DNA of 64,000 bases. It comes from Solimonas terrae (lineage in GTDB: Bacteria; Pseudomonadota; Gammaproteobacteria; Nevskiales; Nevskiaceae). The stretch covers positions 186,001 to 250,000 of the forward strand of contig NZ_JAAMOW010000008.1 of assembly GCF_011067135.1 (NCBI RefSeq), read 5' to 3'. Position 1 is the first letter of the stretch; each line of letters starts with the position of its first letter. Below the pieces are notes generated by a model. The model ran no database searches, was not told where the DNA came from, and saw only the letters and a list, made by a program, of their open reading frames with translations. The position numbers were made by a program, and so were the translations under genes. This document shows, piece by piece, positions 1 to 64,000 of the stretch.

Positions 1-2
1 TG

Positions 3-1946
3 CTCGCGGCGCCGCACCTGTACCCCGCGTTCGCGACGCACAACGCCCTTTCGGTGTCGACCATCATCGAATGGGCCGGCGCCTCACGAGAATTCGAGTT
101 CCAGCGCCTGCACGGCATGGGGGTCGGACTGTACGAAAAGCTGATGGCCGAACGTGGCATCGCCGTGCGTGTCTATGCGCCGGTCGGCGGTCATCGCGAT
201 CTGCTTGCGTATCTCGTCCGCCGACTGCTCGAAAACGGTGCCAACACCAGCTTCGTTCACCAGATCGCCGACCGCAGCGTCAGCGACGACGAACTGCTGG
301 CCGATCCGGTCGCGCAGACCGAAGCGGTCGGCCTGACTGCCAACCCGGGAATCCTCATGCCCTCCGCAATCTTCGGCGCGGCGCGCCGCAATTCCAGTGG
401 CCTCGATCTGTCCGATGCGGCCACGCTCGTCGCGCTGCGCAGTGCGATGGAAAAGACCTGGGCGACGCGGCACCGTGCTGCGCCGATGCCCGCCGGCAAA
501 TCCCCCGCCGGCGTGGCGCGCCAGGTGCGTGATCCGGCAGACAGTGAACGAATCGTCGGCGAGGTGATCGAGGCCACGCCCGCCGATGTCGGCGATGCCG
601 TGGCGCGCGCCGTCGCTGCGCAGCCGGCATGGAATGCACGACCGGTTGCCGAGCGTGCGGCCTGTCTCGAACGTGCGGCGGACGCACTGGAGGCCGATCG
701 CGATGCCTTCATGGCGCTTGCCGTGCGCGAAGCCGGCAAGAGCGTCGCCGATGCCCTGGCCGAGCTGCGTGAAGCGGTCGACTTCTGTCGCTACTACGCG
801 CAGCAGGCGAGAACGCAGTTCGTGCCGCTGGGGCTGCCGGGGCCGACCGGCGAACGCAACGAACTGCAGCTGGCGGGCCGCGGCGTGTTCGCCTGCATCA
901 GCCCCTGGAATTTTCCGCTGGCCATCTTCATCGGTCAGGTTGCGGCCGCGCTGGTGTCCGGCAACGCGGTGATCGCCAAACCGGCGCCGCAGACGCCGCT
1001 GATCGCAGCGCGGGCGACCGGACTGCTGCTCGCCGCCGGTGTCCCCGCCGATGTCCTGCAATTCCTGCCGGGCGGTCCCGATGTCGGGCGGACGCTGGTC
1101 GCCGATGCGCGCATCGCCGGTGTCGCGTTCACCGGCTCGACGGCGACGGCGCGGCGCATCGCGCGCAGCCTGCTCGACGACGACGCGCGGCCGATCGCGA
1201 CGCTGATCGCCGAGACCGGTGGTCTCAATGCGATGTTCGTCGACTCGACCGCGTTGCCGGAGCAGGTCGTCGCCGATGTCATCGTGTCCGCGTTCCAGAG
1301 TGCCGGCCAGCGTTGCTCGGCCTTGCGTCTGCTGTGTCTGCAGGACGACATCGCCGAGCGCGTACTGGACATGCTCAAAGGCGCGATGGCGGAACTCAAG
1401 ATCGGTGACCCGGCGCAGTTCGACAGCGATCTGGGGCCGGTCATCGATGCCGAAGCGCGCGCCCGACTGCTCGCGCACATCGACGCGCACCGCGACGCCG
1501 TTGTCGCGCAGTGCACGCTGTCGGCCGGCGGTGAACGCGGCTACTTCGTGCCACCGACGCTGATTCGCCTGAAGGCGATCGAAGACCTGCAGCGCGAAGT
1601 GTTCGGGCCGATCCTGCACGTCGCGACCTTCCGCTCCGGTGAACTGGAAGCAGCCGTCGCGCGGGTCAACGCCAGCGGTTACGGCCTGACGATGGGGCTG
1701 CACAGTCGCAGCGAGGAAACGATGCAGCGCGTGCGCGCGCTGGCGAGGGTTGGCAACCTGTACGTCAATCGGTCGATGATCGGGGCCGTCGTCGGCAGCC
1801 AGCCGTTCGGCGGCGAAGGCCTGTCCGGCACCGGTCCGAAGGCCGGCGGTCCGCACTATCTGCTGCGTTTCGCGACCGAGCGTACGCTGTCGGTCGACAC
1901 GACGTCTGCGGGCGGCAACGCGAGCCTGCTCAGCATGGAAAGCTGA
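3..1946 (+). CDS. putA: Bifunctional proline dehydrogenase / P5C dehydrogenase PutA, C-terminal part
   Basis: This is the 3' part (647 residues) of a gene that begins before the window. PutA oxidises proline to pyrroline-5-carboxylate (FAD barrel) and then to glutamate (NAD-dependent aldehyde dehydrogenase). The first ~100 residues end the proline dehydrogenase barrel (LYPAFATHNA, RVYAPVGGHRDLLAYLVRR). The aldehyde dehydrogenase domain follows, with the ISPWNFPLAIF motif, the catalytic Glu region AETGGLNAMF and the catalytic Cys in AGQRCSALR near base 1315. The protein ends shortly after the QPFGGEGLSGTGPKAGG segment, so it seems to lack the extra C-terminal domain of long PutA forms. Any N-terminal DNA-binding domain would be outside the window. 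Family membership is certain; the domain-type inference is from length. Confidence 0.95.
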   Translation, partial: LAAPHLYPAFATHNALSVSTIIEWAGASREFEFQRLHGMGVGLYEKLMAERGIAVRVYAPVGGHRDLLAYLVRRLLENGANTSFVHQIADRSVSDDELLADPVAQTEAVGLTANPGILMPSAIFGAARRNSSGLDLSDAATLVALRSAMEKTWATRHRAAPMPAGKSPAGVARQVRDPADSERIVGEVIEATPADVGDAVARAVAAQPAWNARPVAERAACLERAADALEADRDAFMALAVREAGKSVADALAELREAVDFCRYYAQQARTQFVPLGLPGPTGERNELQLAGRGVFACISPWNFPLAIFIGQVAAALVSGNAVIAKPAPQTPLIAARATGLLLAAGVPADVLQFLPGGPDVGRTLVADARIAGVAFTGSTATARRIARSLLDDDARPIATLIAETGGLNAMFVDSTALPEQVVADVIVSAFQSAGQRCSALRLLCLQDDIAERVLDMLKGAMAELKIGDPAQFDSDLGPVIDAEARARLLAHIDAHRDAVVAQCTLSAGGERGYFVPPTLIRLKAIEDLQREVFGPILHVATFRSGELEAAVARVNASGYGLTMGLHSRSEETMQRVRALARVGNLYVNRSMIGAVVGSQPFGGEGLSGTGPKAGGPHYLLRFATERTLSVDTTSAGGNASLLSMES

Positions 1947-2114
1947 GTCGCCACATCGCTGTCGTTGCGCTTCCGGGCGCTCGCCGCGGCGAGCTTCGCG
2001 CCCTGCAGGTATCCGGCGCAGGGTCGCTACGCGCCAGCACGGCAGCTGCCGAGGCGAGGGAAGGTGCCCCGGCAAAGCCTGACGCGTCGAGATGATCCCG
2101 GCCGTGCCGTGCGA

Positions 2115-2444
2115 TCAGAGTTTTACGGCGGTGAACGGGAACGAGCCCATGATGGCGGCGTTCACCTTGCCGCTCATCGTGTTTCCTTCGATGGTGCCGC
2201 GGAACTTCAGCGTGATCGGCAGCGGCTTCTTGATCTTGTTGATCCAGGCGATCTCGCCGGTCCGGCCGTCGAAGCTGACCTCCTGCAGGGTTTCGACCTG
2301 ACCCATCGCGGACTGGTCGCCACCGAGCACGCCGTCGACGGTTTCGAGCCGCAGGGTGGTTTCCTGCGGGCCGGTCGGGCCATGGATCGTCACCGACCAC
2401 TTTCCGTCGATCGTCGCGGCAGCGCCGCCGGAATTCGCCGTCAT
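2115..2444 (-). CDS. Conserved small protein of unknown function, downstream of the P450
   Basis: A 109-residue protein with no signal peptide or membrane segment. It looks mostly beta-stranded, with alternating short hydrophobic stretches and glycine turns (GKWSVTIHGPTG, GEIAWINKIKK, KFRGTIEGNTMSGKV). The start is supported by an AGGAGAG ribosome site just upstream. It lies 72 bases downstream of the cytochrome P450 gene on the same strand and is probably cotranscribed. The closing pattern, in which the protein states that something is reduced on expression of a non-modified form (GNTMSGKVNAAIMGSFPF), is one I associate with small unnamed proteins in steroid and terpenoid catabolic clusters, but I cannot name a family. 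No catalytic residues are evident, and a binding or barrel fold is a guess. Confidence 0.75.
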   Translation of the reverse strand: MTANSGGAAATIDGKWSVTIHGPTGPQETTLRLETVDGVLGGDQSAMGQVETLQEVSFDGRTGEIAWINKIKKPLPITLKFRGTIEGNTMSGKVNAAIMGSFPFTAVKL

Positions 2445-2516
2445 CTTTCTCTCCTGATCTGTATGCGTGTGCGTTGAAGTGATGTGACCGATGATCGCCG
2501 TGATGCCGGCGGCGAG

Positions 2517-3767
2517 CTACACGTCCCAGAGCAGGTGGATGGTCGACGGCCCGGCAATGATGCTGCCATGAAAGGTCGGCGGTTGCTCCGGATCGAGCCG
2601 GAATTCGGGCAGCCTGTTCAGCAGGGTTTCGTACATCACCTTGAGTTCGAGGCGTGCGAGATGCACGCCCAGGCAATAATGCGGTCCCGCGCCGAACGCC
2701 ATATGCGTGTTGTTCTCGCGATGCATGTCGAACTCGGTCGGCTTGTGGTAAACGCTGCCGTCGACGCTGGCGCTCGGGATGAACATCATCACGCGCTCGC
2801 CTTCCTTCATCGGGGCACCATGGAAGTCGTGATCCTTCTTCACCAGCCGGATCGGGGCAACGAATGCGTAGCGTCGCAGGATTTCCTCGGTTGCCGCCGG
2901 AATCAGCGAAGGGTCGGCGCGCAGCTTCCGCTGCAGCACATGGTCCACCGCCAGGTGGCGGACGCCGAAGCCCAGCGCGTTGACCACGGTGTCGAGGCCG
3001 GCGATGAACAGGATCACGCAATAGCTGAGCATCAGGTCGAGCGTCATCGGCTCGCCTTCGAGTTCCAGTGACCACAGCATGCTGATGATGTCGTTGCGCG
3101 GGTGCTCGCGGCGCTCGCTGATCGTGTCGCGCATGACGGCGCCGATCGCCTGCATCATCAGCATGTTTTCCGACAGGTCGGGCGTGATGACCGACAGGTG
3201 CTTCTTCGCCAGTTCGCGGTATTCGCGCTCTTTCTCCACCGGCAGGCCAAACATGCCGAGGAAGATTTCCACCGGATAGACGTCGGCGATCGCGTGCTGG
3301 AACTCGCAGCGACCCTGCGCGGCGATGCCATCGACCAGTCGCTCGGCGAGCGCGCGGATTTCCCGCTCCCGCGCCAACACCGATTTCGGTGAAAAGGTCG
3401 AGTAGAGCGGCTGTCGCAGGCGTGCGTGCTGCGGCGGGTCGATGCAGATCGGAATCGGCGCCGGCACGCGTTCTTCTTCGGGCAGCTCGGCCATCATGGC
3501 GTCGAACGCGGCCGGCGAGAAATGCTCGCTCGAGAAGGTCGCGAAGTCGCGCAAGGCTTCGTGGACGGCCGCGTGTCCCTGCACCATCCAGTGTCCGCCA
3601 TTGAACGGCGTCCAGAAAATCGGCGGCGCATTTTTCGCCAGATCGGCAGCGCGGGCGTGCGGGTCCCGGCAGTAGTCGGCGTCGGTGTTGTAGTCGAACG
3701 CGTAGACCAGCGCTTCGGGGACGTGCTCGGGCTTCTTCATCTGGTGGGCCATGCCGGCGCTACTCAT
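2517..3767 (-). CDS. Cytochrome P450, P450cam (CYP101)-like
   Basis: A 416-residue soluble class I bacterial P450, a monooxygenase needing separate ferredoxin and reductase partners, neither of which is in this window. The heme-binding loop is FGAGPHYCLGVHLARLE with the axial Cys. The I-helix has AGLDTVVNALGFGV, very like the GLDTVVN segment of P450cam, and the ExxR region is EEILRR. The N-terminal GGHWMVQGHAAVHEA and FATFSSEHF also recall CYP101/CYP111 enzymes that hydroxylate terpenes. The start at 3767 has an AGGGGAGAG site; a longer frame to 3872 adds an Arg-rich stretch that looks non-coding. It is divergent from a TetR gene and is probably controlled by it. The substrate is unknown; a terpenoid or steroid is an inference from the neighbours. 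Confidence 0.9.
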   Translation of the reverse strand: MSSAGMAHQMKKPEHVPEALVYAFDYNTDADYCRDPHARAADLAKNAPPIFWTPFNGGHWMVQGHAAVHEALRDFATFSSEHFSPAAFDAMMAELPEEERVPAPIPICIDPPQHARLRQPLYSTFSPKSVLAREREIRALAERLVDGIAAQGRCEFQHAIADVYPVEIFLGMFGLPVEKEREYRELAKKHLSVITPDLSENMLMMQAIGAVMRDTISERREHPRNDIISMLWSLELEGEPMTLDLMLSYCVILFIAGLDTVVNALGFGVRHLAVDHVLQRKLRADPSLIPAATEEILRRYAFVAPIRLVKKDHDFHGAPMKEGERVMMFIPSASVDGSVYHKPTEFDMHRENNTHMAFGAGPHYCLGVHLARLELKVMYETLLNRLPEFRLDPEQPPTFHGSIIAGPSTIHLLWDV

Positions 3768-3875
3768 TGACTCTCCCCTGCCGACGAGGCGGCGTGTTTG
3801 GCCGCAGCGACGACGGCCTTTCTTGAGCGCGGAGCGGGCACGCGATCGCGCCTGCGACCCCGCCGATTGCAAAAA

Positions 3876-3904
3876 AGTCTACCGACGCGTTGGTAAAAAT
3901 TCAA
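3876..3904 (-). promoter_or_regulatory. P450 promoter with an operator-like dyad in its spacer
   Basis: Read on the minus strand there is a -35 TTGAAT (3899-3904), a 17-base spacer and a -10 TAGACT (3876-3881). The spacer holds the imperfect palindrome TACCGACGCGTTGGTA (3880-3895, 14 of 16 positions symmetrical). A second dyad, AAATTC-N16-GAATTT (3897-3924), overlaps the -35. A TetR dimer bound here would block the P450 promoter and could repress its own gene. The assignment to the adjacent TetR protein is inferred from position. Confidence 0.55.
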
Positions 3905-3983
3905 CTTGCGTGAAGGTAGAATTTATGGAAGGATGCCCCGCACCTGATCTGTGCAAGGAGCGGGACGTGACCTCGGAAGCAAG

Positions 3984-4637
3984 GTGAATCAGCGCATCGC
4001 CATCGAGCCCTCGGGGGCCAAGTCCGATCGCACGCGGGCGGCGATTCTCGCTGCGGCGCAGGATTTGTTCGCCCGTCAGGGCTTTGCCGCGACACGGCTC
4101 GACGAGATCGCCAGCGTCGTCGGGCTGACACGCGCCGGCCTGTTCTATTACTACCGCGACAAGCAGGTGTTGTTCGACGCCATGCTGGTCGACGCCTTCA
4201 GCGAACTGGCGACGCGGCTCGAGGCGGTGCTGGCGCCGGCCACCGTCGGCGTCGCCGAGCGTATCGAGCGGGCGGTCGGTACCTGGATCGACGTGATCGT
4301 CGCGCGCCCGAATCTCGCGCGCCTGATCCTGCGGCTGGTGGCCGACGGCTCGGTGCTTGCGCAGGGCATTTTTTCCGACAACAACCGGCTGCCGCTGATG
4401 TTCTGGGGGCTGTTCGAGCAGGGCCGGCGGACCGGCGAGCTCAAGCCGGTCGATAGCGATCCGTTCCAGACCGCCAGCGCCGTGATCGGCACGACGGTGT
4501 TCTACGTTGCGGCGCTGGCGACGCTGGTTCCGCACGACGAGTTCGAGCCGCTGGACCCCGGACGCATCGCCTCACACAAGCGCGAGGCGCTGCGTGCGAC
4601 ACGGCATCTGCTCGGCATCGCGGCCCCTAACGACTGA
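3984..4637 (+). CDS. TetR/AcrR-family transcriptional regulator (TetR1)
   Basis: A 217-residue repressor-type protein. The N-terminal helix-turn-helix is clear (RAAILAAAQDLFARQGFAATR, DEIASVVGLTRAGLFYYYRDK), followed by an all-helical ligand-binding domain. I chose the GTG at 3984, which has GGAAG four bases upstream; a GTG at 3951 would add 11 residues. It is divergent from the P450 gene across a region with two dyads. It is followed after 37 bases by the AveC-like gene, so it heads the operon. It resembles TetR2 (12724-11978) along its whole length, including the C-terminal FYVAALATLVP / FYVSALASLIP segment, so the two are paralogues. The ligand is unknown, presumably the substrate or a pathway intermediate. 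Confidence 0.9.
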   Translation: MNQRIAIEPSGAKSDRTRAAILAAAQDLFARQGFAATRLDEIASVVGLTRAGLFYYYRDKQVLFDAMLVDAFSELATRLEAVLAPATVGVAERIERAVGTWIDVIVARPNLARLILRLVADGSVLAQGIFSDNNRLPLMFWGLFEQGRRTGELKPVDSDPFQTASAVIGTTVFYVAALATLVPHDEFEPLDPGRIASHKREALRATRHLLGIAAPND

Positions 4638-4674
4638 CGACATCAAAACAAGACGAACGCGGAGGAGATGGGGG

Positions 4675-5784
4675 ATGCAAAAGGGACACGGGGTCCGGGC
4701 GTCGGCGCCCGCTGGGTTTGCAACGTGGGCATGGAGCGCCATCGCGATCGCGCTGATCGGCGTCATCGGCTATTTCTCGCGATCCGGCGCGGTCTCGCCG
4801 CGCATCGCCAACCCGGACGGGGTCGGTGCGCCGCCGCCGGTCGAATTCCTGTTCAACTTCGCGCACTGGGTGGGGTTGCAGCAGTTCTTCACGGTCGTCG
4901 CCATGGTGGTGCTCGTGAGCGCCTGCATCCTGGCCTGGCGCCGGCAGCCGGGGCATCCGTACGTGCTGATGGCGATCGCCTCGACGGCGATCGTCTGGCA
5001 GGACCCGATCATGAACTGGGCCCCGTACGCGGTGTACAACCCCTTGCTGCGCCATTGGCCGGAAGACTGGCCGCTCATCATGCTGTCGCCGACCGTCGAG
5101 CCCTTCGTCGTGATCGGCTACGCGCTGTTCTATTTCGGGCCTTACTTTCCGGCCGTCTGGGTGCTGCGAAAACTGCAGGCGAAGCGGCCGACGGATTCGT
5201 TTGTCTGGCGGCGGCCGTTATGGACGCTGGCCGGCCTGATCCTGGTGATCGGCTTCGTCATCGACATGATGCTGGAGGTGTCGCTGGTCCGCACCGGCAT
5301 GTACATCTACTCGCAGGCGATCCCGTTCGGCACGATCTTCGCCGGCACGACGTTCCAGTTTCCGCTGCTCTGGGAATCGACCTTCGTCACCTTCGTGATG
5401 ATTCCCGCCGGCGTGCTGTGCTACCGCGACGATACCGGCCGCACGGTTGCCGAGAAGCTGGCGCAGCGCCTGCGCTTCCTGCAGTCGCGTCCGACGCTGG
5501 CGACGTTCCTCGTCATGTTCGGCATTCTGAATGTCGCCTACTTTACCTATGGCGGCGCATTCGCCGCGATCCGCGCGTCCGGCCTCGCGACCTCGGTCGC
5601 CTGCCCGTATCCGTTCCCGGAGGCCAAGGTCTATGACCCGCAGGGCTATTACGAGCGGGAAGGACAGCCGGGCCCGTATTTCGAAGGCTACTGGAACCGT
5701 CTGACGATCGGACAGCCGGACGGGCGGCCGGCGGTCAATCCGCTCAAGGACAACGCCAGCTGCCTGCCGAAGGAGAACGGTTGA
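4675..5784 (+). CDS. AveC-like (spirocyclase-family) integral membrane protein (AveC1)
   Basis: A 369-residue protein with about eight hydrophobic helices, starting with WSAIAIALIGVIGYF. The loops between helices carry conserved-looking polar and aromatic motifs (VWQDPIMNWAPYAVYNPLL, HWPEDWP, SPTVEPF). I associate these with proteins annotated as spirocyclase AveC family; AveC itself acts in avermectin biosynthesis in Streptomyces. In proteobacteria such proteins are usually of unknown role. The start at 4675 has GGAGGAG upstream. Its stop overlaps the ATG of the next SDR gene (TGATG), so the two are translationally coupled. A second, shorter AveC-like gene lies at 19972-20754. The family call is from memory of motif and topology and is moderately secure; an enzymatic role is inference. 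Confidence 0.65.
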   Translation: MQKGHGVRASAPAGFATWAWSAIAIALIGVIGYFSRSGAVSPRIANPDGVGAPPPVEFLFNFAHWVGLQQFFTVVAMVVLVSACILAWRRQPGHPYVLMAIASTAIVWQDPIMNWAPYAVYNPLLRHWPEDWPLIMLSPTVEPFVVIGYALFYFGPYFPAVWVLRKLQAKRPTDSFVWRRPLWTLAGLILVIGFVIDMMLEVSLVRTGMYIYSQAIPFGTIFAGTTFQFPLLWESTFVTFVMIPAGVLCYRDDTGRTVAEKLAQRLRFLQSRPTLATFLVMFGILNVAYFTYGGAFAAIRASGLATSVACPYPFPEAKVYDPQGYYEREGQPGPYFEGYWNRLTIGQPDGRPAVNPLKDNASCLPKENG

Positions 5785-6641
5785 TGCGTACCGTCGTCAT
5801 TACCGGTGCGTCGCGCGGGCTCGGTCTCGCGTCGGCGACCCACCTTTACCAGCAGGGCTGGCGTGTGGTGGCCGCGATGCGCTCGGTCGAAGCCGGCCTG
5901 CAACGCCTGCGCACCGCGACCGGCGCGAGCGCCGATGATCCGCGCCTGCTCGGCGTGAAGCTCGACCTCAGCGATCTCGCCTCCATCCCGGCGACCGCGC
6001 AGGCCATCGAGCAGGCCGTCGGTGCGCCGGACGCCATCGTGCACAACGCCGGCGTGGCCGCCGCGGGTGCGGCCGAGGAAACGCCGGACGACGCCTGGCA
6101 GCAGTTGTTCGCCACCAATGTCTTCGGCCCCGTGGCCCTGACCCGGGCCTTGCTGCCGACGATGCGCGCGGCCGGTCGCGGTCGCATCGTCGCGGTTTCG
6201 AGCATGGGTGCGCTGCGCGGCATGCCGGTGATCAGTGCGTACTCGGCATCCAAGGGCGCGCTCGAGCGTTGGGCCGAAGCCTTGTCGCAGGAGATCGCGC
6301 CGTTCGGGCTGGGCGTGACGATACTCGTCACGGGCACGTTCAACACCGACATCCTCACCGAGCAGACTCCGGACTACGGCGATCATCACGGTGCCTACGG
6401 CGCGCTCTACGACGGCATTCACAGCGCCGGCAAGGCGGCAGTCGCCAAGGCCAGTCCGCCGGAGAAGTTCGCGCTCGCGCTCGGTCGGGCGGTGGTCGAC
6501 ACACGACCGATCGTGCGTCGCACGGTCGGTGCCGACGCCGGGGCGCTTGCGTTCATGGCGCGCTGGGTGCCAGGCCGGTTTGTGCACCACATCGTACGCA
6601 TGGCGATGCGCATCCCGCCGCAAGGCGCGCTGCGCGCCTAG
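5784..6641 (+). CDS. Short-chain dehydrogenase/reductase (SDR1)
   Basis: A 285-residue classical SDR. It has the cofactor glycine motif TGASRGLGLA at residues 7-16, the NAG motif (HNAGVAAAG), and the catalytic Ser and Tyr-x3-Lys in VSSMGALRG and YSASKGALERWAEAL. Such enzymes interconvert alcohols and ketones with NAD(P). Its ATG overlaps the stop of AveC1, and the NorD-like gene follows after 32 bases, so it belongs to the TetR1-led operon. The substrate cannot be read from the sequence; oxidation of a hydroxyl introduced by the divergent P450 is a reasonable guess. It is longer than the 250-residue norm because of a C-terminal extension with KFALALGRAVVDTRPIVRR, as in many SDRs acting on bulky lipophilic substrates. 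Confidence 0.9.
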   Translation: MRTVVITGASRGLGLASATHLYQQGWRVVAAMRSVEAGLQRLRTATGASADDPRLLGVKLDLSDLASIPATAQAIEQAVGAPDAIVHNAGVAAAGAAEETPDDAWQQLFATNVFGPVALTRALLPTMRAAGRGRIVAVSSMGALRGMPVISAYSASKGALERWAEALSQEIAPFGLGVTILVTGTFNTDILTEQTPDYGDHHGAYGALYDGIHSAGKAAVAKASPPEKFALALGRAVVDTRPIVRRTVGADAGALAFMARWVPGRFVHHIVRMAMRIPPQGALRA

Positions 6642-6673
6642 CCCGCGCCACGGCAAGCACTCGACGTACGCCG

Positions 6674-8353
6674 GTGAAAGACGCTTCCCACGATGCGGAC
6701 CTGGCGCGGATGGCGTTCCTCGCGGCTGCGCTCTCGGGTCGCGACGTGCGCGTCGATCGCGTCGACGGTGGCGGCCTTGCCTGGACCGACGGGCGCGCCA
6801 TCCATGTCGATGCGGCGGCATCGAAAGACCTTCAACTGCGGCAACTCTGCGTGCAGAGTGCCCTGCTGGCTTCGGCCAGTCTGAACGGTGACATCGTGCG
6901 CCGACTGCGACGGCGCCCGGCACTCGCCAGGCGTTATCTGGCGGTCGAAGGGCATCGCGCACTTGCGGCGCTCGCCGACGTTCTGCCGCCCTCGATGCGG
7001 ACCTTGATCGACGCGTCTCGGGCGACGCACTCGCGCTCACCGGACGAGTCGCTGGCGGTCGCGCTGAGCAAGGTCGAGATCGAAGACGCGCCGCTTGCGT
7101 TCGGCGAGATTCGCGCGCGCGAGTGGCTTGCCGGCGAGCGCCGCGAAGGCGGCGCCGGCGCATCGGCCGGGTCGGAACATGTGCCGCGGCGGCAGAGGGA
7201 CGCGCGCGGCGAGTGGCCGGAGGTCGAAAGCGAAGACGCGGTCGACGATGTTGCCTCCAGCCCTGTCGGCGGTGGCGGTGGCATCGGCCGTCTGCTGCAG
7301 AACCTGCTGGAAAGGGTCCGCCAACTGAAAGGCGGGGGGGCGCCGGGCGCCGATGCCGCCACGCACCTGACGCGTTCGGGTTCGCGCGCCGGCGTCGTCG
7401 CAGTGCGATCCAGCCGGACCGCGGAAAGCGTCGACGACGCGTTCGGCAAGGGCACGGGCATCGCGTATCCGGAGTGGGACACGCATCGCGGAGGCTACCG
7501 GCCGGACTGGTGCACGGTGCAGGAGGCCGAACCGCCGATCGCCACGCATGCGACCGTCGCCTGGCTGGACGGGCATGAACTGCGGCGGCCGCTCGCGCGC
7601 TTGGGGATGGGCCTGGATCGCTTTCATCGCCAGCCGCAGGGCGATGACATCGACATCGATGCCGCCATCGAGATGCAGCTCGAGCGCCTGGCGGGCTCAT
7701 CGCCGCAGGAGGCCGTCTACGTTGAAAGTCAGCGCCATCGGCGCGACCTGTCCGTACTCGTCCTGCTCGACATCTCGGGGTCCGTTTCGCAAATCGGACC
7801 GGCCGGTACGGCGGTTCACGATCAGCAGCGCAGCGTCGCCGCCGCACTGCTCACGGTGCTGCACGAGATCGGCGATCGCGTGTCTCTTTATGCCTTCAGC
7901 TCGCGGGGCCGATCGGCCGTCGAATTGGTGCCCGTGAAGCGCTTCGACGACGCGCTGGACAGCCGCGTCATGAGCCGGCTCCGCAGTCTCGTGCCCGGCG
8001 CGTACTCACGACTGGGTGCCGCGATTCGTCATGGCACTCATCTCCTGCTGACGCGCGCGGGGACGCCGCGGAAGCTGCTCGTCGTGCTGTCCGACGGGCT
8101 GGCCTACGACCACGGTTACGAACCCGTTTACGGCGCAGCCGATGCGCGCCAGGCCCTTGGCGAGGCGCGACGCGATGGCGTGGCCTGTCTGTGCCTGAGT
8201 GTCGGGGCCGGGACCGATGTCGAGACTTTGCGACGTGTCTTCGGCAGCGCGGCGCACGCCACGGTCCCGAGCCCCGGGCAATTGCACCGCGTGGTCGGGC
8301 CTTTGTTCCGTTCGGCATTGCGCGGGGCGGAGGGTCGCCGGCGCGCAGCCTGA
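6674..8353 (+). CDS. NorD/CbbO-like VWA-domain protein (NorD1)
   Basis: A 559-residue cytosolic protein with a helical N-terminal half, a low-complexity linker rich in Gly, Arg and acidic residues (about 150-270), and a C-terminal von Willebrand A domain. The metal site DISGS is near residue 365 (SVLVLLDISGSVSQIG), followed by GAYSRLGAAIRH and VVLSDGLAYDHGYEP. The motif IAYPEWDTHRGGYRPDWC is characteristic of NorD. NorD and CbbO work with NorQ/CbbQ AAA+ ATPases to activate or metallate NO reductase or RuBisCO, neither of which is present here. The start is the GTG at 6674, 32 bases after SDR1. Its usual NorQ partner gene is displaced beyond the TonB receptor (11166-11981). A diverged paralogue is at 13186-14793. 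Confidence 0.85.
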   Translation: MKDASHDADLARMAFLAAALSGRDVRVDRVDGGGLAWTDGRAIHVDAAASKDLQLRQLCVQSALLASASLNGDIVRRLRRRPALARRYLAVEGHRALAALADVLPPSMRTLIDASRATHSRSPDESLAVALSKVEIEDAPLAFGEIRAREWLAGERREGGAGASAGSEHVPRRQRDARGEWPEVESEDAVDDVASSPVGGGGGIGRLLQNLLERVRQLKGGGAPGADAATHLTRSGSRAGVVAVRSSRTAESVDDAFGKGTGIAYPEWDTHRGGYRPDWCTVQEAEPPIATHATVAWLDGHELRRPLARLGMGLDRFHRQPQGDDIDIDAAIEMQLERLAGSSPQEAVYVESQRHRRDLSVLVLLDISGSVSQIGPAGTAVHDQQRSVAAALLTVLHEIGDRVSLYAFSSRGRSAVELVPVKRFDDALDSRVMSRLRSLVPGAYSRLGAAIRHGTHLLLTRAGTPRKLLVVLSDGLAYDHGYEPVYGAADARQALGEARRDGVACLCLSVGAGTDVETLRRVFGSAAHATVPSPGQLHRVVGPLFRSALRGAEGRRRAA

Positions 8354-8481
8354 GTTTGGCGCGCGTCGACCAAGCGGCGGTCTGTTGGCGCTTCGTGGTC
8401 CGCGAGAGCGGATCGGAAGCGGATGTCGGAATCAAGACAAGGGCCCGCGAATGAAGAGGCCCGAACCCTGTGGGAGGAGTC

Positions 8482-11169
8482 GTGAATTTGAATTCGAAGC
8501 GCATCGTGGTCCGGGTCAGCGTGCTGACGGCCTTGGCGGTGCTCGAAGGAACGAGCTGGGCGCAGGACGCACCATCGCAAAGCGATGCGGCAGCCGCGCC
8601 CATGGTGTCGCCGGACGCCGGCGCTCCAGCGCCGACGGCGGCCGGGCAGGCGGACGACGCGGCGCTCGACGTGATTCCCTTGCCGGACGATGCGCCGGCG
8701 ACGCCCGCCGTGTCGCCCGATGCACCGGCACCCTCGAATATCGCGACGGTGGTAGTGACCGCGCAGCGGCGCGAGGAAAACATCCAGGACGTGCCGATCT
8801 CGATCACGGTGTTCAATCAGGAGCAGATCACCAAGGCGAACATGACCAACTCCGCCGATCTTGCGCTGTACACGCCGGCGCTCTCGGCCAACACCCGCTT
8901 CGGCGCGGAGAACGCGACGTTCACGATCCGCGGATTCACCCAGGACTTGCGCACAACCGCGTCGGTCGGCACCTACTTCGCCGAAGTGATCGCCCCGCGT
9001 GGCCAGAGCACCCAGGGTTCGGGTGACGGCGCGGGACCGGGCGCCTTGTTCGACCTGCAGAACGTGCAGGTCCTGAAAGGTCCGCAAGGCACCTTGTTCG
9101 GGCGCAACACCACCGGCGGTGCCATCCTGATCGTGCCGCAGAAACCGACGGACGCATTCGGCGGCTACGCGGAAATGTCGATCGGCGACTTCGACCTGCG
9201 GCAGGAGCAAGCGGTCGTCAATGTCCCGTTCGGCGATGCATTTCGCGTTCGTCTCGGCGTCGATCACAAGCAGCGCGACGGACACCTGACCAATGTCACC
9301 GGCGTCGGCGCCGACAAGCTTGGCGACGTCGACTACACCGCCGGCCGTCTCAGCGCGGTCTGGAATATCACCGACACGGTCGAGAACTACAGCATCCTGT
9401 CGATGGTGAATTCGGCCACGAAAGGCTATACCGCCGGGCTGTACGCCTGCGACAACCCGATCCGCAATCTGTCGACGCCCAGCGAATACGACGTGCAGAC
9501 CCTGATCAACGGTCTGGTCAACAGCCTGGCTACCGGCAGCATCAATCTCGCCGACCCGGTTCCCGGCGTTCCGGTCGGCAGTCCCTTCGCGCTGCTGACC
9601 TTCATGCCCTGCATGAACCAGCTCGCCCGACAGCAGGCGGCGGGGCAAGGCGGCTTCTACGATGTCGCCAGTACCGTCAAGGATCCGGCCACGGACCTCA
9701 AGGAGCGGCGCTTCATCAACACCACGACCTGGAAGATCGCGGACCAGATCGACTTCAAGAACATCGTCGCCTACGCCCACCTTTTCACGCGCAACGATTC
9801 GAGCATTTTCGGCACCCACTTTCCCGGCCCCACCGATACCACCGGCAATCGCGAGTTCTCCATCGGCCAGACCATGCGTCGCCCGGACATTCCGCTGACC
9901 AGTCAGGAAACCTGGGTCGAGGAAATGCAGCTTCAGGGCGAATCATTCGGGCACCGTCTGCAGTGGCAGGGCGGCCTGTACTACGAGAGCAGCACACCGG
10001 ACGGCTACTCCGGCAGCAATTCGGCCTCGTTCATCTACTGTGACCTGGCGTCCCTGCAGGGCGACCCGTCGAAGTTCGACTGTGTCGATCCGTATCTCGG
10101 TGTCCTCGGCGGCGTGCTGCATTACCAGGTCAAGACGAAATACCTGAATCGCGCGGTTTATGCGCAAGGGACTTACAGCCTCCTCGATTCGCTCAGCGTG
10201 ACCATGGGCTTGCGTTATACCTGGGACGAAACCGAAGGGCACGGCATCAAGACCCTCTATCGATATCTGCTATCCGTACCGCAGGCGCCGGCGACGGAAG
10301 TGCAGACACCGAAGATCAAGAGTTCCGCGCCGACCGGCATGCTCGAGTTGAGCTACTACCCGTGGGATCGCTTGATGACCTACGCGAAATACACGCGCGG
10401 CTATCGGCAGGGCAACGTCAACATGCTGGCCGATCCCGGTCTCGACACGCACAAGCCCGAATACGTGAACACGTATGAGGTCGGGTTCAAGGGCGGTTTC
10501 GATTGGCCGATCCGCGGCACCTTCGATACCGCGGTGTTCTACAACGAATTGACCGACATGCAGCTGCAGGGCGGCTACATCTCGCGATCCGGCGGTCCGA
10601 CCACGGCGATCTTCAATGCCGGCAAGGCGTGGTCGCGGGGCTTCGAGATCGAGAGCTCCCTGCAGCCGTTCGACCTCTTGACGATCAACCTGTCGTACTC
10701 GCTGCTGGACACCAAACTGGTCAAGTCCGCGGATTTCTGCGGCCGCGTCCAGCAGGTCGGTTTGATCGAAGGTCTGAGCTGCACGCCGATCGCGGACGTC
10801 GGCGACGATCTGCCGTTTGCCCCGAAGTCGAGCTATGTCGCCAATCTCACCTGGGCGCTGCCGGTGCCGACCGGGTTCGGCGGCCTGTCATTCGGCGTGA
10901 CCTATGCCTACACGGGCAAGCAGCGTGTTGCCGCCAGCAGCTCGTCGCCGTACGCGGTGCTCGACGACTTCGGCGTGCTGAATCTCAATCTGGACTGGAC
11001 CGGGCTGCTGGCGACCTCCTGCGATTTCAGCCTGTTCATGACCAACGTCACCGACGAGCAATATGTCACCTACACGAGCGGCACCTATCGCACACTGGGA
11101 TTCGAATCGCGCGCGGTCGGGTTGCCGCGGATGATGGGTGCGCGCTTGCGATACAACTTCGGATCATGA
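8482..11169 (+). CDS. TonB-dependent outer-membrane receptor (TonB1)
   Basis: An 895-residue outer-membrane receptor. A signal peptide ends at SWA-QD (about residue 27). A 55-60 residue Ala/Pro/Asp-rich linker follows, then the plug (VVVTAQRREENIQDVPISI, LKGPQGTLFGRNTTGGA) and the barrel ending in GARLRYNFGS with the terminal aromatic region typical of such barrels. It takes up a substrate using TonB energy. The sequence type is that of receptors near catabolic genes in sphingomonads and relatives rather than of siderophore receptors, but the ligand is unknown. The start GTG at 8482 has GGGAGGAG five bases upstream. Its stop overlaps the ATG of the NorQ-like gene, so the receptor sits inside the NorD1/NorQ1 pair. 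Confidence 0.92.
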   Translation: MNLNSKRIVVRVSVLTALAVLEGTSWAQDAPSQSDAAAAPMVSPDAGAPAPTAAGQADDAALDVIPLPDDAPATPAVSPDAPAPSNIATVVVTAQRREENIQDVPISITVFNQEQITKANMTNSADLALYTPALSANTRFGAENATFTIRGFTQDLRTTASVGTYFAEVIAPRGQSTQGSGDGAGPGALFDLQNVQVLKGPQGTLFGRNTTGGAILIVPQKPTDAFGGYAEMSIGDFDLRQEQAVVNVPFGDAFRVRLGVDHKQRDGHLTNVTGVGADKLGDVDYTAGRLSAVWNITDTVENYSILSMVNSATKGYTAGLYACDNPIRNLSTPSEYDVQTLINGLVNSLATGSINLADPVPGVPVGSPFALLTFMPCMNQLARQQAAGQGGFYDVASTVKDPATDLKERRFINTTTWKIADQIDFKNIVAYAHLFTRNDSSIFGTHFPGPTDTTGNREFSIGQTMRRPDIPLTSQETWVEEMQLQGESFGHRLQWQGGLYYESSTPDGYSGSNSASFIYCDLASLQGDPSKFDCVDPYLGVLGGVLHYQVKTKYLNRAVYAQGTYSLLDSLSVTMGLRYTWDETEGHGIKTLYRYLLSVPQAPATEVQTPKIKSSAPTGMLELSYYPWDRLMTYAKYTRGYRQGNVNMLADPGLDTHKPEYVNTYEVGFKGGFDWPIRGTFDTAVFYNELTDMQLQGGYISRSGGPTTAIFNAGKAWSRGFEIESSLQPFDLLTINLSYSLLDTKLVKSADFCGRVQQVGLIEGLSCTPIADVGDDLPFAPKSSYVANLTWALPVPTGFGGLSFGVTYAYTGKQRVAASSSSPYAVLDDFGVLNLNLDWTGLLATSCDFSLFMTNVTDEQYVTYTSGTYRTLGFESRAVGLPRMMGARLRYNFGS

Positions 11170-11981
11170 TCATGGACATGCGCACTCCCCGAGCGAACAG
11201 CGACACGCGGCCCTACTACGTCGCCACCGGCGACGAGGAAAAGATCTTCAAGGCGGCATTCCGTCAGGGCCTGTCGATTCTTCTCAAGGGGCCGACGGGC
11301 TGCGGCAAGACCCGCTTCGTCGAAGCCATGGCGCACGATCTCGGACGGCCGCTGATCACGGTGTCCTGTCACGACGATCTGACGACGGCCGATCTGGTCG
11401 GGCGCTATCTTCTCAACGGCAACCAGACGCAATGGGTCGATGGCCCGCTGACCCGCGCCGTGCGTGAAGGCGCCATCTGCTATCTCGACGAAATCGTCGA
11501 AGCGCGACAGGACACGACGGTCGTTCTCCATCCGCTGGCCGACCATCGCCGGCAGCTGCCGCTCGAGCGGCTCGGCGTGACGCTGGAAGCGGCGCCCGGC
11601 TTCTGCCTCGTCGTCTCGTACAACCCCGGCTATCAGAGCGTGCTCAAGGATCTCAAGGATTCGACGCGGCAACGCATGGTGGCGCTGGAGTTCGGCTTTC
11701 CGTCGCCGCAGGTCGAGGAGGGCATCGTCGCAACCGAGGCCGGTATCGCGCCGGCGCAGGCGGAGAAACTGGTGCGTCTCGGGCAGGCGATACGCCGTCT
11801 CGAAAACGGCGGTCTGCGCGAAGTCGCGTCGACGCGTGTGCTGATTGCCGCCGGGCGCCTGGTGGCCGAGGGCTTGACACTCACGCAGGCCGCGCGCGCT
11901 GCGGTCGCCGGACCCCTGAGCGACGACGCGCGAGTCAGCGACGGCCTGAACAAGATGATCGACGTCTATCTCGGCGGCTAG
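11166..11981 (+). CDS. NorQ/CbbQ-like MoxR-class AAA+ ATPase (NorQ1)
   Basis: A 271-residue AAA+ protein. It has Walker A GPTGCGKT near residue 40, the CbbQ/NorQ-type segment SCHDDLTTADLVGRYLL, Walker B ICYLDEIVEAR, and VVSYNPGYQS with DSTRQRMVALEF further on. Members form rings that remodel or activate metalloenzymes together with a VWA partner. It begins at an ATG overlapping the TonB1 stop (ATGA); ATGs two and four codons later are also possible. It converges on the TetR2 gene with a 4-base overlap of stops. It closely resembles NorQ2 (14816-15646) through the ATPase core. The likely partner is NorD1, upstream of the receptor gene. The target enzyme is not identified; the A/B membrane proteins are candidates by location. 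Confidence 0.9.
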   Translation: MIMDMRTPRANSDTRPYYVATGDEEKIFKAAFRQGLSILLKGPTGCGKTRFVEAMAHDLGRPLITVSCHDDLTTADLVGRYLLNGNQTQWVDGPLTRAVREGAICYLDEIVEARQDTTVVLHPLADHRRQLPLERLGVTLEAAPGFCLVVSYNPGYQSVLKDLKDSTRQRMVALEFGFPSPQVEEGIVATEAGIAPAQAEKLVRLGQAIRRLENGGLREVASTRVLIAAGRLVAEGLTLTQAARAAVAGPLSDDARVSDGLNKMIDVYLGG

Positions 11982-12724
11982 TCGCCGCCGGATGCGCGCC
12001 GCTTCGTGGCGGGGGGGCTGCCGGCCTTGCCAGCGGGCCGGGCCTTGCTCGCCATCTTTCGGCGACTGCTGGACATGCCGAGGACGCGCCGCACGGTGAA
12101 CACGACATCACTCTTGTGGGCGGCCAGTTGTTCCGGTGCGAGCGGCTTGAACGAGCCGGCCGGAATCAGCGAGGCCAGCGCCGACACGTAGAACACGCTG
12201 GTACCGATCGCCGCGCTCGCGGCGTGGAACGGATCGTTGTGCAGCGGCTTGAGTTCGCCGCTCTTGCGGCCTTCCTCGAACATCGCCCAGGCCATGCCGA
12301 GCACGCGATCGGACGAGCGATAGATCAACTGGTTCGGGTGTTCCTCGGCGTCGGCGACATGACGCAGGATGAGTCGCGCGAGGGTCGGGCGCTCCTGCAG
12401 TCCGTCGACCCAGGCTTCGGCGGCGCGCTCGATCCGCTGCGTGATCGAGCCGGGCGGCGACATGGCTTCTTCCAGGCGCTTGGCGAGCGAGCCGAAGGCG
12501 GTCTCGAGCACGGCATCGTAAAGCGTCTGCTTGTCGCGAAAGTGGTAGAAGAGCGCCGGCCGGGTCAGGCCGACGGCGTCGGCGACATCTTCCAGGCGCG
12601 TGACGGCGTATCCGCGTCGTGCAAACAGATCTTCCGCGGCGGCGAGGATCGCGGCGCGTGAGCGCTCGGCGGGCTTCAGGGCTTTGGGGGGTTTCGTGCT
12701 GCTCACTTGATTCTGCTGATGCAC
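11978..12724 (-). CDS. TetR/AcrR-family transcriptional regulator (TetR2)
   Basis: A 248-residue regulator. The N-terminal HTH is RAAILAAAEDLFARRGYAVTR plus DVADAVGLTRPALFYHFRDK. The C-terminus carries a basic, Ala/Lys/Pro-rich tail after about residue 215 that TetR1 lacks. The start is a GTG at 12724. The gene is divergent from the membrane-peptide/NorD2/NorQ2/A1/B1 operon, with an inverted repeat and facing promoters between them, so it probably controls that operon and itself. It is a paralogue of TetR1, suggesting that the two arms of the island arose by duplication and respond to related ligands. The ligand is unknown. Confidence 0.9.
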   Translation of the reverse strand: MHQQNQVSSTKPPKALKPAERSRAAILAAAEDLFARRGYAVTRLEDVADAVGLTRPALFYHFRDKQTLYDAVLETAFGSLAKRLEEAMSPPGSITQRIERAAEAWVDGLQERPTLARLILRHVADAEEHPNQLIYRSSDRVLGMAWAMFEEGRKSGELKPLHNDPFHAASAAIGTSVFYVSALASLIPAGSFKPLAPEQLAAHKSDVVFTVRRVLGMSSSRRKMASKARPAGKAGSPPATKRRASGGD

Positions 12725-12888
12725 CTTGGTGATTCCCTGGCGGAAGAATACATGACGTCGCAGAAATGACCCCGACGCCTTCGATTCGTGCCCGTGTCTG
12801 AAGCGATGCCCTCGCGCTGTGGGGAGCGCCGCGCCGCGTTGCGGCGGCCATGTCGGGCGGCGGCGGCGGCCGTCGCCGGGCCGTCTTC

Positions 12889-12947
12889 TTTATATTTGAC
12901 TCTCATGTAAAAAATCAATTGACTCGAAAGTCAATTACCGATAGCGT
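12889..12947. promoter_or_regulatory. Divergent promoters and operator between TetR2 and the first membrane cassette
   Basis: This lies in the 304-base gap between TetR2 and the 32-aa peptide gene. An inverted repeat AATTGACT-CGAA-AGTCAATT occupies 12917-12936. Its TTGACT (12919-12924) serves as a -35 for rightward transcription, with TAGCGT (12942-12947) 17 bases on. Leftward there is TTGATT (complement of 12913-12918), an 18-base spacer and TATAAA (complement of 12889-12894). The dyad overlaps both -35 elements, so one bound TetR2 dimer could silence both promoters. The rest of the gap shows nothing else that I recognise. Confidence 0.6.
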
Positions 12948-13028
12948 GTGGATGCGGGTTTGCGGGGCGTCGCGATGCGATGCCGTCCGCTCCGGCATCA
13001 CACATAAAGAACGGAAACGGAGGCCCTC

Positions 13029-13127
13029 ATGCTCCTCGACATGCTTCGACTCGCCGTCGGCTTCGGCTCGGCCGGCCTGATCGTCTGGTTCTGGTACTGG
13101 TTCATGCAGGCCGTTGGCACGTTCTGA
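13029..13127 (+). CDS. 32-aa single-TM peptide, first of the membrane cassette (copy 1)
   Basis: A very short open frame with a GGAGG site five bases before its ATG. The product begins MLLDMLRLAVGFGSAGLIVW and ends in MQAVGTF, and is almost entirely one membrane helix with a Trp/Tyr-rich end (VWFWYWF). A second copy at 21632-21730 encodes a product of identical length with the pattern MLLDxLRL, FGS, LIV, FWYW, M and GTF conserved. Conservation between paralogous loci, the ribosome sites and first position after a promoter argue that it is a real subunit. It probably belongs to a membrane complex with A and B, as CydX or CcoQ do in oxidases; that is analogy only. Confidence 0.75.
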   Translation: MLLDMLRLAVGFGSAGLIVWFWYWFMQAVGTF

Positions 13128-13185
13128 GAGCGACTGCCTTGCGCCTCCCCGTCGTCCTTCTCATGGGCCTGCCACGGCGCGACTG

Positions 13186-14793
13186 ATGCCGGACTCGGGT
13201 CTCTATTCGGAGCCGCCGATGGAGCGGCCGGAAGGTGGCGCTGCCATGCCGATCGCGCCGCTTGCGGTCGGTGCCGCGCAGGCGCTGCGGGTCGAGCGTG
13301 GCTGCGCGCTGGTCGCCGCGGCCTTTTCGCAGGGCCATCGCGGCAGCGCCCGCATCATCTCCGGCGAGGCGCGCGGATTCGGTCTGAACGCGAGCCGCAG
13401 CGTGGTCCATATCCCGTACCCGGCGCTGGCGCCGGACTGGAACCTGCGGACCTGGACCTGCGGCGTCGCGCTGCAATGCGCGCCATCCAAGGACCGCATT
13501 GCCCATTACCCGCTGCAGGACCTGTCGCTGCGCGAGCGAATGGCGGTGGTGCTCGCCGAGGGCGAAGTGGCAATGGGCTGGGTGGCCGCGCAGTGGCCGG
13601 GGCTCATGTCCGAGATGCGTCGCCACCTGCCGGACCTGCAGGCTGCCGATCCGGAGCTGAGCGGTCCGGCGATCTTCGCGCGGGCGCAGGCGCTGGCGCA
13701 TTCGCAGCAGGACCTGGTCTGTCCGCCGCTGCTCGGCCACCTGCCGTTCGGCACGCCGGGACAGGCCGGTCTGCTCGCGGCGATCCGCCGGATGTACGGG
13801 CGCATGCCGTGGTCGAAACCGAATCAGCTCATCTCGCCGAAGTTCGACAGCATTCCGGTTGGCGGCGAAGGCAATGTCCGCAATCCGAACCTGCCGCCAC
13901 CGAGCCGGCCCGAAGAAGAGGACGTCGAGATTCGTGCCGATCAACGTGCCGGCATCCCGTATCCGGAGTGGAACTTCTGGAACGAAAGCTTTCTTCGCGA
14001 CCACGTCGCCGTGCTCGAACGCAAGCATGTACGCGTCGCGGACCGCTCACGGCCGGTGTCGGCGGACCTTCGCAAGTGGTTCGAGGAGCACACGCGTCGC
14101 GTGATGAAGAACGGCCTCGAAGATGGATCCGATCTCGACATCGATCGCTACATCGAGCACTACATCGATACGGCATGTGGCCGGCACTCCGAGGCGCGCG
14201 TGTTCCGCGATCTGCTGCCGGCATTTCGCGACGTGACGACGGCGCTGCTGCTCGACGGCAGCGCTTCGCTCGGCGCCGGCCGCGGCGGCGTCTTCCAGCT
14301 CGAACTCGCCTGCGCCGACGCGCTTTGCCATGCCATGACGCTGGCGCGCGAGCGGCACGGCCTGTTCCTGTTCAACGGCAATACCCGGCATCGGGTCGAC
14401 GTCACCTGCCTGAAGGACTTCGCCGATCCGCGCCTCGTGCTGCCGGGCGATCTCGGCCTGTCGGCGGGCGGCTACACCCGGCTGGGCGCCCCGCTGCGCC
14501 ACCTGACCAGCCGCCTGCTCGAACAGCCGGCGGAGCGCCGGCTGCTGATCGTCATCGGCGACGGTCTGATTTCCGACGAAGGCTACGAAGGCCGCTACGC
14601 GTGGGCCGACTCCGCACACGCCGTCGAAGAGGCCGAGGACGCCGGCGTATCGATCTACTACATCGGCGTCGGTCAGGTGCGGGTCGATCCGCTGCCGGAC
14701 GTGTTCGGTGCGCGCCGCTCGACGCGCATCACGCGCGTCGAGGATCTGCCGCGCGTGCTGGCCCGCGTCCACCGCGAGCTTGTCGACGCATGA
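13186..14793 (+). CDS. NorD/CbbO-like VWA-domain protein, diverged (NorD2)
   Basis: A 535-residue protein, paralogous to NorD1 but strongly diverged. It keeps the GIPYPEWNFWNE motif (compare IAYPEW in NorD1) and a C-terminal VWA domain with the metal site DGSAS near residue 355 (TTALLLDGSASLG), GGYTRLGAPLRH and VIGDGLISDEGYEG. The central acidic/basic linker of NorD1 is shorter here. The start is uncertain: ATG 13186 has no strong ribosome site, and a TTG at 13114 or an ATG at 13219 is possible. It lies between the 32-aa peptide gene and NorQ2, inside the cassette operon, so its client is probably the A/B membrane complex. That role follows from NorQD/CbbQO precedent and position. Confidence 0.85.
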   Translation: MPDSGLYSEPPMERPEGGAAMPIAPLAVGAAQALRVERGCALVAAAFSQGHRGSARIISGEARGFGLNASRSVVHIPYPALAPDWNLRTWTCGVALQCAPSKDRIAHYPLQDLSLRERMAVVLAEGEVAMGWVAAQWPGLMSEMRRHLPDLQAADPELSGPAIFARAQALAHSQQDLVCPPLLGHLPFGTPGQAGLLAAIRRMYGRMPWSKPNQLISPKFDSIPVGGEGNVRNPNLPPPSRPEEEDVEIRADQRAGIPYPEWNFWNESFLRDHVAVLERKHVRVADRSRPVSADLRKWFEEHTRRVMKNGLEDGSDLDIDRYIEHYIDTACGRHSEARVFRDLLPAFRDVTTALLLDGSASLGAGRGGVFQLELACADALCHAMTLARERHGLFLFNGNTRHRVDVTCLKDFADPRLVLPGDLGLSAGGYTRLGAPLRHLTSRLLEQPAERRLLIVIGDGLISDEGYEGRYAWADSAHAVEEAEDAGVSIYYIGVGQVRVDPLPDVFGARRSTRITRVEDLPRVLARVHRELVDA

Positions 14794-14815
14794 ACCCAGC
14801 CAGCAAGAGGTGAAG

Positions 14816-15646
14816 ATGAGGAGAGATTTCTATCAGGTCAGCGGCAGGGAAGTCGACCTGTTCCGGCAGGCCTACGCGCAGCGGGTTCCGGTGATGCTCA
14901 CCGGGCCGACCGGTTGCGGCAAGACACGCCTCGTGGAGTACATGGGCGGCGTGCTGAATCGCCCGGTGGTGACGATCAGCTGCCACGACGATCTGACCAG
15001 TTCCGACCTGGTCGGCCGCTATACGGTTTCAGGCGGCGACGTCGTCTGGCACGACGGGCCGCTGACGCGCGCCGTCAAGGAAGGCGCGATCTGCTACATG
15101 GACGAGGTCGTCGAGGCACGCCACGACTCGCTGGCCGTGCTGCACTCGCTGACCGACCATCGCCGCACGCTGTTTCTCGATCGTGCCGGCGCAGTCGTCG
15201 AAGCGCCCGATGCCTTCATGCTCGTGTGTTCGTACAACCCGGCCTACCGCAGCTCGCTGAAGGAACTGAAGCCTTCATTCCGCCAGCGCTTCGTCACCGT
15301 GGCGATGACGTATCTGCCGGCCGAGCTCGAAGTGCAGGTGCTCGTCTCCGAATCGGGCGTCGATCGGGCCGCGGCACAGCGGCTGGTCAAATGCGCGAGC
15401 AGCATCCGCAACGCCGACGACGTCCTCCATTTCGAACCGCCGTCGACACGCGTGCTGGTGACCGCCGCGAAGCTGGTCGCCGCCGGGGCCAGCGAACTCG
15501 AAGCTGCCGAAGTGAGCATCCTCGCGCCGCTCAGCAACGACGGCGCGATCACCGAAGGTCTGCGCGAGCTGGCCGCGGCCAGCCTTCTCGGCGCGAACAC
15601 CACAGCGCCCGACCGGCGCGTCATCGCGGGAGGAGTGAAGTCATGA
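14816..15646 (+). CDS. NorQ/CbbQ-like MoxR-class AAA+ ATPase (NorQ2)
   Basis: A 276-residue AAA+ ATPase. Walker A GPTGCGKT is near residue 29, then SCHDDLTSSDLVGRYTV, Walker B ICYMDEVVEAR, and VCSYNPAYRSSLKELKPSFRQRF. The core resembles NorQ1 almost motif for motif. The start ATG at 14816 has AGAGGTGA upstream. Its stop overlaps the ATG of the 44-aa membrane peptide (ATGA), so it is translationally coupled to the membrane subunits. Together with NorD2 it likely forms an activase that uses ATP to remodel a metal-dependent target, by precedent of NorQ with cNOR and CbbQ with RuBisCO. Neither classical target is encoded here. Confidence 0.92.
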   Translation: MRRDFYQVSGREVDLFRQAYAQRVPVMLTGPTGCGKTRLVEYMGGVLNRPVVTISCHDDLTSSDLVGRYTVSGGDVVWHDGPLTRAVKEGAICYMDEVVEARHDSLAVLHSLTDHRRTLFLDRAGAVVEAPDAFMLVCSYNPAYRSSLKELKPSFRQRFVTVAMTYLPAELEVQVLVSESGVDRAAAQRLVKCASSIRNADDVLHFEPPSTRVLVTAAKLVAAGASELEAAEVSILAPLSNDGAITEGLRELAAASLLGANTTAPDRRVIAGGVKS

Positions 15647-15777
15647 GTGGCAGTTCGACATCTGATCAGGACCGCAAGCGCAAGCGCGCCATGATCGTTT
15701 TCCAGATCGTGATCTACAGCTGGATCCTCGGCACCTTCCTCGTCCAGCTTTATCTGAAATCCATCAGCGACTGGTAG
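15643..15777 (+). CDS. 44-aa single-TM peptide of the membrane cassette (copy 1)
   Basis: A 44-residue product with a basic cytoplasmic N-terminus (QDRKRKRAMIVFQIV) and one membrane helix ending in FLVQLYLKSISDW. The ATG overlaps the NorQ2 stop, and the A1 gene begins seven bases after its own stop. The paralogue at 21787-21921 has the same length and pattern (QDR, basic run, MIVFQIV, Y, FL, QL, final W), which supports it as a true gene despite its size. It is probably a small structural or assembly subunit of the same complex as A and B. I know of no named family. Confidence 0.8.
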   Translation: MSGSSTSDQDRKRKRAMIVFQIVIYSWILGTFLVQLYLKSISDW

Positions 15778-15784
15778 ACCGATC

Positions 15785-16480
15785 ATGACGACCCTCACGA
15801 AATCCGCAGGCTTCGGCGGCTACGACGCCCATCAGATCGCAAGTCAGGCGGCGCAACGCCGCGCCGACTACTGGATGATCTCCGGCACGCTGCTGATGGG
15901 CTGCGCCGTGCTCGGCCTCATCGGCCTGCCGCTGTTCTTCCGCGGCATCTGGCTGCAGAGCCAGGCGGCGAAAGCCGGCCTGACGATGCGGCCGACCATC
16001 GTCACACTGATCGGTTACCTGGTCATCATCGATTCGGCGCTGAACAGCATCGGCTGGACGCTGGATCTGTTTGCGCACCACACCCTGATCAACCGCGTGC
16101 TGACCACCGGCTGGGGTGCGATGTTCGATGGCGGCTACTTCTGGCACTACAACGAGCTGTGGCTCGGCGGTGCCGGCGCGCCGGGCGAGAAAGCCTGGGA
16201 AATCTCGCTGATCCCCGTGCTGTTCTGCGCGCGCATGGCGGCGGCAATCGGACTGCTGCAGATGAAGCGCTGGGGCCAGCAGTGGCTGATCGTCACCTGC
16301 TGGATGGGGATGATCGTCTGGTTTGGCTACAACACCAACATGACGATCTTCGCCGACGTGCGCTATTCGCACATCACGTTCCCGGTCTGGGGCTGGTGGC
16401 TCTACGACATCTGGTACATCACGCCGTTCCTGTCGCTGCCGTATCTGCACACGGTCAATCGCGAAATCTTCTCCGACTGA
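15785..16480 (+). CDS. Cassette membrane protein A1, unknown family
   Basis: A 231-residue protein with about five membrane helices (roughly 32-53, 69-90, 139-158, 165-185, 200-221). It aligns without gaps to A2 (21931-22626), same length, about 70% identical by my hand count. Strictly shared segments include [13 protein letters not shown] (113-126), [18 protein letters not shown] and the final [11 protein letters not shown]. Shared polar residues that could bind metal are His16, His99, His121, His222, Glu124, Asp83, Asp115, Asp191 and Asp208. It is preceded by NorQ2 and the 44-aa peptide and followed by B1. I do not recognise it as PmoA/PmoC, AlkB, NorB or another known oxygenase or oxidase subunit. 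A membrane metalloenzyme subunit is an inference. Confidence 0.9.
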
Positions 16481-16515
16481 GCGCAGGCAAGACGAAACCC
16501 GACAGGAAACATTCG

Positions 16516-16965
16516 ATGAATACCAAAGCCAAGAAGGATCTGCCGCTCGGCACGACCGAGACCTATTCGACGATGCACAAGTGGCTGCAGCGCGCCCTGT
16601 TCGTCTGTCTGACCTGCCTGGTGATCGAAGGCGCGTTCACGCTGCCGGGTATCGCCATCTGGATGGGCTGGCCGACGCTGTCGCTGCAGCAGATCTGCAG
16701 CGAACTCGAGAAGGTCCGCTACTCCGACGACAGCCGCGAATGCATCTACCCGTACCCGCTGTTCGGGCCTTCGGAAGGGGCCGGGCAGACGACCGCCAAG
16801 GATGTCTGGGGCATCCAGCCCAAACCCTTGTACCGCCGCATCGGCTTTCGCGATCTCGTCCGGTTCCGCGACGAACGACTCGCGCGACAGGCCGCGGAAA
16901 AGAAAAAGCAGACCGAAGCGCCGGACGATGGAACGCAAGCGCCGGTAGCCGCGCCGGCGCCGTGA
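16516..16965 (+). CDS. Cassette membrane protein B1, unknown family
   Basis: A 149-residue protein with a basic N-terminus, one membrane helix (about 26-50, [21 protein letters not shown]) and a C-terminal domain probably on the periplasmic side by the positive-inside rule. The region after the helix is highly conserved with B2 (22665-23132): [36 protein letters not shown]. It has a shared pair of cysteines (61 and 76) that could form a disulfide or bind metal. The tail is Lys/Ala/Pro-rich and differs between copies. It lies 35 bases after A1. It is probably the partner of A1 in a membrane complex. No known family is recognised. Confidence 0.85.
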
Positions 16966-17187
16966 TGGGCGCTTCGCGGCGTGCGTGCCGTGTGCGGATC
17001 GCGTTCCTGAATCGATCCATCGACGGCGCAGGGCGCGTGGATCAAGGCGACAGGGAGCGGCTCGAAGCAAACGAAGCCGATCGGGCGAAGACCTGACGGT
17101 GGTTGGTGGCATCGCATCAGCGTGCGAGACGAGGACGGCAGCATCCGCGAGCGGGCATGCCGAGCGAAATCAGGGAGGGGAGGCGAG

Positions 17188-19782
17188 ATGGCAATGAGGA
17201 TTGTGGTGAAGACCACAGCGGTGATCGCGGGTGCGGGGCTGCTGCTGGGGGCAATCGGCCGTGTGCACGCGCAGGACGCGGCGACCCTGCCGGCGGCAAC
17301 ATCAGGTCGTGGCGAACAGGCGCCGGTAGCCGACGACGCAGCCGCGTCGCCGGCCGCGGGCGCCGACGCCGGTCCGTTGCCGACCCTTGCGGTGGCGCCG
17401 CTCGACGGTGCCGATGCTAGGGGCGCGCTGCCGGTGCAGAACGAGAAGCCCGGCAGGATCGCGGAGATCCTGGTCACCGCCCGGCGCGTCGCCGAAAGCC
17501 AGCAGGAGGTTCCGATCGCGATCACGACCATGAGCGCCGCCGACCTGCAGCGCGAGGCGATCAATTCGCCGCAGGATCTGCAGGGCCGTGTGCCGTCACT
17601 GGTGGTCAGCACCAGTTCGCAGATGCGCAATACCGAATCGCCGGCGATCCGCGGGCAGGGCCAGGACTTCGGCACCAGCCCCGGCGTCATCATCTATTTC
17701 GCCGAAGTGCCGCTGCCGGGCGATCCGATCGCCAGCAATCAGGGTGGCCCCGGCAAATTTCTCGACCTGTCCGACATCCAGATCCTCAAGGGTTCGCAAG
17801 GCACCTTGTTCGGCCGCAATACCACCGGTGGCGCGATGCTGCTGGAACCGACCCGGCCCAAGGACGCGATCGAGGGCTCGCTGCGCGCCGAATACACGAG
17901 CTATTCCGGGCAGGGTTATGAAGGCGTCTTCAACACCCCCTTGTTCAGCGACCGCCTGCTGCTGCGCGCAGCGGCCAAGTACTTCGATCGCGACGGCTTC
18001 ACGCACGACGTCGTCACCGGCAAGGACTACGACAACAAGCACTTCTGGACCGGGCGCCTGGGTCTGACCTGGCGGCCGTTCGATCCGGTCGAGAACTACC
18101 TCGTCGGCTACTACACCGACAGTCAGGACAACGGTACCGGTGCGGTGATCGAGGACATCAATCGCGAGGAACTCAATCAGGGCATCGCGGCGTCGATCGG
18201 GCTCGGCGTGCTGTCGCAGATTCCCGGGCTGGATCTGAGCCAGACGGCCAATCTCGGCTGCCTGGTGCTCGATACGTTCGGGCCGTCAAAGAATTGCGGC
18301 CAGGACATTCTCGACGAACAGCATGCGCGAGGGGACCGGCATGTGCAGCTCAGCGCCGATCCCGACGACATTCTCAAGACCGGTGGCGTGATCGATCAGC
18401 TCAATGTCGACATCACCGACGAAATGAGAATCCGCAACATCGCCAGCTACTCGACGTTCAAGCACCACTATCGCTGGGACATCGACGGCTCGCGCGCGGC
18501 GTTCACCGACTACAACCCCGACGACGATCATTTCGAGGCCGATCTCGACAACTACACCGAAGAGCTGCAATTGCAGGGAACGTCGCTGAACGGGCTGCTG
18601 CGCTTCGCGCTCGGGGGCTACTACGAGCACGCGAACATCGATGGTTACTCGCAGGCAACCGCGCTGTTCATCCAGAGCGTGCTCGCGCAGTACCAGATGA
18701 CGAAGGAGTCCTACGCACCTTATGCGCAGGGCACGCTCGATCTCGGCTATCTGGCGGACGCGCTCAGCGGTTTGAGTCTGACCGCCGGCGCGCGCTACAC
18801 GACCGACAAGACCCACATCGACGCGACCTTCGTGCAGACCGCGCTTGGCACACTGAAGCTGGTCGACGACGCGTTCTCGAATGACATCAAGGATTCCGCG
18901 CCGACCTACACGGTCGGCCTCGACTACAAGTTCGGCGCGAACCTCGTCTACGGCAAGGTCAGCCGCGGCTACAAGACCGGCGGCGAGGCGCCGGATTCCG
19001 TCAATCCGGATCATCGCGTCTACAAGCCGGAATACGTCACCAACTACGAAATCGGCCAGAAGTCCGATTTCGAGATGTTCGGCATGCCGGCGCGCCTGAA
19101 CACCAGCGCCTACTACACCGACTACAGTGACTTGCAGAAGAGCGCCACCGACACCTATCTGCGCCCGAACGCCGTGAACCTGACGCCAACGGTCGGCGTG
19201 ACGGTCTACAACGTCGGCAAGGCGTCGATCGCCGGTTTCGAGCTGGAAGGCACGCTCAAGCCGACCGACTCGCTGACGCTGATCGCCACCTACGGCTACA
19301 CGAAGGCCGAATACAAGAAATTCGATCTGCTGATCGGCGACATCCTGCCGCACCTCGATTGCACCGGGACCCATGTCCAGAAAGGCAACGTCGCCGATCT
19401 GCATTGCGTGCCGGTGCAGAACACGCCGCGTAACCAGTTCAGTGTCTCGGCGCGCTATCTGTGGCCGTTCGATCCGTCGTACGGCGACATCGAGAGCTCG
19501 CTGACCTATGCCTGGACCGATCGACGCTACGGCGCGCAGACGACACTGCCCGAAGACGAACCCGGCTCCTGGTTGCCGGCCTACGGCCTGCTCAATGGCA
19601 GCATCCACTGGGACAAGATCTTCGGTTCGGCTTTCGATGTGCAGCTCTACGGCACCAATCTGACCAACGAGAAATACCGGCTGTCGAACAGCAGCATCTG
19701 GCATCTGACGTTCTTCCGCAGCTCGGTCTATTCCGAGCCGCGCATCATCGGCGTGCAGATGGGCTATCGCTGGGGCCAATAG
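17188..19782 (+). CDS. TonB-dependent outer-membrane receptor (TonB2)
   Basis: An 864-residue receptor. A signal peptide ends at VHA-QD (about residue 27), an Ala/Asp-rich linker of about 65 residues follows, then the plug (EILVTARRVAESQQEVPIAI, LKGSQGTLFGRNTTGGA) and a beta-barrel ending GVQMGYRWGQ. The start ATG at 17188 follows a strong GGGAGGGGAGG site. It shares the linker and plug layout of TonB1 but is clearly diverged. A 222-base gap separates it from B1, in which I see no gene. It is followed closely by a 40-aa membrane peptide and the second AveC-like gene. It probably imports the same class of hydrophobic substrate as TonB1; the ligand is unknown. Confidence 0.92.
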   Translation: MAMRIVVKTTAVIAGAGLLLGAIGRVHAQDAATLPAATSGRGEQAPVADDAAASPAAGADAGPLPTLAVAPLDGADARGALPVQNEKPGRIAEILVTARRVAESQQEVPIAITTMSAADLQREAINSPQDLQGRVPSLVVSTSSQMRNTESPAIRGQGQDFGTSPGVIIYFAEVPLPGDPIASNQGGPGKFLDLSDIQILKGSQGTLFGRNTTGGAMLLEPTRPKDAIEGSLRAEYTSYSGQGYEGVFNTPLFSDRLLLRAAAKYFDRDGFTHDVVTGKDYDNKHFWTGRLGLTWRPFDPVENYLVGYYTDSQDNGTGAVIEDINREELNQGIAASIGLGVLSQIPGLDLSQTANLGCLVLDTFGPSKNCGQDILDEQHARGDRHVQLSADPDDILKTGGVIDQLNVDITDEMRIRNIASYSTFKHHYRWDIDGSRAAFTDYNPDDDHFEADLDNYTEELQLQGTSLNGLLRFALGGYYEHANIDGYSQATALFIQSVLAQYQMTKESYAPYAQGTLDLGYLADALSGLSLTAGARYTTDKTHIDATFVQTALGTLKLVDDAFSNDIKDSAPTYTVGLDYKFGANLVYGKVSRGYKTGGEAPDSVNPDHRVYKPEYVTNYEIGQKSDFEMFGMPARLNTSAYYTDYSDLQKSATDTYLRPNAVNLTPTVGVTVYNVGKASIAGFELEGTLKPTDSLTLIATYGYTKAEYKKFDLLIGDILPHLDCTGTHVQKGNVADLHCVPVQNTPRNQFSVSARYLWPFDPSYGDIESSLTYAWTDRRYGAQTTLPEDEPGSWLPAYGLLNGSIHWDKIFGSAFDVQLYGTNLTNEKYRLSNSSIWHLTFFRSSVYSEPRIIGVQMGYRWGQ

Positions 19783-19852
19783 GCGCATATCGGCCGGCCG
19801 GCGGCATCGCGCGTCGATGCCTGCCGTCGGTCCCTCGTGGAGATTCGAAATC

Positions 19853-19975
19853 GTGGGCGCTTTCATCATGCTGGGCACGCTGTTCGGACTGATCGTCCTG
19901 ATCTTTGCGCTGGTGCTGCGCTACGACCCGCAGGCGCGCCGGACGAGTGTGCAGGGCGGACGCAAGGCCTCATGA
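19853..19975 (+). CDS. 40-aa single-TM peptide preceding AveC2
   Basis: A short frame from GTG 19853 (or ATG 19868) with GGAG about ten bases upstream. The product has one strong membrane helix (MLGTLFGLIVLIFALVLRY) and a basic tail (RRTSVQGGRKAS). The final ATGA overlaps the start of the AveC2 gene, so translation of the two is coupled. It is unlike the 32- and 44-aa peptides of the A/B cassettes. I infer a small partner of AveC2. The evidence is the overlap, the ribosome site and the clean helix; no second copy is present to confirm it. Confidence 0.55.
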   Translation: MGAFIMLGTLFGLIVLIFALVLRYDPQARRTSVQGGRKAS

Positions 19976-20754
19976 ACGAACTGACGCCACTGCTGCGCGC
20001 TTCGATCAACTTCGCCTACGTCGGTGCGGTGGTGTTCGTTGCCATCGGCCTGCTGCTGAGCTATCGCCGTGGTCGTCCGCACGCCTTGCTGCTGGTCTGC
20101 ATCTCGGCGATTTCGTTCTCGTGGATCGAGGCGCCCTACGATTGGGCGATGTACGCGCAGTTTCCGCCGGCGATTCCGCGCATGCCGGCATGGTGGCCGC
20201 TGAACATGACCTGGGGCGGCTTGCCGGCGTCGGTGCCGCCGGGCTACATCGCTTATTTCGTGCTGCCTGCGGTGATCGGTGTCGCGCTCGGGCGCCGGCT
20301 GATTTCGCGTTACGGCTGGCGCCCACCAACCACGTTCCTGAGCGTCGGTCTCATTGTCGGCTGTCTCTGGGCGCTGCTGTTCAACGCCGTACTGGGCGCG
20401 CAGCTCGGCGTGTTTCATTACGGGCGCGTGATTCCCGGGCTGGCGCTCTGGGCAGGCACGAAGCATCAGTACCCACTCTATGACGCGCTGGCGATGGGGG
20501 TACAGATGATGGTGTTCACCTATCTGCTCGGCCGCACCGACGGACAGGGGCGCAACCCGGTCGAAGCCTGGGCCGATGCCAGAACGAAGAGCCGCGTGCG
20601 CGCATCGCTGCTGTCGATCGCAGCGATCATCGTGATCGGGCACGGCGTCTATCTTTCGGTGTTCGCGCCGCATCTGGCGACCAAGCTGATGGGCCTGGTG
20701 ACGGTCGGGCCGACGACCCCGCTGTTCCAGGGCGTGCCGAATCAGCCGCTTTAG
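19972..20754 (+). CDS. AveC-like integral membrane protein (AveC2)
   Basis: A 260-residue protein with about seven hydrophobic helices. The segments between them (WIEAPYDWAMYAQFPP, MPAWWPLNMTWGGLP, VPPGYIAYFVLPA) are of the type I associate with spirocyclase AveC-family proteins, and the layout of an aromatic/Pro-rich loop after the second helix parallels WQDPIMNWAPYAVYNP in AveC1. It is shorter than AveC1 by about 110 residues. It overlaps the upstream 40-aa peptide gene and converges on the TetR3 gene 55 bases away. The molecular function is unknown in this setting; chemistry on the imported substrate or a membrane-scaffold role are both possible. Confidence 0.6.
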   Translation: MNELTPLLRASINFAYVGAVVFVAIGLLLSYRRGRPHALLLVCISAISFSWIEAPYDWAMYAQFPPAIPRMPAWWPLNMTWGGLPASVPPGYIAYFVLPAVIGVALGRRLISRYGWRPPTTFLSVGLIVGCLWALLFNAVLGAQLGVFHYGRVIPGLALWAGTKHQYPLYDALAMGVQMMVFTYLLGRTDGQGRNPVEAWADARTKSRVRASLLSIAAIIVIGHGVYLSVFAPHLATKLMGLVTVGPTTPLFQGVPNQPL

Positions 20755-20809
20755 ACAGTATGACTACCGTGGTCAGAGGCACTGACCTCCGCGGAGGCCG
20801 TAACGCGGG

Positions 20810-21469
20810 TTAGCGCCCGGACGGCGGCGAGCGGCGTCTTGCCCGACTGCGTGCAGGCGTGACGGCGGCATTGCCGATGGTCGTGACCTTGTTGATCACC
20901 GGCATGACGACCCCTCGCGACAGTGCCCTGGCGATGACATCGATCGACGGCGGCGCCGGATGTTTCAGCCACCAGGTCAGCATTTCGATCGTGCCGCCCA
21001 CCAGCAGGCGCACGCCGAGCTCGCCGATCGCCCGGCCGTCGGCCGGCAGGCGGTCCGCAACCAGTTCCATCGCAATCCGCAGCAATTCTTCTCGCACATC
21101 GCCGGCGGCACCACCGGTGAGCAGCGTCGACCACAAGGCGCGGTTGTCATCGGCGTATGTGAACAACGCCTTGCAGGCTGCCTGCGACCCCCGGGTGTCC
21201 ATCAGCGGCAGTGCCAGTGCGATCAGGCGCTGCACTTCCTCGGCGGCAAGATCGTGAAGCAGCGCTTCCTTGCTCGGATGGTGCCGATAGAACGTGGCAT
21301 GGCCGATCCCGGCGGTGGCGGCGATTTCGCGAATGCCGATCTCGTCCAGTGAGCGCGTCTCCAGCAGCGACAGCAGGGCGCCCCGCATGGCCTCGCGCGT
21401 GCGCAGGGACCTTGCGTCGTCGGCCGTGGACAGGTGCTGCCTGAATTTCTTGTTGGTGCGGACTTTCAT
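20810..21469 (-). CDS. TetR-family transcriptional regulator (TetR3)
   Basis: A 219-residue TetR protein with an Arg/Lys-rich N-terminus. The HTH follows (TREAMRGALLSLLETRSLDEI, REIAATAGIGHATFYRHHPSKEALLHDL), then a helical ligand-binding domain. It is not a close relative of TetR1 and TetR2: the ATFYRHHPSKEAL recognition helix differs. It is divergent from the second membrane cassette. A perfect 9-bp inverted repeat lies between them (21558-21578). It probably represses the cassette and itself. The C-terminal 25 residues are Arg/Ala/Thr-rich and look disordered. Confidence 0.9.
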   Translation of the reverse strand: MKVRTNKKFRQHLSTADDARSLRTREAMRGALLSLLETRSLDEIGIREIAATAGIGHATFYRHHPSKEALLHDLAAEEVQRLIALALPLMDTRGSQAACKALFTYADDNRALWSTLLTGGAAGDVREELLRIAMELVADRLPADGRAIGELGVRLLVGGTIEMLTWWLKHPAPPSIDVIARALSRGVVMPVINKVTTIGNAAVTPARSRARRRSPPSGR

Positions 21470-21553
21470 GCGCTCCGGCCGGGCGTCAGATGTGCCGGGA
21501 CCTCGTGTCCCGAGTGTCGATCATAGCGGCCGCGAAGCGCTTGCGGTCCGTCA

Positions 21554-21583
21554 TTACTATGAGACACAATGTCTCATAACGAA
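21554..21583. promoter_or_regulatory. Operator and overlapping divergent promoters for TetR3 and cassette 2
   Basis: A perfect inverted repeat, TATGAGACA-CAA-TGTCTCATA, covers 21558-21578. Rightward, TTACTA (21554-21559) and TAACGA (21577-21582) are 17 bases apart. Leftward, TTCGTT and TAGTAA flank the same repeat with an 18-base spacer. The operator therefore fills the spacer of promoters on both strands. The promoter boxes are weak matches, but the repeat is exact and well placed. Confidence 0.6.
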
Positions 21584-21631
21584 AGACGGCGACATGATCG
21601 CCCGTTCCCGGCATGGACAAGGAGGCGAGCG

Positions 21632-21730
21632 ATGCTGCTGGATATCTTGCGACTGGTCGTCACGTTCGGATCGGTCGTGCTGATCGTTGCGTTCTGGTAC
21701 TGGCTGATGGACAACGCCGGGACGTTCTGA
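21632..21730 (+). CDS. 32-aa single-TM peptide of the membrane cassette (copy 2)
   Basis: A paralogue of the peptide at 13029-13127, identical in length. It begins MLLDILRLVVTFGSVVLIVA and ends in MDNAGTF, with the same FWYW aromatic cluster. It has an AAGGAGG site six to seven bases before the ATG. It is the first gene after the TetR3 operator. Here no NorD/NorQ genes intervene, and the 44-aa peptide gene follows after 56 bases. The role is unknown; I infer a small subunit of the A2/B2 complex. Confidence 0.75.
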   Translation: MLLDILRLVVTFGSVVLIVAFWYWLMDNAGTF

Positions 21731-21786
21731 GGCTTCGCCGGATCGATACGACGATCGGACGGCAGGAAAATAGGGGAGGACTGCGC

Positions 21787-21921
21787 GTGAAGAATCCCGT
21801 GATCAGTGAGCAGGATCGCCGTCGCAGACGATCGATGATCGTCTTCCAGATTGTCGCGTACGGCTTCCTGCTGACCATGTTCCTGATCCAGCTGCACATG
21901 GCATCGGTCCGCAACTGGTAG
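21787..21921 (+). CDS. 44-aa single-TM peptide of the membrane cassette (copy 2)
   Basis: A paralogue of the peptide at 15643-15777, with the same length, basic stretch (EQDRRRRRSMIVFQIV) and final Trp (MASVRNW). The GTG start at 21787 has a GGGAGGA site seven bases upstream. It is followed after nine bases by A2. Conservation in both cassettes supports it as a real small membrane subunit. Confidence 0.8.
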   Translation: MKNPVISEQDRRRRRSMIVFQIVAYGFLLTMFLIQLHMASVRNW

Positions 21922-21930
21922 GAGGCGCGC

Positions 21931-22626
21931 ATGACAACGAACACGATGGCGGCCGGCGCCGGGGCCTACGATACGCATCAGCAGCGCAGCCGCGCCGCGC
22001 AGTGGCGCGCCGACAAATGGATGATGGTCGGCGTCTTCTTCATGGGCACGGCCGTGCTCGGTCTGATCGGTCTGCCGTTCTTCCTGCGCGGCCTGTCGCT
22101 GCAGATGCGCGCACAGAAGGCCGGTTTCACCGTCAGGCCGATCATGGTCACGCTGATCGGTTATCTGGTTGCGGTCGATTCGGCGCTGAACAGCCTGGGC
22201 TGGGCGCTCGATCTGATCGGCAATCACACGCTGCTCGCGCGCGTGTTCCTGATGGCCTGGGGCAACATGTTCGATGGCGGCTATTTCTGGCACTACAACG
22301 AACTGTGGATCGGCGGCGCCAGTGCGCCCGGCGAGAAAGCCTGGGTGGTCGCGCTGTTGCCGCTGATGTTCTCGATGCGCATTGCTGCGGCCATCGCGTT
22401 TCTGCAGATGAAGCGCTGGGGCCAGCAATGGCTGGTCGTGACCTGCTGGTTCGGCGTCATCGCCTGGGCTGGCTATGTCACCAACATGACGATCTTCGCC
22501 GACGTGCGCTATGCCGGCGTCGTGTTTCCGGTCGTTGGCTGGTGGCTGTACGACATCTTCTACATCACGCCGTTTCTCGCCATCCCGTACCTGCATACCG
22601 TCAATCGCGAGATCTTCTCCGACTGA
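21931..22626 (+). CDS. Cassette membrane protein A2, unknown family
   Basis: A 231-residue protein, gap-free paralogue of A1 (about 70% identical by hand count). The helices fall at the same places. [31 protein letters not shown] and [11 protein letters not shown] are invariant, as are the candidate metal ligands His16, His99, His121, His222 and several Asp/Glu residues near helix ends. Variation is concentrated within the helices (for example 31-40 and 141-150), as expected when a scaffold is conserved and the lipid-facing or substrate pocket diverges. A strong AGGAGG site precedes the start. It is followed by B2 after 38 bases. Function unknown; a membrane metalloenzyme subunit is inferred. 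Confidence 0.9.
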   Translation: MTTNTMAAGAGAYDTHQQRSRAAQWRADKWMMVGVFFMGTAVLGLIGLPFFLRGLSLQMRAQKAGFTVRPIMVTLIGYLVAVDSALNSLGWALDLIGNHTLLARVFLMAWGNMFDGGYFWHYNELWIGGASAPGEKAWVVALLPLMFSMRIAAAIAFLQMKRWGQQWLVVTCWFGVIAWAGYVTNMTIFADVRYAGVVFPVVGWWLYDIFYITPFLAIPYLHTVNREIFSD

Positions 22627-22664
22627 CGACCGCGTCTGCTGCCCATGTCCGAGAGGAATACGAG

Positions 22665-23132
22665 ATGAAAGACTCAGCGAAGGAACTGCAACCAGGTACG
22701 ACCGCCGCATTTGCCGGCATGCACCAGTGGCTGCAGCGCGGCCTGATCGTCTGCCTCGTGGCGCTGGTCCTCGAAGGAGCACTGACGTTTCCGCTGCTGG
22801 CCATCTGGTACGGATGGCCGACACTCTCCCTGCAGCAGATCTGCAGCGAGTTCGAGAAGATCCGCTTCAACGACGAGTCGCGCGAATGCAAATATCCGTA
22901 CCCGCTGTTCGCACCGGCGGAAGGCGCCGGGCAGACCACGGCGCAGGATACATGGGGCATACAGCCGCGACCGCTGTATCAGCGTGTCGAATTTCGCGGC
23001 CTGATTCATCGGCGAGATGCACGACTTGCGCGGCTGGCGGCCGCAGCCGCTGCCGGCGCGGGGGAGCGGGCTGAGCAGCCTGCGCCCGCGCCGGCCCGGC
23101 CTGTGGCGGCGCCGCAGCCTCCGCAGAACTGA
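22665..23132 (+). CDS. Cassette membrane protein B2, unknown family
   Basis: A 155-residue paralogue of B1. One membrane helix (about 24-50) is followed by the conserved block [48 protein letters not shown]. Cys60 and Cys75 match Cys61 and Cys76 of B1. The tail is Ala/Pro-rich (AEQPAPAPARPVAAP) and probably disordered. It lies 38 bases downstream of A2 and 18 bases upstream of an epimerase gene, in one operon. It probably pairs with A2; its periplasmic domain could hold a disulfide or a metal. Confidence 0.85.
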   Translation: MKDSAKELQPGTTAAFAGMHQWLQRGLIVCLVALVLEGALTFPLLAIWYGWPTLSLQQICSEFEKIRFNDESRECKYPYPLFAPAEGAGQTTAQDTWGIQPRPLYQRVEFRGLIHRRDARLARLAAAAAAGAGERAEQPAPAPARPVAAPQPPQN

Positions 23133-23150
23133 TCACAACGCCGAAGCGGC

Positions 23151-24137
23151 ATGTCGACTTCCGTACTGGTCACCGGCGCCTTCGGCAATGTCGGCAGCAG
23201 CACCGTCCGCCATTTGCTCGCCTCCGGCCATCGCGTCGTCGCCGTCGATCTGAAGTCGCCGCATACCGTGGCGGTCGCCGCCCGATTCGATGACCGCGTG
23301 CGCGTGGTCTGGGGCAACATTTGTGATGCGTCGCTGTGGGCACAGGCACTCGACGGCGTCGACGCCGTCATCCATCTGGCCGCGATGATCCCGCCGGCAA
23401 CCGAGCGCGCGCCTGAGCTTGCACAGGCCGTCAACGTGGGCGCGACGCTGGAGCTGATCCGGCAAATGGCGGCATCGCCGACAGCGAAGCGCCTGGTGTT
23501 TGCTTCAAGCATGACCGTTGCCGGACACGAGCAGCATCTGCGCTCGCCACCGCTGCGCGTCGAGGACGTCCCGCAGCCTGCGGACATCTATGGCCACGGC
23601 AAGCTGGCGTGTGAACGGCACATTCAGTCCAGCCCCCTGGACTGGAGCATCCTGCGGCTCGCAGTCTGCCCGCCGGCCGCCTTGTCGAAAAAGGATGCGG
23701 AAGGCTTCGACAACATCTTCGATACCAGCGCTGACGGCCGCATCGAACTCGTGCATACCGATGATGCGGGTTTGGCTTTTGCCAATGCGGTGTCCTGCGA
23801 TGCGGCGATCGGCCGCATCCTGTTCATCGGTGGCGGTGACACCTGCCGCACCCAGGTGCTCGATTTCTACAATCGCATGTTCGCGACAATGGGGCTGCAG
23901 CCGCTCGATCCCAGGCTCCTGCGGCCGGGTCCGCCGCGATTCTTCGGCGACTGGCTCGATACCGACGAAAGCCAGCACCTGCTGCAGTTCCAGCGGCACA
24001 GCCTCGACGACATTCTCGACGAGTTGCGGCGCTCACTGGGGCCGATGCGTCACCTGCTCAAGGCTTTCGCGCCATTGCTGGGCTGGGTGCTTGCACGTCG
24101 CTCGCCGAACCTTCGCTTGCTGCGGCCCTCGACCTGA
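23151..24137 (+). CDS. NAD-dependent epimerase/dehydratase (extended SDR)
   Basis: A 328-residue extended SDR. The N-terminal Rossmann motif is TGAFGNVGSSTVRHL (GxxGxxG), followed by VIHLAAMIPPA, VFASSMTVAG and the catalytic YGHGK. Sugar epimerases and 3-beta-hydroxysteroid dehydrogenase-like enzymes share this fold. The C-terminal third (RRSLGPMRHLLKAFAPLLG) is atypical for sugar epimerases and suits a lipophilic substrate, but that is only an impression. It is the last gene of the second cassette operon, 18 bases after B2, so it probably acts on the product of that complex. It converges on the membrane protein gene at 24151. Confidence 0.85.
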   Translation: MSTSVLVTGAFGNVGSSTVRHLLASGHRVVAVDLKSPHTVAVAARFDDRVRVVWGNICDASLWAQALDGVDAVIHLAAMIPPATERAPELAQAVNVGATLELIRQMAASPTAKRLVFASSMTVAGHEQHLRSPPLRVEDVPQPADIYGHGKLACERHIQSSPLDWSILRLAVCPPAALSKKDAEGFDNIFDTSADGRIELVHTDDAGLAFANAVSCDAAIGRILFIGGGDTCRTQVLDFYNRMFATMGLQPLDPRLLRPGPPRFFGDWLDTDESQHLLQFQRHSLDDILDELRRSLGPMRHLLKAFAPLLGWVLARRSPNLRLLRPST

Positions 24138-24150
24138 AAGGCTGCGAGCT

Positions 24151-25629
24151 TCAACCGCCCGGCTGTATCGGCTGCGACAGAATCCACAATCCCGCGACCG
24201 TGAACATCACCATCAGCACCAGCATCGGCAGCTGACTCAGCGTCGCTCGCCGCGCGTCGGCAAACGTGCGTAGCGCTTCGACGTGGGCAAGGTAGACGCT
24301 GAGAATGTGGCCGGCAACGATCAGAGCCACCTGTACGTGCCAGACGCGACCGATGTCCGGAATGTAGGGCGCGCGGAACCAGCCGGCCGTGCCGAACAGA
24401 TTCCAGTTGCGACCGAGCGGATCGGACGCCAGGCTCAGCACCCGAGGGCCCTGTACCAGCAGCAGCGTGTAGTAGTGCGTGACGTGATAGACAAGCGCGA
24501 TCGGCAGCAGCGTGCCGGTGAAGCGCAGTGCCAGTTCGCGGACCGAGTGCGTCGAGCGGGTGAGGGCGCGTGCAGTGGCGACGAACAGCCAGTACACGGC
24601 CAGATACAGGAAAGGCGACAGCAGCAGCGCAAGCGTTTGCCAGACCAGATACCAGCGCCGCAGCAGCGGATAGGCCTGGAACGGATTGGCGCCGAGCCAG
24701 GGCGTCAGCCGGTGGTAGAGATCGATCCAGAACAGCTGCGTCCACGCCACCGTTTCATGCAGGCCGTCGAACGCGGTCGACGAGAGCATGAACAGCACGA
24801 ACAGCAGCAGGCTCAAATGTTCGATGCGCAGATCGAGCAGACCGGAAAACGGTTTGCGCAGATGCAGTTCGCCGCGGCGCTGGCCGGATGCCGGTCGGTA
24901 GTCCAGCGGTGCGCAGCGCGCGATCAGGCTGAAGAACACGCCGAAGAATTCGCCGTAGCGAAACCAGGATTCGCGACCGAACAGCGGCACCGCGACGAGG
25001 TTCAACACGGTATAAGCCAGCAGCATGATGGCCAGGGAATCGGGCTTGATGTGGCCGAACAGTTCGAGCCAGATCAAGGCCGCGTACAGCGCCAGCGCCG
25101 GCCAGTAAGCCAGCTGCGCTGGCCAGGCGTAGCGGCCGCGCGTGTAGCCTGGCCAGCACCTGGCGATGCCGTCGGCAATGGCGCACCAGGGATTCAGGGC
25201 GGCATAGAAGTCGCCGAGCAGCGCGGTCAGGTAGGCGAAGCCGAGCAGGAACACGATCCAGAAAAAGCTCATGTTGAAATTGCCGTAGGCGCTGCGCGTG
25301 CCGAACAGTCCGCTGACGATGCAGAGCATCAGCAAGGCCACGCCGGCAACGCGCAATGCCGGTTTCGCGCGGCGCAGGGCTCTGACCCAGGGCTGCCCGG
25401 ACAGCTCGCGTGACGCGGTCGCGGTGGCGGCCGCAGGGACGCTGACGAAGTAGGCGACGACGACAAACGAGCTGATCAGCGCCGCGGCGGCGCCGTACAG
25501 ATACAGCCACAGCGGGACCGGCAGGTTGTAGACGACGCCGAACGAATGTGCGGCCGCGGGCGCCCCGCCGCTCAGCGCGGCGATCGCGAACAGGGCTCGA
25601 CCATGCAGTCGGAAACCTGACGGCCGCAT
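24151..25629 (-). CDS. Multi-TM membrane protein of unknown function, paired with a cupredoxin-like protein
   Basis: A 492-residue protein with a signal-like N-terminus (ALFAIAALSGGAPAAAHS) and about 11-12 membrane helices. Noticeable loops are GTRSAYGNFNMSFFW, DFYAALNPWCAIADG, FGRESWFRYGEFFGVFF and VYHVTHYYTLLLVQG; the last has two closely spaced His residues in a helix. It lies 11 bases downstream of the cupredoxin-like gene on the same strand, so the two are cotranscribed. I do not recognise a named family. The coupling to a possible copper-binding domain suggests metal transport or a redox complex, as inference. It converges on the epimerase gene with 13 bases between. Confidence 0.8.
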   Translation of the reverse strand: MRPSGFRLHGRALFAIAALSGGAPAAAHSFGVVYNLPVPLWLYLYGAAAALISSFVVVAYFVSVPAAATATASRELSGQPWVRALRRAKPALRVAGVALLMLCIVSGLFGTRSAYGNFNMSFFWIVFLLGFAYLTALLGDFYAALNPWCAIADGIARCWPGYTRGRYAWPAQLAYWPALALYAALIWLELFGHIKPDSLAIMLLAYTVLNLVAVPLFGRESWFRYGEFFGVFFSLIARCAPLDYRPASGQRRGELHLRKPFSGLLDLRIEHLSLLLFVLFMLSSTAFDGLHETVAWTQLFWIDLYHRLTPWLGANPFQAYPLLRRWYLVWQTLALLLSPFLYLAVYWLFVATARALTRSTHSVRELALRFTGTLLPIALVYHVTHYYTLLLVQGPRVLSLASDPLGRNWNLFGTAGWFRAPYIPDIGRVWHVQVALIVAGHILSVYLAHVEALRTFADARRATLSQLPMLVLMVMFTVAGLWILSQPIQPGG

Positions 25630-25640
25630 GCCGGCGTCGC

Positions 25641-26078
25641 TCAGCGTGGTTCGACTTCGAGCGCGCCGAGCGCCAGATCGGCATGGTGCAGTTCACAGTC
25701 GAAGCGTCCGGCGCGGTCGGCGGTGAACTTCAGGCTCGCGGGCTGATTGGCCAGCACCTGCAGATGCAGGTCATAGCCATGCACATGCAGCTCGTCGTCG
25801 CGGTCGCTGTCGATGCTGATCTCGACGATGTCGCCGGCATGGATGGTCACCCGCTCGGGGCCGGCCAGACGGTGGCCGTCCCGCACGATCCAGTTGATTT
25901 CGTGCGTCGTCGGCACCGTGTCGAGCGCGGTGCTGCCGGCCACCGGCGTGGACGGGGCAGGGCTGCCGTCGCCGCCGGCTGCGACCGGTGCGGCTGGCGG
26001 TGCCGGCCGCAGGGCGACGAACAGGGCGACGAGAATTGCGCCGCCGACGGCGGCAAACAGCAGGGCAGGTTTGTTCAT
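25641..26078 (-). CDS. Membrane-anchored cupredoxin-like protein
   Basis: A 145-residue protein with an N-terminal membrane anchor (residues 5-23), a Pro/Ala/Gly-rich linker (24-55) and a C-terminal domain of about 85 residues of cupredoxin type (ERVTIHAGDIVEISIDSDRDD, ELHVHGYDLHLQV, GRFDCELHHADLALGALEV). Candidate copper ligands are His98 or His100, Cys128 and His131 or His132. The axial Met of blue copper sites is replaced by aliphatic residues, so it may bind copper differently or not at all. The start at 26078 begins just before the anchor; a longer frame to 26123 is possible. It is the first gene of a two-gene operon with the multi-TM protein. Confidence 0.8.
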   Translation of the reverse strand: MNKPALLFAAVGGAILVALFVALRPAPPAAPVAAGGDGSPAPSTPVAGSTALDTVPTTHEINWIVRDGHRLAGPERVTIHAGDIVEISIDSDRDDELHVHGYDLHLQVLANQPASLKFTADRAGRFDCELHHADLALGALEVEPR

Positions 26079-26266
26079 GGTGACGGAGCTTAACGATTTC
26101 GCGCCGCCGTTTCGGTGCGGCATCGGATCGAGGCGTTCTCTGCGGGCGATATTTACTACATGTCAGGATGGCGGCGTGCCTATAGCATGCAGCAGCCGGT
26201 CCGCAGCGTGACAACATTGGACCGCGACGATCCGGGGGGATCGCAAAGAAAATGGGGAGTTCAGGG

Positions 26267-28480
26267 ATGCGGCAAGGTTTGTGGGGGGGCGTGCTGCTGT
26301 TGCAGGCGCTGGTGCTGGTCGCCTGTGGCAGCAGCAGTCCGACGTCGTCGAACGGGTCGGGCGCAACGGCGCGATCCGAACCGGTCACGCGCTATGACAT
26401 GGCCAACGCCTGTTACGCGCTGCAATCGGTGGCCGACAAGTCCTACGCGGTGCGCGCCGACGACGGCAATTACGTGCTGTCGGAAAAGACCCCGGCTTCG
26501 GCCGATCCGTTTTTCATGAAGCCGAGCGCGCTCGGCAAATACCTGCTGTATGGCGATGACGCGTCGCTGCTGGCGGTGAAGAGCGAGTCCGGCGGCGACT
26601 ACGGCGTGACCAGCGTCAGCAAGCCGGCCGACACGGCCGACTGGACGGTCGACAGCACGGCCAGCGGCATCTTCACGCTTTATTCGGCCGCGGCCGACCG
26701 TTATCTGGCGACCGATCCGCAGAGCGCGAGCCTGACGCTGGTGAGTGACGAAGGGCTGGCCGGCCAGTTTCGCTTCGCGCCCGCTTCGGGCTGCAAGGCG
26801 TTTCCGGAAATCGCGCTCGATGCGCACGGCACGGCCTACAAGGGGCAGGGTGTCGACAAGCCGGTGCTCGGCTTTGCCGATGTGCATGGTCATGTCAGCG
26901 CCACCACCTTTCTCGGCGGCGCGCACTACGGCGCTCCGTTCAGCCGCTTCGGCGTCACCGATGCGCTCGGCAACTGCTCGGTGCAGCACGGCCCGGACGG
27001 TTCGCTCGATCTGGTCGGCAATCTGCTCGGTCCGACCGGGTCGCCGCTCGGCACGCATGACACGCAGGGCTGGCCGACGTTCGTCGACTGGCCGCGCCGC
27101 GATGCGCTGACGCATGAGGCAACCTACTACCGCTGGATCGAACGCGCCTGGCTCGCCGGCCTGCGCCTGATGGTCAACAACGTGGTCGAGAACGAAGTGC
27201 TGTGCCGGCTCGAATCGGCGGCGATCGCCGCCAACGATCTCGGCCACGATCCGAGTTCGGTGATTTCGGATCTGAGCAAGTTGCCGAACCCGGCGGCCTG
27301 CAACGAGATGGAAAGCGCGGTCAAGCAGATCCAGTTCATGCGCGACATGCAGGACTACATCGATGCCCAGGAAGGCGGCCCCGGCAAAGGCTGGTTCCGC
27401 ATCGTCGAGACGCCGGCCGAGGCGCGCAAGGTGATCAACGACGGCAAGATGGCCGTGGTGCTCGGCATCGAGATTTCGCACCTGTTCAATTGCAGCCTCA
27501 AGCAGCCCGGCGGTCTGGTGGAAGTGGTGGGCTGCGACGAAAAGGAAATCGATACCCAGCTCAACCGCCTCTACGATCTGGGTGTGCGGCAGATGTTCCC
27601 GGTCCACGAATTCGACAACGGTTTCGGCGGTAATGGCATCTTCGACGGTCTGGTGCTGAACATCGGCAACTTCGTCGACACCGGCAAGTTCTGGCAGACC
27701 TATCCGTGCCCGCAGGACGATTACTTCTTCTCGCCGGGCGCCGAAATGACGACGGCCATTCCCGGACCGAGCAATCCGCTGACCGATCTGTTGATCCAGA
27801 GCACGGCCGGCATCCTGCCGATCTATCCGTCCGGGCTGCAGTGCAATCGGCGCACGCTCACTGATCTTGGCCGCTACGCGATCGGCGAAATGATGAAGAA
27901 GAAGATCATCATCGAAGTCGATCATCTCGAACTGAAGATGAAGAGCGAGTTGCTCGATATCGCCGAACAGCAGACACCGGTCTATCCGCTGGTGTCTTCG
28001 CATGGCGGCCACGGCGGCATCAGCATGACGCAGGCGCGGCGTCTGCTCGCCAGCGGCGGTTACCTGTACCCGTCCAAGGGCAATGGTCGCCAGTTCGTCG
28101 ATGAACTGAACAAGCTGCGGCCGCTGGCGGACGATCGCTATCTGTTCGCGATGGGTTATGGCGCCGATACCAATGGCCTGGCGACGCAGTCCGGGCCGCG
28201 CGGGGCCGACGCCGTGCCGGTGACCTATCCGTTCACGCTGTTCCGCGGCAAGGACTGGCCGCAGGAGTTTTCGAGGGTCCAGCCGATCACCTTCGATCAG
28301 TCGGCGGTGCCGGAGGGTCATCGCGCTTTCGACATCAACACCGAAGGTCTGGCGCAGTACGGCATGATCGCCGACTGGATCGAGGCGGTGCGCATCGAAG
28401 GCGGTGAGCCGGCCTTGCGCGATCTCTACAACTCGGCCGAGGTCTATCTCGAAGTCTGGGAACGGACGATGAATCGCTGA
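26267..28480 (+). CDS. Lipoprotein with an M19 (membrane dipeptidase)-like amidohydrolase domain
   Basis: A 737-residue secreted lipoprotein. The lipobox is LVAC-G at about residue 20. Residues 40-170 form a region with FMKPSALGKYLLYGDD and YSAAADRYLATDPQ, resembling beta-trefoil-like repeats. The C-terminal ~530 residues look like an amidohydrolase barrel: DVHGHVS (metal-binding HxH-type), EISHLFNC, EVDHLELKMKSELLDIA and SSHGGHGG. M19 enzymes cleave dipeptides, but the large inserts here are unlike the 350-residue norm, so the substrate may differ. I chose ATG 26267 with GGGGAG upstream over ATG 26252. It stands alone in the operon sense. The M19 assignment is by motif memory and is moderate. 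Confidence 0.7.
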   Translation: MRQGLWGGVLLLQALVLVACGSSSPTSSNGSGATARSEPVTRYDMANACYALQSVADKSYAVRADDGNYVLSEKTPASADPFFMKPSALGKYLLYGDDASLLAVKSESGGDYGVTSVSKPADTADWTVDSTASGIFTLYSAAADRYLATDPQSASLTLVSDEGLAGQFRFAPASGCKAFPEIALDAHGTAYKGQGVDKPVLGFADVHGHVSATTFLGGAHYGAPFSRFGVTDALGNCSVQHGPDGSLDLVGNLLGPTGSPLGTHDTQGWPTFVDWPRRDALTHEATYYRWIERAWLAGLRLMVNNVVENEVLCRLESAAIAANDLGHDPSSVISDLSKLPNPAACNEMESAVKQIQFMRDMQDYIDAQEGGPGKGWFRIVETPAEARKVINDGKMAVVLGIEISHLFNCSLKQPGGLVEVVGCDEKEIDTQLNRLYDLGVRQMFPVHEFDNGFGGNGIFDGLVLNIGNFVDTGKFWQTYPCPQDDYFFSPGAEMTTAIPGPSNPLTDLLIQSTAGILPIYPSGLQCNRRTLTDLGRYAIGEMMKKKIIIEVDHLELKMKSELLDIAEQQTPVYPLVSSHGGHGGISMTQARRLLASGGYLYPSKGNGRQFVDELNKLRPLADDRYLFAMGYGADTNGLATQSGPRGADAVPVTYPFTLFRGKDWPQEFSRVQPITFDQSAVPEGHRAFDINTEGLAQYGMIADWIEAVRIEGGEPALRDLYNSAEVYLEVWERTMNR

Positions 28481-28520
28481 GCCGGATGTCGCCGGCGTCG
28501 ATGCGCGTCGACGCCGGCGC

Positions 28521-28724
28521 TCAGCTGCGGACGAAGTAGGGCGTCGCCACCAGCGCAGCGCCGATCGCGACCAGCAGGTAGACGTTGGGCACGAAGTACG
28601 GATAGATCATCAGGACGAGCCCGCAAAGCAGAGGCACGATGCGTTGCTGTTTCTTGCCGTACAGCGAAAAGCCGAGGCCGATCGAGCTGAACAATACCCC
28701 CCACAGCAGTGTCGCGGTCGTCAT
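28521..28724 (-). CDS. Small two-helix membrane protein, conserved hypothetical
   Basis: A 67-residue protein made of two or three short membrane segments (LLWGVLFSSIGLGFSLYG, PLLCGLVLMIYPYFV, YLLVAIGAALVATPYFV) with a basic loop (KKQQR). Short proteins of this look are widespread in gammaproteobacteria, but their role is unknown to me. It lies between the M19-like lipoprotein gene and the PLP enzyme gene, on the opposite strand to both. Confidence 0.75.
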   Translation of the reverse strand: MTTATLLWGVLFSSIGLGFSLYGKKQQRIVPLLCGLVLMIYPYFVPNVYLLVAIGAALVATPYFVRS

Positions 28725-28814
28725 GTGCGGAACATCACCCGTGTCCGGTCGCTGGAATGCCGGCCGCCGCCGGCGATCAAGCGCGCGTGCCGCGCGCTGT
28801 CCGGACATTTTTCC

Positions 28815-29858
28815 ATGAATCGGCTGGCGGATGCCTTTCCCCGACTGGCGGCCTTGCCGCGCGCCGGCCTGATCGCACGGGCGACGCCGATCGAGCCGCT
28901 GGCGGCGGTGGACGGCGTCCACGTCAAGCGTGACGACCTGTCGGCAGCCGACTACGGCGGCAACAAGATCCGCAAACTCGATTTTCTGCTGGCCGACGCC
29001 GTCGCGCGGCGGCGTCGCGAACTCACGGTGTTCGGCTATGCCGGCTCCAACTTCGTCGCGGCCACGTCCTGGCATGCGCGCAAGCTGGGTCTCCACACCA
29101 TCGCCGGGCTGCTGCCGCAGCGCGCTGCCGATTACGTGGTCGACAATCTGTCGATTTCCCTGCATTGCGGCAGCACGCTGTTCGTGCGCGACCGCGACGC
29201 GGCACTTGCCGCCGAAGCCCTGGCACGCACGCTGCGTTCGCTGGTGGCGGGCCGCCTGCCGTACTGGATTCCGCCGGGCGGTTCGAATGCGCTGGGCGCA
29301 CTGGGTTTCGTCGACGCCGCGTTCGAGTTGCGTGCCCAGATCGATGCCGACCTGATGCCTCGTCCGGCGGCGCTGTACGTGCCGTTCAGCAGTATGGGGA
29401 CGGTGGCCGGTCTTTGCGTCGGATTGGCGCTTGCCGGCCTGCCGGTACCGATCATGGCGGTGCAGGTGGTTGGCGACCGTCATGCCGGACGCACCGCGCT
29501 GCTGCGCCTGCTGTCCCGCCTCGTCACGCTGCTGAAGCGGTACGGCGTGGTCGTCGCCGAGCCGGAACGTCTGCTCGCAGGCGTGACGATCCGCAGCGAG
29601 TTCTTCGGCGGCGAGTACGCGCGGGCCACGCCGGCGGTCGATGACGCGATCGATCGTTTCGTCACGGCGAGTGGTGCCCGCGCCGACAGCGCGTACAGCG
29701 GCAAGGCCTTGGCCTGCTTGTACGCCGATCTGCTGCGGCCTGGCCGGCGAGCACCCATGCTCTATTGGCACACCTTCAGCGCGAGTGCCTTGCCGCCCGA
29801 TGTCTCGCGCGCCAGCGCCGGGCAGGCCCCGCCAGCCCTGCGTTGCTACTGGAACTGA
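28815..29858 (+). CDS. PLP-dependent ACC deaminase / D-cysteine desulfhydrase family protein
   Basis: A 347-residue fold-type II PLP enzyme. The PLP lysine lies in YGGNKIRKLDFLLADA, as in ACC deaminase and D-cysteine desulfhydrase. The segment AGSNFVAATSWHARKLGL matches the Asn-binding loop, and PPGGSNALGALGFVDAAFEL, PFSSMGTVAGL and YSGKALACLYADL follow the family pattern. Members deaminate 1-aminocyclopropane-1-carboxylate or D-cysteine to keto acid and ammonia; which one cannot be decided from sequence alone. A rho-independent terminator follows 36 bases after the stop. The start at 28815 is chosen because the longer frame reads Arg-rich, non-protein-like sequence. Confidence 0.85.
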   Translation: MNRLADAFPRLAALPRAGLIARATPIEPLAAVDGVHVKRDDLSAADYGGNKIRKLDFLLADAVARRRRELTVFGYAGSNFVAATSWHARKLGLHTIAGLLPQRAADYVVDNLSISLHCGSTLFVRDRDAALAAEALARTLRSLVAGRLPYWIPPGGSNALGALGFVDAAFELRAQIDADLMPRPAALYVPFSSMGTVAGLCVGLALAGLPVPIMAVQVVGDRHAGRTALLRLLSRLVTLLKRYGVVVAEPERLLAGVTIRSEFFGGEYARATPAVDDAIDRFVTASGARADSAYSGKALACLYADLLRPGRRAPMLYWHTFSASALPPDVSRASAGQAPPALRCYWN

Positions 29859-29893
29859 GGCGGCGTTCGCGCCACCCGGACGACGGCCAACAA

Positions 29894-29919
29894 AAAAGCC
29901 CCTGCAGGCAGGGGCTTTT
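29894..29919. terminator. Bidirectional rho-independent terminator
   Basis: The arms AAAAGCCCCTG (29894-29904) and CAGGGGCTTTT (29909-29919) form an 11-bp stem with a 4-base loop. The A-run and T-run let it serve both strands. It separates the convergent PLP-enzyme gene and rpsT. Confidence 0.9.
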
Positions 29920-29938
29920 CGTCAAACCGGAGAACCGA

Positions 29939-30202
29939 TCAGGCCAGGGCCTGGATCTTGGCGGCGAGGCGCGACTTGTGGCGCGCGGCCTTGTTCTTGT
30001 GGATCTGGCCCTTGGTCGCGTAACGATCGACGACCGGCACCATTTCCGCGTACGCCGTCTGTGCGGCGCTCTTGTCCTTGGCATCGATGGCCTTGACGAC
30101 CTTCTTGATGAAGGTACGGATCATCGAGCGCTGCGCGACGTTGCGGACGCGGCGCTTCTCGGACTGACGGGCGCGCTTCTTCGCGCTGGCAATGTTGGCC
30201 AA
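29939..30202 (-). CDS. rpsT: 30S ribosomal protein S20
   Basis: An 87-residue basic protein matching S20 throughout ([53 protein letters not shown]). It binds 16S rRNA early in assembly of the small subunit. It is a single-gene transcript divergent from murJ, the usual gammaproteobacterial arrangement next to murJ and ribF. A canonical promoter lies 45-75 bases upstream and a strong terminator lies downstream. Length and sequence are normal. Confidence 0.98.
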
Positions 30203-30246
30203 GGTGAAACTCCTGAAAAACGTGAGGCTGATTCGAAAGGTCGCGG

Positions 30247-30275
30247 AGTATGGGCAAGCGGCCTGTTGCTGTCAA
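30247..30275 (-). promoter_or_regulatory. rpsT promoter
   Basis: On the minus strand there is a perfect -35 TTGACA (complement of 30270-30275), a 17-base spacer and a -10 CATACT (complement of 30247-30252), ending 45 bases before the rpsT start. This is a near-consensus housekeeping sigma promoter for a highly expressed gene. Confidence 0.7.
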
Positions 30276-30367
30276 TAGAATCGCGCATTGTCTTTTGCCG
30301 AGAAGCGCCTGAAAAACCACACGTTTCGCGCGCCGGAACGGGGCTTTAGCCGCTAAACTTCGCGGCT

Positions 30368-31912
30368 ATGTCGAAATCCCTGTTTCGTGCCTCCGGCGTG
30401 GTCGCCGTGATGACCCTGCTGTCGCGCCTGCTCGGCTTCGTGCGCGAGATCATGCTGGCCGCGGCTTTCGGCGCCGGCGCCGGCATGGACGCGTTTCTGG
30501 TCGCGCTGATGATCCCGAATTTCGGACGGCGCATGTTCGCCGAAGGCGCGTTCTCGCAGGCCTTCGTGCCGGTCTTTACCGAAACCAAGACCACCGAGAC
30601 TCATGATTCGGCCCGCGACCTGGTCGCGGTGACGATGGGCACGCTCGGCGGCGTGCTGTCGGTCATCACCGTGATCGGCTGCGTCTGTGCGCCGCTGCTG
30701 GTCTGGGCGTTCGCGTCCGGCTTCCATGCCGATCCGGAGAAGGCGGCGCTCAGCGCCGGCCTGCTGCGCTGGACCTTTCCGTACCTGATGTTCATCTCGC
30801 TGACCTCGATGGCCGGCGGCGTGCTCAATGCCTACGGCAATTTCGCGATTCCCGCGTTCACGCCGGTCATCCTCAATGTCTGCCTGATCGCCTCGGCTTT
30901 CGTCGATTCCGGCTCCGTGCATGCGCTTGCCTGGGCGGTGTTCGCAGCCGGCATCCTGCAGTTCCTGTTTCAGCTGCCGTCGATGATGAAACTTCGCCTG
31001 CTGCCGCTGCCGCGCTGGGGTTGGCACGACACGCGCGTGCGGCGCATTGTGGGCCTGATGCTGCCGGTGATGCTGGGCTCGTCGATCGCGCAGGTCAGCC
31101 TGCTGCTGAACTCGAACCTTTCGACCCACCTCGGCAACGGCCCGGTCAGCTGGCTCTACTATGCGAATCGCCTGATGGAGTTCCCGCTCGGCATCTTCAG
31201 CATCGCGATCGGCACCGCGATCCTGCCAACCTTGTCTGCGCAGCACGCGACCAGATCGACCGCGAATTTCTCGGCGACCCTGGACTGGGCGCTGCGCCTG
31301 ATGCTGGTCATGGGCCTGCCCGCGGCGGTTGGCATGATCCTGTTCGCGGGTCCGCTGGTCGCCACGGTGTATGGTCATGGTCGCTTTGGCGGCGACGATG
31401 TCTGGATGACGACCTATGCGCTGTGGGCCTACGGCCTCGGCTTCATCGGCTTTTCGCTGATCAAGGTACTGACGCCTGGTTTCTACGCGCGTCAGGAAAC
31501 GCGGCTGCCCATGCGCTTCGCGATCACCGGCCTGTGCGTCGGCATGGCTGCGAGCCTGGTGTTGTTCGCGCTCGCCCTGCATTTCCACATCGCCGCGGCG
31601 CATGTCGGGCTCGCCGCGTCGACGTCGCTGACCGCGTGGGTAAATGCCTCGCTGCTGCTGCGCCAGCTCAAGCGCGAGGGCGTCTACGCGCCTCGCGAGG
31701 GCTGGGGCCGGTTCGCTCTGCAGTTGTTGCTTGCCAATCTTGCGCTCGGCGCGGTGGTCGTGATCGGCACCGGTCCGCTCGCCGACTGGATGGCGATCGG
31801 CTCGATCTCACGTGCGCTGCGCGCGCTGCTGGTGATCGCCGCCGGCATCGTCGTGTACTTCGCCGTGCTGGGCGCTTGCGGCCTGCGCCCCCGGCATTTT
31901 CGGCGGTCCTGA
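30368..31912 (+). CDS. murJ: Lipid II flippase MurJ
   Basis: A 514-residue inner-membrane protein with about 14 helices. The N-terminal signature of the family is clear (VVAVMTLLSRLLGFVREIML, FGAGAGMDAFLVALMIPNF), as is the FAEGAFSQAFVPVF segment. MurJ moves lipid II to the periplasmic face for peptidoglycan synthesis. It is divergent from rpsT and is followed after three bases by ribF, a common pairing in proteobacteria. Length matches the family. Confidence 0.96.
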   Translation: MSKSLFRASGVVAVMTLLSRLLGFVREIMLAAAFGAGAGMDAFLVALMIPNFGRRMFAEGAFSQAFVPVFTETKTTETHDSARDLVAVTMGTLGGVLSVITVIGCVCAPLLVWAFASGFHADPEKAALSAGLLRWTFPYLMFISLTSMAGGVLNAYGNFAIPAFTPVILNVCLIASAFVDSGSVHALAWAVFAAGILQFLFQLPSMMKLRLLPLPRWGWHDTRVRRIVGLMLPVMLGSSIAQVSLLLNSNLSTHLGNGPVSWLYYANRLMEFPLGIFSIAIGTAILPTLSAQHATRSTANFSATLDWALRLMLVMGLPAAVGMILFAGPLVATVYGHGRFGGDDVWMTTYALWAYGLGFIGFSLIKVLTPGFYARQETRLPMRFAITGLCVGMAASLVLFALALHFHIAAAHVGLAASTSLTAWVNASLLLRQLKREGVYAPREGWGRFALQLLLANLALGAVVVIGTGPLADWMAIGSISRALRALLVIAAGIVVYFAVLGACGLRPRHFRRS

Positions 31913-31915
31913 GCC

Positions 31916-32857
31916 ATGCGATTCATCCGCGGCCTGCGCAACCTGCCGTCGGACTGGCGCGGTTGTGCGCTGACGATCGGCAATTTCGACGGCATGCATC
32001 GCGGACATCAGGCCTTGATCGCCCGCACGCGTGAATGGGCAGGCCAGCTGCGCGTGCCGCTGGTGGTCATGTGTTTCGAGCCGACGCCGCGCGAATACTT
32101 CACGCCGGACGTGGCGCCGCCGCGGATCAGCAACCTGCGCACCAAGCTGCAGGACTTCGCCGACGCCGGTGTCGACGCGGTGGTGATCCAGCGTTTCGGG
32201 CCGCCGTTCTGTCGGCTCGGTGGCCTGGAGTTCATCGAATCGGTGGTGCACGCGCGACTGCAGGCCAGGGCCATCGTGGTCGGCGACGATTTCAGTTTCG
32301 GAGCGCGGCGCAGCGGCGACATGGCGCTGTTGCGTGCCCAGGCCGAGCGTTTCGGTTTTGTCGCCGACACGGTCGCCAGCGTCCGCCTCGGCGAACTGCG
32401 TTGCAGCTCGACGGCGCTGCGCGAGGCCCTGGCCGTGCCGGATCTGAAACATGCCGCGCAGTTGCTGGGGCGGCCGTATCGTCTGCTGGGCGGAGTGCGC
32501 CGTGGCCTGCAGCTTGGCCGCACGCTCGACATGCCGACGGCCAACATCAATCTGCGTCGGCCGCCGGCCTTGCGTCTTGGCGTCTATGCGGTGACGGCCC
32601 GCATCGAAGGCAATCCGCGCGAGTGGCCGGCGGTTGCCGCGATCGGCGTGCGACCGACGCTGGGCATTACGCGCTGTCTGCTGGAAACGCATTTCTTCGA
32701 TCCGCCCGGCGATCTCTACGGCAGGAACCTCGGCATCGAATTCCGGCACTACCTCAGAGCCGAGGAACGCTTCGATTCGCTGGACGCGCTGAAGCTGCAG
32801 ATGCAGCGTGACAAGGCCGACGCAATGGCCTTTTTGGGCGTCGCGGCCGATAATTGA
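31916..32857 (+). CDS. ribF: Bifunctional riboflavin kinase / FAD synthetase
   Basis: A 313-residue enzyme making FMN and FAD. The N-terminal adenylyltransferase domain has TIGNFDGMHRGHQALI (HxGH nucleotide motif), CFEPTPREYF and VVGDDFSFGARRSGD. The C-terminal flavokinase domain has GRPYRLLGGVRRGLQLGRTLDMPTAN and GVRPTLG. It starts three bases after the murJ stop and precedes ileS by 82 bases, the standard murJ-ribF-ileS-lspA-ispH order. Length is typical. Confidence 0.97.
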   Translation: MRFIRGLRNLPSDWRGCALTIGNFDGMHRGHQALIARTREWAGQLRVPLVVMCFEPTPREYFTPDVAPPRISNLRTKLQDFADAGVDAVVIQRFGPPFCRLGGLEFIESVVHARLQARAIVVGDDFSFGARRSGDMALLRAQAERFGFVADTVASVRLGELRCSSTALREALAVPDLKHAAQLLGRPYRLLGGVRRGLQLGRTLDMPTANINLRRPPALRLGVYAVTARIEGNPREWPAVAAIGVRPTLGITRCLLETHFFDPPGDLYGRNLGIEFRHYLRAEERFDSLDALKLQMQRDKADAMAFLGVAADN

Positions 32858-32939
32858 AAGCTTGCCGAAACCCTGAACTCCCTCCGCTTCCTTGCCGGCG
32901 CCGTGTGCCGGCCGCCGACTGCGCCATGCGCCCCCGACC

Positions 32940-35773
<2,834 letters not shown>

Positions 35774-35777
<4 letters not shown>

Positions 35778-36172
35778 ACCTGCGGGCGCTGTCGCTGGCG
35801 TACATGGCCGGTCTGGTTGCGGCACTGATCTCGTCCGTGGCCTTGTGGGCGGCCGCGCGCTTCGGTGTGCTGGCGCAACTGCATGTCGCGATCGCTCCGG
35901 TGTTGTCGCTGTACTGGCTGTGTCCGAGGCTGGTCGTCGGCGGACTCTGGGGCTTGCAACTGCTGTTGCCGACCACACGTCAGCCCTTGCTGCGCGGCAT
36001 CGTCATCAGTCTGGCGCCGACGCTGTTCCTGCTGTTGTGGATTTTTCCGTTCCGTGCCGGGCAGGGCTGGCTGGGCATGGAACTTGGCCTGCTGACGCCG
36101 GTCGTGATCTGGGCCGGCAATCTCCTCTGGGGCTGGACTGCGGTACTCTGGTCGCGAGCGACAGGACTCTAG
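35774..36172 (+). CDS. Small integral membrane protein between ileS and lspA, unknown
   Basis: A 132-residue protein with four predicted helices (8-28, 35-63, 75-93, 106-125) and Trp/Leu-rich content. The ATG overlaps the ileS stop (ATGA), and lspA starts eight bases after its own stop, so it is embedded in the ileS-lspA transcript. In most gammaproteobacteria these two genes are adjacent, so this is an extra member. No recognised family or polar active-site motif is visible. Confidence 0.75.
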
Positions 36173-36180
36173 GTTTAGCG

Positions 36181-36678
36181 ATGTCTTTTCAGTACAAGAA
36201 CGTTTACTGGCTGTGGGCGAGCGCTCTGGTCATTCTGGTCGATCAGATCGCCAAGCAGCTGATCGTGCGCAACCTCAACTGGTACGACGTGGTGCCGGTG
36301 ATTCCGCACCTGAACATCGTCTACATGAAGAACACCGGGGCGGCGTTCTCGATGATGTCGGACGCCTCGCCGGTGCTGTTCGTGCTGCTCGGTGTCGGCG
36401 TCAGCATCGGCATCCTGCTGTGGCTGCGTCGTCATCCGCGCGATCAGCATCTGGTTGCCGTCGCGCTGTCGCTGATCATGGGTGGCGCGCTCGGCAATGT
36501 GATCGATCGCGTGACGCGCGGCTATGTCGTCGACTTCGTCGACTTCTACGTCGGCAGCTGGCACTTTGCAGCCTTCAACATTGCCGATTCGGCGATCAGC
36601 TGCGGCGCGGCGCTGCTGATTCTCGACATGCTGATCGACACCCTGCGCAGCCGTCGTTCGGTGAAGGCCGCCGGGTGA
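36181..36678 (+). CDS. lspA: Lipoprotein signal peptidase (signal peptidase II)
   Basis: A 165-residue inner-membrane aspartyl protease that removes signal peptides from prolipoproteins. It has four helices and the conserved boxes [25 protein letters not shown] and [12 protein letters not shown]; the catalytic aspartates are in VIDR and IADS. The stop overlaps the ATG of ispH. Clients in this window include BamE, the M19-like lipoprotein and the lipoprotein at the right edge. Confidence 0.98.
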
Positions 36679-37640
36679 TGGATATCCTGCTCGCCAATCC
36701 GCGCGGTTTCTGTGCCGGCGTCGATCGTGCGATCGAGATCGTCGAACGGGCGCTCGAAGTGCTCGGCGCGCCGATCTATGTGCGTCACGAGGTCGTCCAC
36801 AATCGCTTCGTCGTCGAGAACCTGCGCGCCAAGGGTGCCGTGTTCGTCGAGGAAGTCGACGAAGTGCCGCAGGGAGCGACCTGCATTTTCTCGGCGCACG
36901 GTGTCTCGCAGGCGGTGCGCGAGGCGGCCAAGCAGCGCAATCTGACGATCTTCGATGCCACCTGTCCGCTGGTGACCAAAGTGCACATCGAGGTCAAACG
37001 CTATTCGCGCGAGGGGCGTGAGGTGGTGCTGATCGGCCATGCCGGACATCCGGAAGTCGAAGGCACGATGGGGCAGTTCGATGCGACATACGGCGGTGCC
37101 ATCCATCTGGTCGAGACGCCGGATGATGTTGCGCGCCTGCCGATCCGCCAGCCCGAGCGCATCGCCTTCGTCACGCAGACGACGCTGTCGATGGACGACA
37201 CCTCGAAGATCATCGACGCCTTGCGCGCGCGCTTTCCGCAGGTGCATGGCCCGCGCAAGGACGACATCTGCTACGCCACCCAGAACCGCCAGGACGCGGT
37301 CAAGGACCTGGCGTCGCGCTGCGATGTGCTGCTGGTCGTCGGCTCGCGCAACAGTTCCAACTCCAATCGCCTGCGCGAATTGGCGCAGAGCCGCGGCACG
37401 CCGGCGCATCTGATCGACGGCGCGCAGGACATCCAGCCCGAGTGGCTGGATGGCAAGCATCGCGTCGGCGTGACCGCCGGCGCCTCCGCGCCTGAAGTGC
37501 TGGTTCGCGAGGTGATCACCAAGCTCAAGCTGCACGGTGGTCTCGACGTGCAGGAACTGGCCGGTCGCGAAGAGCACGTGGTGTTCTCACTGCCGCCCGC
37601 GCTGCGCCGCGCGACCGGACCGACGCCGCAGGCTTCGTGA
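36678..37640 (+). CDS. ispH: 4-hydroxy-3-methylbut-2-enyl diphosphate reductase
   Basis: A 320-residue iron-sulfur enzyme for the last step of the MEP isoprenoid pathway, producing IPP and DMAPP. The three cluster cysteines are in [24 protein letters not shown] and [19 protein letters not shown] and [10 protein letters not shown] are also present. It overlaps lspA at the start and the thiO-like gene at the end by a few bases, so these genes are tightly coupled. Length is standard. Confidence 0.97.
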
Positions 37641-38590
37641 GTCCGGGCAAGGCGGTCGGCGGCGAACGCTTCGACGTCGTCATCGTCGGCGGGGGCGTCA
37701 TCGGCATGGCCTGCGCCGAAGCCTTGACGCGCGAGCCCGGCCTTCGGGTCTGCATTGTCGAGAAGGGCGATCTCGGCCGTGGCGCCTCCTGGGCCGGTGG
37801 TGGCCTGCTCAGTCCTCTGCCCCCCGATCAGTGTCCGGATGCCATCCGTCCGCTGCTCGAAGAAAGTCTCGCGCTGTATCCCGAATGGTGCGAGCGCCTG
37901 CAGCGCGAGTCCGGCATCGATCCGGAATACTGGGTCTGCGGCGGCGACTACCACAAGGCCGACGGCACGCACATCGAATACCCGCAGATGGCGCAAGTGC
38001 GCAATCCGCGCCTGATGAAAGCCCTGGCGGAGACGCTGCGTCGGCGGCGTGTAACCGTGCTGGAGCAAACCGCGGTCGCCGGCTGGCTGATCAGCGACAA
38101 CGTTCTGCGCGGTGTTCGTACCGCACGCGGCAACATCGGCTGCGAACGTGCGGTGCTGGCGGCGGGGGCATGGTCGTCACGATTGGGAGTCAGCGGCATC
38201 TCGCCGATCAAGGGCCAGATGCTGTTGCTGGCGGCCGAACCGGGCACGCTGCCACGCCCGCGCATCGGCGATGACGTCTATCTGATTCCGCGGCGCGATG
38301 GCTGCATCCTTGTCGGCAGCACGCTGGAAGATTGTGGCTTCGATTGTGTGCCGACACCCGAGGTCAGGGTGCTGCTGCGCGAGCGCGCACTGCGTCTCTG
38401 GCCGGCGCTTGAAGCGCTGCCGCTGCTGGCGCACTGGGCCGGCTTGCGACCGCACTGCAAGGACGAAAAGCCGATTCTGGGACCATCGGCCGACTGCCGC
38501 GGCCTCTTTGTTGCAACGGGCCACTTCCGTATCGGCATCACGCTGGCACCGGCCAGTGCGGCTCGAATCGTCGACTACCTCACATTCTGA
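37637..38590 (+). CDS. thiO: FAD-dependent glycine oxidase ThiO-like
   Basis: A 317-residue flavoprotein of the D-amino-acid oxidase superfamily. The N-terminal FAD motif is [18 protein letters not shown], followed by [35 protein letters not shown] and the C-terminal [20 protein letters not shown]. ThiO converts glycine to iminoglycine for thiazole synthesis. No other thiamine gene is adjacent, so the specific substrate is inferred from the family. The GTG start overlaps the ispH stop by four bases. Confidence 0.85.
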
Positions 38591-38780
38591 GCCGGCCAAT
38601 TCCGTTCTCATCGCAAGAGCGGCGACGAAATGCGAACCAGTCGACGTTTTGCGTGCTGGTCACTGACTAGCATCGTTGCCATTGCGAGTGCCGCGGTGTT
38701 CGCGGCATGACGGTGATGGCCGGAATCGGGGGTTGCATTCGCTCATCGGCCGATCGCCGTCGTCGACCGGAGAACCTGCC

Positions 38781-39359
38781 ATGTGCAATGGACGCCTGCG
38801 ACAGCAAAGATCCGCACAGCGCGGATTGACGCTGATCGAACTGGTCATCGGTGTCGTGATCGCGTCGATCACCTTGAGCATCGCGGTGCCGACGTTTGAT
38901 CATGTCATGGCGCAGAACCGCCGGGCCGTGACGGCGAATCGCCTGCTGGCGGCGCTCGTTACTGCGCGTGAGACGGCGATCAGCCGCAACACACCTGTCA
39001 CGTTCTGTGCGGGCAATCCGAGCGAAGGCTGCCATGGCGACTGGCGCTTGCACGAATGGATGGTCTTCGTCGACGCCGATCACGACGGTCAGGTCGACGC
39101 CGGAGAATTCGTGAAAACGGTCGACAGTCTGTCGTCATCGGTGCGGGTCGGGATCAGCGGCAACGGCCCGTTCCGGCACGCGGTGATCTTCGAGCCCAGC
39201 GGCGCGGCGCAGACGCCGTCAGGTGCTTTTGCGGCCGGCCGATTGCGAATCTGCGCGAGCAAGCCGATGCAGGACGAAGCGACGGATCTCGTGCTGATCG
39301 GCAGTGGCCGAATCGAACCGGAGTCACGTGATTTTCCTGATGGTTGTCGGGCGATCTGA
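38781..39359 (+). CDS. Type IV pseudopilin FimT/GspH-like (first copy)
   Basis: A 192-residue pseudopilin. A basic leader (RLRQQRSAQRG) is followed by the prepilin peptidase site G-LTLIELVIGVVIASITLSIA, with Glu5 of the mature protein present. The C-terminal domain has Cys residues (TFCAGNPSEGCHGDW, LRICAS, PDGC). The start at 38781 has GGAGA upstream. It converges on pilE and is separated from the other minor pilin genes, so it may be a separately regulated extra minor pilin. The 190 bases before it hold no gene that I can see. Confidence 0.85.
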   Translation: MCNGRLRQQRSAQRGLTLIELVIGVVIASITLSIAVPTFDHVMAQNRRAVTANRLLAALVTARETAISRNTPVTFCAGNPSEGCHGDWRLHEWMVFVDADHDGQVDAGEFVKTVDSLSSSVRVGISGNGPFRHAVIFEPSGAAQTPSGAFAAGRLRICASKPMQDEATDLVLIGSGRIEPESRDFPDGCRAI

Positions 39360-39377
39360 AGCGCCCCTCGGCTGCGT

Positions 39378-39848
39378 CTACCAGCAGTCGCTGACCGTTC
39401 CGGTTCCGGTGACGTAGCGTTGGCCGGTCTGATCCAGTTTCAGCGTTCCACACTCGGCGTCGCGCGTCTGCTGCGCATCGATCGGCGCAGCTTTCAGCAT
39501 GTAGGTGGATTGGGTCACCGACTCGAACACGTAGCTGTAGTTCTTTCCGGTGTTCTGCGCCGAGGCACAGTCCATGTTGAGGGCCTGCAGCGCCGCACTG
39601 TTGAAATTGTTGCCGCTCGCGTCCTTGTCGTAGCGCAAGGTGGTCGTGTAGAGCCGTTCCATGTAGGTGGCGTAGTTGGACAGACAGGCTTCTCCCGCGC
39701 GACGCTGGGTGCGCGTGATCGACTTGACGTATGAGGGATAGGCGATCGCGGCCAGAATGCCGACGATCGCCACGACAACGACCAGTTCGATCAGGGTGAA
39801 TCCCGCCCGCGATTTGCTGCGTGCCCGATGCCTCTTTGGCCTGTTCAT
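39378..39848 (-). CDS. pilE: Type IV pilin PilE-like
   Basis: A 156-residue prepilin with a 15-residue basic leader, cleavage before FTLIELVVVVAIVGILAAIAYP, and Glu5 present. The C-terminal disulfide-region cysteines are in DAECGT and VSDCW. It is the last gene of the leftward minor-pilin cluster, 19 bases after pilY1. In Xanthomonadales-like clusters pilE occupies this place and acts in pilus assembly with PilV, PilW, PilX and PilY1. Confidence 0.9.
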   Translation of the reverse strand: MNRPKRHRARSKSRAGFTLIELVVVVAIVGILAAIAYPSYVKSITRTQRRAGEACLSNYATYMERLYTTTLRYDKDASGNNFNSAALQALNMDCASAQNTGKNYSYVFESVTQSTYMLKAAPIDAQQTRDAECGTLKLDQTGQRYVTGTGTVSDCW

Positions 39849-39867
39849 GTTTTGCTTTTCCGTCACT

Positions 39868-42800
39868 TCACTGTCCCAGCAATTCGCGCCACGACAGGCG
39901 TTCCAGTGTGCCGACGCTGCCTTTGGTGCCGACGTCGCCAGTCGACGCATTGTCGAAGCTGATCAGCATGGTGTTGCCAACGAAGATCGGGTTGTTCGGT
40001 ACGGAGCTGAAGCCGACACCCGCAACGACATAGACGTTGCCGCTGGAGTCGGTGATCTTGTCGCTGTTGTTGGAATTGCCGTCGCTGTCCTTGTCGAAGA
40101 GACCGTCGCCGTTGATGTCGAAAAACGTCGAGTTCGCCGTGCCGGTAAACGGATTGACCGCCATGATCCAGCCGCTGCCCGACGGATTGCACGGATCGGA
40201 GGATTCAGGAACGCGCGAAGTGCCGATCAGCAGGCTGCCCTGGAACTGGTTTGGCGTCACCATGCGTTCACCCTTGCCGGTCCCGCTCGGCGGCACCAGA
40301 TCGACATACCAGCCGGACTTGTTCGCCATGTCGCCGGCCGTGGCAGCGGAAATCGCGCGAGCTCCCAACGATGTGTCACTGGATGCGACTTCGGCGACCA
40401 CGGAACGTTGCCGTAGATAGCTGCGTCCGCTGCTGAGATGTGTCACGAGATTGGTTGGTTGACTCGGACCCGCCTGCGCAATGATCCCGTACCAGGTCTG
40501 CACGCTCAGATCGGCGAGATTGGTCTGGGTAAGGTACTTGCCGGTGCCGAAGAACAGCCACAGTGCGCCGGTGTCCGGATCCTTGCCGGCAAGGATGCCG
40601 GCTGTGATCGGCTGCGCGGCGCCGGTGCTGTCGACCGCATTGAACAGCGTCGATCCGGTCGTGCCGCTGAGTGCGAATGACCAGACCGTTCCGGTCAGAT
40701 CGCCGGCGTAGGCATTGGTGCTGATGCCGTTCGTGGCGTCGTTCATCCACACCGCGGGACCGGCTAGGCCATTGCCGGTGGTGGCGCTGGTCGTGCGCAC
40801 CGTAAGGGAGCCGGTCGTGATGGCAAACTGCAGCAGCGCCGCTGTGTCGGACGTGCTGTTGTAGCCGTTGCCGAGCAGTACCGACCAGCTACCATCGGCG
40901 GTTTGTGCGATGACCGGCTTGCCGACAATCTGGCCGATGTAGTTGCTGTTGGTCAGGCCGTCACCTGCCGAGCGCTCCCACAGAAAAGCCGGTGTTGCCG
41001 GATCGGTGATGTCGAACGCATATATGGCCTTCGCTGTTCCGCGACCGCTGGTGCCGACCAGCACGGTATGCCAGGCCGACGAGTAATAGACGTCGGCGAC
41101 AGTCAGTTCGCCGTCGTTGAAGTACTTGTGCGGAAGGCTGGTGCCGCCGTAGTTCGTATCGCTGAGGTCCTTGATGCCGGCCAGGATCACGGCGTTCGGC
41201 AGATAGGCGAAGACCTCGGCACCGGTGCTGGCGTTGAACGAGTGCAGCATGCCGTCATTGGCTGCGACGTAGATGCGCGGGCTGCGATTGAGCTTGTTCG
41301 CAGCAAAAGTGGTGTAACTCGAAGACCCCGAGAAAGTTTTTCCGAAGAACGCGTTGGCGTCCGGCGCGCCGACATAGACCGGCTGTGAATCGACGATGTC
41401 GCCGAGCGCGGTATCGCGGTTGCGGTAGGTGCCGCCGTTTTTCTCTTCATTGCTGGCGTCGCCGCGCAGATAGGCGATCACGGCGTTCTGTTCAGCCGCC
41501 GAAGCGCCCAGAGCGGTCTTCTGCGTGCTCGACAGATTGGGAGGCGCAGTGGTTGTGGTGGCGCCCGCGGTGAAATCGACGAACTGGGAGCCGGAGGCCG
41601 CGCTTGGATTGTAGGTCTTGATCACGCGGCTGGAGGCACTCGGCAGCACGGTCGATGCCGTCCAGCTCGGAGTCGGAGAGATCGCGCCCGTACTCGGATT
41701 GACCGTGAACGCCTTGAGATCACCTTTCCATTTGCCGGTGTAGTAGGTTGCCTGATACGTCACCGTTCCGGTTTCGAGCTTGGTGCTGTTGGCCGCAAGG
41801 CTCGCACCCGAACCAATGCGTTCGTTGACCCGCTTCAGTGCGTCGGTCAATGCGCTGGCAAACGCGTCCGGACTGGTTGCCGAGTAGAAGCCGCCATGAC
41901 CGTTGACGGCGGCGTGGGCCATGTCGGTGATGTTGTAGATGCTGTCCGAACTTGGCTGGGGCCAGCTGAAGCCGGAGATCGCAGCACCACCATTGGCCCA
42001 GTTGAATATCTGGTCGACCGTCGTGCCGCTCGGCGTGATGCCCGTCGGAGAAAAGCCGAGACCCAGCGTGAAGGTCGACATGTGCTGCCAGAAGGCCGGA
42101 TCTTCGGTGCTCGTCGGCACTTCGTTGTCGAGGTTGGTGCGCAGGTCGCTCAGCCAGTAATACATGGCGACGTCGGCGAGCGTCGTGCTGTTGTCGTCGG
42201 AATAGGGGGCCGTCGCCGAATAAACGTAGCTCTGTCCGTTGCTGCCGGTATGAGTGACGGAGGGCGTGGATGTCGTGGTGGTCGTGGTGACCGTGCAGGT
42301 CGATCCGCTCAGCGTGCCGCCGGAGTCGCAGCTGTACGTGCCGTTGTTGTAGTAGCTGCTGCCCTTTTTGCACTGTCCCTTGTGGCTGCCGCTGGTCTGC
42401 GGCGTGTAGCCGGTGGGACAGCTCAGGGTCGCCGTGTATGTGCTGGTTGATGTCGTGGTCGTCGACGTGCCCGGCGTACCGTCGACATTGGCCGTGTAAG
42501 GGTCGGAAGAGAGGCCGACGTTGCTGGTGCTTTCGTTCCAGAAACCGTCGGTGGTCAGAATCGTGTATGACTGGCGGCAGGCAAGCTCGACGGTCGAGCC
42601 GCTGGCCGATGTCGACTGCCAGGGCTGCGTGGTCATGTAGTACTGACCGACCGCGTTCAGCGCCTGACGCAGCGGCGTGCCGCCGCTGGCGCGCGCGCTC
42701 TGCAGCCAGGTCCAGAATTGCGACTTCTGTGTGCCGCTGGCACCACTGCCGATCGGCGAGACCTGCGCAACGTAGTTCGTGCCGCCGTTGTAACCGTCGC

Positions 42801-44004
42801 TGTAGCTGTAGCGTGACGAAGGCAGGTTGCTGTAGTTGCTGTTGCCACCACCACCGCCGTCGATCGAACCGAAGCCGAAACGGATCGTCGGGTCGAGCGA
42901 TGCAAACGCGTTCATCAGGCCGCTCTTCGCCATCAGTATGCGTGTGTGGTAGTACGAGAACCAGTTTGCGACGTTCTGCTGGGTCGTGCTGTCGTCGTGG
43001 CATACCGCCGACGTGACGGCGGGCGCCGAGCTGAATGGCGAATTCGGTGTCAGTGACGTGATCTGCGCGCAGGAGCCGGAAGTGCCGACATAATGTCGCG
43101 TATACGTGCTGCCGCTCTTCACCGTGTAGGTGAACATCGAAATCGTCGTCTGGCAGGTGACGTTGGACGAACCGGAATTGGCAAGGCTGTACGAAGACGG
43201 GCAGGTGGGATTGCCGCCGTTGCTTGACTGCACCGAGACGCTGATGCACATGCCCGGCGAGAAATCCGGGTAGCTCGTGTTCGGTGTGTAGCCGGAGCTG
43301 CAGCTCAGGTACGACGTGCTGGTGGATCCGCTGCTGCGTTTGCAGGTGATGCTGGTCGTATTGGCGTTGATCAGCGTGTTGTAGGTCGAGGAATTGCAGT
43401 ATGGCTGCCCGGCGCCGTTGCCGTTGTTGGTGGTCGAGGTGGTGACCCTGATGCACTTGCCGACGTTGCTCGAACCGCTCGTGTTGACGCTGTACCCGCT
43501 GCTGCAGCTCAGCTGCGACGGCTGCGAGATGGTGAAGCCTGCGGTGTACGTGACATCACTGGAGCTGCGACCCGAGCGACTGGTGTCGCTCGATCCGTCA
43601 TAGTTGCGCAGATCGACGGTCCCGGAGGTCTGGCTGAAGCCGTTGATCCAGGCTGACGTGAATGTTGCAGCGCTGTAGCGTGTTGCGCCGTCCGATTGAT
43701 ACGGTGCGCGATAGGTCGTCGCCGGATTGAAGTAGAGACCGTTGATGCTGGAACTCGCCAAAGCATCGTCGCTCGTGCTGCTCAGATAGCCGTAGTCCGG
43801 CATCACGTCCCAAGCCATCGATCCCGAGTCATCGAGCATCAGCACGATGTTCGGTGGCAGGGACTGCTGCACCGTTAGCGGAGACTGATCGACCGTTACG
43901 GCATGCGCAGCGGGCAGCAGGGTGGCAGCGAGCAGGCCGCAGGCAACAGCCAGCAGGTTGCTGAAGCGACGGCTGCTCGATCGGATGCGCTGGACTATTT
44001 TCAT
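39868..44004 (-). CDS. pilY1: Type IV pilus tip-associated protein PilY1
   Basis: A 1378-residue secreted protein with a signal peptide ending AAHA-VT (about residue 35). A von Willebrand A domain has the metal site DDSGSM near residue 58. The C-terminal third is the conserved PilY1 beta-propeller (LGDIVDSQPVYVG, RIYVAANDGMLHSFNASTG, YAFDITDPATPAFLW). A calcium-type loop, DINGDGLFDKDSDG, lies near the C-terminus. PilY1 controls pilus extension and acts in adhesion and surface sensing. The start at 44004 has GGAAG upstream. The VWA region carries a Ser/Thr-rich insert with Cys-bounded repeats (LSCSSGYSVNTSGSSNVGKC and similar), described under findings. Confidence 0.93.
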   Translation of the reverse strand: MKIVQRIRSSSRRFSNLLAVACGLLAATLLPAAHAVTVDQSPLTVQQSLPPNIVLMLDDSGSMAWDVMPDYGYLSSTSDDALASSSINGLYFNPATTYRAPYQSDGATRYSAATFTSAWINGFSQTSGTVDLRNYDGSSDTSRSGRSSSDVTYTAGFTISQPSQLSCSSGYSVNTSGSSNVGKCIRVTTSTTNNGNGAGQPYCNSSTYNTLINANTTSITCKRSSGSTSTSYLSCSSGYTPNTSYPDFSPGMCISVSVQSSNGGNPTCPSSYSLANSGSSNVTCQTTISMFTYTVKSGSTYTRHYVGTSGSCAQITSLTPNSPFSSAPAVTSAVCHDDSTTQQNVANWFSYYHTRILMAKSGLMNAFASLDPTIRFGFGSIDGGGGGNSNYSNLPSSRYSYSDGYNGGTNYVAQVSPIGSGASGTQKSQFWTWLQSARASGGTPLRQALNAVGQYYMTTQPWQSTSASGSTVELACRQSYTILTTDGFWNESTSNVGLSSDPYTANVDGTPGTSTTTTSTSTYTATLSCPTGYTPQTSGSHKGQCKKGSSYYNNGTYSCDSGGTLSGSTCTVTTTTTTSTPSVTHTGSNGQSYVYSATAPYSDDNSTTLADVAMYYWLSDLRTNLDNEVPTSTEDPAFWQHMSTFTLGLGFSPTGITPSGTTVDQIFNWANGGAAISGFSWPQPSSDSIYNITDMAHAAVNGHGGFYSATSPDAFASALTDALKRVNERIGSGASLAANSTKLETGTVTYQATYYTGKWKGDLKAFTVNPSTGAISPTPSWTASTVLPSASSRVIKTYNPSAASGSQFVDFTAGATTTTAPPNLSSTQKTALGASAAEQNAVIAYLRGDASNEEKNGGTYRNRDTALGDIVDSQPVYVGAPDANAFFGKTFSGSSSYTTFAANKLNRSPRIYVAANDGMLHSFNASTGAEVFAYLPNAVILAGIKDLSDTNYGGTSLPHKYFNDGELTVADVYYSSAWHTVLVGTSGRGTAKAIYAFDITDPATPAFLWERSAGDGLTNSNYIGQIVGKPVIAQTADGSWSVLLGNGYNSTSDTAALLQFAITTGSLTVRTTSATTGNGLAGPAVWMNDATNGISTNAYAGDLTGTVWSFALSGTTGSTLFNAVDSTGAAQPITAGILAGKDPDTGALWLFFGTGKYLTQTNLADLSVQTWYGIIAQAGPSQPTNLVTHLSSGRSYLRQRSVVAEVASSDTSLGARAISAATAGDMANKSGWYVDLVPPSGTGKGERMVTPNQFQGSLLIGTSRVPESSDPCNPSGSGWIMAVNPFTGTANSTFFDINGDGLFDKDSDGNSNNSDKITDSSGNVYVVAGVGFSSVPNNPIFVGNTMLISFDNASTGDVGTKGSVGTLERLSWRELLGQ

Positions 44005-44015
44005 GACAGCTTCCT

Positions 44016-44600
44016 TCACTGTTTGTACATCGCCTGCAAGGTCACGACGGCGCGTTCGCCGATGACGGCCGGATCACCGCTGCGGGCGGTGATCCGGTAG
44101 TAAACCGCTGTGGCGACGACACCCTGCGCGCCGTACTGAGAGGCATTGGCAGTCTGGCTGTACCCGGTGCTCGAGTTGGGGTCGGCATAGGTCCCCATGT
44201 TTTCGATCACGTACTGCGGTTGACCGGATGCGTTGCCAGCGGCGGTGAACGCGGCGGTGGTGACCGACTTGACGAACGTGCTGCTCGAATCAAGCTGGGT
44301 GAACGGATTGGCCTGGCAGACCGCACCGCCCTGACCGCAATTGCGGATATCGGTGGTTCCCGCCGTGAGTGCCTGCGCGCCGGCGGAAAGGCCGGCCTCT
44401 GCATTCTGGAACGCGACCTCGCGATCGTAGAAATTGCCGGTCATCCGCTGCTGCGTGGTCGTGCCGCGAATCGCGGCAAGGCCAATCAGCGTGACCAGGA
44501 TCAGCAGCACCAGCGCCACGACCAGCGCAATGCCGCTTTGCTGGCCGCGCGTTGCGCAGCTGACCAGTGCGTCGTTACCAAGGGCGAATGGCCGTTGCAT
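44016..44600 (-). CDS. pilX: Minor pilin PilX
   Basis: A 194-residue minor pilin. The N-terminal hydrophobic segment GIALVVALVLLILVTLIGLAAI follows a basic leader, and the position-5 Glu of other pilins is absent, as is usual for PilX. TTTQQRMTGNFYDREVAFQNAEAGL is a PilX family segment. It sits between pilW and pilY1 with 2- and 11-base gaps. It helps prime pilus assembly in the PilVWX-Y1 tip complex. Confidence 0.92.
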   Translation of the reverse strand: MQRPFALGNDALVSCATRGQQSGIALVVALVLLILVTLIGLAAIRGTTTQQRMTGNFYDREVAFQNAEAGLSAGAQALTAGTTDIRNCGQGGAVCQANPFTQLDSSSTFVKSVTTAAFTAAGNASGQPQYVIENMGTYADPNSSTGYSQTANASQYGAQGVVATAVYYRITARSGDPAVIGERAVVTLQAMYKQ

Positions 44601-44602
44601 GC

Positions 44603-45649
44603 TCAGTTCGCTCTGTTGCGCATCGTGATGGTCGTGGTCATCGTGCGCGAGATCGGCTTGGAGTCCGTGCCCGTGTGACGCTCCACACCTTCAAGCGTAA
44701 GGCTCAGCCTGACGATGTCCGCCGCCGCCCAGTTGGCGGTGCTGAGTGCATCGGCTGATCTGAAACTGTCATTGCCAATGCCCGGAACGTGATAGGTGAT
44801 CTGCATGTCCGTCACGTTGCGAACCATCTCCTGGGCAGTGGGCGTCGGTGTTCCGCCGCTGTTGACGAGCGTCTTGCGATACAACGATTTCGTGCCTTGC
44901 GGATTGGTGCCGATATACCAGTCGACAGCGAGCAACTTGGCAAGCTGCGAGTTGACGGCAAACTGGTAGGAATTGCCGGTGCAGACGGTTGGATAGCCGA
45001 GCCCGGAGGAGCAGTTGCCCGGCGTCACCGTGGTCGGCGAAGCGATGACGTAGGTGCTGCCGCTGATACTGGTGATCTGCGTGATGGCGGCGTGATCCGG
45101 ATCGCAGACGATGATGATGTCACCGGCGAGCAGGCCGGGGCTGCTTTCGTTGATCCGGAAACCCGGTGTCGTGAGATTGTGTTCGGCGATGCTCAGTGCG
45201 CTCGGGTTGGCGCCGATCAGCGCCAGCGAATCGGTCGTGCTGATCCTCTGCGCCGAGCCGGTGCCGGTCGTCACTGCCGGATCATTGTCGCCGTCGTTGT
45301 AGCCGCGTATCGGTGTGTCGAAATCGACATACCAGGCGGGTGTCGTGACGGCCGGTTTGGCGTTGTTGAGCACGTTGCCGACGCGGCCGGAGTTGCCGCA
45401 ACCGGTCAGGCCAGCCTGCCGCACATCGCGTGCGATCAGCTCGAATGCGATGCGCGCGTTCTCCTGTACCTGGCCGAGCGCCTGATTTGACCGATAAGAC
45501 TGCTTGTTCGAGAGGAACACCGACGTTGCCCCGCCGATGACCACGAGCCCGAGGACCATCGCGATCATCAGTTCGATGAGGCTGAAGCCGCGCTGCCGGG
45601 CAAAAGGCATGCGGATGACAAATGTCCTGTGCGGCCTCGCGCGGTTCAT
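44603..45649 (-). CDS. pilW: Minor pilin PilW
   Basis: A 348-residue minor pilin, long as is typical for PilW. The cleavage site is RG-FSLIELMIAMVLGLVVIGG, followed by SNKQSYRSNQALGQVQENARIAFELIARDVRQAG, a characteristic PilW segment. Its ATG overlaps the pilV stop (45646-45649), showing translational coupling. It takes part in the tip complex with PilV, PilX and PilY1. Confidence 0.92.
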   Translation of the reverse strand: MNRARPHRTFVIRMPFARQRGFSLIELMIAMVLGLVVIGGATSVFLSNKQSYRSNQALGQVQENARIAFELIARDVRQAGLTGCGNSGRVGNVLNNAKPAVTTPAWYVDFDTPIRGYNDGDNDPAVTTGTGSAQRISTTDSLALIGANPSALSIAEHNLTTPGFRINESSPGLLAGDIIIVCDPDHAAITQITSISGSTYVIASPTTVTPGNCSSGLGYPTVCTGNSYQFAVNSQLAKLLAVDWYIGTNPQGTKSLYRKTLVNSGGTPTPTAQEMVRNVTDMQITYHVPGIGNDSFRSADALSTANWAAADIVRLSLTLEGVERHTGTDSKPISRTMTTTITMRNRAN

Positions 45650-46143
45650 AGCATGGCCTTGGTGACGACGGTCTGGGCGCTGTTTCCGCCGGCACCGACG
45701 CGGCTGTCGTCGAAGGTGATCGTGACGGTACAGATGCCCGCCGTGCTGCAGCTGACGCGGCCGGTGGGGGCGGTTACGGCGCCGAGCGTCTTGCCGAGTT
45801 CGACACACCAGGCGTTCAACTGGCGGTTCGCCAGGGAGCTCAGGTCGGGACAGCCACTGCCGGTCGCGCTACCGGTGACGGTCTGGTTGTAGGAGCCGGT
45901 CAGGGCATTTGCGCGATCGCCGCGTATCGCATCGAGTATCGAGTAGCTGGCGACGACCGCCATCGAACGTGCCATCGAGCTGTTGTTCTGCGACAGCGCT
46001 CGTGTTTGCACGAGCGCAATGCCAAGCAAGCCTATCGACAGGATCAGCACGGCCACGAGAATCTCGACCAGGCCGACACCTCGCTGACGGTGTGCCGCGG
46101 CGCGGCGCGGCATCGCCTTATTGCTGGCAGGATGCTGGTTCAC
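45646..46143 (-). CDS. pilV: Minor pilin PilV
   Basis: A 165-residue minor pilin with cleavage at RG-VGLVEILVAVLILSIGLLGIALVQ and typical PilV continuation (SMARSMAVVASYSILDAIRGDR). The start is taken as GTG 46143, which overlaps the end of fimT; ATG 46113 is an alternative giving a shorter leader. It is the second gene of the leftward minor-pilin operon. Confidence 0.9.
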   Translation of the reverse strand: MNQHPASNKAMPRRAAAHRQRGVGLVEILVAVLILSIGLLGIALVQTRALSQNNSSMARSMAVVASYSILDAIRGDRANALTGSYNQTVTGSATGSGCPDLSSLANRQLNAWCVELGKTLGAVTAPTGRVSCSTAGICTVTITFDDSRVGAGGNSAQTVVTKAML

Positions 46144-46678
46144 TGGTGGGGCAAGTTCCTGTACGTGTGCAAGTGCTGACGATGCTGCCAGTCGTGAGAT
46201 AGAGGCAACGGTGATTGTCTGTCGAAACGCGGTTGGACGACAGATCCATCAGCAGGCCCGAGTACGGACCGCTGCCCGAGACGAGCTGACCCAGACCTTG
46301 CCCCGTATAGCGCACAGCCTTGACCCCGCTGGCGACGCTGATGCTCTGCGGCAAACTGGGAGACGACTGGATCAAGGTCGACGCGCTGCCGTCCGAGCTG
46401 AGGGCGCGAACCGCCCCTACCGAAGTGCCACAATCGGTGCCGAGCTGATCGGTTCCGTTGCTGCTGGTGCTGTTGCTGCAGAACTGCGTCGAGTTGTTGC
46501 GGCGTATCGCTTCCACGCGCGCATTGTTGAGCGCGCTGACGAAGTCGTTGGCTGCCGTCGACAGCCGGCTGGTCGCCATCAGCTGGTTGTAACTCGGCAC
46601 GGCGACGGCCAGCAGGACCGACGCGACCGCCAGCGTCACGAACAACTCGACCAGAGTCAGGCCAGCCTGCCTTTGCAT
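46118..46678 (-). CDS. fimT: Minor pseudopilin FimT/GspH-like, first gene of the pil operon
   Basis: A 186-residue pseudopilin. A six-residue leader (MQRQAG) precedes LTLVELFVTLAVASVLLAVAVP with Glu5. The FimT-like segment SALNNARVEAIRRNNSTQFC follows. The start at 46678 is chosen to give the usual short leader; ATG 46717 would add 13 residues. It heads fimT-pilV-pilW-pilX-pilY1-pilE. FimT-type pilins in some species also bind DNA, but that cannot be read from this sequence. Confidence 0.88.
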   Translation of the reverse strand: MQRQAGLTLVELFVTLAVASVLLAVAVPSYNQLMATSRLSTAANDFVSALNNARVEAIRRNNSTQFCSNSTSSNGTDQLGTDCGTSVGAVRALSSDGSASTLIQSSPSLPQSISVASGVKAVRYTGQGLGQLVSGSGPYSGLLMDLSSNRVSTDNHRCLYLTTGSIVSTCTRTGTCPTSEPASCQQ

Positions 46679-47001
46679 GGCAAGGAGCGTATTCGGCTCC
46701 GAGGTCCTGTCTGGCATCCGTGCACCGTCAACGGCCCTTTCGGGCCGACAAAAGGAATAAACGGTGGCGTCCGCCCCCAAGAAACTCATCTCGCAACGCT
46801 CCCCAGATCGACCCGCCCAGCCGACACCATCGCTGTGCCAAAAGGTAACACAGGTAAATGACTTGCATGAATATCTTCAGAAACGGCATGCACGCTCGCC
46901 AGGCGTTCGTCATCCGCTGGTCAAGACTTGTTCATTTTGTGTTCGGGGGCGGCCATTAAGGTAGGTCCCGAGTCACTCCCAAGGACTCTTCTCAACTCTG
47001 A
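46679..47001. other. Intergenic region upstream of the pil operon
   Basis: No convincing protein gene is present. It should contain the leftward promoter of fimT-pilE. A 30-codon frame from ATG 46867 exists on the plus strand but lacks a good ribosome site. The plus-strand terminator just to the right (47002) suggests that a short rightward transcript may arise in this interval. Confidence 0.5.
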
Positions 47002-47031
47002 CCCGCGCTGTCCCCGGCGCGGGTTTTCTTT
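47002..47031 (+). terminator. Rho-independent terminator for plus-strand transcription
   Basis: The stem CCCGCGC (47002-47008) with GCGCGGG (47017-47023) is followed by TTTTCTTT. There is no T-run on the other side, so it acts on rightward transcripts. No rightward protein gene precedes it, so it ends an unidentified RNA or blocks read-through into the ssrA antisense strand. Confidence 0.75.
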
Positions 47032-47043
47032 GCCGCAAACAAA

Positions 47044-47065
47044 AACTCCGCCTTGCGGCGGAGTT
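47044..47065 (-). terminator. ssrA terminator
   Basis: On the minus strand the arms AACTCCGCC and GGCGGAGTT (complement of 47057-47065 and 47044-47052) enclose a GCAA loop and are followed by TTTTTGTTT. It lies 14 bases after the mature tmRNA 3' end. Confidence 0.88.
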
Positions 47066-47079
47066 CGTTTTCTCTCGAT

Positions 47080-47435
47080 TGGTGGAGCTGGGGGGAATTG
47101 AACCCCCGTCCGCCAGATCGTAGCCCTCAGATCTACATGCTTAGCCCGGTCTTTGGTTTTCGTCGTCGGCTCCCGGACAGGCACGGATCGCCGGCGCTTA
47201 TCCCCTTAGGGTTTTAGCAGATCGGCCAAGGGCGGGCTTCACCACGATCCGATAAGAGTCGACGCCCATTCCAGCCAGTATCGGCACTGAAAGGATGGAC
47301 GCTCACCGGGATTTAGGCGGCGAGGGCGTAGTTGGAGTCGTTCGCAACTAGCTTGGTTGCCACGGGATTTACGAGGACATGACACCTCGGCATGCACTTC
47401 GGATTCCGTTACCGGCGTCGAAACCGGTCAGCCCC
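47080..47435 (-). ncRNA. ssrA: Transfer-messenger RNA
   Basis: About 356 nt. On the minus strand the 5' end is GGGGCTGACCGGTTTCGACG, diagnostic of tmRNA. The 3' end has the T-arm GGGGGTTCAATTCCCCCC and a CCA end at 47080-47082. The internal reading frame (complement of 47313-47345) encodes ANDSNYALAA followed by TAA. tmRNA with SmpB rescues stalled ribosomes and tags the nascent peptide for proteolysis. It lies downstream of smpB on the same strand, separated by a 124-bp repeat array. Ends are placed by motif to within a base or two. Confidence 0.97.
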
Positions 47436-47448
47436 GTAGTACGTCGTC

Positions 47449-47454
47449 AGTGTA
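47449..47454 (-). promoter_or_regulatory. Putative ssrA -10 element
   Basis: TACACT on the minus strand lies 13 bases before the tmRNA 5' end, preceded by TTGC. No good -35 is visible at the usual spacing; a distant TTGAAT is 25 bases upstream. The element is plausible but incomplete. Confidence 0.4.
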
Positions 47455-47558
47455 GCAAGACTTGGGACGGTGGGCATCGATTCAAGCCTGGTGGTGTTTG
47501 CCGCGCGTGTCGCTCAGGCCGAGAGCGGCGCTCACGTTCCACCGCAAGGGGCGCCGGA

Positions 47559-47987
47559 GCCGATCCGGACCTCAGGCATTGTGTCGCATGATGCGGCCTT
47601 TCTTGCGCTGCCAGTGTCGACGCGAGCCGCCGTGTCGCGGAGCATCACGCGAGCGAGTCGGCGAAGGGACTGGCTGGACGAGGCCGGATCGGGTTTCAGG
47701 CGTTGTGGCGGAGGATGCGGCCTTTTTCGCGCTGCCAGTATCGACGCGAGCCGCTGTGTCGCGAAGCATCACGCGAGCGAGTCGGCGAAGGGACTGGCCC
47801 GACGAGGCCGGATCGGGTTTCAGGCGTTATGTCTGAGAATGCGGCCTTTCTCGCGCTGCCAGTATCGACGCGAGCCGCTGTGTCGCGAAGCATCACGCGA
47901 GCGAGTCGGCGAAGGGACTGGCCCGACGAGGCCGGATCGGGTTTCAGGCGTTATGTCTGAGAATGCGGCCTTTCTCGCGCTGCCAGT
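47559..47987. repeat. 124-bp tandem repeat between ssrA and smpB
   Basis: About three and a half units with a period of exactly 124 bases: the landmark ATGCGGCCTTT recurs at 47591, 47715, 47839 and 47963. Units starting at 47715 and 47839 differ by only one base; the unit at 47591 is more diverged and a degraded part unit precedes it. The right-hand partial unit is the actual 3' end of smpB. Each unit repeats the last 13-14 smpB codons with the stop position plus about 80 bases of downstream sequence. The interval 47455-47558 shows no gene. Confidence 0.9.
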
Positions 47988-48420
47988 CCCGCTCCTTCAC
48001 GTCGGCGCGCTTGTCATGCTCTTTCTTGCCCTTCGCGAGGCCGACTTCGAGTTTCACGCGACCCTTTTCCCAATGCAGGTCGAGCGGAATCAGCGTGTAG
48101 CCAGCGCGCTCGACCTTGCCGATCAGGGTTGCCAGTTCGCGTTCGTGCAGCAGCAGCTTGCGCGTCCGGGTGGCGTCGGCGATTTCATGGGTCGACGTCT
48201 GCTTCAGGGGCGTGAAGTGCGCACCGATCAGCCAGGCCTCGCGGTTCTTGAGTACGACATAAGCCTCGGCGATCTGCGCGCGGCCGGCGCGCAGGCTCTT
48301 GACTTCCCAGCCTTTGAGGACCAGACCCGCCTCGTAGCGTTCTTCGATGAAATACTCGAACCGCGCGCGGCGGTTGACGGCAATCACGCGATCCGGCGCT
48401 GCCGTTTCTTTTTTGCTCAT
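47944..48420 (-). CDS. smpB: SsrA-binding protein SmpB
   Basis: A 158-residue protein that binds tmRNA and stalled ribosomes. The beta-barrel has [38 protein letters not shown] and [16 protein letters not shown]. The C-terminal tail has [21 protein letters not shown] followed by [11 protein letters not shown], which is needed in the decoding centre. The start at 48420 matches the family N-terminus ([20 protein letters not shown]). The last 13-14 codons form the end of the 124-bp repeat unit. ssrA follows on the same strand. Confidence 0.97.
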
Positions 48421-48695
48421 CCGCCAATTATATAAGTGCCCCCGCGCACGGATAGACTTACGGACCGTGAATGCCGGCGGCAGTGCCGCGATCCGGCCGG
48501 TCGTGCGGCCGTGCAGGACATGAGGAGCGTGGTGCCAGCGATGCCCAGCAACCAGGAGAGACACCGCGGTGCGGAACATCGGTACGGCCATTTCGTGGCG
48601 CGACTCGTCGTCGTTCGCCCGCAAGCCGATGCCATGTCGTGCCACGCCGCGCGGCGCACCACCAGACGCAGTCAGCCGCGCTCGCAGGTCCCGGC

Positions 48696-50081
48696 ATGAA
48701 CATACGCGAGAGCAGCTACGGCTACTGGAGTTCGCACCGGGCCTTCACCTGGGTGGCGGTCGGCGCGATGCTGGGCGTCGGCAATGCGATCCGCCTGCCG
48801 GCGCTGATGGGCGAATATGGCGGTGTCCTGTTCCTGATGGTCTATCTGCTGGGCCTGTTACTGGTCGGTCTGCCGCTGCTCATCGCCGAGTGGATGCTCG
48901 GTCGCTGGATGCGCGACGATCTGATCGCCGGCTTCGCGCGGCTGGTCGAGTCGGCGCATGCCAAGCGCGTGTGGGTCGCGATCGGTGGGCTGGCCTTGCT
49001 GACGGCGGGTCTGATCCTGTCGTACTACAGCGTGATCGCCGGCTGGAGTCTGGCGTACACGTTCCGTGCGGCAAGCGGCATGTTCGGGCACCTCACGGCT
49101 GACGGTGCGAGTGATGTCTTCCTGCATCTGGCCAAGGACCCCGAGCGCAGCCTGTCCTGGCACACGCTGTTCATCCTCACGGCCTGCGTCGTGGTGTCGC
49201 ATGGATTTCGTGAAGGTGTCGAGCGCGCGTCGCGACGCCTCGTGCCGTTTGTGGTGCTGATGGTGCTGGCCATGTGCTGGTATGCGTTCCGCCATGGCGA
49301 CGCGAGCGCAGCCTTCGACTACATCTTCGAGCCGCACTGGGAGCGTCTCGGCTGGCGCGGCGTGATGGAGGCCTTGCATCACGCGTTCTTCACGCTGGGT
49401 CTCGGGATGGGCGTCATGATGGGGGTGGGCAGCTATCTGCCGGTCGATGCGCCGCTGCGCCGCGTCGCGCTGACCGTGATGCTCGTCGATACCGTGTTCA
49501 GCCTGCTCGTCGGCCTGGCGGTGATGGCGGTGGTACTGGGCGCCGGTCTGCAGCCGACCTCGGGCATCACCCTGATGTTCCAGACCCTGCCCAGAGCGAT
49601 CGGTGGCGATTTCGGCGGCTCGATGTTCGCCGCCGGCCTGTTCCTGATGACCTTCATCGTGACCATGACCTCGGCGACCGCGATGCTGGAACCGCTGAGC
49701 CGCTATTTCATGGATCGTCAGCGCTGGACGCGCGTGTTCGCCGCGACCAGCGCAGCCTTGCTGATCTGGTTCATCGGCCTCGGCACCTTGCTGTCGTTCA
49801 GCGTCATGCAGAACATGCGCCTGCTCGGGCGCAATTTCTTCGAATGGGTGCAGTGGCTGACGACCAGCTGGTTTGCGCCTCTCGACGGCCTGTTGATTTG
49901 CGTCTTCGTCGTCAGCATCATGCCGCGCGAACTGGTTCGCCATCTCTGGGGCGAGACGCGGGCCTGGCTGTATCCGGTCTGGTTCACATTGCTGCGCTAT
50001 CCGGCCCGCCTGGGGCTGATTGCCGTGCTGGTCTACTCGACGGGTCTGCTCGACTGGCTGGTGTCCTTGTGGGGGAATTGA
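48696..50081 (+). CDS. Neurotransmitter:sodium symporter (NSS) family transporter
   Basis: A 461-residue inner-membrane transporter with about 12 helices. The first helix has the NSS unwound segment [20 protein letters not shown], which binds Na+ and substrate in LeuT-type proteins. [15 protein letters not shown] (helix 3) and [19 protein letters not shown] (helix 6) are conserved-looking. Substrates in the family are amino acids or related amines, unspecified here. It is followed by ratA after four bases, so they may be cotranscribed. The 275 bases between smpB and this gene contain no other gene that I can support. Confidence 0.88.
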
Positions 50082-50085
50082 ATTC

Positions 50086-50520
50086 GTGCCGTCGCTGGAA
50101 CGTTCGACACTGCTGAAATATTCGGCGCAGGACATGTTCGTGCTCGTCGGCAACGTCGAGGCCTATCCGCAGTTCGTGCCGGGTTGCGTGTCGGCGCGCG
50201 TCGAACACGTCGAAGGCCCACAGGTGCGGGCGCGGCTGGGCTTTCGCGTCAAGGGTCTGAGCGACAGCTTCGCAACCGAAAATCATCTCGACGACAACCG
50301 CATCCGCATGCGTCTGCTCGATGGTCCGTTCCGGCAGCTGGACGGCCATTGGCATTTCACGCCGCTGACCGACAGCGCCTGCAAGGTGTCGCTGCAACTG
50401 AGTCTGGAATTCGGCAATCGCCTGATGGAAATGACGCTGGCGCCGTGGATCGATCGCGCCGTCAACAATGTCATGGACGCGTTCCGTCTGCGCGCCGACG
50501 CGCTCTATGGTCAGGTCTGA
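50086..50520 (+). CDS. ratA: RatA-family START-like protein
   Basis: A 144-residue protein of the polyketide cyclase/START fold. It begins PSLERSTLLKYSAQDMFVLVGNVEAYPQF and contains FVPGCVSARVEHV, FRVKGLSDSFATEN and SLEFGNRLMEMTLAPW. In E. coli RatA associates with 50S subunits; homologues include Coq10-type ubiquinone-binding proteins, so a lipid or quinone role is also possible. The start GTG at 50086 gives the family N-terminus. The next gene overlaps its end by 14 bases, the usual ratA-rnfH pairing. Confidence 0.93.
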   Translation: MPSLERSTLLKYSAQDMFVLVGNVEAYPQFVPGCVSARVEHVEGPQVRARLGFRVKGLSDSFATENHLDDNRIRMRLLDGPFRQLDGHWHFTPLTDSACKVSLQLSLEFGNRLMEMTLAPWIDRAVNNVMDAFRLRADALYGQV

Positions 50521-50809
50521 GACGCTGCAGATCGAAATTGCGTACGCCTTGCCGGAGGAGCAGATTCTGCTGCGTCTGACGGTGCCCGCCGGCACGACGG
50601 CGGGAGAGGCGATTGCACAGTCGGAACTCGCACCTCGCTTCGGCGAACCGGACCTGAGCAGAATGCCGCTCGGCATTTTCGGGCGGCGGGTCGGGGCCGA
50701 TCATCGCTTGCACGCCGGCGACCGGATCGAGATCTACCGGCCCCTGCTGATTGATCCGAAAGCCGAGCGACGCAGGCGGGTCGCACGTCAGCGCCGCAGT
50801 CGGACCTGA
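50507..50809 (+). CDS. rnfH: RnfH/RatB family ubiquitin-like protein
   Basis: A 100-residue protein with a beta-grasp (ubiquitin-like) fold signature: LQIEIAYALPEEQILLRLTVPAGTTAGEAI, then GIFGRRVGADHRLHAGDRIEIYRPLLIDPKAERRRR. It is the standard partner gene of ratA. Its biochemical role is unknown. The gene overlaps ratA and converges on bamE, with GC-rich hairpins in the 78-base gap. Confidence 0.92.
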   Translation: MVRSETLQIEIAYALPEEQILLRLTVPAGTTAGEAIAQSELAPRFGEPDLSRMPLGIFGRRVGADHRLHAGDRIEIYRPLLIDPKAERRRRVARQRRSRT

Positions 50810-50887
50810 AAGGTCGTCGACCCCGTCGCGCGCGGAGCCCCGGGCTCCCGCGGAGGACGGGCGCCTCCGCAACGACGATGTGGCCGC

Positions 50888-51322
50888 TTACTGATTCGGC
50901 GGCGTCAGCACGACGCCACTCGGATGCGCGCTCTCAGCACGCGATTCGTCGTTGGCGTCCTTCTTTTCGTCGGCGAGTACCGTACTCACGTCGGGATTGT
51001 CGATCGCCTTGGTCGTGCCCTGTGCGGCGATGCCGTCCATGCGTGCCAGCGCATCGTCGGTGAAGTAGAGACTGACGACGCGCTCGGTCACTTCGCCACG
51101 CGGCGATTTATAGTAGCCGACGTAGTCCCAGCGATCCGGACGGAAGGCGCTTGCCGCAATCGGTGTGCCCATCACGTAGTGCACCTGTTCGTGCGTCATG
51201 CCGAGCTTGAGCTGGTCGAGCTGCTTCTGCTCGATGACATTGCCCTGACGGGTCGGCAGCTTGTAGATGATCGAACAGGCCGACAGCGCGAGGGCTGCGG
51301 AAACAAGAAGAAGAAAACGCAT
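50888..51322 (-). CDS. bamE: Outer-membrane assembly lipoprotein BamE
   Basis: A 144-residue lipoprotein with a lipobox LSAC-S after the signal (MRFLLLVSAALALSAC). The BamE/SmpA domain has KLPTRQGNVIEQKQLDQLKLGMTHEQVHYVMGTPI and DRWDYVGYY. It is part of the BAM complex that inserts beta-barrel proteins, including the TonB receptors here. It is divergent from fur across 79 bases, the classic arrangement. The C-terminal 35 residues are an acidic/Lys-rich extension (LADEKKDANDESRAESAH). Confidence 0.96.
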   Translation of the reverse strand: MRFLLLVSAALALSACSIIYKLPTRQGNVIEQKQLDQLKLGMTHEQVHYVMGTPIAASAFRPDRWDYVGYYKSPRGEVTERVVSLYFTDDALARMDGIAAQGTTKAIDNPDVSTVLADEKKDANDESRAESAHPSGVVLTPPNQ

Positions 51323-51337
51323 CGAAGTTCGCTGGGC

Positions 51338-51365
51338 TTGCCGCAGGAAGTTGAGCGGCGATAAT
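51338..51365 (+). promoter_or_regulatory. fur promoter
   Basis: TTGCCG (51338-51343) and GATAAT (51360-51365) are separated by 16 bases, with the -10 ending 36 bases before the fur ATG, in the bamE-fur divergent region. No clear Fur box was seen in the 79-base interval. Confidence 0.55.
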
Positions 51366-51401
51366 AGCGGAAATCCCCTCTTGTCAGCGCCAGTCCCGGA
51401 C

Positions 51402-51818
51402 ATGGAATCTTCCGACCTTCGCAATGCCGGCCTCAAGGTGACGCTGCCGCGCCTCAAGATTCTCGAAATGCTCGAGAACAGCGAGGCCCGCCATCTGTCC
51501 GCCGAAGACATCTATCGACGGCTCATCGACCTCAACGAAGACGTTGGTCTGGCGACCGTCTATCGCGTGCTGACGCAGTTCGAATCGGCCGGGCTCGTGC
51601 AACGCCACAACTTCGAGGGCGGCCACGCCGTTTTCGAACTCGACCGTGGCCCGCATCACGATCACATGGTGCGGCTCGATACCGGCGAGGTCATCGAATT
51701 CTTCAGCGAAGAGATCGAGAAGCTGCAGCAGACGATTGCCGCCAAGCATGGGTTCATCGTCGAGGAGCACAGTCTCGTGCTCTATGTGCGGCCCAAGCCG
51801 AAGGCCGCGCACAGCTGA
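51402..51818 (+). CDS. fur: Ferric uptake regulator Fur
   Basis: A 138-residue metal-responsive repressor. The winged helix has NAGLKVTLPRLKILEMLE, HLSAEDIYRRLIDLNEDVGLATVYRVL and the HNFEGGHAVFEL region. The dimerisation domain has HHDHMVRLDTGEVIEF. The protein contains no cysteine at all, so the structural CxxC zinc site of E. coli-type Fur is missing (VRLDTG stands where CLDCG is usual), and metal must bind through His/Glu/Asp only. It is divergent from bamE and convergent with recN. Confidence 0.96.
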   Translation: MESSDLRNAGLKVTLPRLKILEMLENSEARHLSAEDIYRRLIDLNEDVGLATVYRVLTQFESAGLVQRHNFEGGHAVFELDRGPHHDHMVRLDTGEVIEFFSEEIEKLQQTIAAKHGFIVEEHSLVLYVRPKPKAAHS

Positions 51819-51887
51819 GCTTGCACCGCCGGCGCGGGTCGCCGACCCGTGGTGACGATCATCCCGATCGGGGCGAGCGAAACACCG

Positions 51888-53573
51888 TCAGCCGGTCTGC
51901 GCTGCCCGCTGCAGCAGCTCGCGGGCATGGTCCAGTGCCGCCTTGCCGACTTCAAGACCGCCCTGCATGCGTGCCAGCTCGCCAACCCGCTCGTCGCTGC
52001 TCAGGGCCGTTACCCGCGTGTAGGTCTGCTGTTTCTGGACTTCCTTGCGGATCGCCAGATGCGCGTGGCCTTGTGCCGCGACCTGCGCGAGATGGGTGAC
52101 ACTCATGACCTGGCGCGTGCTGCCCAGTGCACGCAACTGCTGACCGACGATCTCCGCGACCCCTCCGCTGATGCCGGCATCGACTTCGTCGAAGATCATC
52201 GTCGGTGCGCCGTGCCGGGCGAGCGCCGCGACCTGGATCGCCAGCGAAACACGTGACAGTTCGCCGCCGGACGCGACCTTGGCGAGTGCGCGAGGTGGCT
52301 GGCCGGGATTCGCCGAAAAATCGAAGCGCACCGTGTCGCTGCCGGCGGCGCGTGGCACCTGTTCCGCCTCGGTTTCGACCGCGACCACGAACTGCGCGTT
52401 CGGCATGCCGAGCGTGCGCACGATCGCGGTCACTGCTTCTGCAAAACGTCTGGCGGCCTTTTTGCGTTCGCCGCTGAGCTTGGCAGCGGCTTCCGCGTAG
52501 CGGGCCAGTGCCGCGCTGCGCTGGCGTTCAAGTGCTTCGAGCCGGCCGGCGGCATCGCCGGCTTCGTCGCGTTGCGCACGCAGACGGCGCAGGTGTTCGG
52601 GTAGTTCGCCCGGCTTGAGGCGATGCTTGCGCGCCAGATCGTGGATTGCGCCCAGGCGCCGTTCAAGATCGTCGAGCCGCTGCGGATCGAGATCCAGCCG
52701 TTCGAGCACGCGGCGCGCACCGTCGGCCGCATCGCGGACCTGCGCCAGCGCCGTATCCGTGGCCTCGAGCGCCGCACGAAAGCCGTCGTGCAATGGGACC
52801 AGGCCGTCGAGCAGGCTCTGGGCCGTGCTCAGCTGGTCGTAGACGCTGTTCTCGCCGCCGTACAGCAGCTCCTGCGCCTGCGCGCCCTCGGCCAGCAGGC
52901 GTCCGGCGTGGGCGAGCTGACGGTGTTCGGCTTCCAGTTCCTCCAGCTCGTTGTCGGCCAGTGCCAGCGCCTCGAGTTCGGCGATCTGGAACTGCAGGAA
53001 TTCGAGTTGCGCGGGGTCGCGGCTGCCGGCGGCGCGCAGGCGTTCGAGCGCGCGTTCGGTATCCGCGCAGCCTTCGGCCGTGCCGGCGACTGCGGCCAGC
53101 GTGGCGGCGGCGCAGCCGTAATCGTCGAGCGCATTGCGCTGCACGTCGGCGCGCAACAGGGTCTGGCTTTCCGACTGGCCGAAGACCTCGATCAGCATTT
53201 CGCCGAGTTCGCGCAGCTGGCCGGCGTTGACCGCGCTGCCGTTGACGAATGCGCGGGTCCGGCCTTCGGCGTAGACAATGCGACGGATCACCAGCAGCGC
53301 CGGATCGTCGGCGTCGACGAGTTCGTTGTCGACCAGCCAGCGTCGCGCGGGTGCCTTGGCATCCAGCTCGAAACTGGCGCTGATCTCGGCCTTTTCCTGA
53401 CCGCTGCGGACCAGATGGGCGTCCGCGCGCAGGCCGATCGCCAGGCCGATCGCGTCGATCAGGATCGACTTGCCGGCGCCGGTTTCGCCGGTCAGCACGG
53501 TGAAGCCGGACGCGAAGTCGAGCTCGACGAGATCGATGATCGCAAGATTACGGATGGATAATTTATTCAGCAT
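51888..53573 (-). CDS. recN: DNA repair protein RecN
   Basis: A 561-residue SMC-like ATPase. Walker A is TGETGAGKSILIDAIGL near residue 30. The coiled-coil middle is Glu/Ala/Leu/Arg-rich. The ABC signature and Walker B (ASGGELSRVSLAIQ, MIFDEVDAGISGG) lie near residue 440-480. RecN acts in double-strand break repair. It lies 23 bases downstream of nadK on the same strand. No LexA box was identified upstream; expression may rely on read-through from nadK. Confidence 0.97.
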   Translation of the reverse strand: MLNKLSIRNLAIIDLVELDFASGFTVLTGETGAGKSILIDAIGLAIGLRADAHLVRSGQEKAEISASFELDAKAPARRWLVDNELVDADDPALLVIRRIVYAEGRTRAFVNGSAVNAGQLRELGEMLIEVFGQSESQTLLRADVQRNALDDYGCAAATLAAVAGTAEGCADTERALERLRAAGSRDPAQLEFLQFQIAELEALALADNELEELEAEHRQLAHAGRLLAEGAQAQELLYGGENSVYDQLSTAQSLLDGLVPLHDGFRAALEATDTALAQVRDAADGARRVLERLDLDPQRLDDLERRLGAIHDLARKHRLKPGELPEHLRRLRAQRDEAGDAAGRLEALERQRSAALARYAEAAAKLSGERKKAARRFAEAVTAIVRTLGMPNAQFVVAVETEAEQVPRAAGSDTVRFDFSANPGQPPRALAKVASGGELSRVSLAIQVAALARHGAPTMIFDEVDAGISGGVAEIVGQQLRALGSTRQVMSVTHLAQVAAQGHAHLAIRKEVQKQQTYTRVTALSSDERVGELARMQGGLEVGKAALDHARELLQRAAQTG

Positions 53574-53596
53574 CTTGGCGTGCTTTCTTCAAGTTT

Positions 53597-54490
53597 CTAC
53601 ACGGTTGCGTCGACGGCCGGCCCACGGCCCCAGCGCAGCTTGTTGCGCAGGATGTTGAAGTACGAATAGTTGTTCGGGTGGACCAGATGCAGGCGGAATT
53701 CAGCCTTGCCGACCTCGAAGGATTCGCCGGCATGCAGGGTTTCAGCGGTCTGGCCGTCACAAGTCAGCATTGCCACCGTATTGGGAGCACCGCGCAGCGT
53801 GATGCGCACGGTCTGGCGGCCACTGACGACGATGGGACGGTCGGACAGGGTATGCGGACAGATCGGCACCAGTGTCAGCGCGTCGAGTCCGGGGTGCACG
53901 ACCGGGCCGCCGCCGGACAGTGCGTAGGCGGTCGAGCCGGTCGGGCTGGCGACGATGAAACCGTCGGCGCGATGCTGGGAAATGAATTCGTCGTCCAGCC
54001 AGCTTTCGAATTCGAGCATGCGGATCGCGGCCTGATTGCGGATCACGACGTCGTTCATCGCCACGAAGTTCTGCGTGCGCTTCTCGCGCAGCAGGCGCGC
54101 CTGCAGCATCAGGCGATCCTCGCGTACGTAGTGACCGGCGAAGATGGCGGCGAAGGCCTCGTGCATCTCGGCCGGCGGCACATCGACCATGAAGCCGAGT
54201 CGTCCCTGGTTGATGCCGACCAAGGCGACGCCGGCCGGGGCCAGATCGCGGGCGGCGGACAGCAGCGTGCCGTCACCGCCGACCACGACCACAAGATCAC
54301 AGCTTGCCGCCAGCTGGGCGCGTGGCATGCGCAGCACATCGGCGGGCAGCTCGACGCCGGGCAGGCTGACATCCTCGACGCGCAGCTGACGGCCCAGAGC
54401 GCGCAGGATGTCCAGCAGTTGCATGAGCGTAGGCACGACCTGCGGATCACGCCGCTTGCCGATGATGCCGACAGTCTCGAACGATGACAT
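53597..54490 (-). CDS. nadK: NAD kinase
   Basis: A 297-residue enzyme phosphorylating NAD to NADP. It has the GGDGT motif (VVVVGGDGTLLSAARD), the NE/ND motif (MNDVVIRN) and SPTGSTAYALSGGGPVVHP. The start at 54490 gives SSFETVGIIGKRRDPQVVPTL, matching the family. It is divergent from hrcA and upstream of recN, an order common to many gammaproteobacteria. Confidence 0.97.
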   Translation of the reverse strand: MSSFETVGIIGKRRDPQVVPTLMQLLDILRALGRQLRVEDVSLPGVELPADVLRMPRAQLAASCDLVVVVGGDGTLLSAARDLAPAGVALVGINQGRLGFMVDVPPAEMHEAFAAIFAGHYVREDRLMLQARLLREKRTQNFVAMNDVVIRNQAAIRMLEFESWLDDEFISQHRADGFIVASPTGSTAYALSGGGPVVHPGLDALTLVPICPHTLSDRPIVVSGRQTVRITLRGAPNTVAMLTCDGQTAETLHAGESFEVGKAEFRLHLVHPNNYSYFNILRNKLRWGRGPAVDATV

Positions 54491-54601
54491 GGAAAGACCC
54501 GGGAGAATGGCGCGAAACTTAACACGAAAGCGGTCGCTTCCAGCATCGAAACCTGGCGCGACGCTATTGAAAACGTGTCGGAAAACCGTCATTTTGACGG
54601 C

Positions 54602-55645
54602 ATGTCGCAACCCCTCGATGCGCGCGCCGCAGAGCTGCTCAAGCTGCTGGTCGAGCGCTACATCCATGATGGCCAACCGGTCGGCTCGCGCACCCTGTCG
54701 CGCATGGTCAGCCTCGGCCTGTCGTCGGCGACGATCCGCAATGTCATGGCCGACCTCGACGAACTCGGCTTCGTCGCCTCGCCGCATACTTCCGCGGGGC
54801 GCATACCGACCACGCGTGGCTACCGCTACTTCGTCGACGCGCTGCTGGCGCCGGAGCCGCTGAGCGGCGAGGAACGCGATCTCATCGCCGAGGAACTGCT
54901 GCCTGGCGACCGCTCGCAGGCCGATCTGGTGCAGGCCGCATCGACGCTGCTGTCGGAGATGTCGCGGATGGCGGGGGTGGTCACGGTGCCGCGCCGCAAT
55001 CTGGCGGTACTGCGGCGCATCGAATTCCTGCCTTTGTCAGGCAATCGCGTGCTGACGATCCTGGTGGTCAATCAGCACGAGGTGCAGAACCGCATCATCA
55101 ACACCGAGCGGCCGTACGGTGCCGACGAGCTGGAGCGCTATGCGAACCTGCTGAACGAGCATTTCGCCGGCCGCGACCTGGTCGATCTGCGTCAGGCGCT
55201 GATGCAGGAAGCCGCCGATGCGCAGGCGCACGTCAATCTGCTGCTGCGCGAAGCGGCGGCGATGGCCGAGCAGGCCTTGCGACCGCAGAGTCCCAGCACC
55301 GGCGACTACGTGTTCGCCGGCCGGCCCAATCTGATGGGCTTCCAGGAACTGGCCGACGTGCAGCGCCTGCGCAATCTGTTCGAGGCGATCGACACCAAGC
55401 GGGATCTGCTGAACCTGTTCGACCAGTGCCTGAACGCCGATCGTGTGCAGCTGTTCATCGGCGACGAATCCGGCTATCGCGTGCTCGACGAATGCAGCGT
55501 CGTGACCGCCCCGTACTACGTCGACGGCAAGGTCGCCGGCACGCTGGGCGTGATCGGCCCGACGCGCATGGCCTATCACCGCATCATCCCGATCGTGCGC
55601 GAAACCGCGCGCCTGCTGTCGGCCGGCTTGAAAGGCGAAGGCTGA
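54602..55645 (+). CDS. hrcA: Heat-inducible repressor HrcA
   Basis: A 347-residue repressor of chaperone operons. The N-terminal winged helix (RAAELLKLLVERYIHDGQPVG, SSATIRNVMADLDELGFV, SPHTSAGRIPTTRGYRYFVD) and the GAF-like domain are typical. HrcA binds CIRCE elements; I saw none upstream of hrcA, grpE or dnaK. ATG 54602 is chosen; a GTG at 54575 would add nine residues. It begins the hrcA-grpE-dnaK-(TMEM175)-dnaJ series. Confidence 0.95.
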   Translation: MSQPLDARAAELLKLLVERYIHDGQPVGSRTLSRMVSLGLSSATIRNVMADLDELGFVASPHTSAGRIPTTRGYRYFVDALLAPEPLSGEERDLIAEELLPGDRSQADLVQAASTLLSEMSRMAGVVTVPRRNLAVLRRIEFLPLSGNRVLTILVVNQHEVQNRIINTERPYGADELERYANLLNEHFAGRDLVDLRQALMQEAADAQAHVNLLLREAAAMAEQALRPQSPSTGDYVFAGRPNLMGFQELADVQRLRNLFEAIDTKRDLLNLFDQCLNADRVQLFIGDESGYRVLDECSVVTAPYYVDGKVAGTLGVIGPTRMAYHRIIPIVRETARLLSAGLKGEG

Positions 55646-55794
55646 GCCCTAGATAGGGCGCAGGGCTGCCGTGCCGCCGGTCCGGCCGGATCGAGAATCC
55701 GGCTGGCTGGCAATGGCCTACGTGGCTATCATGGCGCCCCTTCGCGATCCGCCGTTTGGCGGGTCTTTCGCCAAATCACCAGAAAACCTGTGAC
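55646..55794. promoter_or_regulatory. hrcA-grpE intergenic region with hairpins
   Basis: A 149-base interval. A stem GCCGGAT-CGAGA-ATCCGGC lies at 55685-55703, and a second stem CCGCC-GTTT-GGCGG lies shortly before grpE. No CIRCE (TTAGCACTC-N9-GAGTGCTAA) is present. The hairpins may end hrcA transcription or affect grpE expression; no T-run follows either of them closely enough to be sure. Confidence 0.35.
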
Positions 55795-56319
55795 ATGACG
55801 GATACACCGGAACCCACTGCGGACGTGGCCAGCGGCGTCGACGAGCTCGATGCGCTGCGTGCGCAGATCAACGACGCCGAAGCGCGCGTCGCTGCAGCCA
55901 AGGAAGCCCAGCTGCGGGCGATCGCCGATCTCGAAAACACGCGCCGCCGCCTCGAGCGCGATGCCGCGAGCAGTCTGAAGTACGCCACCGAAAAGCTGCT
56001 GAACGAGCTGCTGGCGGTGGCCGACAGCTTCGAGCTGGGGCTGAAGGCGGCGGAAAACGTGGAGGCTTCGGCCAAGGCCATGGGCGAGGGTATGCAGCTG
56101 ACCTATCGTCAGTTGATGAGCGTGCTGGAGAAGCACGGCGTCAAGCAGCTCGATCCGAGCGGCCAGCCGTTCAATCCGGATTTCCATCAGGCGATGACGA
56201 TGGCGCCGAGCGCCGATGTGCCGGCCAATCATGTGCTCAGCGTCATGCAGAAGGGCTACAGCCTGCATGATCGCCTGCTGCGCCCGGCGATGGTGGTGGT
56301 GGCGCGCGCACCGGATTGA
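55795..56319 (+). CDS. grpE: Nucleotide exchange factor GrpE
   Basis: A 174-residue co-chaperone that releases ADP from DnaK. A long N-terminal coiled coil (DELDALRAQINDAEARVAAAKEAQ) leads to DLENTRRRLERD and the C-terminal beta domain (GVKQLDPSGQPFNPDFHQAM, VMQKGYSLHDRLLRPAMV). The start at 55795 follows from family length. It lies 106 bases before dnaK. Confidence 0.97.
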   Translation: MTDTPEPTADVASGVDELDALRAQINDAEARVAAAKEAQLRAIADLENTRRRLERDAASSLKYATEKLLNELLAVADSFELGLKAAENVEASAKAMGEGMQLTYRQLMSVLEKHGVKQLDPSGQPFNPDFHQAMTMAPSADVPANHVLSVMQKGYSLHDRLLRPAMVVVARAPD

Positions 56320-56359
56320 AACGGCGGCGGCGCCTTGATCGCCGTCAATACCTGAAACC

Positions 56360-56384
56360 CTTGAATTCCTGCATAAAGCCATCA
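56360..56384 (+). promoter_or_regulatory. Candidate heat-shock (sigma-32) promoter of dnaK
   Basis: CTTGAA (56360-56365) is followed after 13 bases by CCATCA (56379-56384), resembling the CTTGAAA-N13-14-CCCCATnT pattern. It lies about 40-65 bases before the dnaK ATG. The -10 match is only partial. Confidence 0.4.
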
Positions 56385-56425
56385 GTTAGGCGGCAGGACT
56401 GAACCATCTTCACGGAGTCATCTTC

Positions 56426-58354
56426 ATGGCAAAGATCATCGGCATCGACCTCGGTACCACCAACAGCTGCGTCGCGATCCTCGACGGCAGCAGCGTCAAG
56501 GTCATCGAAAACAGCGAAGGCGAGCGCACCACGCCATCGATCGTCGCGTACACCGACGACGGTCAGACCCTGGTCGGCCGCAGCGCCAAGCGTCAGGCAG
56601 TGACCAATCACCTCAACACCCTGTTCGCCGTCAAGCGCCTGATCGGCCGCCGCTTCGACGATGCCGAAGTGCAGAAGGCGATCAAGCATTCGCCGTTCAA
56701 GATCATCAAGGCCGACAACGGCGACGCCTGGGTGCAGGTCAAGGACAACAAGCTGGCGCCGCAGCAGGTGTCAGCCGAAATCCTGCTGAAGATGAAGAAG
56801 ACCGCCGAAGACTATCTCGGCGAGAAGGTCACGGAAGCCGTCATTACCGTGCCGGCCTATTTCAACGACTCGCAGCGCCAGGCGACCAAGGATGCCGGCC
56901 GCATTGCCGGTCTCGACGTCAAGCGCATCATCAACGAGCCGACCGCGGCGGCACTGGCCTTCGGTCTCGACAAGGTTGCCGGCGCCGACAAGAAGGTCGC
57001 CGTGTATGACCTCGGCGGCGGCACCTTCGACATCTCGATCATCGAGATCGCCGATGTCGACGGCGAGAAGCAGTTCGAAGTGCTGGCGACCAACGGCGAC
57101 ACCTTCCTCGGTGGCGAAGACTTCGACCAGCGCGTGATCGAATACATCGCGACCGAGTTCCAGAAGGAGCAGGGCATCGACCTGCACAAGGACCCGCTCG
57201 CGCTGCAGCGCCTGAAGGAAGCGGCCGAAAAGGCCAAGATCGAACTGTCGAGCTCGACGCAGACCGACATCAATCTGCCGTACATCACCGCCGACGCCAG
57301 CGGGCCCAAGCATCTGACGATGAAGCTGACGCGCGCCAAGCTCGAGGCGCTCGTCGATGACCTGATCGCCAAGTCGATGGAGCCGTGCAAGATCGCGATC
57401 AAGGATGCCGGCCTGAAGCCGAGCGAGATCGACGAGATCATTCTCGTCGGCGGCCAGACGCGCATGCCCAAGGTCCAGGAAGCGGTCAAGAACTTCTTCG
57501 GCAAGGAGCCGCGCAAGGACGTCAATCCGGACGAGGCGGTCGCCGCCGGTGCCGCGGTGCAGGGCGCTGTGCTTTCGGGCGATCGCAAGGACGTGCTGCT
57601 GCTCGATGTGACGCCGCTGTCGCTGGGCATCGAGACGCTCGGCGGCAAGATGACCAAGCTGATCGAGAAGAACACGACGATTCCGACCAAGAAGTCGGAG
57701 ACCTTCACGACTGCCGACGACAACCAGACCGCGGTGACGATCCAGGTCTACCAGGGCGAGCGCGAGATCGCGTCGGCCAACAAGTCGCTGGGTCGTTTCG
57801 ATCTGACCGGCATCGCGCCGGCACCGCGCGGCATGCCGCAGGTGGAGGTCACCTTCGACATCGACGCCAACGGCATCCTGCACGTCACCGCCAAGGACAA
57901 GGCCACCGGCAAGGAGCAGAGCATCCGCATCACCGCGAACTCGGGCCTGTCGGACGACGAGATCCAGAAGATGGTGAAGGACGCCGAGGCGCATGCCGAG
58001 GAAGACAAGAAGTTCAACGAACTGATTGCCGCGCGCAACCAGGCCGACCAGATGATTTATGCGATCGAGAAGTCGCTGAAGGATCTCGGCGACAAGGTCG
58101 AAGCCGGCGAGAAGAAGTCGATCGAAGACGCAATTGCCGCGGCTCGCGAAGCGGTCAAGGGCGACGACAAGGACGCCATCACCGCCAAGACCGAGGCGCT
58201 GACGCAGGTTTCGGCAAAGCTGATGGAGCGTGTCTATGCCGAGCAGAACGCAGCGGCCGGTGCTGATGCCGGTGCGGCAGCGGGTGCCGGCACTGCGTCG
58301 CCGGAAGGTGATGTCGTCGATGCCGAGTTCACCGAAGTGAAGGACAAGAAGTAA
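56426..58354 (+). CDS. dnaK: Chaperone DnaK (Hsp70)
   Basis: A 642-residue Hsp70. The ATPase domain starts [16 protein letters not shown] and contains [13 protein letters not shown] and [13 protein letters not shown]. The substrate domain has [14 protein letters not shown] and the lid ends in the family's acidic tail ([14 protein letters not shown]). Length is normal. It is flanked by grpE and, unusually, by a TMEM175-like gene before dnaJ. A hairpin follows at 58375-58399. Confidence 0.99.
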
Positions 58355-58374
58355 GTCCTTTCGGTGCGGAACCA

Positions 58375-58399
58375 GAGCGCCCGGCAAACCCGGGCGCTC
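58375..58399 (+). terminator. Hairpin after dnaK, possible attenuator
   Basis: A 10-bp stem GAGCGCCCGG / CCGGGCGCTC (58375-58384, 58390-58399) with a five-base loop. There is no T-run, so it is probably a partial terminator or an mRNA-stabilising hairpin that lowers expression of the downstream TMEM175-like gene and dnaJ. Confidence 0.55.
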
Positions 58400-58413
58400 G
58401 TCGTTATGGGGGC

Positions 58414-58995
58414 ATGACGATGGGCAAGGGCAGGCTGGAGGCATTCAGTGACGGCGTGATCGCGATCATCATCACGATCATGGTGCTGGAACTGAAAATC
58501 CCGCACGAGGCGACGTTCGGCGCGCTCTCCGAGCTGTGGCCGACCTTGCTCAGTTACGCCCTGAGCTTCGTCTATGTCGGCATCTACTGGAACAACCATC
58601 ATCACATGCTGCATGCCACCGATGCGGTGACCGGTGGCGTGATGTGGGCGAATCTTCACTTCCTGTTCTGGCTGTCGCTGTTTCCGTTCGTCACCGGCTG
58701 GATGGGCGAAAATCATTTCGACAGCGTGCCGACCGCGCTTTACGGCGTCGTGCTGCTGATGGCAGCGCTGGCCTATTTCCTGCTGCAGACGGTGATTGTC
58801 CGTTCGCAGGGCGAGCACTCCAGACTGCGGCGGGCACTGGGGCGTGACTTCAAGGGCAAGATTTCACCGGTCCTGTACGCGACCGCGATCGCGCTGGCAT
58901 TCGTGCAGCGCTGGATCGCGGATCTCATTTACGTGGCTGTGGCAATGATGTGGCTCGTCCCGGACCGCCGGATCGAGTCGAGACTAAAGGCATGA
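58414..58995 (+). CDS. TMEM175/DUF1211-family membrane protein
   Basis: A 193-residue protein with about six helices. The first helix carries the family [20 protein letters not shown] motif (FSD plus small residues), which lines the potassium pore in TMEM175 channels; bacterial members are potassium-selective channels. [14 protein letters not shown] is another typical segment. ATG 58420 is an alternative start two codons in. Its end overlaps the dnaJ ATG, so it is translationally coupled to dnaJ. Its position between dnaK and dnaJ is unusual; see findings. Confidence 0.88.
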
Positions 58996-60116
58996 GCAAG
59001 CGCGATTATTACGACGTCCTTGGTGTCACCAGGCAGGTTGGCGACGACGAGCTGAAGAAGGCCTATCGCAAGCTGGCGATGAAGTACCACCCGGACCGCA
59101 ATCCCGGTGATCACAAGGCCGAGGAGCATTTCAAGGAAGTCAGCGAGGCCTACGAGGTTCTCACCGACAGTCAGAAGCGAGCGGTCTACGATCAGTATGG
59201 CCACGAAGGTCTGAGTCGCAGCGGCGGCGGCGGTTTCGGTGGCGCCGGTGGTTTTGCCGACATCTTCGGCGACGTGTTCTCCGACATTTTCGGCGGCGGC
59301 GGTGGCGGTCGTTCGGGGCCGCGTCGCGGGGCCGATCTGCGCTTCATCATGGAGCTGACGCTGGAGCAGGCGGTGTTCGGCTCCACCGAAAACATCGGCA
59401 TCCCGACCTGGGACGAGTGCGAGAGCTGTCACGGCTACGGCACCGCCGACGGCAAGAAGGCGCCGGGCTGCCAGACCTGCCACGGTTCCGGCCAGGTGCG
59501 CGTGCAGCAGGGCTTCTTCGTGTTGCAGCAGACCTGCCCGAAATGCCGCGGCAGCGGCACGCTGGTCGGCGACGCCTGCCGCAGCTGCCGTGGCGCCGGC
59601 AAGACACGGCGCGACAAGACCCTGGAGGTCAAGGTGCCGCCGGGTGTCGATACCGGTGATCGCATTCGACTGACCGGCGAAGGCGAGCCGGGTGACCAGA
59701 ACGCGCCGAACGGCGATCTGTACGTCCAGATCAACGTCAAGCCACACGAAATCTTCGAGCGCGACGGCAATGATCTGCACTGCTCGGTGCCGATTTCGGT
59801 GGTCACCGCGGCGCTCGGCGGCCCGCTCGAGGTGCCGACGCTGGACGGCAAGATCGAGATCGAAGTGCCGGAAGGTTCGCAGAGCGGCAAGCAGTTCCGC
59901 CTGCGTGGCCGCGGGGTGCGTTCGGTGCGCACGTCCGGCCCCGGCGATCTGTATTGCACGGTATTCGTCGAAACCCCGGTACGCCTGAACAAGGCGCAGA
60001 AGGAATTGCTCAAGCAGTTCGGCGAAACCCTGGACAAGGACAACAAGCATCATCCGGAAGCGTCGAGCTGGCTCGGCAAGGCCAAGAAGTTCTTCGACGA
60101 TCTGACGGCACGATAG
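58992..60116 (+). CDS. dnaJ: Chaperone DnaJ (Hsp40)
   Basis: A 374-residue type I Hsp40. The J-domain has the HPD motif (KYHPDRNPG, about residues 33-35). A Gly/Phe-rich linker follows, then four zinc-finger repeats ([32 protein letters not shown]). It delivers substrates to DnaK and stimulates its ATPase. The start at 58992 overlaps the TMEM175-like stop. Confidence 0.98.
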
Positions 60117-60127
60117 CCGTGACGCAA

Positions 60128-60163
60128 AACCGGAAGGCCGCGCGTCAGGGCGGTCTTCCGGTT
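60128..60163. terminator. Terminator hairpin between dnaJ and parA-like gene
   Basis: AACCGGAAG-G-CCGC (60128-60141) pairs with GCGG-T-CTTCCGGTT (60150-60163), with one internal mismatch and an eight-base loop. It lies between convergent genes. The flanking A- and T-runs are short. Confidence 0.6.
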
Positions 60164-60175
60164 ACGGCTGCACGA

Positions 60176-60943
60176 TCAGCCGCGGTGCAGCGAGTTGTAC
60201 AGCGCAACGTATTCCTGCGTGACGCGATGGCTGCGATCAAGGTAGATCATCGGCTTGTGTAGTTCGTGCGATTCCTTGACACGCACCGAGCTCGACAGGG
60301 TCTGTTCCAGCACCGGTTTGCCTTCGTCTCGCAATTCATCGATCAGCCGCGTCGGCAGCTTGGAGCGCGACGAGAATTGGTTGGCGACGATACCTTCGAT
60401 GCACAACTCGTCGTTGTGATCGGCACGCAGTTCCTCGATGTTTGCCAGCAGGGTGTAGAGCGCCTGACGCGCGAATTCGTCACAGTCGAACGGGATCAGC
60501 ACACCGTCGGCGGCGATCAGCGCGGAGCGCGCATAGAAATTCAGCGCCGGCGGCGTATCGATGAATACCGCGTCATAGCCCTTGAGCTTGCGCAGTGCGT
60601 CGCGGAACTTGTAGATCTTCTGCTTGGCTTCGAGCTTGATCGACAGCTCTTCGAGGCGCGGGTCGGCGGCCACCACGTCGAGGTTCTCGAACGGCGTATT
60701 GGTCACGTAGGTCACGAACGGCGCGGGTGCCAGCGAGAACGACAGCGTCGATTCGAAGAAATCAGCAATGGTCCGGTCGGTGTGCGCGGCGCGCTCGCCG
60801 AGCAGGTATTGCGTGGCATTGCCTTGCGTATCGAGGTCGATGACCAGCGTGCGCAGGCCGTTGGCCGCCGCGATGGCCGCAAGATTGCAGACGATCGTCG
60901 TTTTGCCGACGCCGCCCTTCTGATTGAACACCACGCGCTTCAT
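60176..60943 (-). CDS. ParA-family ATPase (orphan)
   Basis: A 255-residue ATPase. Walker A with the deviant lysine is NQKGGVGKTTIVCNLAA (residues 7-23), followed by LVIDLDTQGNATQYLLG and AVFIDTPPALNFYARSAL. ParA/Soj proteins partition DNA or position cellular structures. No ParB gene or parS site is seen beside it, so it may be a second ParA serving a non-chromosomal cargo. A GGAGGT site precedes the ATG at 60943. It converges on dnaJ. Confidence 0.9.
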   Translation of the reverse strand: MKRVVFNQKGGVGKTTIVCNLAAIAAANGLRTLVIDLDTQGNATQYLLGERAAHTDRTIADFFESTLSFSLAPAPFVTYVTNTPFENLDVVAADPRLEELSIKLEAKQKIYKFRDALRKLKGYDAVFIDTPPALNFYARSALIAADGVLIPFDCDEFARQALYTLLANIEELRADHNDELCIEGIVANQFSSRSKLPTRLIDELRDEGKPVLEQTLSSSVRVKESHELHKPMIYLDRSHRVTQEYVALYNSLHRG

Positions 60944-61110
60944 GAAACCTCCGTTGCCCACGCGAACCACCCCGAAATCAGACAGCATCCATCGTGCCAG
61001 CCGGCCGACGGTGGCAGAATGCTAGCCCAAGCCCGGCAGCGGCGAAGTGGCCGCGCCGCCAAAACGAGTGCAGCATGCCGGGCCGCCATTTCTTCCACGT
61101 GAAATCCTCC

Positions 61111-61857
61111 ATGAACGTTCTGGTTACCGGCGCGACGTCCGGCTTCGGCGCAGCGATTGCCCGCCGTTTCATCACCGAAGGCCACCGAGTTGTGGCCACT
61201 GGCCGGCGCCGGGAGCGTCTGGAGGCGCTGGCTGCCGAGTGTGGCGAACGCCTGCACGCGGTCGCACTCGATGTCCGAGATCGCGCAGCGGTCGAGGCCA
61301 TGCTGAGCGGCCTGCTGCCGGCGTTCGCGGCGATCGACGTGCTGGTCAACAACGCCGGTCTTGCGCTCGGTCTGAAAGCGGCCCACGAGACCGACATGGC
61401 CGATTGGGAGCGGATGGTGGACACCAACATCAAGGGCCTGATGTACGTCACGCGCGCCGTCACGCCGGGTATGGTCGAGCGTGGTCGCGGCCATGTCATC
61501 AATCTCGGTTCGGTCGCCGGCGAATGGCCGTATCCGGGCGGCAACGTCTACGGCGGCACCAAGGCCTTTGTCCGCCAGTTCTCGTTGAACCTGCGCGCCG
61601 ACCTGGTCGGGCGCGGCGTGCGGGTCAGCAACATCGAGCCGGGCATGGCGGAAACCGAATTCTCGCTGGTGCGCTACAGCGGCGATGCCGACAAGGCGGC
61701 ATCGATCTACGCCGGCACCACGCCGCTGAGCGCGGACGATATCGCCGAGACCGTTTACTGGATCGCGACGCGGCCGGCGCACGTCAACATCAACACGATC
61801 TCGCTGATGCCGGAATGCCAGGCCTTCTCGGCATTCACCGTCAAACGCAGCAGCTGA
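61111..61857 (+). CDS. SDR oxidoreductase, YdfG-like
   Basis: A 248-residue SDR. The cofactor motif is VTGATSGFGAAIARRF, the arginine after beta-2 (GRRRERL) suggests NADP, and NNAG, the Ser region and YGGTKAFVRQFSLNLRADL (Tyr-x3-Lys) are present. The end NINTISLMPECQAFS resembles E. coli YdfG, which oxidises L-allo-threonine, serine and 3-hydroxy acids. The start at 61111 begins right before the Rossmann motif; the upstream in-frame region looks non-coding. It is divergent from the ParA-like gene. Confidence 0.88.
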   Translation: MNVLVTGATSGFGAAIARRFITEGHRVVATGRRRERLEALAAECGERLHAVALDVRDRAAVEAMLSGLLPAFAAIDVLVNNAGLALGLKAAHETDMADWERMVDTNIKGLMYVTRAVTPGMVERGRGHVINLGSVAGEWPYPGGNVYGGTKAFVRQFSLNLRADLVGRGVRVSNIEPGMAETEFSLVRYSGDADKAASIYAGTTPLSADDIAETVYWIATRPAHVNINTISLMPECQAFSAFTVKRSS

Positions 61858-61990
61858 GCTTCTGAAGCGCCGGCGCTCGGCGCCATGCGCAAGCTGGTCA
61901 GTTCCCGTTCAGGATTGCCTTCGCAGGCTGCTGGCTCGCCAGACCCTGCCATGCACAGGGTCTCTCGTGGCGCTGTTCGGAGGGGACACG

Positions 61991-62896
61991 ATGCGGCCCG
62001 TTTCATTGCTCGCTGCGCTTGCGGCGGTTTGCCTGCTGTCGGTGATCGTGGCGGCGCAGGCCGCCGTCACGCCTGAAGAGAATGTCGTGGTCTTTGCCCG
62101 GACGATCACCGACCAGAACATCAATCGACGCATCGTCTATCTGCGGCCGCGGGTCCTGCCGGCGCAGGCGCCGCCGGCCTTCCTGTTGCTGCCGTATCGT
62201 GGCGGCGCCGCCGACGACATGGCGGATCTGGTTCATGCAGCGCGCCTGGTCCGCAAGTACGGCACCTGGGTGATCGTTCCGGAAGCCTTCAATGGCTACT
62301 GGAACTACAAGATGCTGCTGGGCTCGCTGACTACGCCGGACGACGTCAAGTTTCTCGATCATGTGATCGACGATGCGATCGCCACTTACGGCATCGACGC
62401 GCACCGCATCTACATGGGCGGGTATTCCGGCGGCGCGATGATGACGATCCGCTATGCCTGCGAGGTGCCGGGTCGCATCGCCGGTGGCGCCCTGGTGGGG
62501 GCTCAGATGATCACGACCCTGGCTGGAAAATGCGACACCAGCGCGCCGCCGGCGATGATGTTCATCAACGGCGATGAGGATCCGGTCGGCGCCTACGACG
62601 GCAGTTCGACGCTGATGTCGGCACCGGCGAGCGCGGCGTTCTGGGCGCAGGCCAACGGCTGCAATGCGACCCCGCAGCGCGAGGCCTTGCCGGATGTCGT
62701 TGACGACGGCACGCAAACCGTTGTCGATCGCTATTCGGGCTGCACAAGCGGCGAGGCGGTACGGCTGTACTCGGTGCTTGGTGGCGGGCACACCTGGCCC
62801 GGGACGGTCGATTTCTCGCCGTCCCTGGGACGAACCAGTCAGGACTTCGATGCCAGCGATGCGTTCATGCAGTTCCTGTTGCAGTTCTCACGCTGA
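61991..62896 (+). CDS. Secreted esterase / PHB-depolymerase-like alpha/beta hydrolase
   Basis: A 301-residue secreted hydrolase. A signal peptide ends near VAAQAA (about residue 25). The nucleophile elbow is GYSGGAMM, the likely acid is in INGDEDPVG, and the His is in GGGHTWPG. The two cysteine pairs (YACEV/GKCDT, NGCNA/SGCTS) suit an exported protein. The layout resembles LpqC/feruloyl esterase-type enzymes; the substrate is unknown. The start at 61991 follows GGAGGGGAC. The next gene starts 12 bases later, so they are probably cotranscribed. Confidence 0.85.
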   Translation: MRPVSLLAALAAVCLLSVIVAAQAAVTPEENVVVFARTITDQNINRRIVYLRPRVLPAQAPPAFLLLPYRGGAADDMADLVHAARLVRKYGTWVIVPEAFNGYWNYKMLLGSLTTPDDVKFLDHVIDDAIATYGIDAHRIYMGGYSGGAMMTIRYACEVPGRIAGGALVGAQMITTLAGKCDTSAPPAMMFINGDEDPVGAYDGSSTLMSAPASAAFWAQANGCNATPQREALPDVVDDGTQTVVDRYSGCTSGEAVRLYSVLGGGHTWPGTVDFSPSLGRTSQDFDASDAFMQFLLQFSR

Positions 62897-62908
62897 TAGG
62901 AGCCGACG

Positions 62909-64000
62909 ATGACGCGCTTCTTCCCGAGTCTGGTATTGCTTTTCGCGCTGTCGGCTTGTGGCAATGCGGCTGCCGCACAAGGCAAGCTCGCCACGCTTTC
63001 GGCGTCGCCGCTGGCAAGCGGTCCGTCATTTCGCGTCAACAGCTACGTCGATCGCGATCAGCAGCGCCCCTCCGTGGCGCGCGCCCCGGATGGCAGTTTT
63101 GTCGTGGCCTGGGACAGCGATGGCGAGGACGGCAGTGTCGATGGCGTCTACGCGCGTCGCTATGACGCGCAGGGCGTGGCTCGTGGCGACGAGTTTCGCG
63201 TCAATGTCGTCACCCGCAACCGGCAATATGCGCCGCGGGTCGCAATGGATGGCAGTGGCGGGTTTGTCGTCGTCTGGCTCAGCAACAGTCAGGACGCGCT
63301 CGGCCTCGAAATCTACGCGCGGCGTTTTGACGCCAGCGGCACGCCGCTCGGCGGCGAGTTCCGGGTCGACACCACCGGTCATCCCGCGTATTCGCAGTTC
63401 GATGTGGCCATGGCCGGCGACGGCCGCTTCGTCGTCACCTGGATCGATCGCTTCAACATCCTCAGCCTGTCCGCGCTGCAGCAGCAGACGCTGAACGCGC
63501 AGCGCTACGCCAGCGACGGCAGCCCGGTCGGCTCGGTGATCACCGTCTACCAGACCGATCTGTACGCGGTGCGCACGCCAACGGTGACGATGAACGACAG
63601 CGGTGCATTCGTTGTGGCCTGGTACATAGGCCCGGGCAGCATCTGGGCGCATCGTTACAGCGCCAGCGGTCAGTCGCTGGGGCTCGGCGGCTTTCGCGTC
63701 AGCCCGGTGAATCCGCAGGTTGTCGTCGACCGTCCACAGATCAGCAGCAATGCAGCGGGTGAATTCGCCATTGCCTGGGAGACCTCCGGCGCCAGCGACC
63801 TCGCCGATACCGGCGTCTACGTGCGCCGCTATGCGGCCAATGGCGCGGCCGCTACGGCGGCAACGCCGGTCGACAGTCATCTGCTGCGCAACCCGGAGAT
63901 CGCAGTGTCCGGCAGCAGCTTCGTCGTGACCGCGCAAAGCGACGCGATCTACGCGCAGTGCGTCGGCGGTGCCGGCCCCGGCGGCGCAGCGTTCCGGGTC
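62909..64000 (+). CDS. Exported repeat-containing lipoprotein, truncated by the window end
   Basis: An open frame of 364 codons that continues past the window. The lipobox-like signal ends LSAC-GNAAAAQ near residue 17. The rest is a series of about 55-65 residue repeats, each with a core like FVVAWDSDGEDG, a turn such as GVYARRYDAQG, and GDEFRVNV. This beta-rich pattern is common in large secreted proteins of proteobacteria and is reminiscent of bladed-propeller or beta-helix repeats. No function can be given. It lies 12 bases after the esterase gene. Confidence 0.8.
   Translation, partial: MTRFFPSLVLLFALSACGNAAAAQGKLATLSASPLASGPSFRVNSYVDRDQQRPSVARAPDGSFVVAWDSDGEDGSVDGVYARRYDAQGVARGDEFRVNVVTRNRQYAPRVAMDGSGGFVVVWLSNSQDALGLEIYARRFDASGTPLGGEFRVDTTGHPAYSQFDVAMAGDGRFVVTWIDRFNILSLSALQQQTLNAQRYASDGSPVGSVITVYQTDLYAVRTPTVTMNDSGAFVVAWYIGPGSIWAHRYSASGQSLGLGGFRVSPVNPQVVVDRPQISSNAAGEFAIAWETSGASDLADTGVYVRRYAANGAAATAATPVDSHLLRNPEIAVSGSSFVVTAQSDAIYAQCVGGAGPGGAAFRV

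Follow-up and report, generated by a model that had tools for sequence, protein, structure and literature searches.

The data support the existence of a conserved membrane system made of several parts, two of them genuine micropeptides, which has no name in Pfam or NCBIfam and is encoded twice in the window (i.e., the whole 64-kb stretch of DNA that was analyzed). Our main reading, with a rough probability of 0.38, is an EBP-like membrane enzyme that has three subunits of one span each, would be matured by its own NorQ/NorD pair (probably by metal insertion) and would act on a hydrophobic isoprenoid/steroid-like substrate. Literature searches, covering open-access papers, found no published account of this cassette.

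Copy 1 (13029-16965) is a tight operon with the order p32-norD2-norQ2-p44-A-B and copy 2 (21632-23132) has the order p32-p44-A-B, all these genes being on the + strand. Copy 1 comprises: (i) p32 (13029..13127), a 32-aa one-span micropeptide with a conserved FWYW and a C-terminal GTF, under purifying selection; (ii) norD2 (13186..14793), encoding the VWA-domain partner of NorQ2 and a member of the cassette; (iii) norQ2 (14816..15646), encoding a MoxR/CbbQ/NorQ-type AAA+ ATPase; (iv) p44 (15643..15777), a 44-aa one-span micropeptide recognized from selection and from its presence in other loci, which overlaps the 3' end of norQ2 by 4 nt; (v) A1 (15785..16480), 7 nt after p44, a 231-aa polytopic membrane protein and, from profiles and a fold match, a candidate EXPERA-like catalytic subunit; (vi) B1 (16516..16965), a one-span subunit with invariant residues in an alignment of 29 B proteins. 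In copy 2, p32b (21632..21730) and p44b (21787..21921, GTG start) are each based on an ORF, on selection and on comparison with other loci; they are followed by the second A subunit, A2 (21931..22626), and the second B subunit, B2 (22665..23132). The two copies are 70% identical for A and 61% for B, and share 22/32 residues for p32 and 22/44 for p44. The earlier note had described a duplicated four-subunit set in the same order, and the eight subunit ORFs plus norD2/norQ2 are indeed found at these positions. It had also given A as a five-helix protein, which agrees with the scan: A2 has five hydropathy segments, but only three exceed the same threshold in A1. The hydropathy scan gives a single segment for each of B1, B2 and the p32 and p44 of copy 1.

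A scan of bacterial genome contigs gave a set of 78 loci, drawn from the best 80 of 272 relatives. It must be noted that Mycobacteriales account for most of these loci and that those from Mycobacteriales are mutually related; L003, L004, L012, L014, L019, L020 and L035 are outside this group. G563 (a weak match, 22 bits) and G861 (one with a stop) were kept out of the family. Among the loci from these best 80 relatives, the order p32-NorD-NorQ-p44-A-B is kept in 73 of 78, and this recurrence means that the order is not due to chance. The hosts of the six-gene order are Sinimarinibacterium, Stenotrophobium, Pseudomonadales, a Myxococcales MAG, mycobacteria, Nocardia and Rhodococcus. NorD2/NorQ2 do lie between p32 and p44 of copy 1, as had been noted, but they are a conserved part of the cassette in these 73 loci and not an insertion. 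Of the other five loci, L031 has all six genes in a rearranged order; L018 and L030 lack NorQD and have p32-p44-A-B; L046 and L047 are both short and lie at the end of a contig. Considered separately, p32 is present in 77, p44 in 76, B in 76 and NorD in 74 of the 78 loci (same best 80 of 272); the peptides, whose absence from orthologous loci had been named as a refuting observation, are thus found there. The parts of the cassette are still linked when A is only 29-51% identical: L136 contains p32, a short B, A, NorD and NorQ, L137 contains B-A-NorD-NorQ, and in L138 A lies beside p44 and p32. A NorD relative is present in all nine genomes searched, five of which have a copy of A without adjoining NorQD (the genome of the window, G450, G452 and the hosts of L018 and L030).

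p32 and p44 are real genes, i.e., they are in frame, under purifying selection and next to a distant A, since both also adjoin an A of only 29% identity. The median pN/pS is 0.231/0.471 for p32 (79 sequences) and 0.235/0.528 for p44 (76 sequences), with pN lower than pS in 96.9% and 99.8% of pairs, respectively, the pairs being not independent. None of the four peptides has a family near the curated cut-off in Pfam or NCBIfam, and a match of p44 with a poxvirus entry family (E 0.084) was taken as chance. The proposed system would offer a testable role for two conserved micropeptides.

Protein B is characterized by an invariant Glu38, located in the span, and by invariant Cys61 and Cys76 (29 aligned B proteins). 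B1 and B2 have no match near the curated cut-off in Pfam and NCBIfam; a match of B1 with a hypothetical-protein model (E 0.0096, 15.7 bits for a cut-off of 286) was taken as chance. The profile of B gives two chance matches only in the PDB (E 0.36 and 0.68), and the 29 B members match two Pfam families, with one member each and a best E of 0.048.

The assignment of norQ2 and norD2 is clear. NorQ2 matches PF07728 (AAA_5; E 1.5e-36, 125.9 bits) and PF08406 (CbbQ_C; E 3.7e-22, 78.8 bits), both over the cut-off, and NorD2 matches PF00092 (VWA) with 28.4 bits for a cut-off of 23.8. As in the nitric oxide reductase operon, an AAA+ protein (AAA_5 plus CbbQ_C) and its VWA partner stand beside a presumed membrane target; on the contrary, the pair of the cassette lies between p32 and p44 of another membrane protein, its neighbours being p32, p44, A and B, with no norB/norC. 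The three COX1-family genes of the genome are on other contigs. In the available part of PMC13036017, NorQD is described as required for iron insertion into membrane-bound cNOR, and CbbQO as a Rubisco activase. The window contains a second pair. NorQ' (11166..11981, +), a NorQ-type ATPase different from NorQ2, is 80% identical to a protein of the Myxococcales cassette locus L012 and 65-66% identical to those of L014 and L049. A NorD-type protein, NorD', is contained in the frame 6269..8353 (+; bounds of the frame, not gene start) and is 61% identical to the NorD' of L003.

Comparison of sequences and profiles tips slightly towards a very remote kinship of A with the EXPERA/EBP (sterol isomerase) superfamily (PF05241: the sterol Delta8-Delta7 isomerase EBP, TMEM97, TM6SF), with weak support and mixed controls. 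A1 and A2 match no Pfam family at E<=10 and no NCBIfam family above the cut-off; likewise, the PDB sequence search gives no match at E<=10, whether with A1 or with the profile of A. The statement that none of the four subunits is recognized as a known family is upheld as far as Pfam and NCBIfam cut-offs are concerned (A1, A2, B1, B2 and the peptides), but must be softened inasmuch as A may have a remote EXPERA relative. The best of ten A proteins scanned with PF05241, that of L136, has E 0.0015 and 19.3 bits, below the Pfam cut-off of 25.7. Over 18 whole genomes PF05241 recovered no A locus and had other matches, mostly weak, in 8 of the 18. With a bacterial EXPERA profile (20 proteins), A of L138 is placed above 1,192 of 1,193 neighbour proteins, the one outranking it being a true EXPERA protein; A of L136 obtains only 5.1 bits, below four decoys. 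The reverse search (profile of 30 A proteins) fails to set EXPERA apart: no EXPERA protein exceeds 5.9 bits, which is less than a fatty acid desaturase (15.6) and a reversed A (7.7) obtain.

Three divergent A proteins match EXPERA profiles. Pairwise profile comparison of A with EXPERA gives E 0.00034 for L138 alone, 0.0058 for L137 alone and 0.0008 for four divergent A proteins (range for divergent members: 0.00034-0.011), then 0.02 for 30 sequences and 0.06 for 26 sequences, the close A proteins alone reaching only 0.06. The central hairpin is paired identically in 6/6 comparisons of A with the full EXPERA set, and A outscores six other multi-span families as well as reversed A. Shuffles that keep hydropathy reach the A-EXPERA score in 0/200 (4 sequences), 1/200 (10) and 4/200 (30) cases; however, AveC-like proteins score about as well as A (3/200), so this test may be lenient. 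The AveC-like spirocyclases (PF17198) belong to the same cluster and are also polytopic, but evidence for a single family is absent: a kinship with A was rejected, the profile comparison giving a probability of 3.7%.

The structure model of A1 is poor (pLDDT 68). With this model, human EBP is the first of 351 chains aligned by VIA-align (Z 8.2, 173 residues, rmsd 5.4), but a designed four-helix bundle (8.2) and rhodopsins (7.8 and 7.5) tie with it; according to the tool's own warning, a Z at this level can be chance. The best match in Foldseek has E 1.2 and is unrelated. Ten diverse A proteins all have Asp115, which in 8 of 18 overlapping comparisons is aligned with the acid that EXPERA proteins conserve best (equivalent to EBP Asp108). 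The position of EBP Glu80 corresponds to the invariant Asn87 of A (a spacing match, the register being set by hand from the numbering of PMC4263179), and by its residues A is thus not an EBP. His99, Asp115, His121 and Glu124 are invariant in 71 close A proteins; His121 and Glu124 are not conserved in L136 and L137, both with NorQD. The density of invariant polar residues in A suggests an active site.

Set beside EBP, A has a similar size and number of spans and may also share an outer-loop Asp and the pattern of the hairpin that joins spans three and four. It differs by a score below the Pfam cut-off, by Asn instead of Glu80, by a greater distance from the Asp to the following span, and by the partners encoded beside it (B, p32, p44, NorQD). 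EBP is not known to require any such partner. Bacterial EXPERA proteins have been reported in actinobacteria (available parts of PMC9903846 and PMC4818103); they would belong to the same superfamily if A is EXPERA, and the hosts are partly the same, but they were named by Pfam or homology.

In the mechanism that we propose, A, B, p32 and p44 would form one small membrane complex of about eight spans. A would be the catalytic subunit, a far EXPERA/EBP relative with five spans. Its polar Asp83, Asn87 and Asp115 would lie on the outer side of the membrane, in the place taken in EBP by His76, Glu80 and Asp108. The role of B and of the two micropeptides would be to stabilize the shape of A and to form the lining of the substrate entrance. 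NorQ2/NorD2 would be a dedicated AAA+/VWA pair remodelling the assembled complex and, by analogy with cNOR, might insert a metal, possibly close to His99, Asp115 and His121. Once matured, the complex would convert a hydrophobic isoprenoid/steroid-like compound, by a double-bond shift or by a metal-assisted oxidation or hydration, in a pathway to which the P450, SDR and AveC-like proteins encoded nearby would also belong. Copy 2 would be a paralogue for another substrate or step, presumably borrowing NorQ2D2.

The metal is the point on which the closest rival departs. An EXPERA-like isomerase or sterol-binding complex without metal, NorQ2D2 only remodelling or activating it mechanically as CbbQO does with Rubisco, is rather unlikely. 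It would agree with the EBP determinants listed in the available part of PMC4263179 (side chains, no metal), with the variation of the candidate ligands His121/Glu124 and with the Rubisco activase role of CbbQO (PMC13036017, available part); against it, the linkage to a NorQ/CbbQ-type pair is strict and, Glu80 being not kept, the known acid-base set of EBP is incomplete. Still less probable is a membrane oxygenase or oxidoreductase that needs a metal and has no kinship with EXPERA; it would be an analogue of copper membrane monooxygenases or cNOR, with subunits of independent origin. The dedicated NorQD pair, the four residues invariant in the 71 close A proteins, the two invariant Cys of the 29 B proteins and the weakness of the EXPERA signal are in its favour, but A and B match no AmoC, COX1 or other oxidase family, and no haem or copper motif was recognized by eye. 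Particulate methane/ammonia monooxygenase is a membrane enzyme with a metal site, as the complex would be (its metal being a proposal); it differs in that AmoC is absent: PF04896 has no match in A1 and A2 (Pfam, E<=10) nor in this genome (E<=10), and a relation was rejected.

A transporter or lipid-handling channel for a hydrophobic compound, e.g., from TonB receptors into the cell, is quite improbable. The small polytopic subunit with single-span helpers would suit it, and two large TonB-receptor-like frames, seen by eye, adjoin the copies; on the other hand, a transporter match, which would have spoken against the initial proposal, was found by none of Pfam, NCBIfam, Foldseek and VIA-align, the four subunits have no energising domain, and the cassette also occurs in mycobacteria, which are not known to have TonB receptors. 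The weak EXPERA/EBP link of A rather favours an enzyme acting on hydrophobic rings. Least probable of all is a non-catalytic scaffold that would assemble, or feed substrate to, the adjacent P450 or AveC-like enzyme. In its favour, 47 of 85 neighbourhoods contain a P450-family gene, which in L003, L004 and L141 comes directly after B; against it, this count is weak, mycobacteria having many P450s, and the invariant polar residues of A suggest an active site.

Returning to the NorQD-matured EBP-like enzyme, a broader formulation can be put forward tentatively: a new class of NorQD-matured membrane metalloenzyme, in which a one-span partner and two obligatory micropeptides would accompany a five-span catalytic subunit, either derived from EXPERA or wholly new. 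Occurring in many mycobacteria and in some bacteria of soil and sea, it would perform steroid/terpenoid ring chemistry on the outer side of the membrane. If true, this would be (i) an unstudied membrane enzyme system in many mycobacteria, Nocardia and some Gammaproteobacteria; (ii) a new kind of target for MoxR/VWA chaperones; (iii) provided that the EXPERA link is true, a sterol-isomerase fold within a multi-subunit, chaperone-linked bacterial complex.

The cassette is surrounded by P450, SDR and acyl-CoA ligase genes. The cytochrome P450 (2517..3872, -), whose best solved relatives are CYP101-type, is 74-76% identical to the P450 encoded immediately after B in L003, L004 and L141. AveC-like protein 1 (PF17198; 4507..5784, +) and the SDR-family oxidoreductase (5781..6641, +) are 66-81% and 69-83% identical, respectively, to their counterparts in L003, L004, L141 and L012. 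AveC-like protein 2 (PF17198; 19837..20754, +) has a 72% identical protein in L003 and a 65% identical one in L045. In the available part of PMC5819568 an AveC-family protein is given only as a taxonomic marker. A cupredoxin-like gene and its multi-span neighbour (24151-26123), considered as copper partners, were rejected, being absent from 85/85 other sources compared. Each copy has a divergent TetR-family regulator (PF00440), at 11978..12724 (-) for copy 1 and 20810..21469 (-) for copy 2. In the vicinity of one cassette there is a true EXPERA gene (L041:15108-15722).

The two cassettes claimed in the earlier note are both present in the window, i.e., p32-norD2-norQ2-p44-A1-B1 at 13029-16965 and p32b-p44b-A2-B2 at 21632-23132, A being a 231-aa polytopic membrane protein, B a one-span protein of ~150 aa, and p32 and p44 one-span micropeptides of 32 and 44 aa. 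NorQ2 is a MoxR/CbbQ/NorQ-type AAA+ ATPase and NorD2 its VWA partner. The norQ2 and p44 genes overlap by 4 nt and p44 is separated from A1 by 7 nt, as expected for a single co-translated operon. Identity between copies is 70% for A1/A2 and 61% for B1/B2, with 22/32 identical residues in p32 and 22/44 in p44. Searches of the own genome (4.42 Mb) recovered A1 and A2 and no third A gene. The note recognised none of the four subunits as a known family, and the scans agree: no Pfam or NCBIfam model is above cut-off for A1, A2, B1 or B2, and comparison of A and B by sequence with solved structures gave nothing below E 0.3.

A profile of A1 and A2 was run against 84,980 species genomes and retrieved 272 relatives, the best 80 of which lie in 78 loci. 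The order p32-NorD-NorQ-p44-A-B is intact in 73 of these 78 loci; the exceptions are one locus with all six genes in a different order (L031), two without NorQD (L018, L030) and two short ones at contig ends (L046, L047). An additional A is found upstream of the cassette in 53 of the 78. Both micropeptides are under purifying selection: at least 90% of the sequences keep FWYW and the GTF end in p32, and Q21, Q35 and the terminal Trp in p44. These data establish a conserved chaperone-linked four-subunit membrane cassette without a family of its own; the finding is real and merits follow-up.

A was found in 6/85 genomes of the host's order and, by a single-sequence search, in 1/369 of its class (its own genome). 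It is matched in 20/201 genomes from the family that includes M. kyorinense (a weak match among the 20 is not counted as real), in 10/396 from the phylum of that species (again with one weak match) and in 2/282 from the phylum to which the Myxococcales MAG belongs. The cassette, being patchy across genomes, thus reads as an optional module, probably horizontally transferred.

More divergent A proteins are found in other gene arrangements. In L137 (A 51% identical) the row is B, A, NorD, NorQ. In L136 (35%) it is p32, a 101-aa frame, A, NorD, NorQ, the frame having the B span without the later part bearing Cys61 and Cys76. L138 (8730-10383), close to a contig end, has an A 29% identical followed by p44- and p32-like peptides; the two small proteins ahead of this A cross the membrane once or twice, as judged by eye. 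A distant A (35% identical) is carried by a Mycobacterium branderi plasmid (L086), for which an incomplete gene table lists no NorQ/NorD within 15 kb. The 82-aa protein adjoining this A (L086:14738-14986) resembles, by eye, p32 fused to the B span. With NorD2 as query, a NorD relative was found in 9/9 genomes searched (33-66% identical outside the own genome), five of which carry an A copy without adjacent NorQD; A copies may share one NorQD.

Iron insertion into membrane-bound cNOR requires NorQD (PMC13036017, PMC9976466). In the present case the operon of a different membrane protein has a NorQ/NorD pair as a constant member. By analogy with cNOR, the cassette complex likely, but not certainly, contains metal, since CbbQO, described as a Rubisco activase (PMC13036017), is a pair of this type with another mode of action.

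A first hint of a relative for A came from structure comparison. VIA-align ranks human EBP (sterol Delta8-Delta7 isomerase, EXPERA superfamily, PF05241) first for the A1 model among 351 Foldseek-ranked chains, with Z 8.2 and rmsd 5.4 over 173 residues (model 40-231 on EBP 34-219); the model is poor (pLDDT 68), VIA-align warns that a Z of such size can arise by chance, and the score does not separate EBP from a designed four-helix bundle (8.2) or from rhodopsins (7.8, 7.5). Among ten diverse A proteins scanned against Pfam, that of L136 matches PF05241 over residues 140-228 (E 0.0015; 19.3 bits vs. a cut-off of 25.7).

Bacterial EXPERA were collected by searching 188 genomes from the phylum that includes the Myxococcales MAG, 25 of which hold one above the Pfam cut-off, and 20 proteins were aligned. 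Matches were obtained in 26 of these genomes and number two or three in 10 of them. The 20-protein profile gives 11.4 bits (E 0.013) for L138 A, with a DUF2628 protein close behind (10.7 bits). Neighbour proteins (1,193) served as decoys, and the only one to outscore L138 A is the true EXPERA protein of L041 (163.9 bits); L136 A reaches 5.1 bits, with four decoys higher. This clear EXPERA of Mycolicibacterium stellerae (L041:15108-15722; PF05241 E 1.9e-12) lies ~4 kb downstream of the A cassette.

In pairwise profile comparisons with 21 EXPERA proteins, E is 0.00034 for L138, 0.0058 for L137 and 0.011 for L136 with L086; it is 0.0008 for these four A combined, 0.02 for 30 sequences and 0.06 for 26 close ones. 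The hairpin between the third and fourth spans is paired identically in 6/6 comparisons with the full EXPERA set, and A outscores six other multi-span families and reversed A. Column shuffles within hydropathy classes reach the score in 0/200, 1/200 and 4/200 cases for the 4-, 10- and 30-sequence sets. Against the relation, the reverse search with a 30-protein A profile gives at best 5.9 bits for EXPERA, less than for a fatty acid desaturase (15.6) or reversed A (7.7), and a PF05241 search of 18 genomes found no A locus. The AveC-like family comes next after A in the multi-family comparison; its profiles match bacterial EXPERA weakly (3/200 shuffles reach the score), so that the test is permissive unless AveC-like proteins are remote relatives as well.

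EBP determinants include His76, Glu80, Asp108, Glu122, Asn193 and Trp196, the conserved acids being at positions 80 and 108 (PMC4263179). By hand and after the fact, the spacing 4 and 28 is seen in both A (Asp83-Asn87-Asp115) and EBP (His76-Glu80-Asp108), and the A motif (W/Y)-G-x-x-F-Asp115 resembles (W/Y)-G-x-x-F-Asp-Pro of several bacterial EXPERA. Automatic alignment pairs Asp115 with the EXPERA acid in 8/18 comparisons, which share sequences. Asn87 and Asp115 are invariant in 10/10 aligned A proteins; A thus lacks the acid found at Glu80 of EBP and, judged by residues, is no EBP. A set of 71 close A proteins keeps His99, His121 and Glu124 without exception as well, His121 and Glu124 varying in divergent A, including the NorQD-bearing L136 and L137. 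The five hydrophobic segments of A2 and the placement of Lys/Arg (by eye) suggest an outer N-terminus, an inner C-terminus and the conserved loop 91-139 outside, in agreement with the five-span model described for EBP (PMC4263179); an Arg pair close to the N-terminus speaks against this orientation. With the evidence for and against weighed together, the probability that A is related to EXPERA is put at about 55%. The best-supported, still unproven, reading is that the cassette is an EXPERA-like enzyme acting on hydrophobic ring compounds.

P450s are common in mycobacteria, and weight is thus given only to close orthologues. Gene clusters among 85 neighbourhoods (simple gene caller, single linkage, Pfam naming one or few members each) comprise TetR (in 68), P450 (47), SDR (42), a DapB-like dehydrogenase (31) and acyl-CoA ligase (24). 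The window, L003 (Sinimarinibacterium flocculans DSM 104150), L004 and L141 share a P450 (74-76% identical) together with AveC-like and SDR genes; in L012 (Myxococcales MAG) the AveC-like protein and SDR are 66-69% identical and the P450 is more distant. The best solved relatives of the window P450 are CYP101 (camphor-type), CYP125 and CYP142 being lower in the list.

A second NorD occurs in the window and these four loci (51-61% identical to that of L003), and NorQ' of the window has counterparts in L012 (80%), L014 and L049 (65-66%). The run in L012 is cassette, NorD', NorQ', AveC-like, SDR, P450, as if AveC-like proteins had a chaperone pair of their own. This NorQ'/NorD' pair (in the window 11166-11981 and frame 6269-8353) is distinct from NorQ2/NorD2, and in L012 it directly precedes the AveC-like gene.

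On the minus strand, the window also encodes a cupredoxin-like protein (25641-26123; weak nitrosocyanin match, E 0.0013) and, adjoining it, a 492-aa multi-span protein of no family (24151-25629); neither turned up in any of the other 85 sources used for comparison. The two AveC-like proteins of the window (19837-20754 and 4507-5784) are 25% identical and fall in a single cluster.
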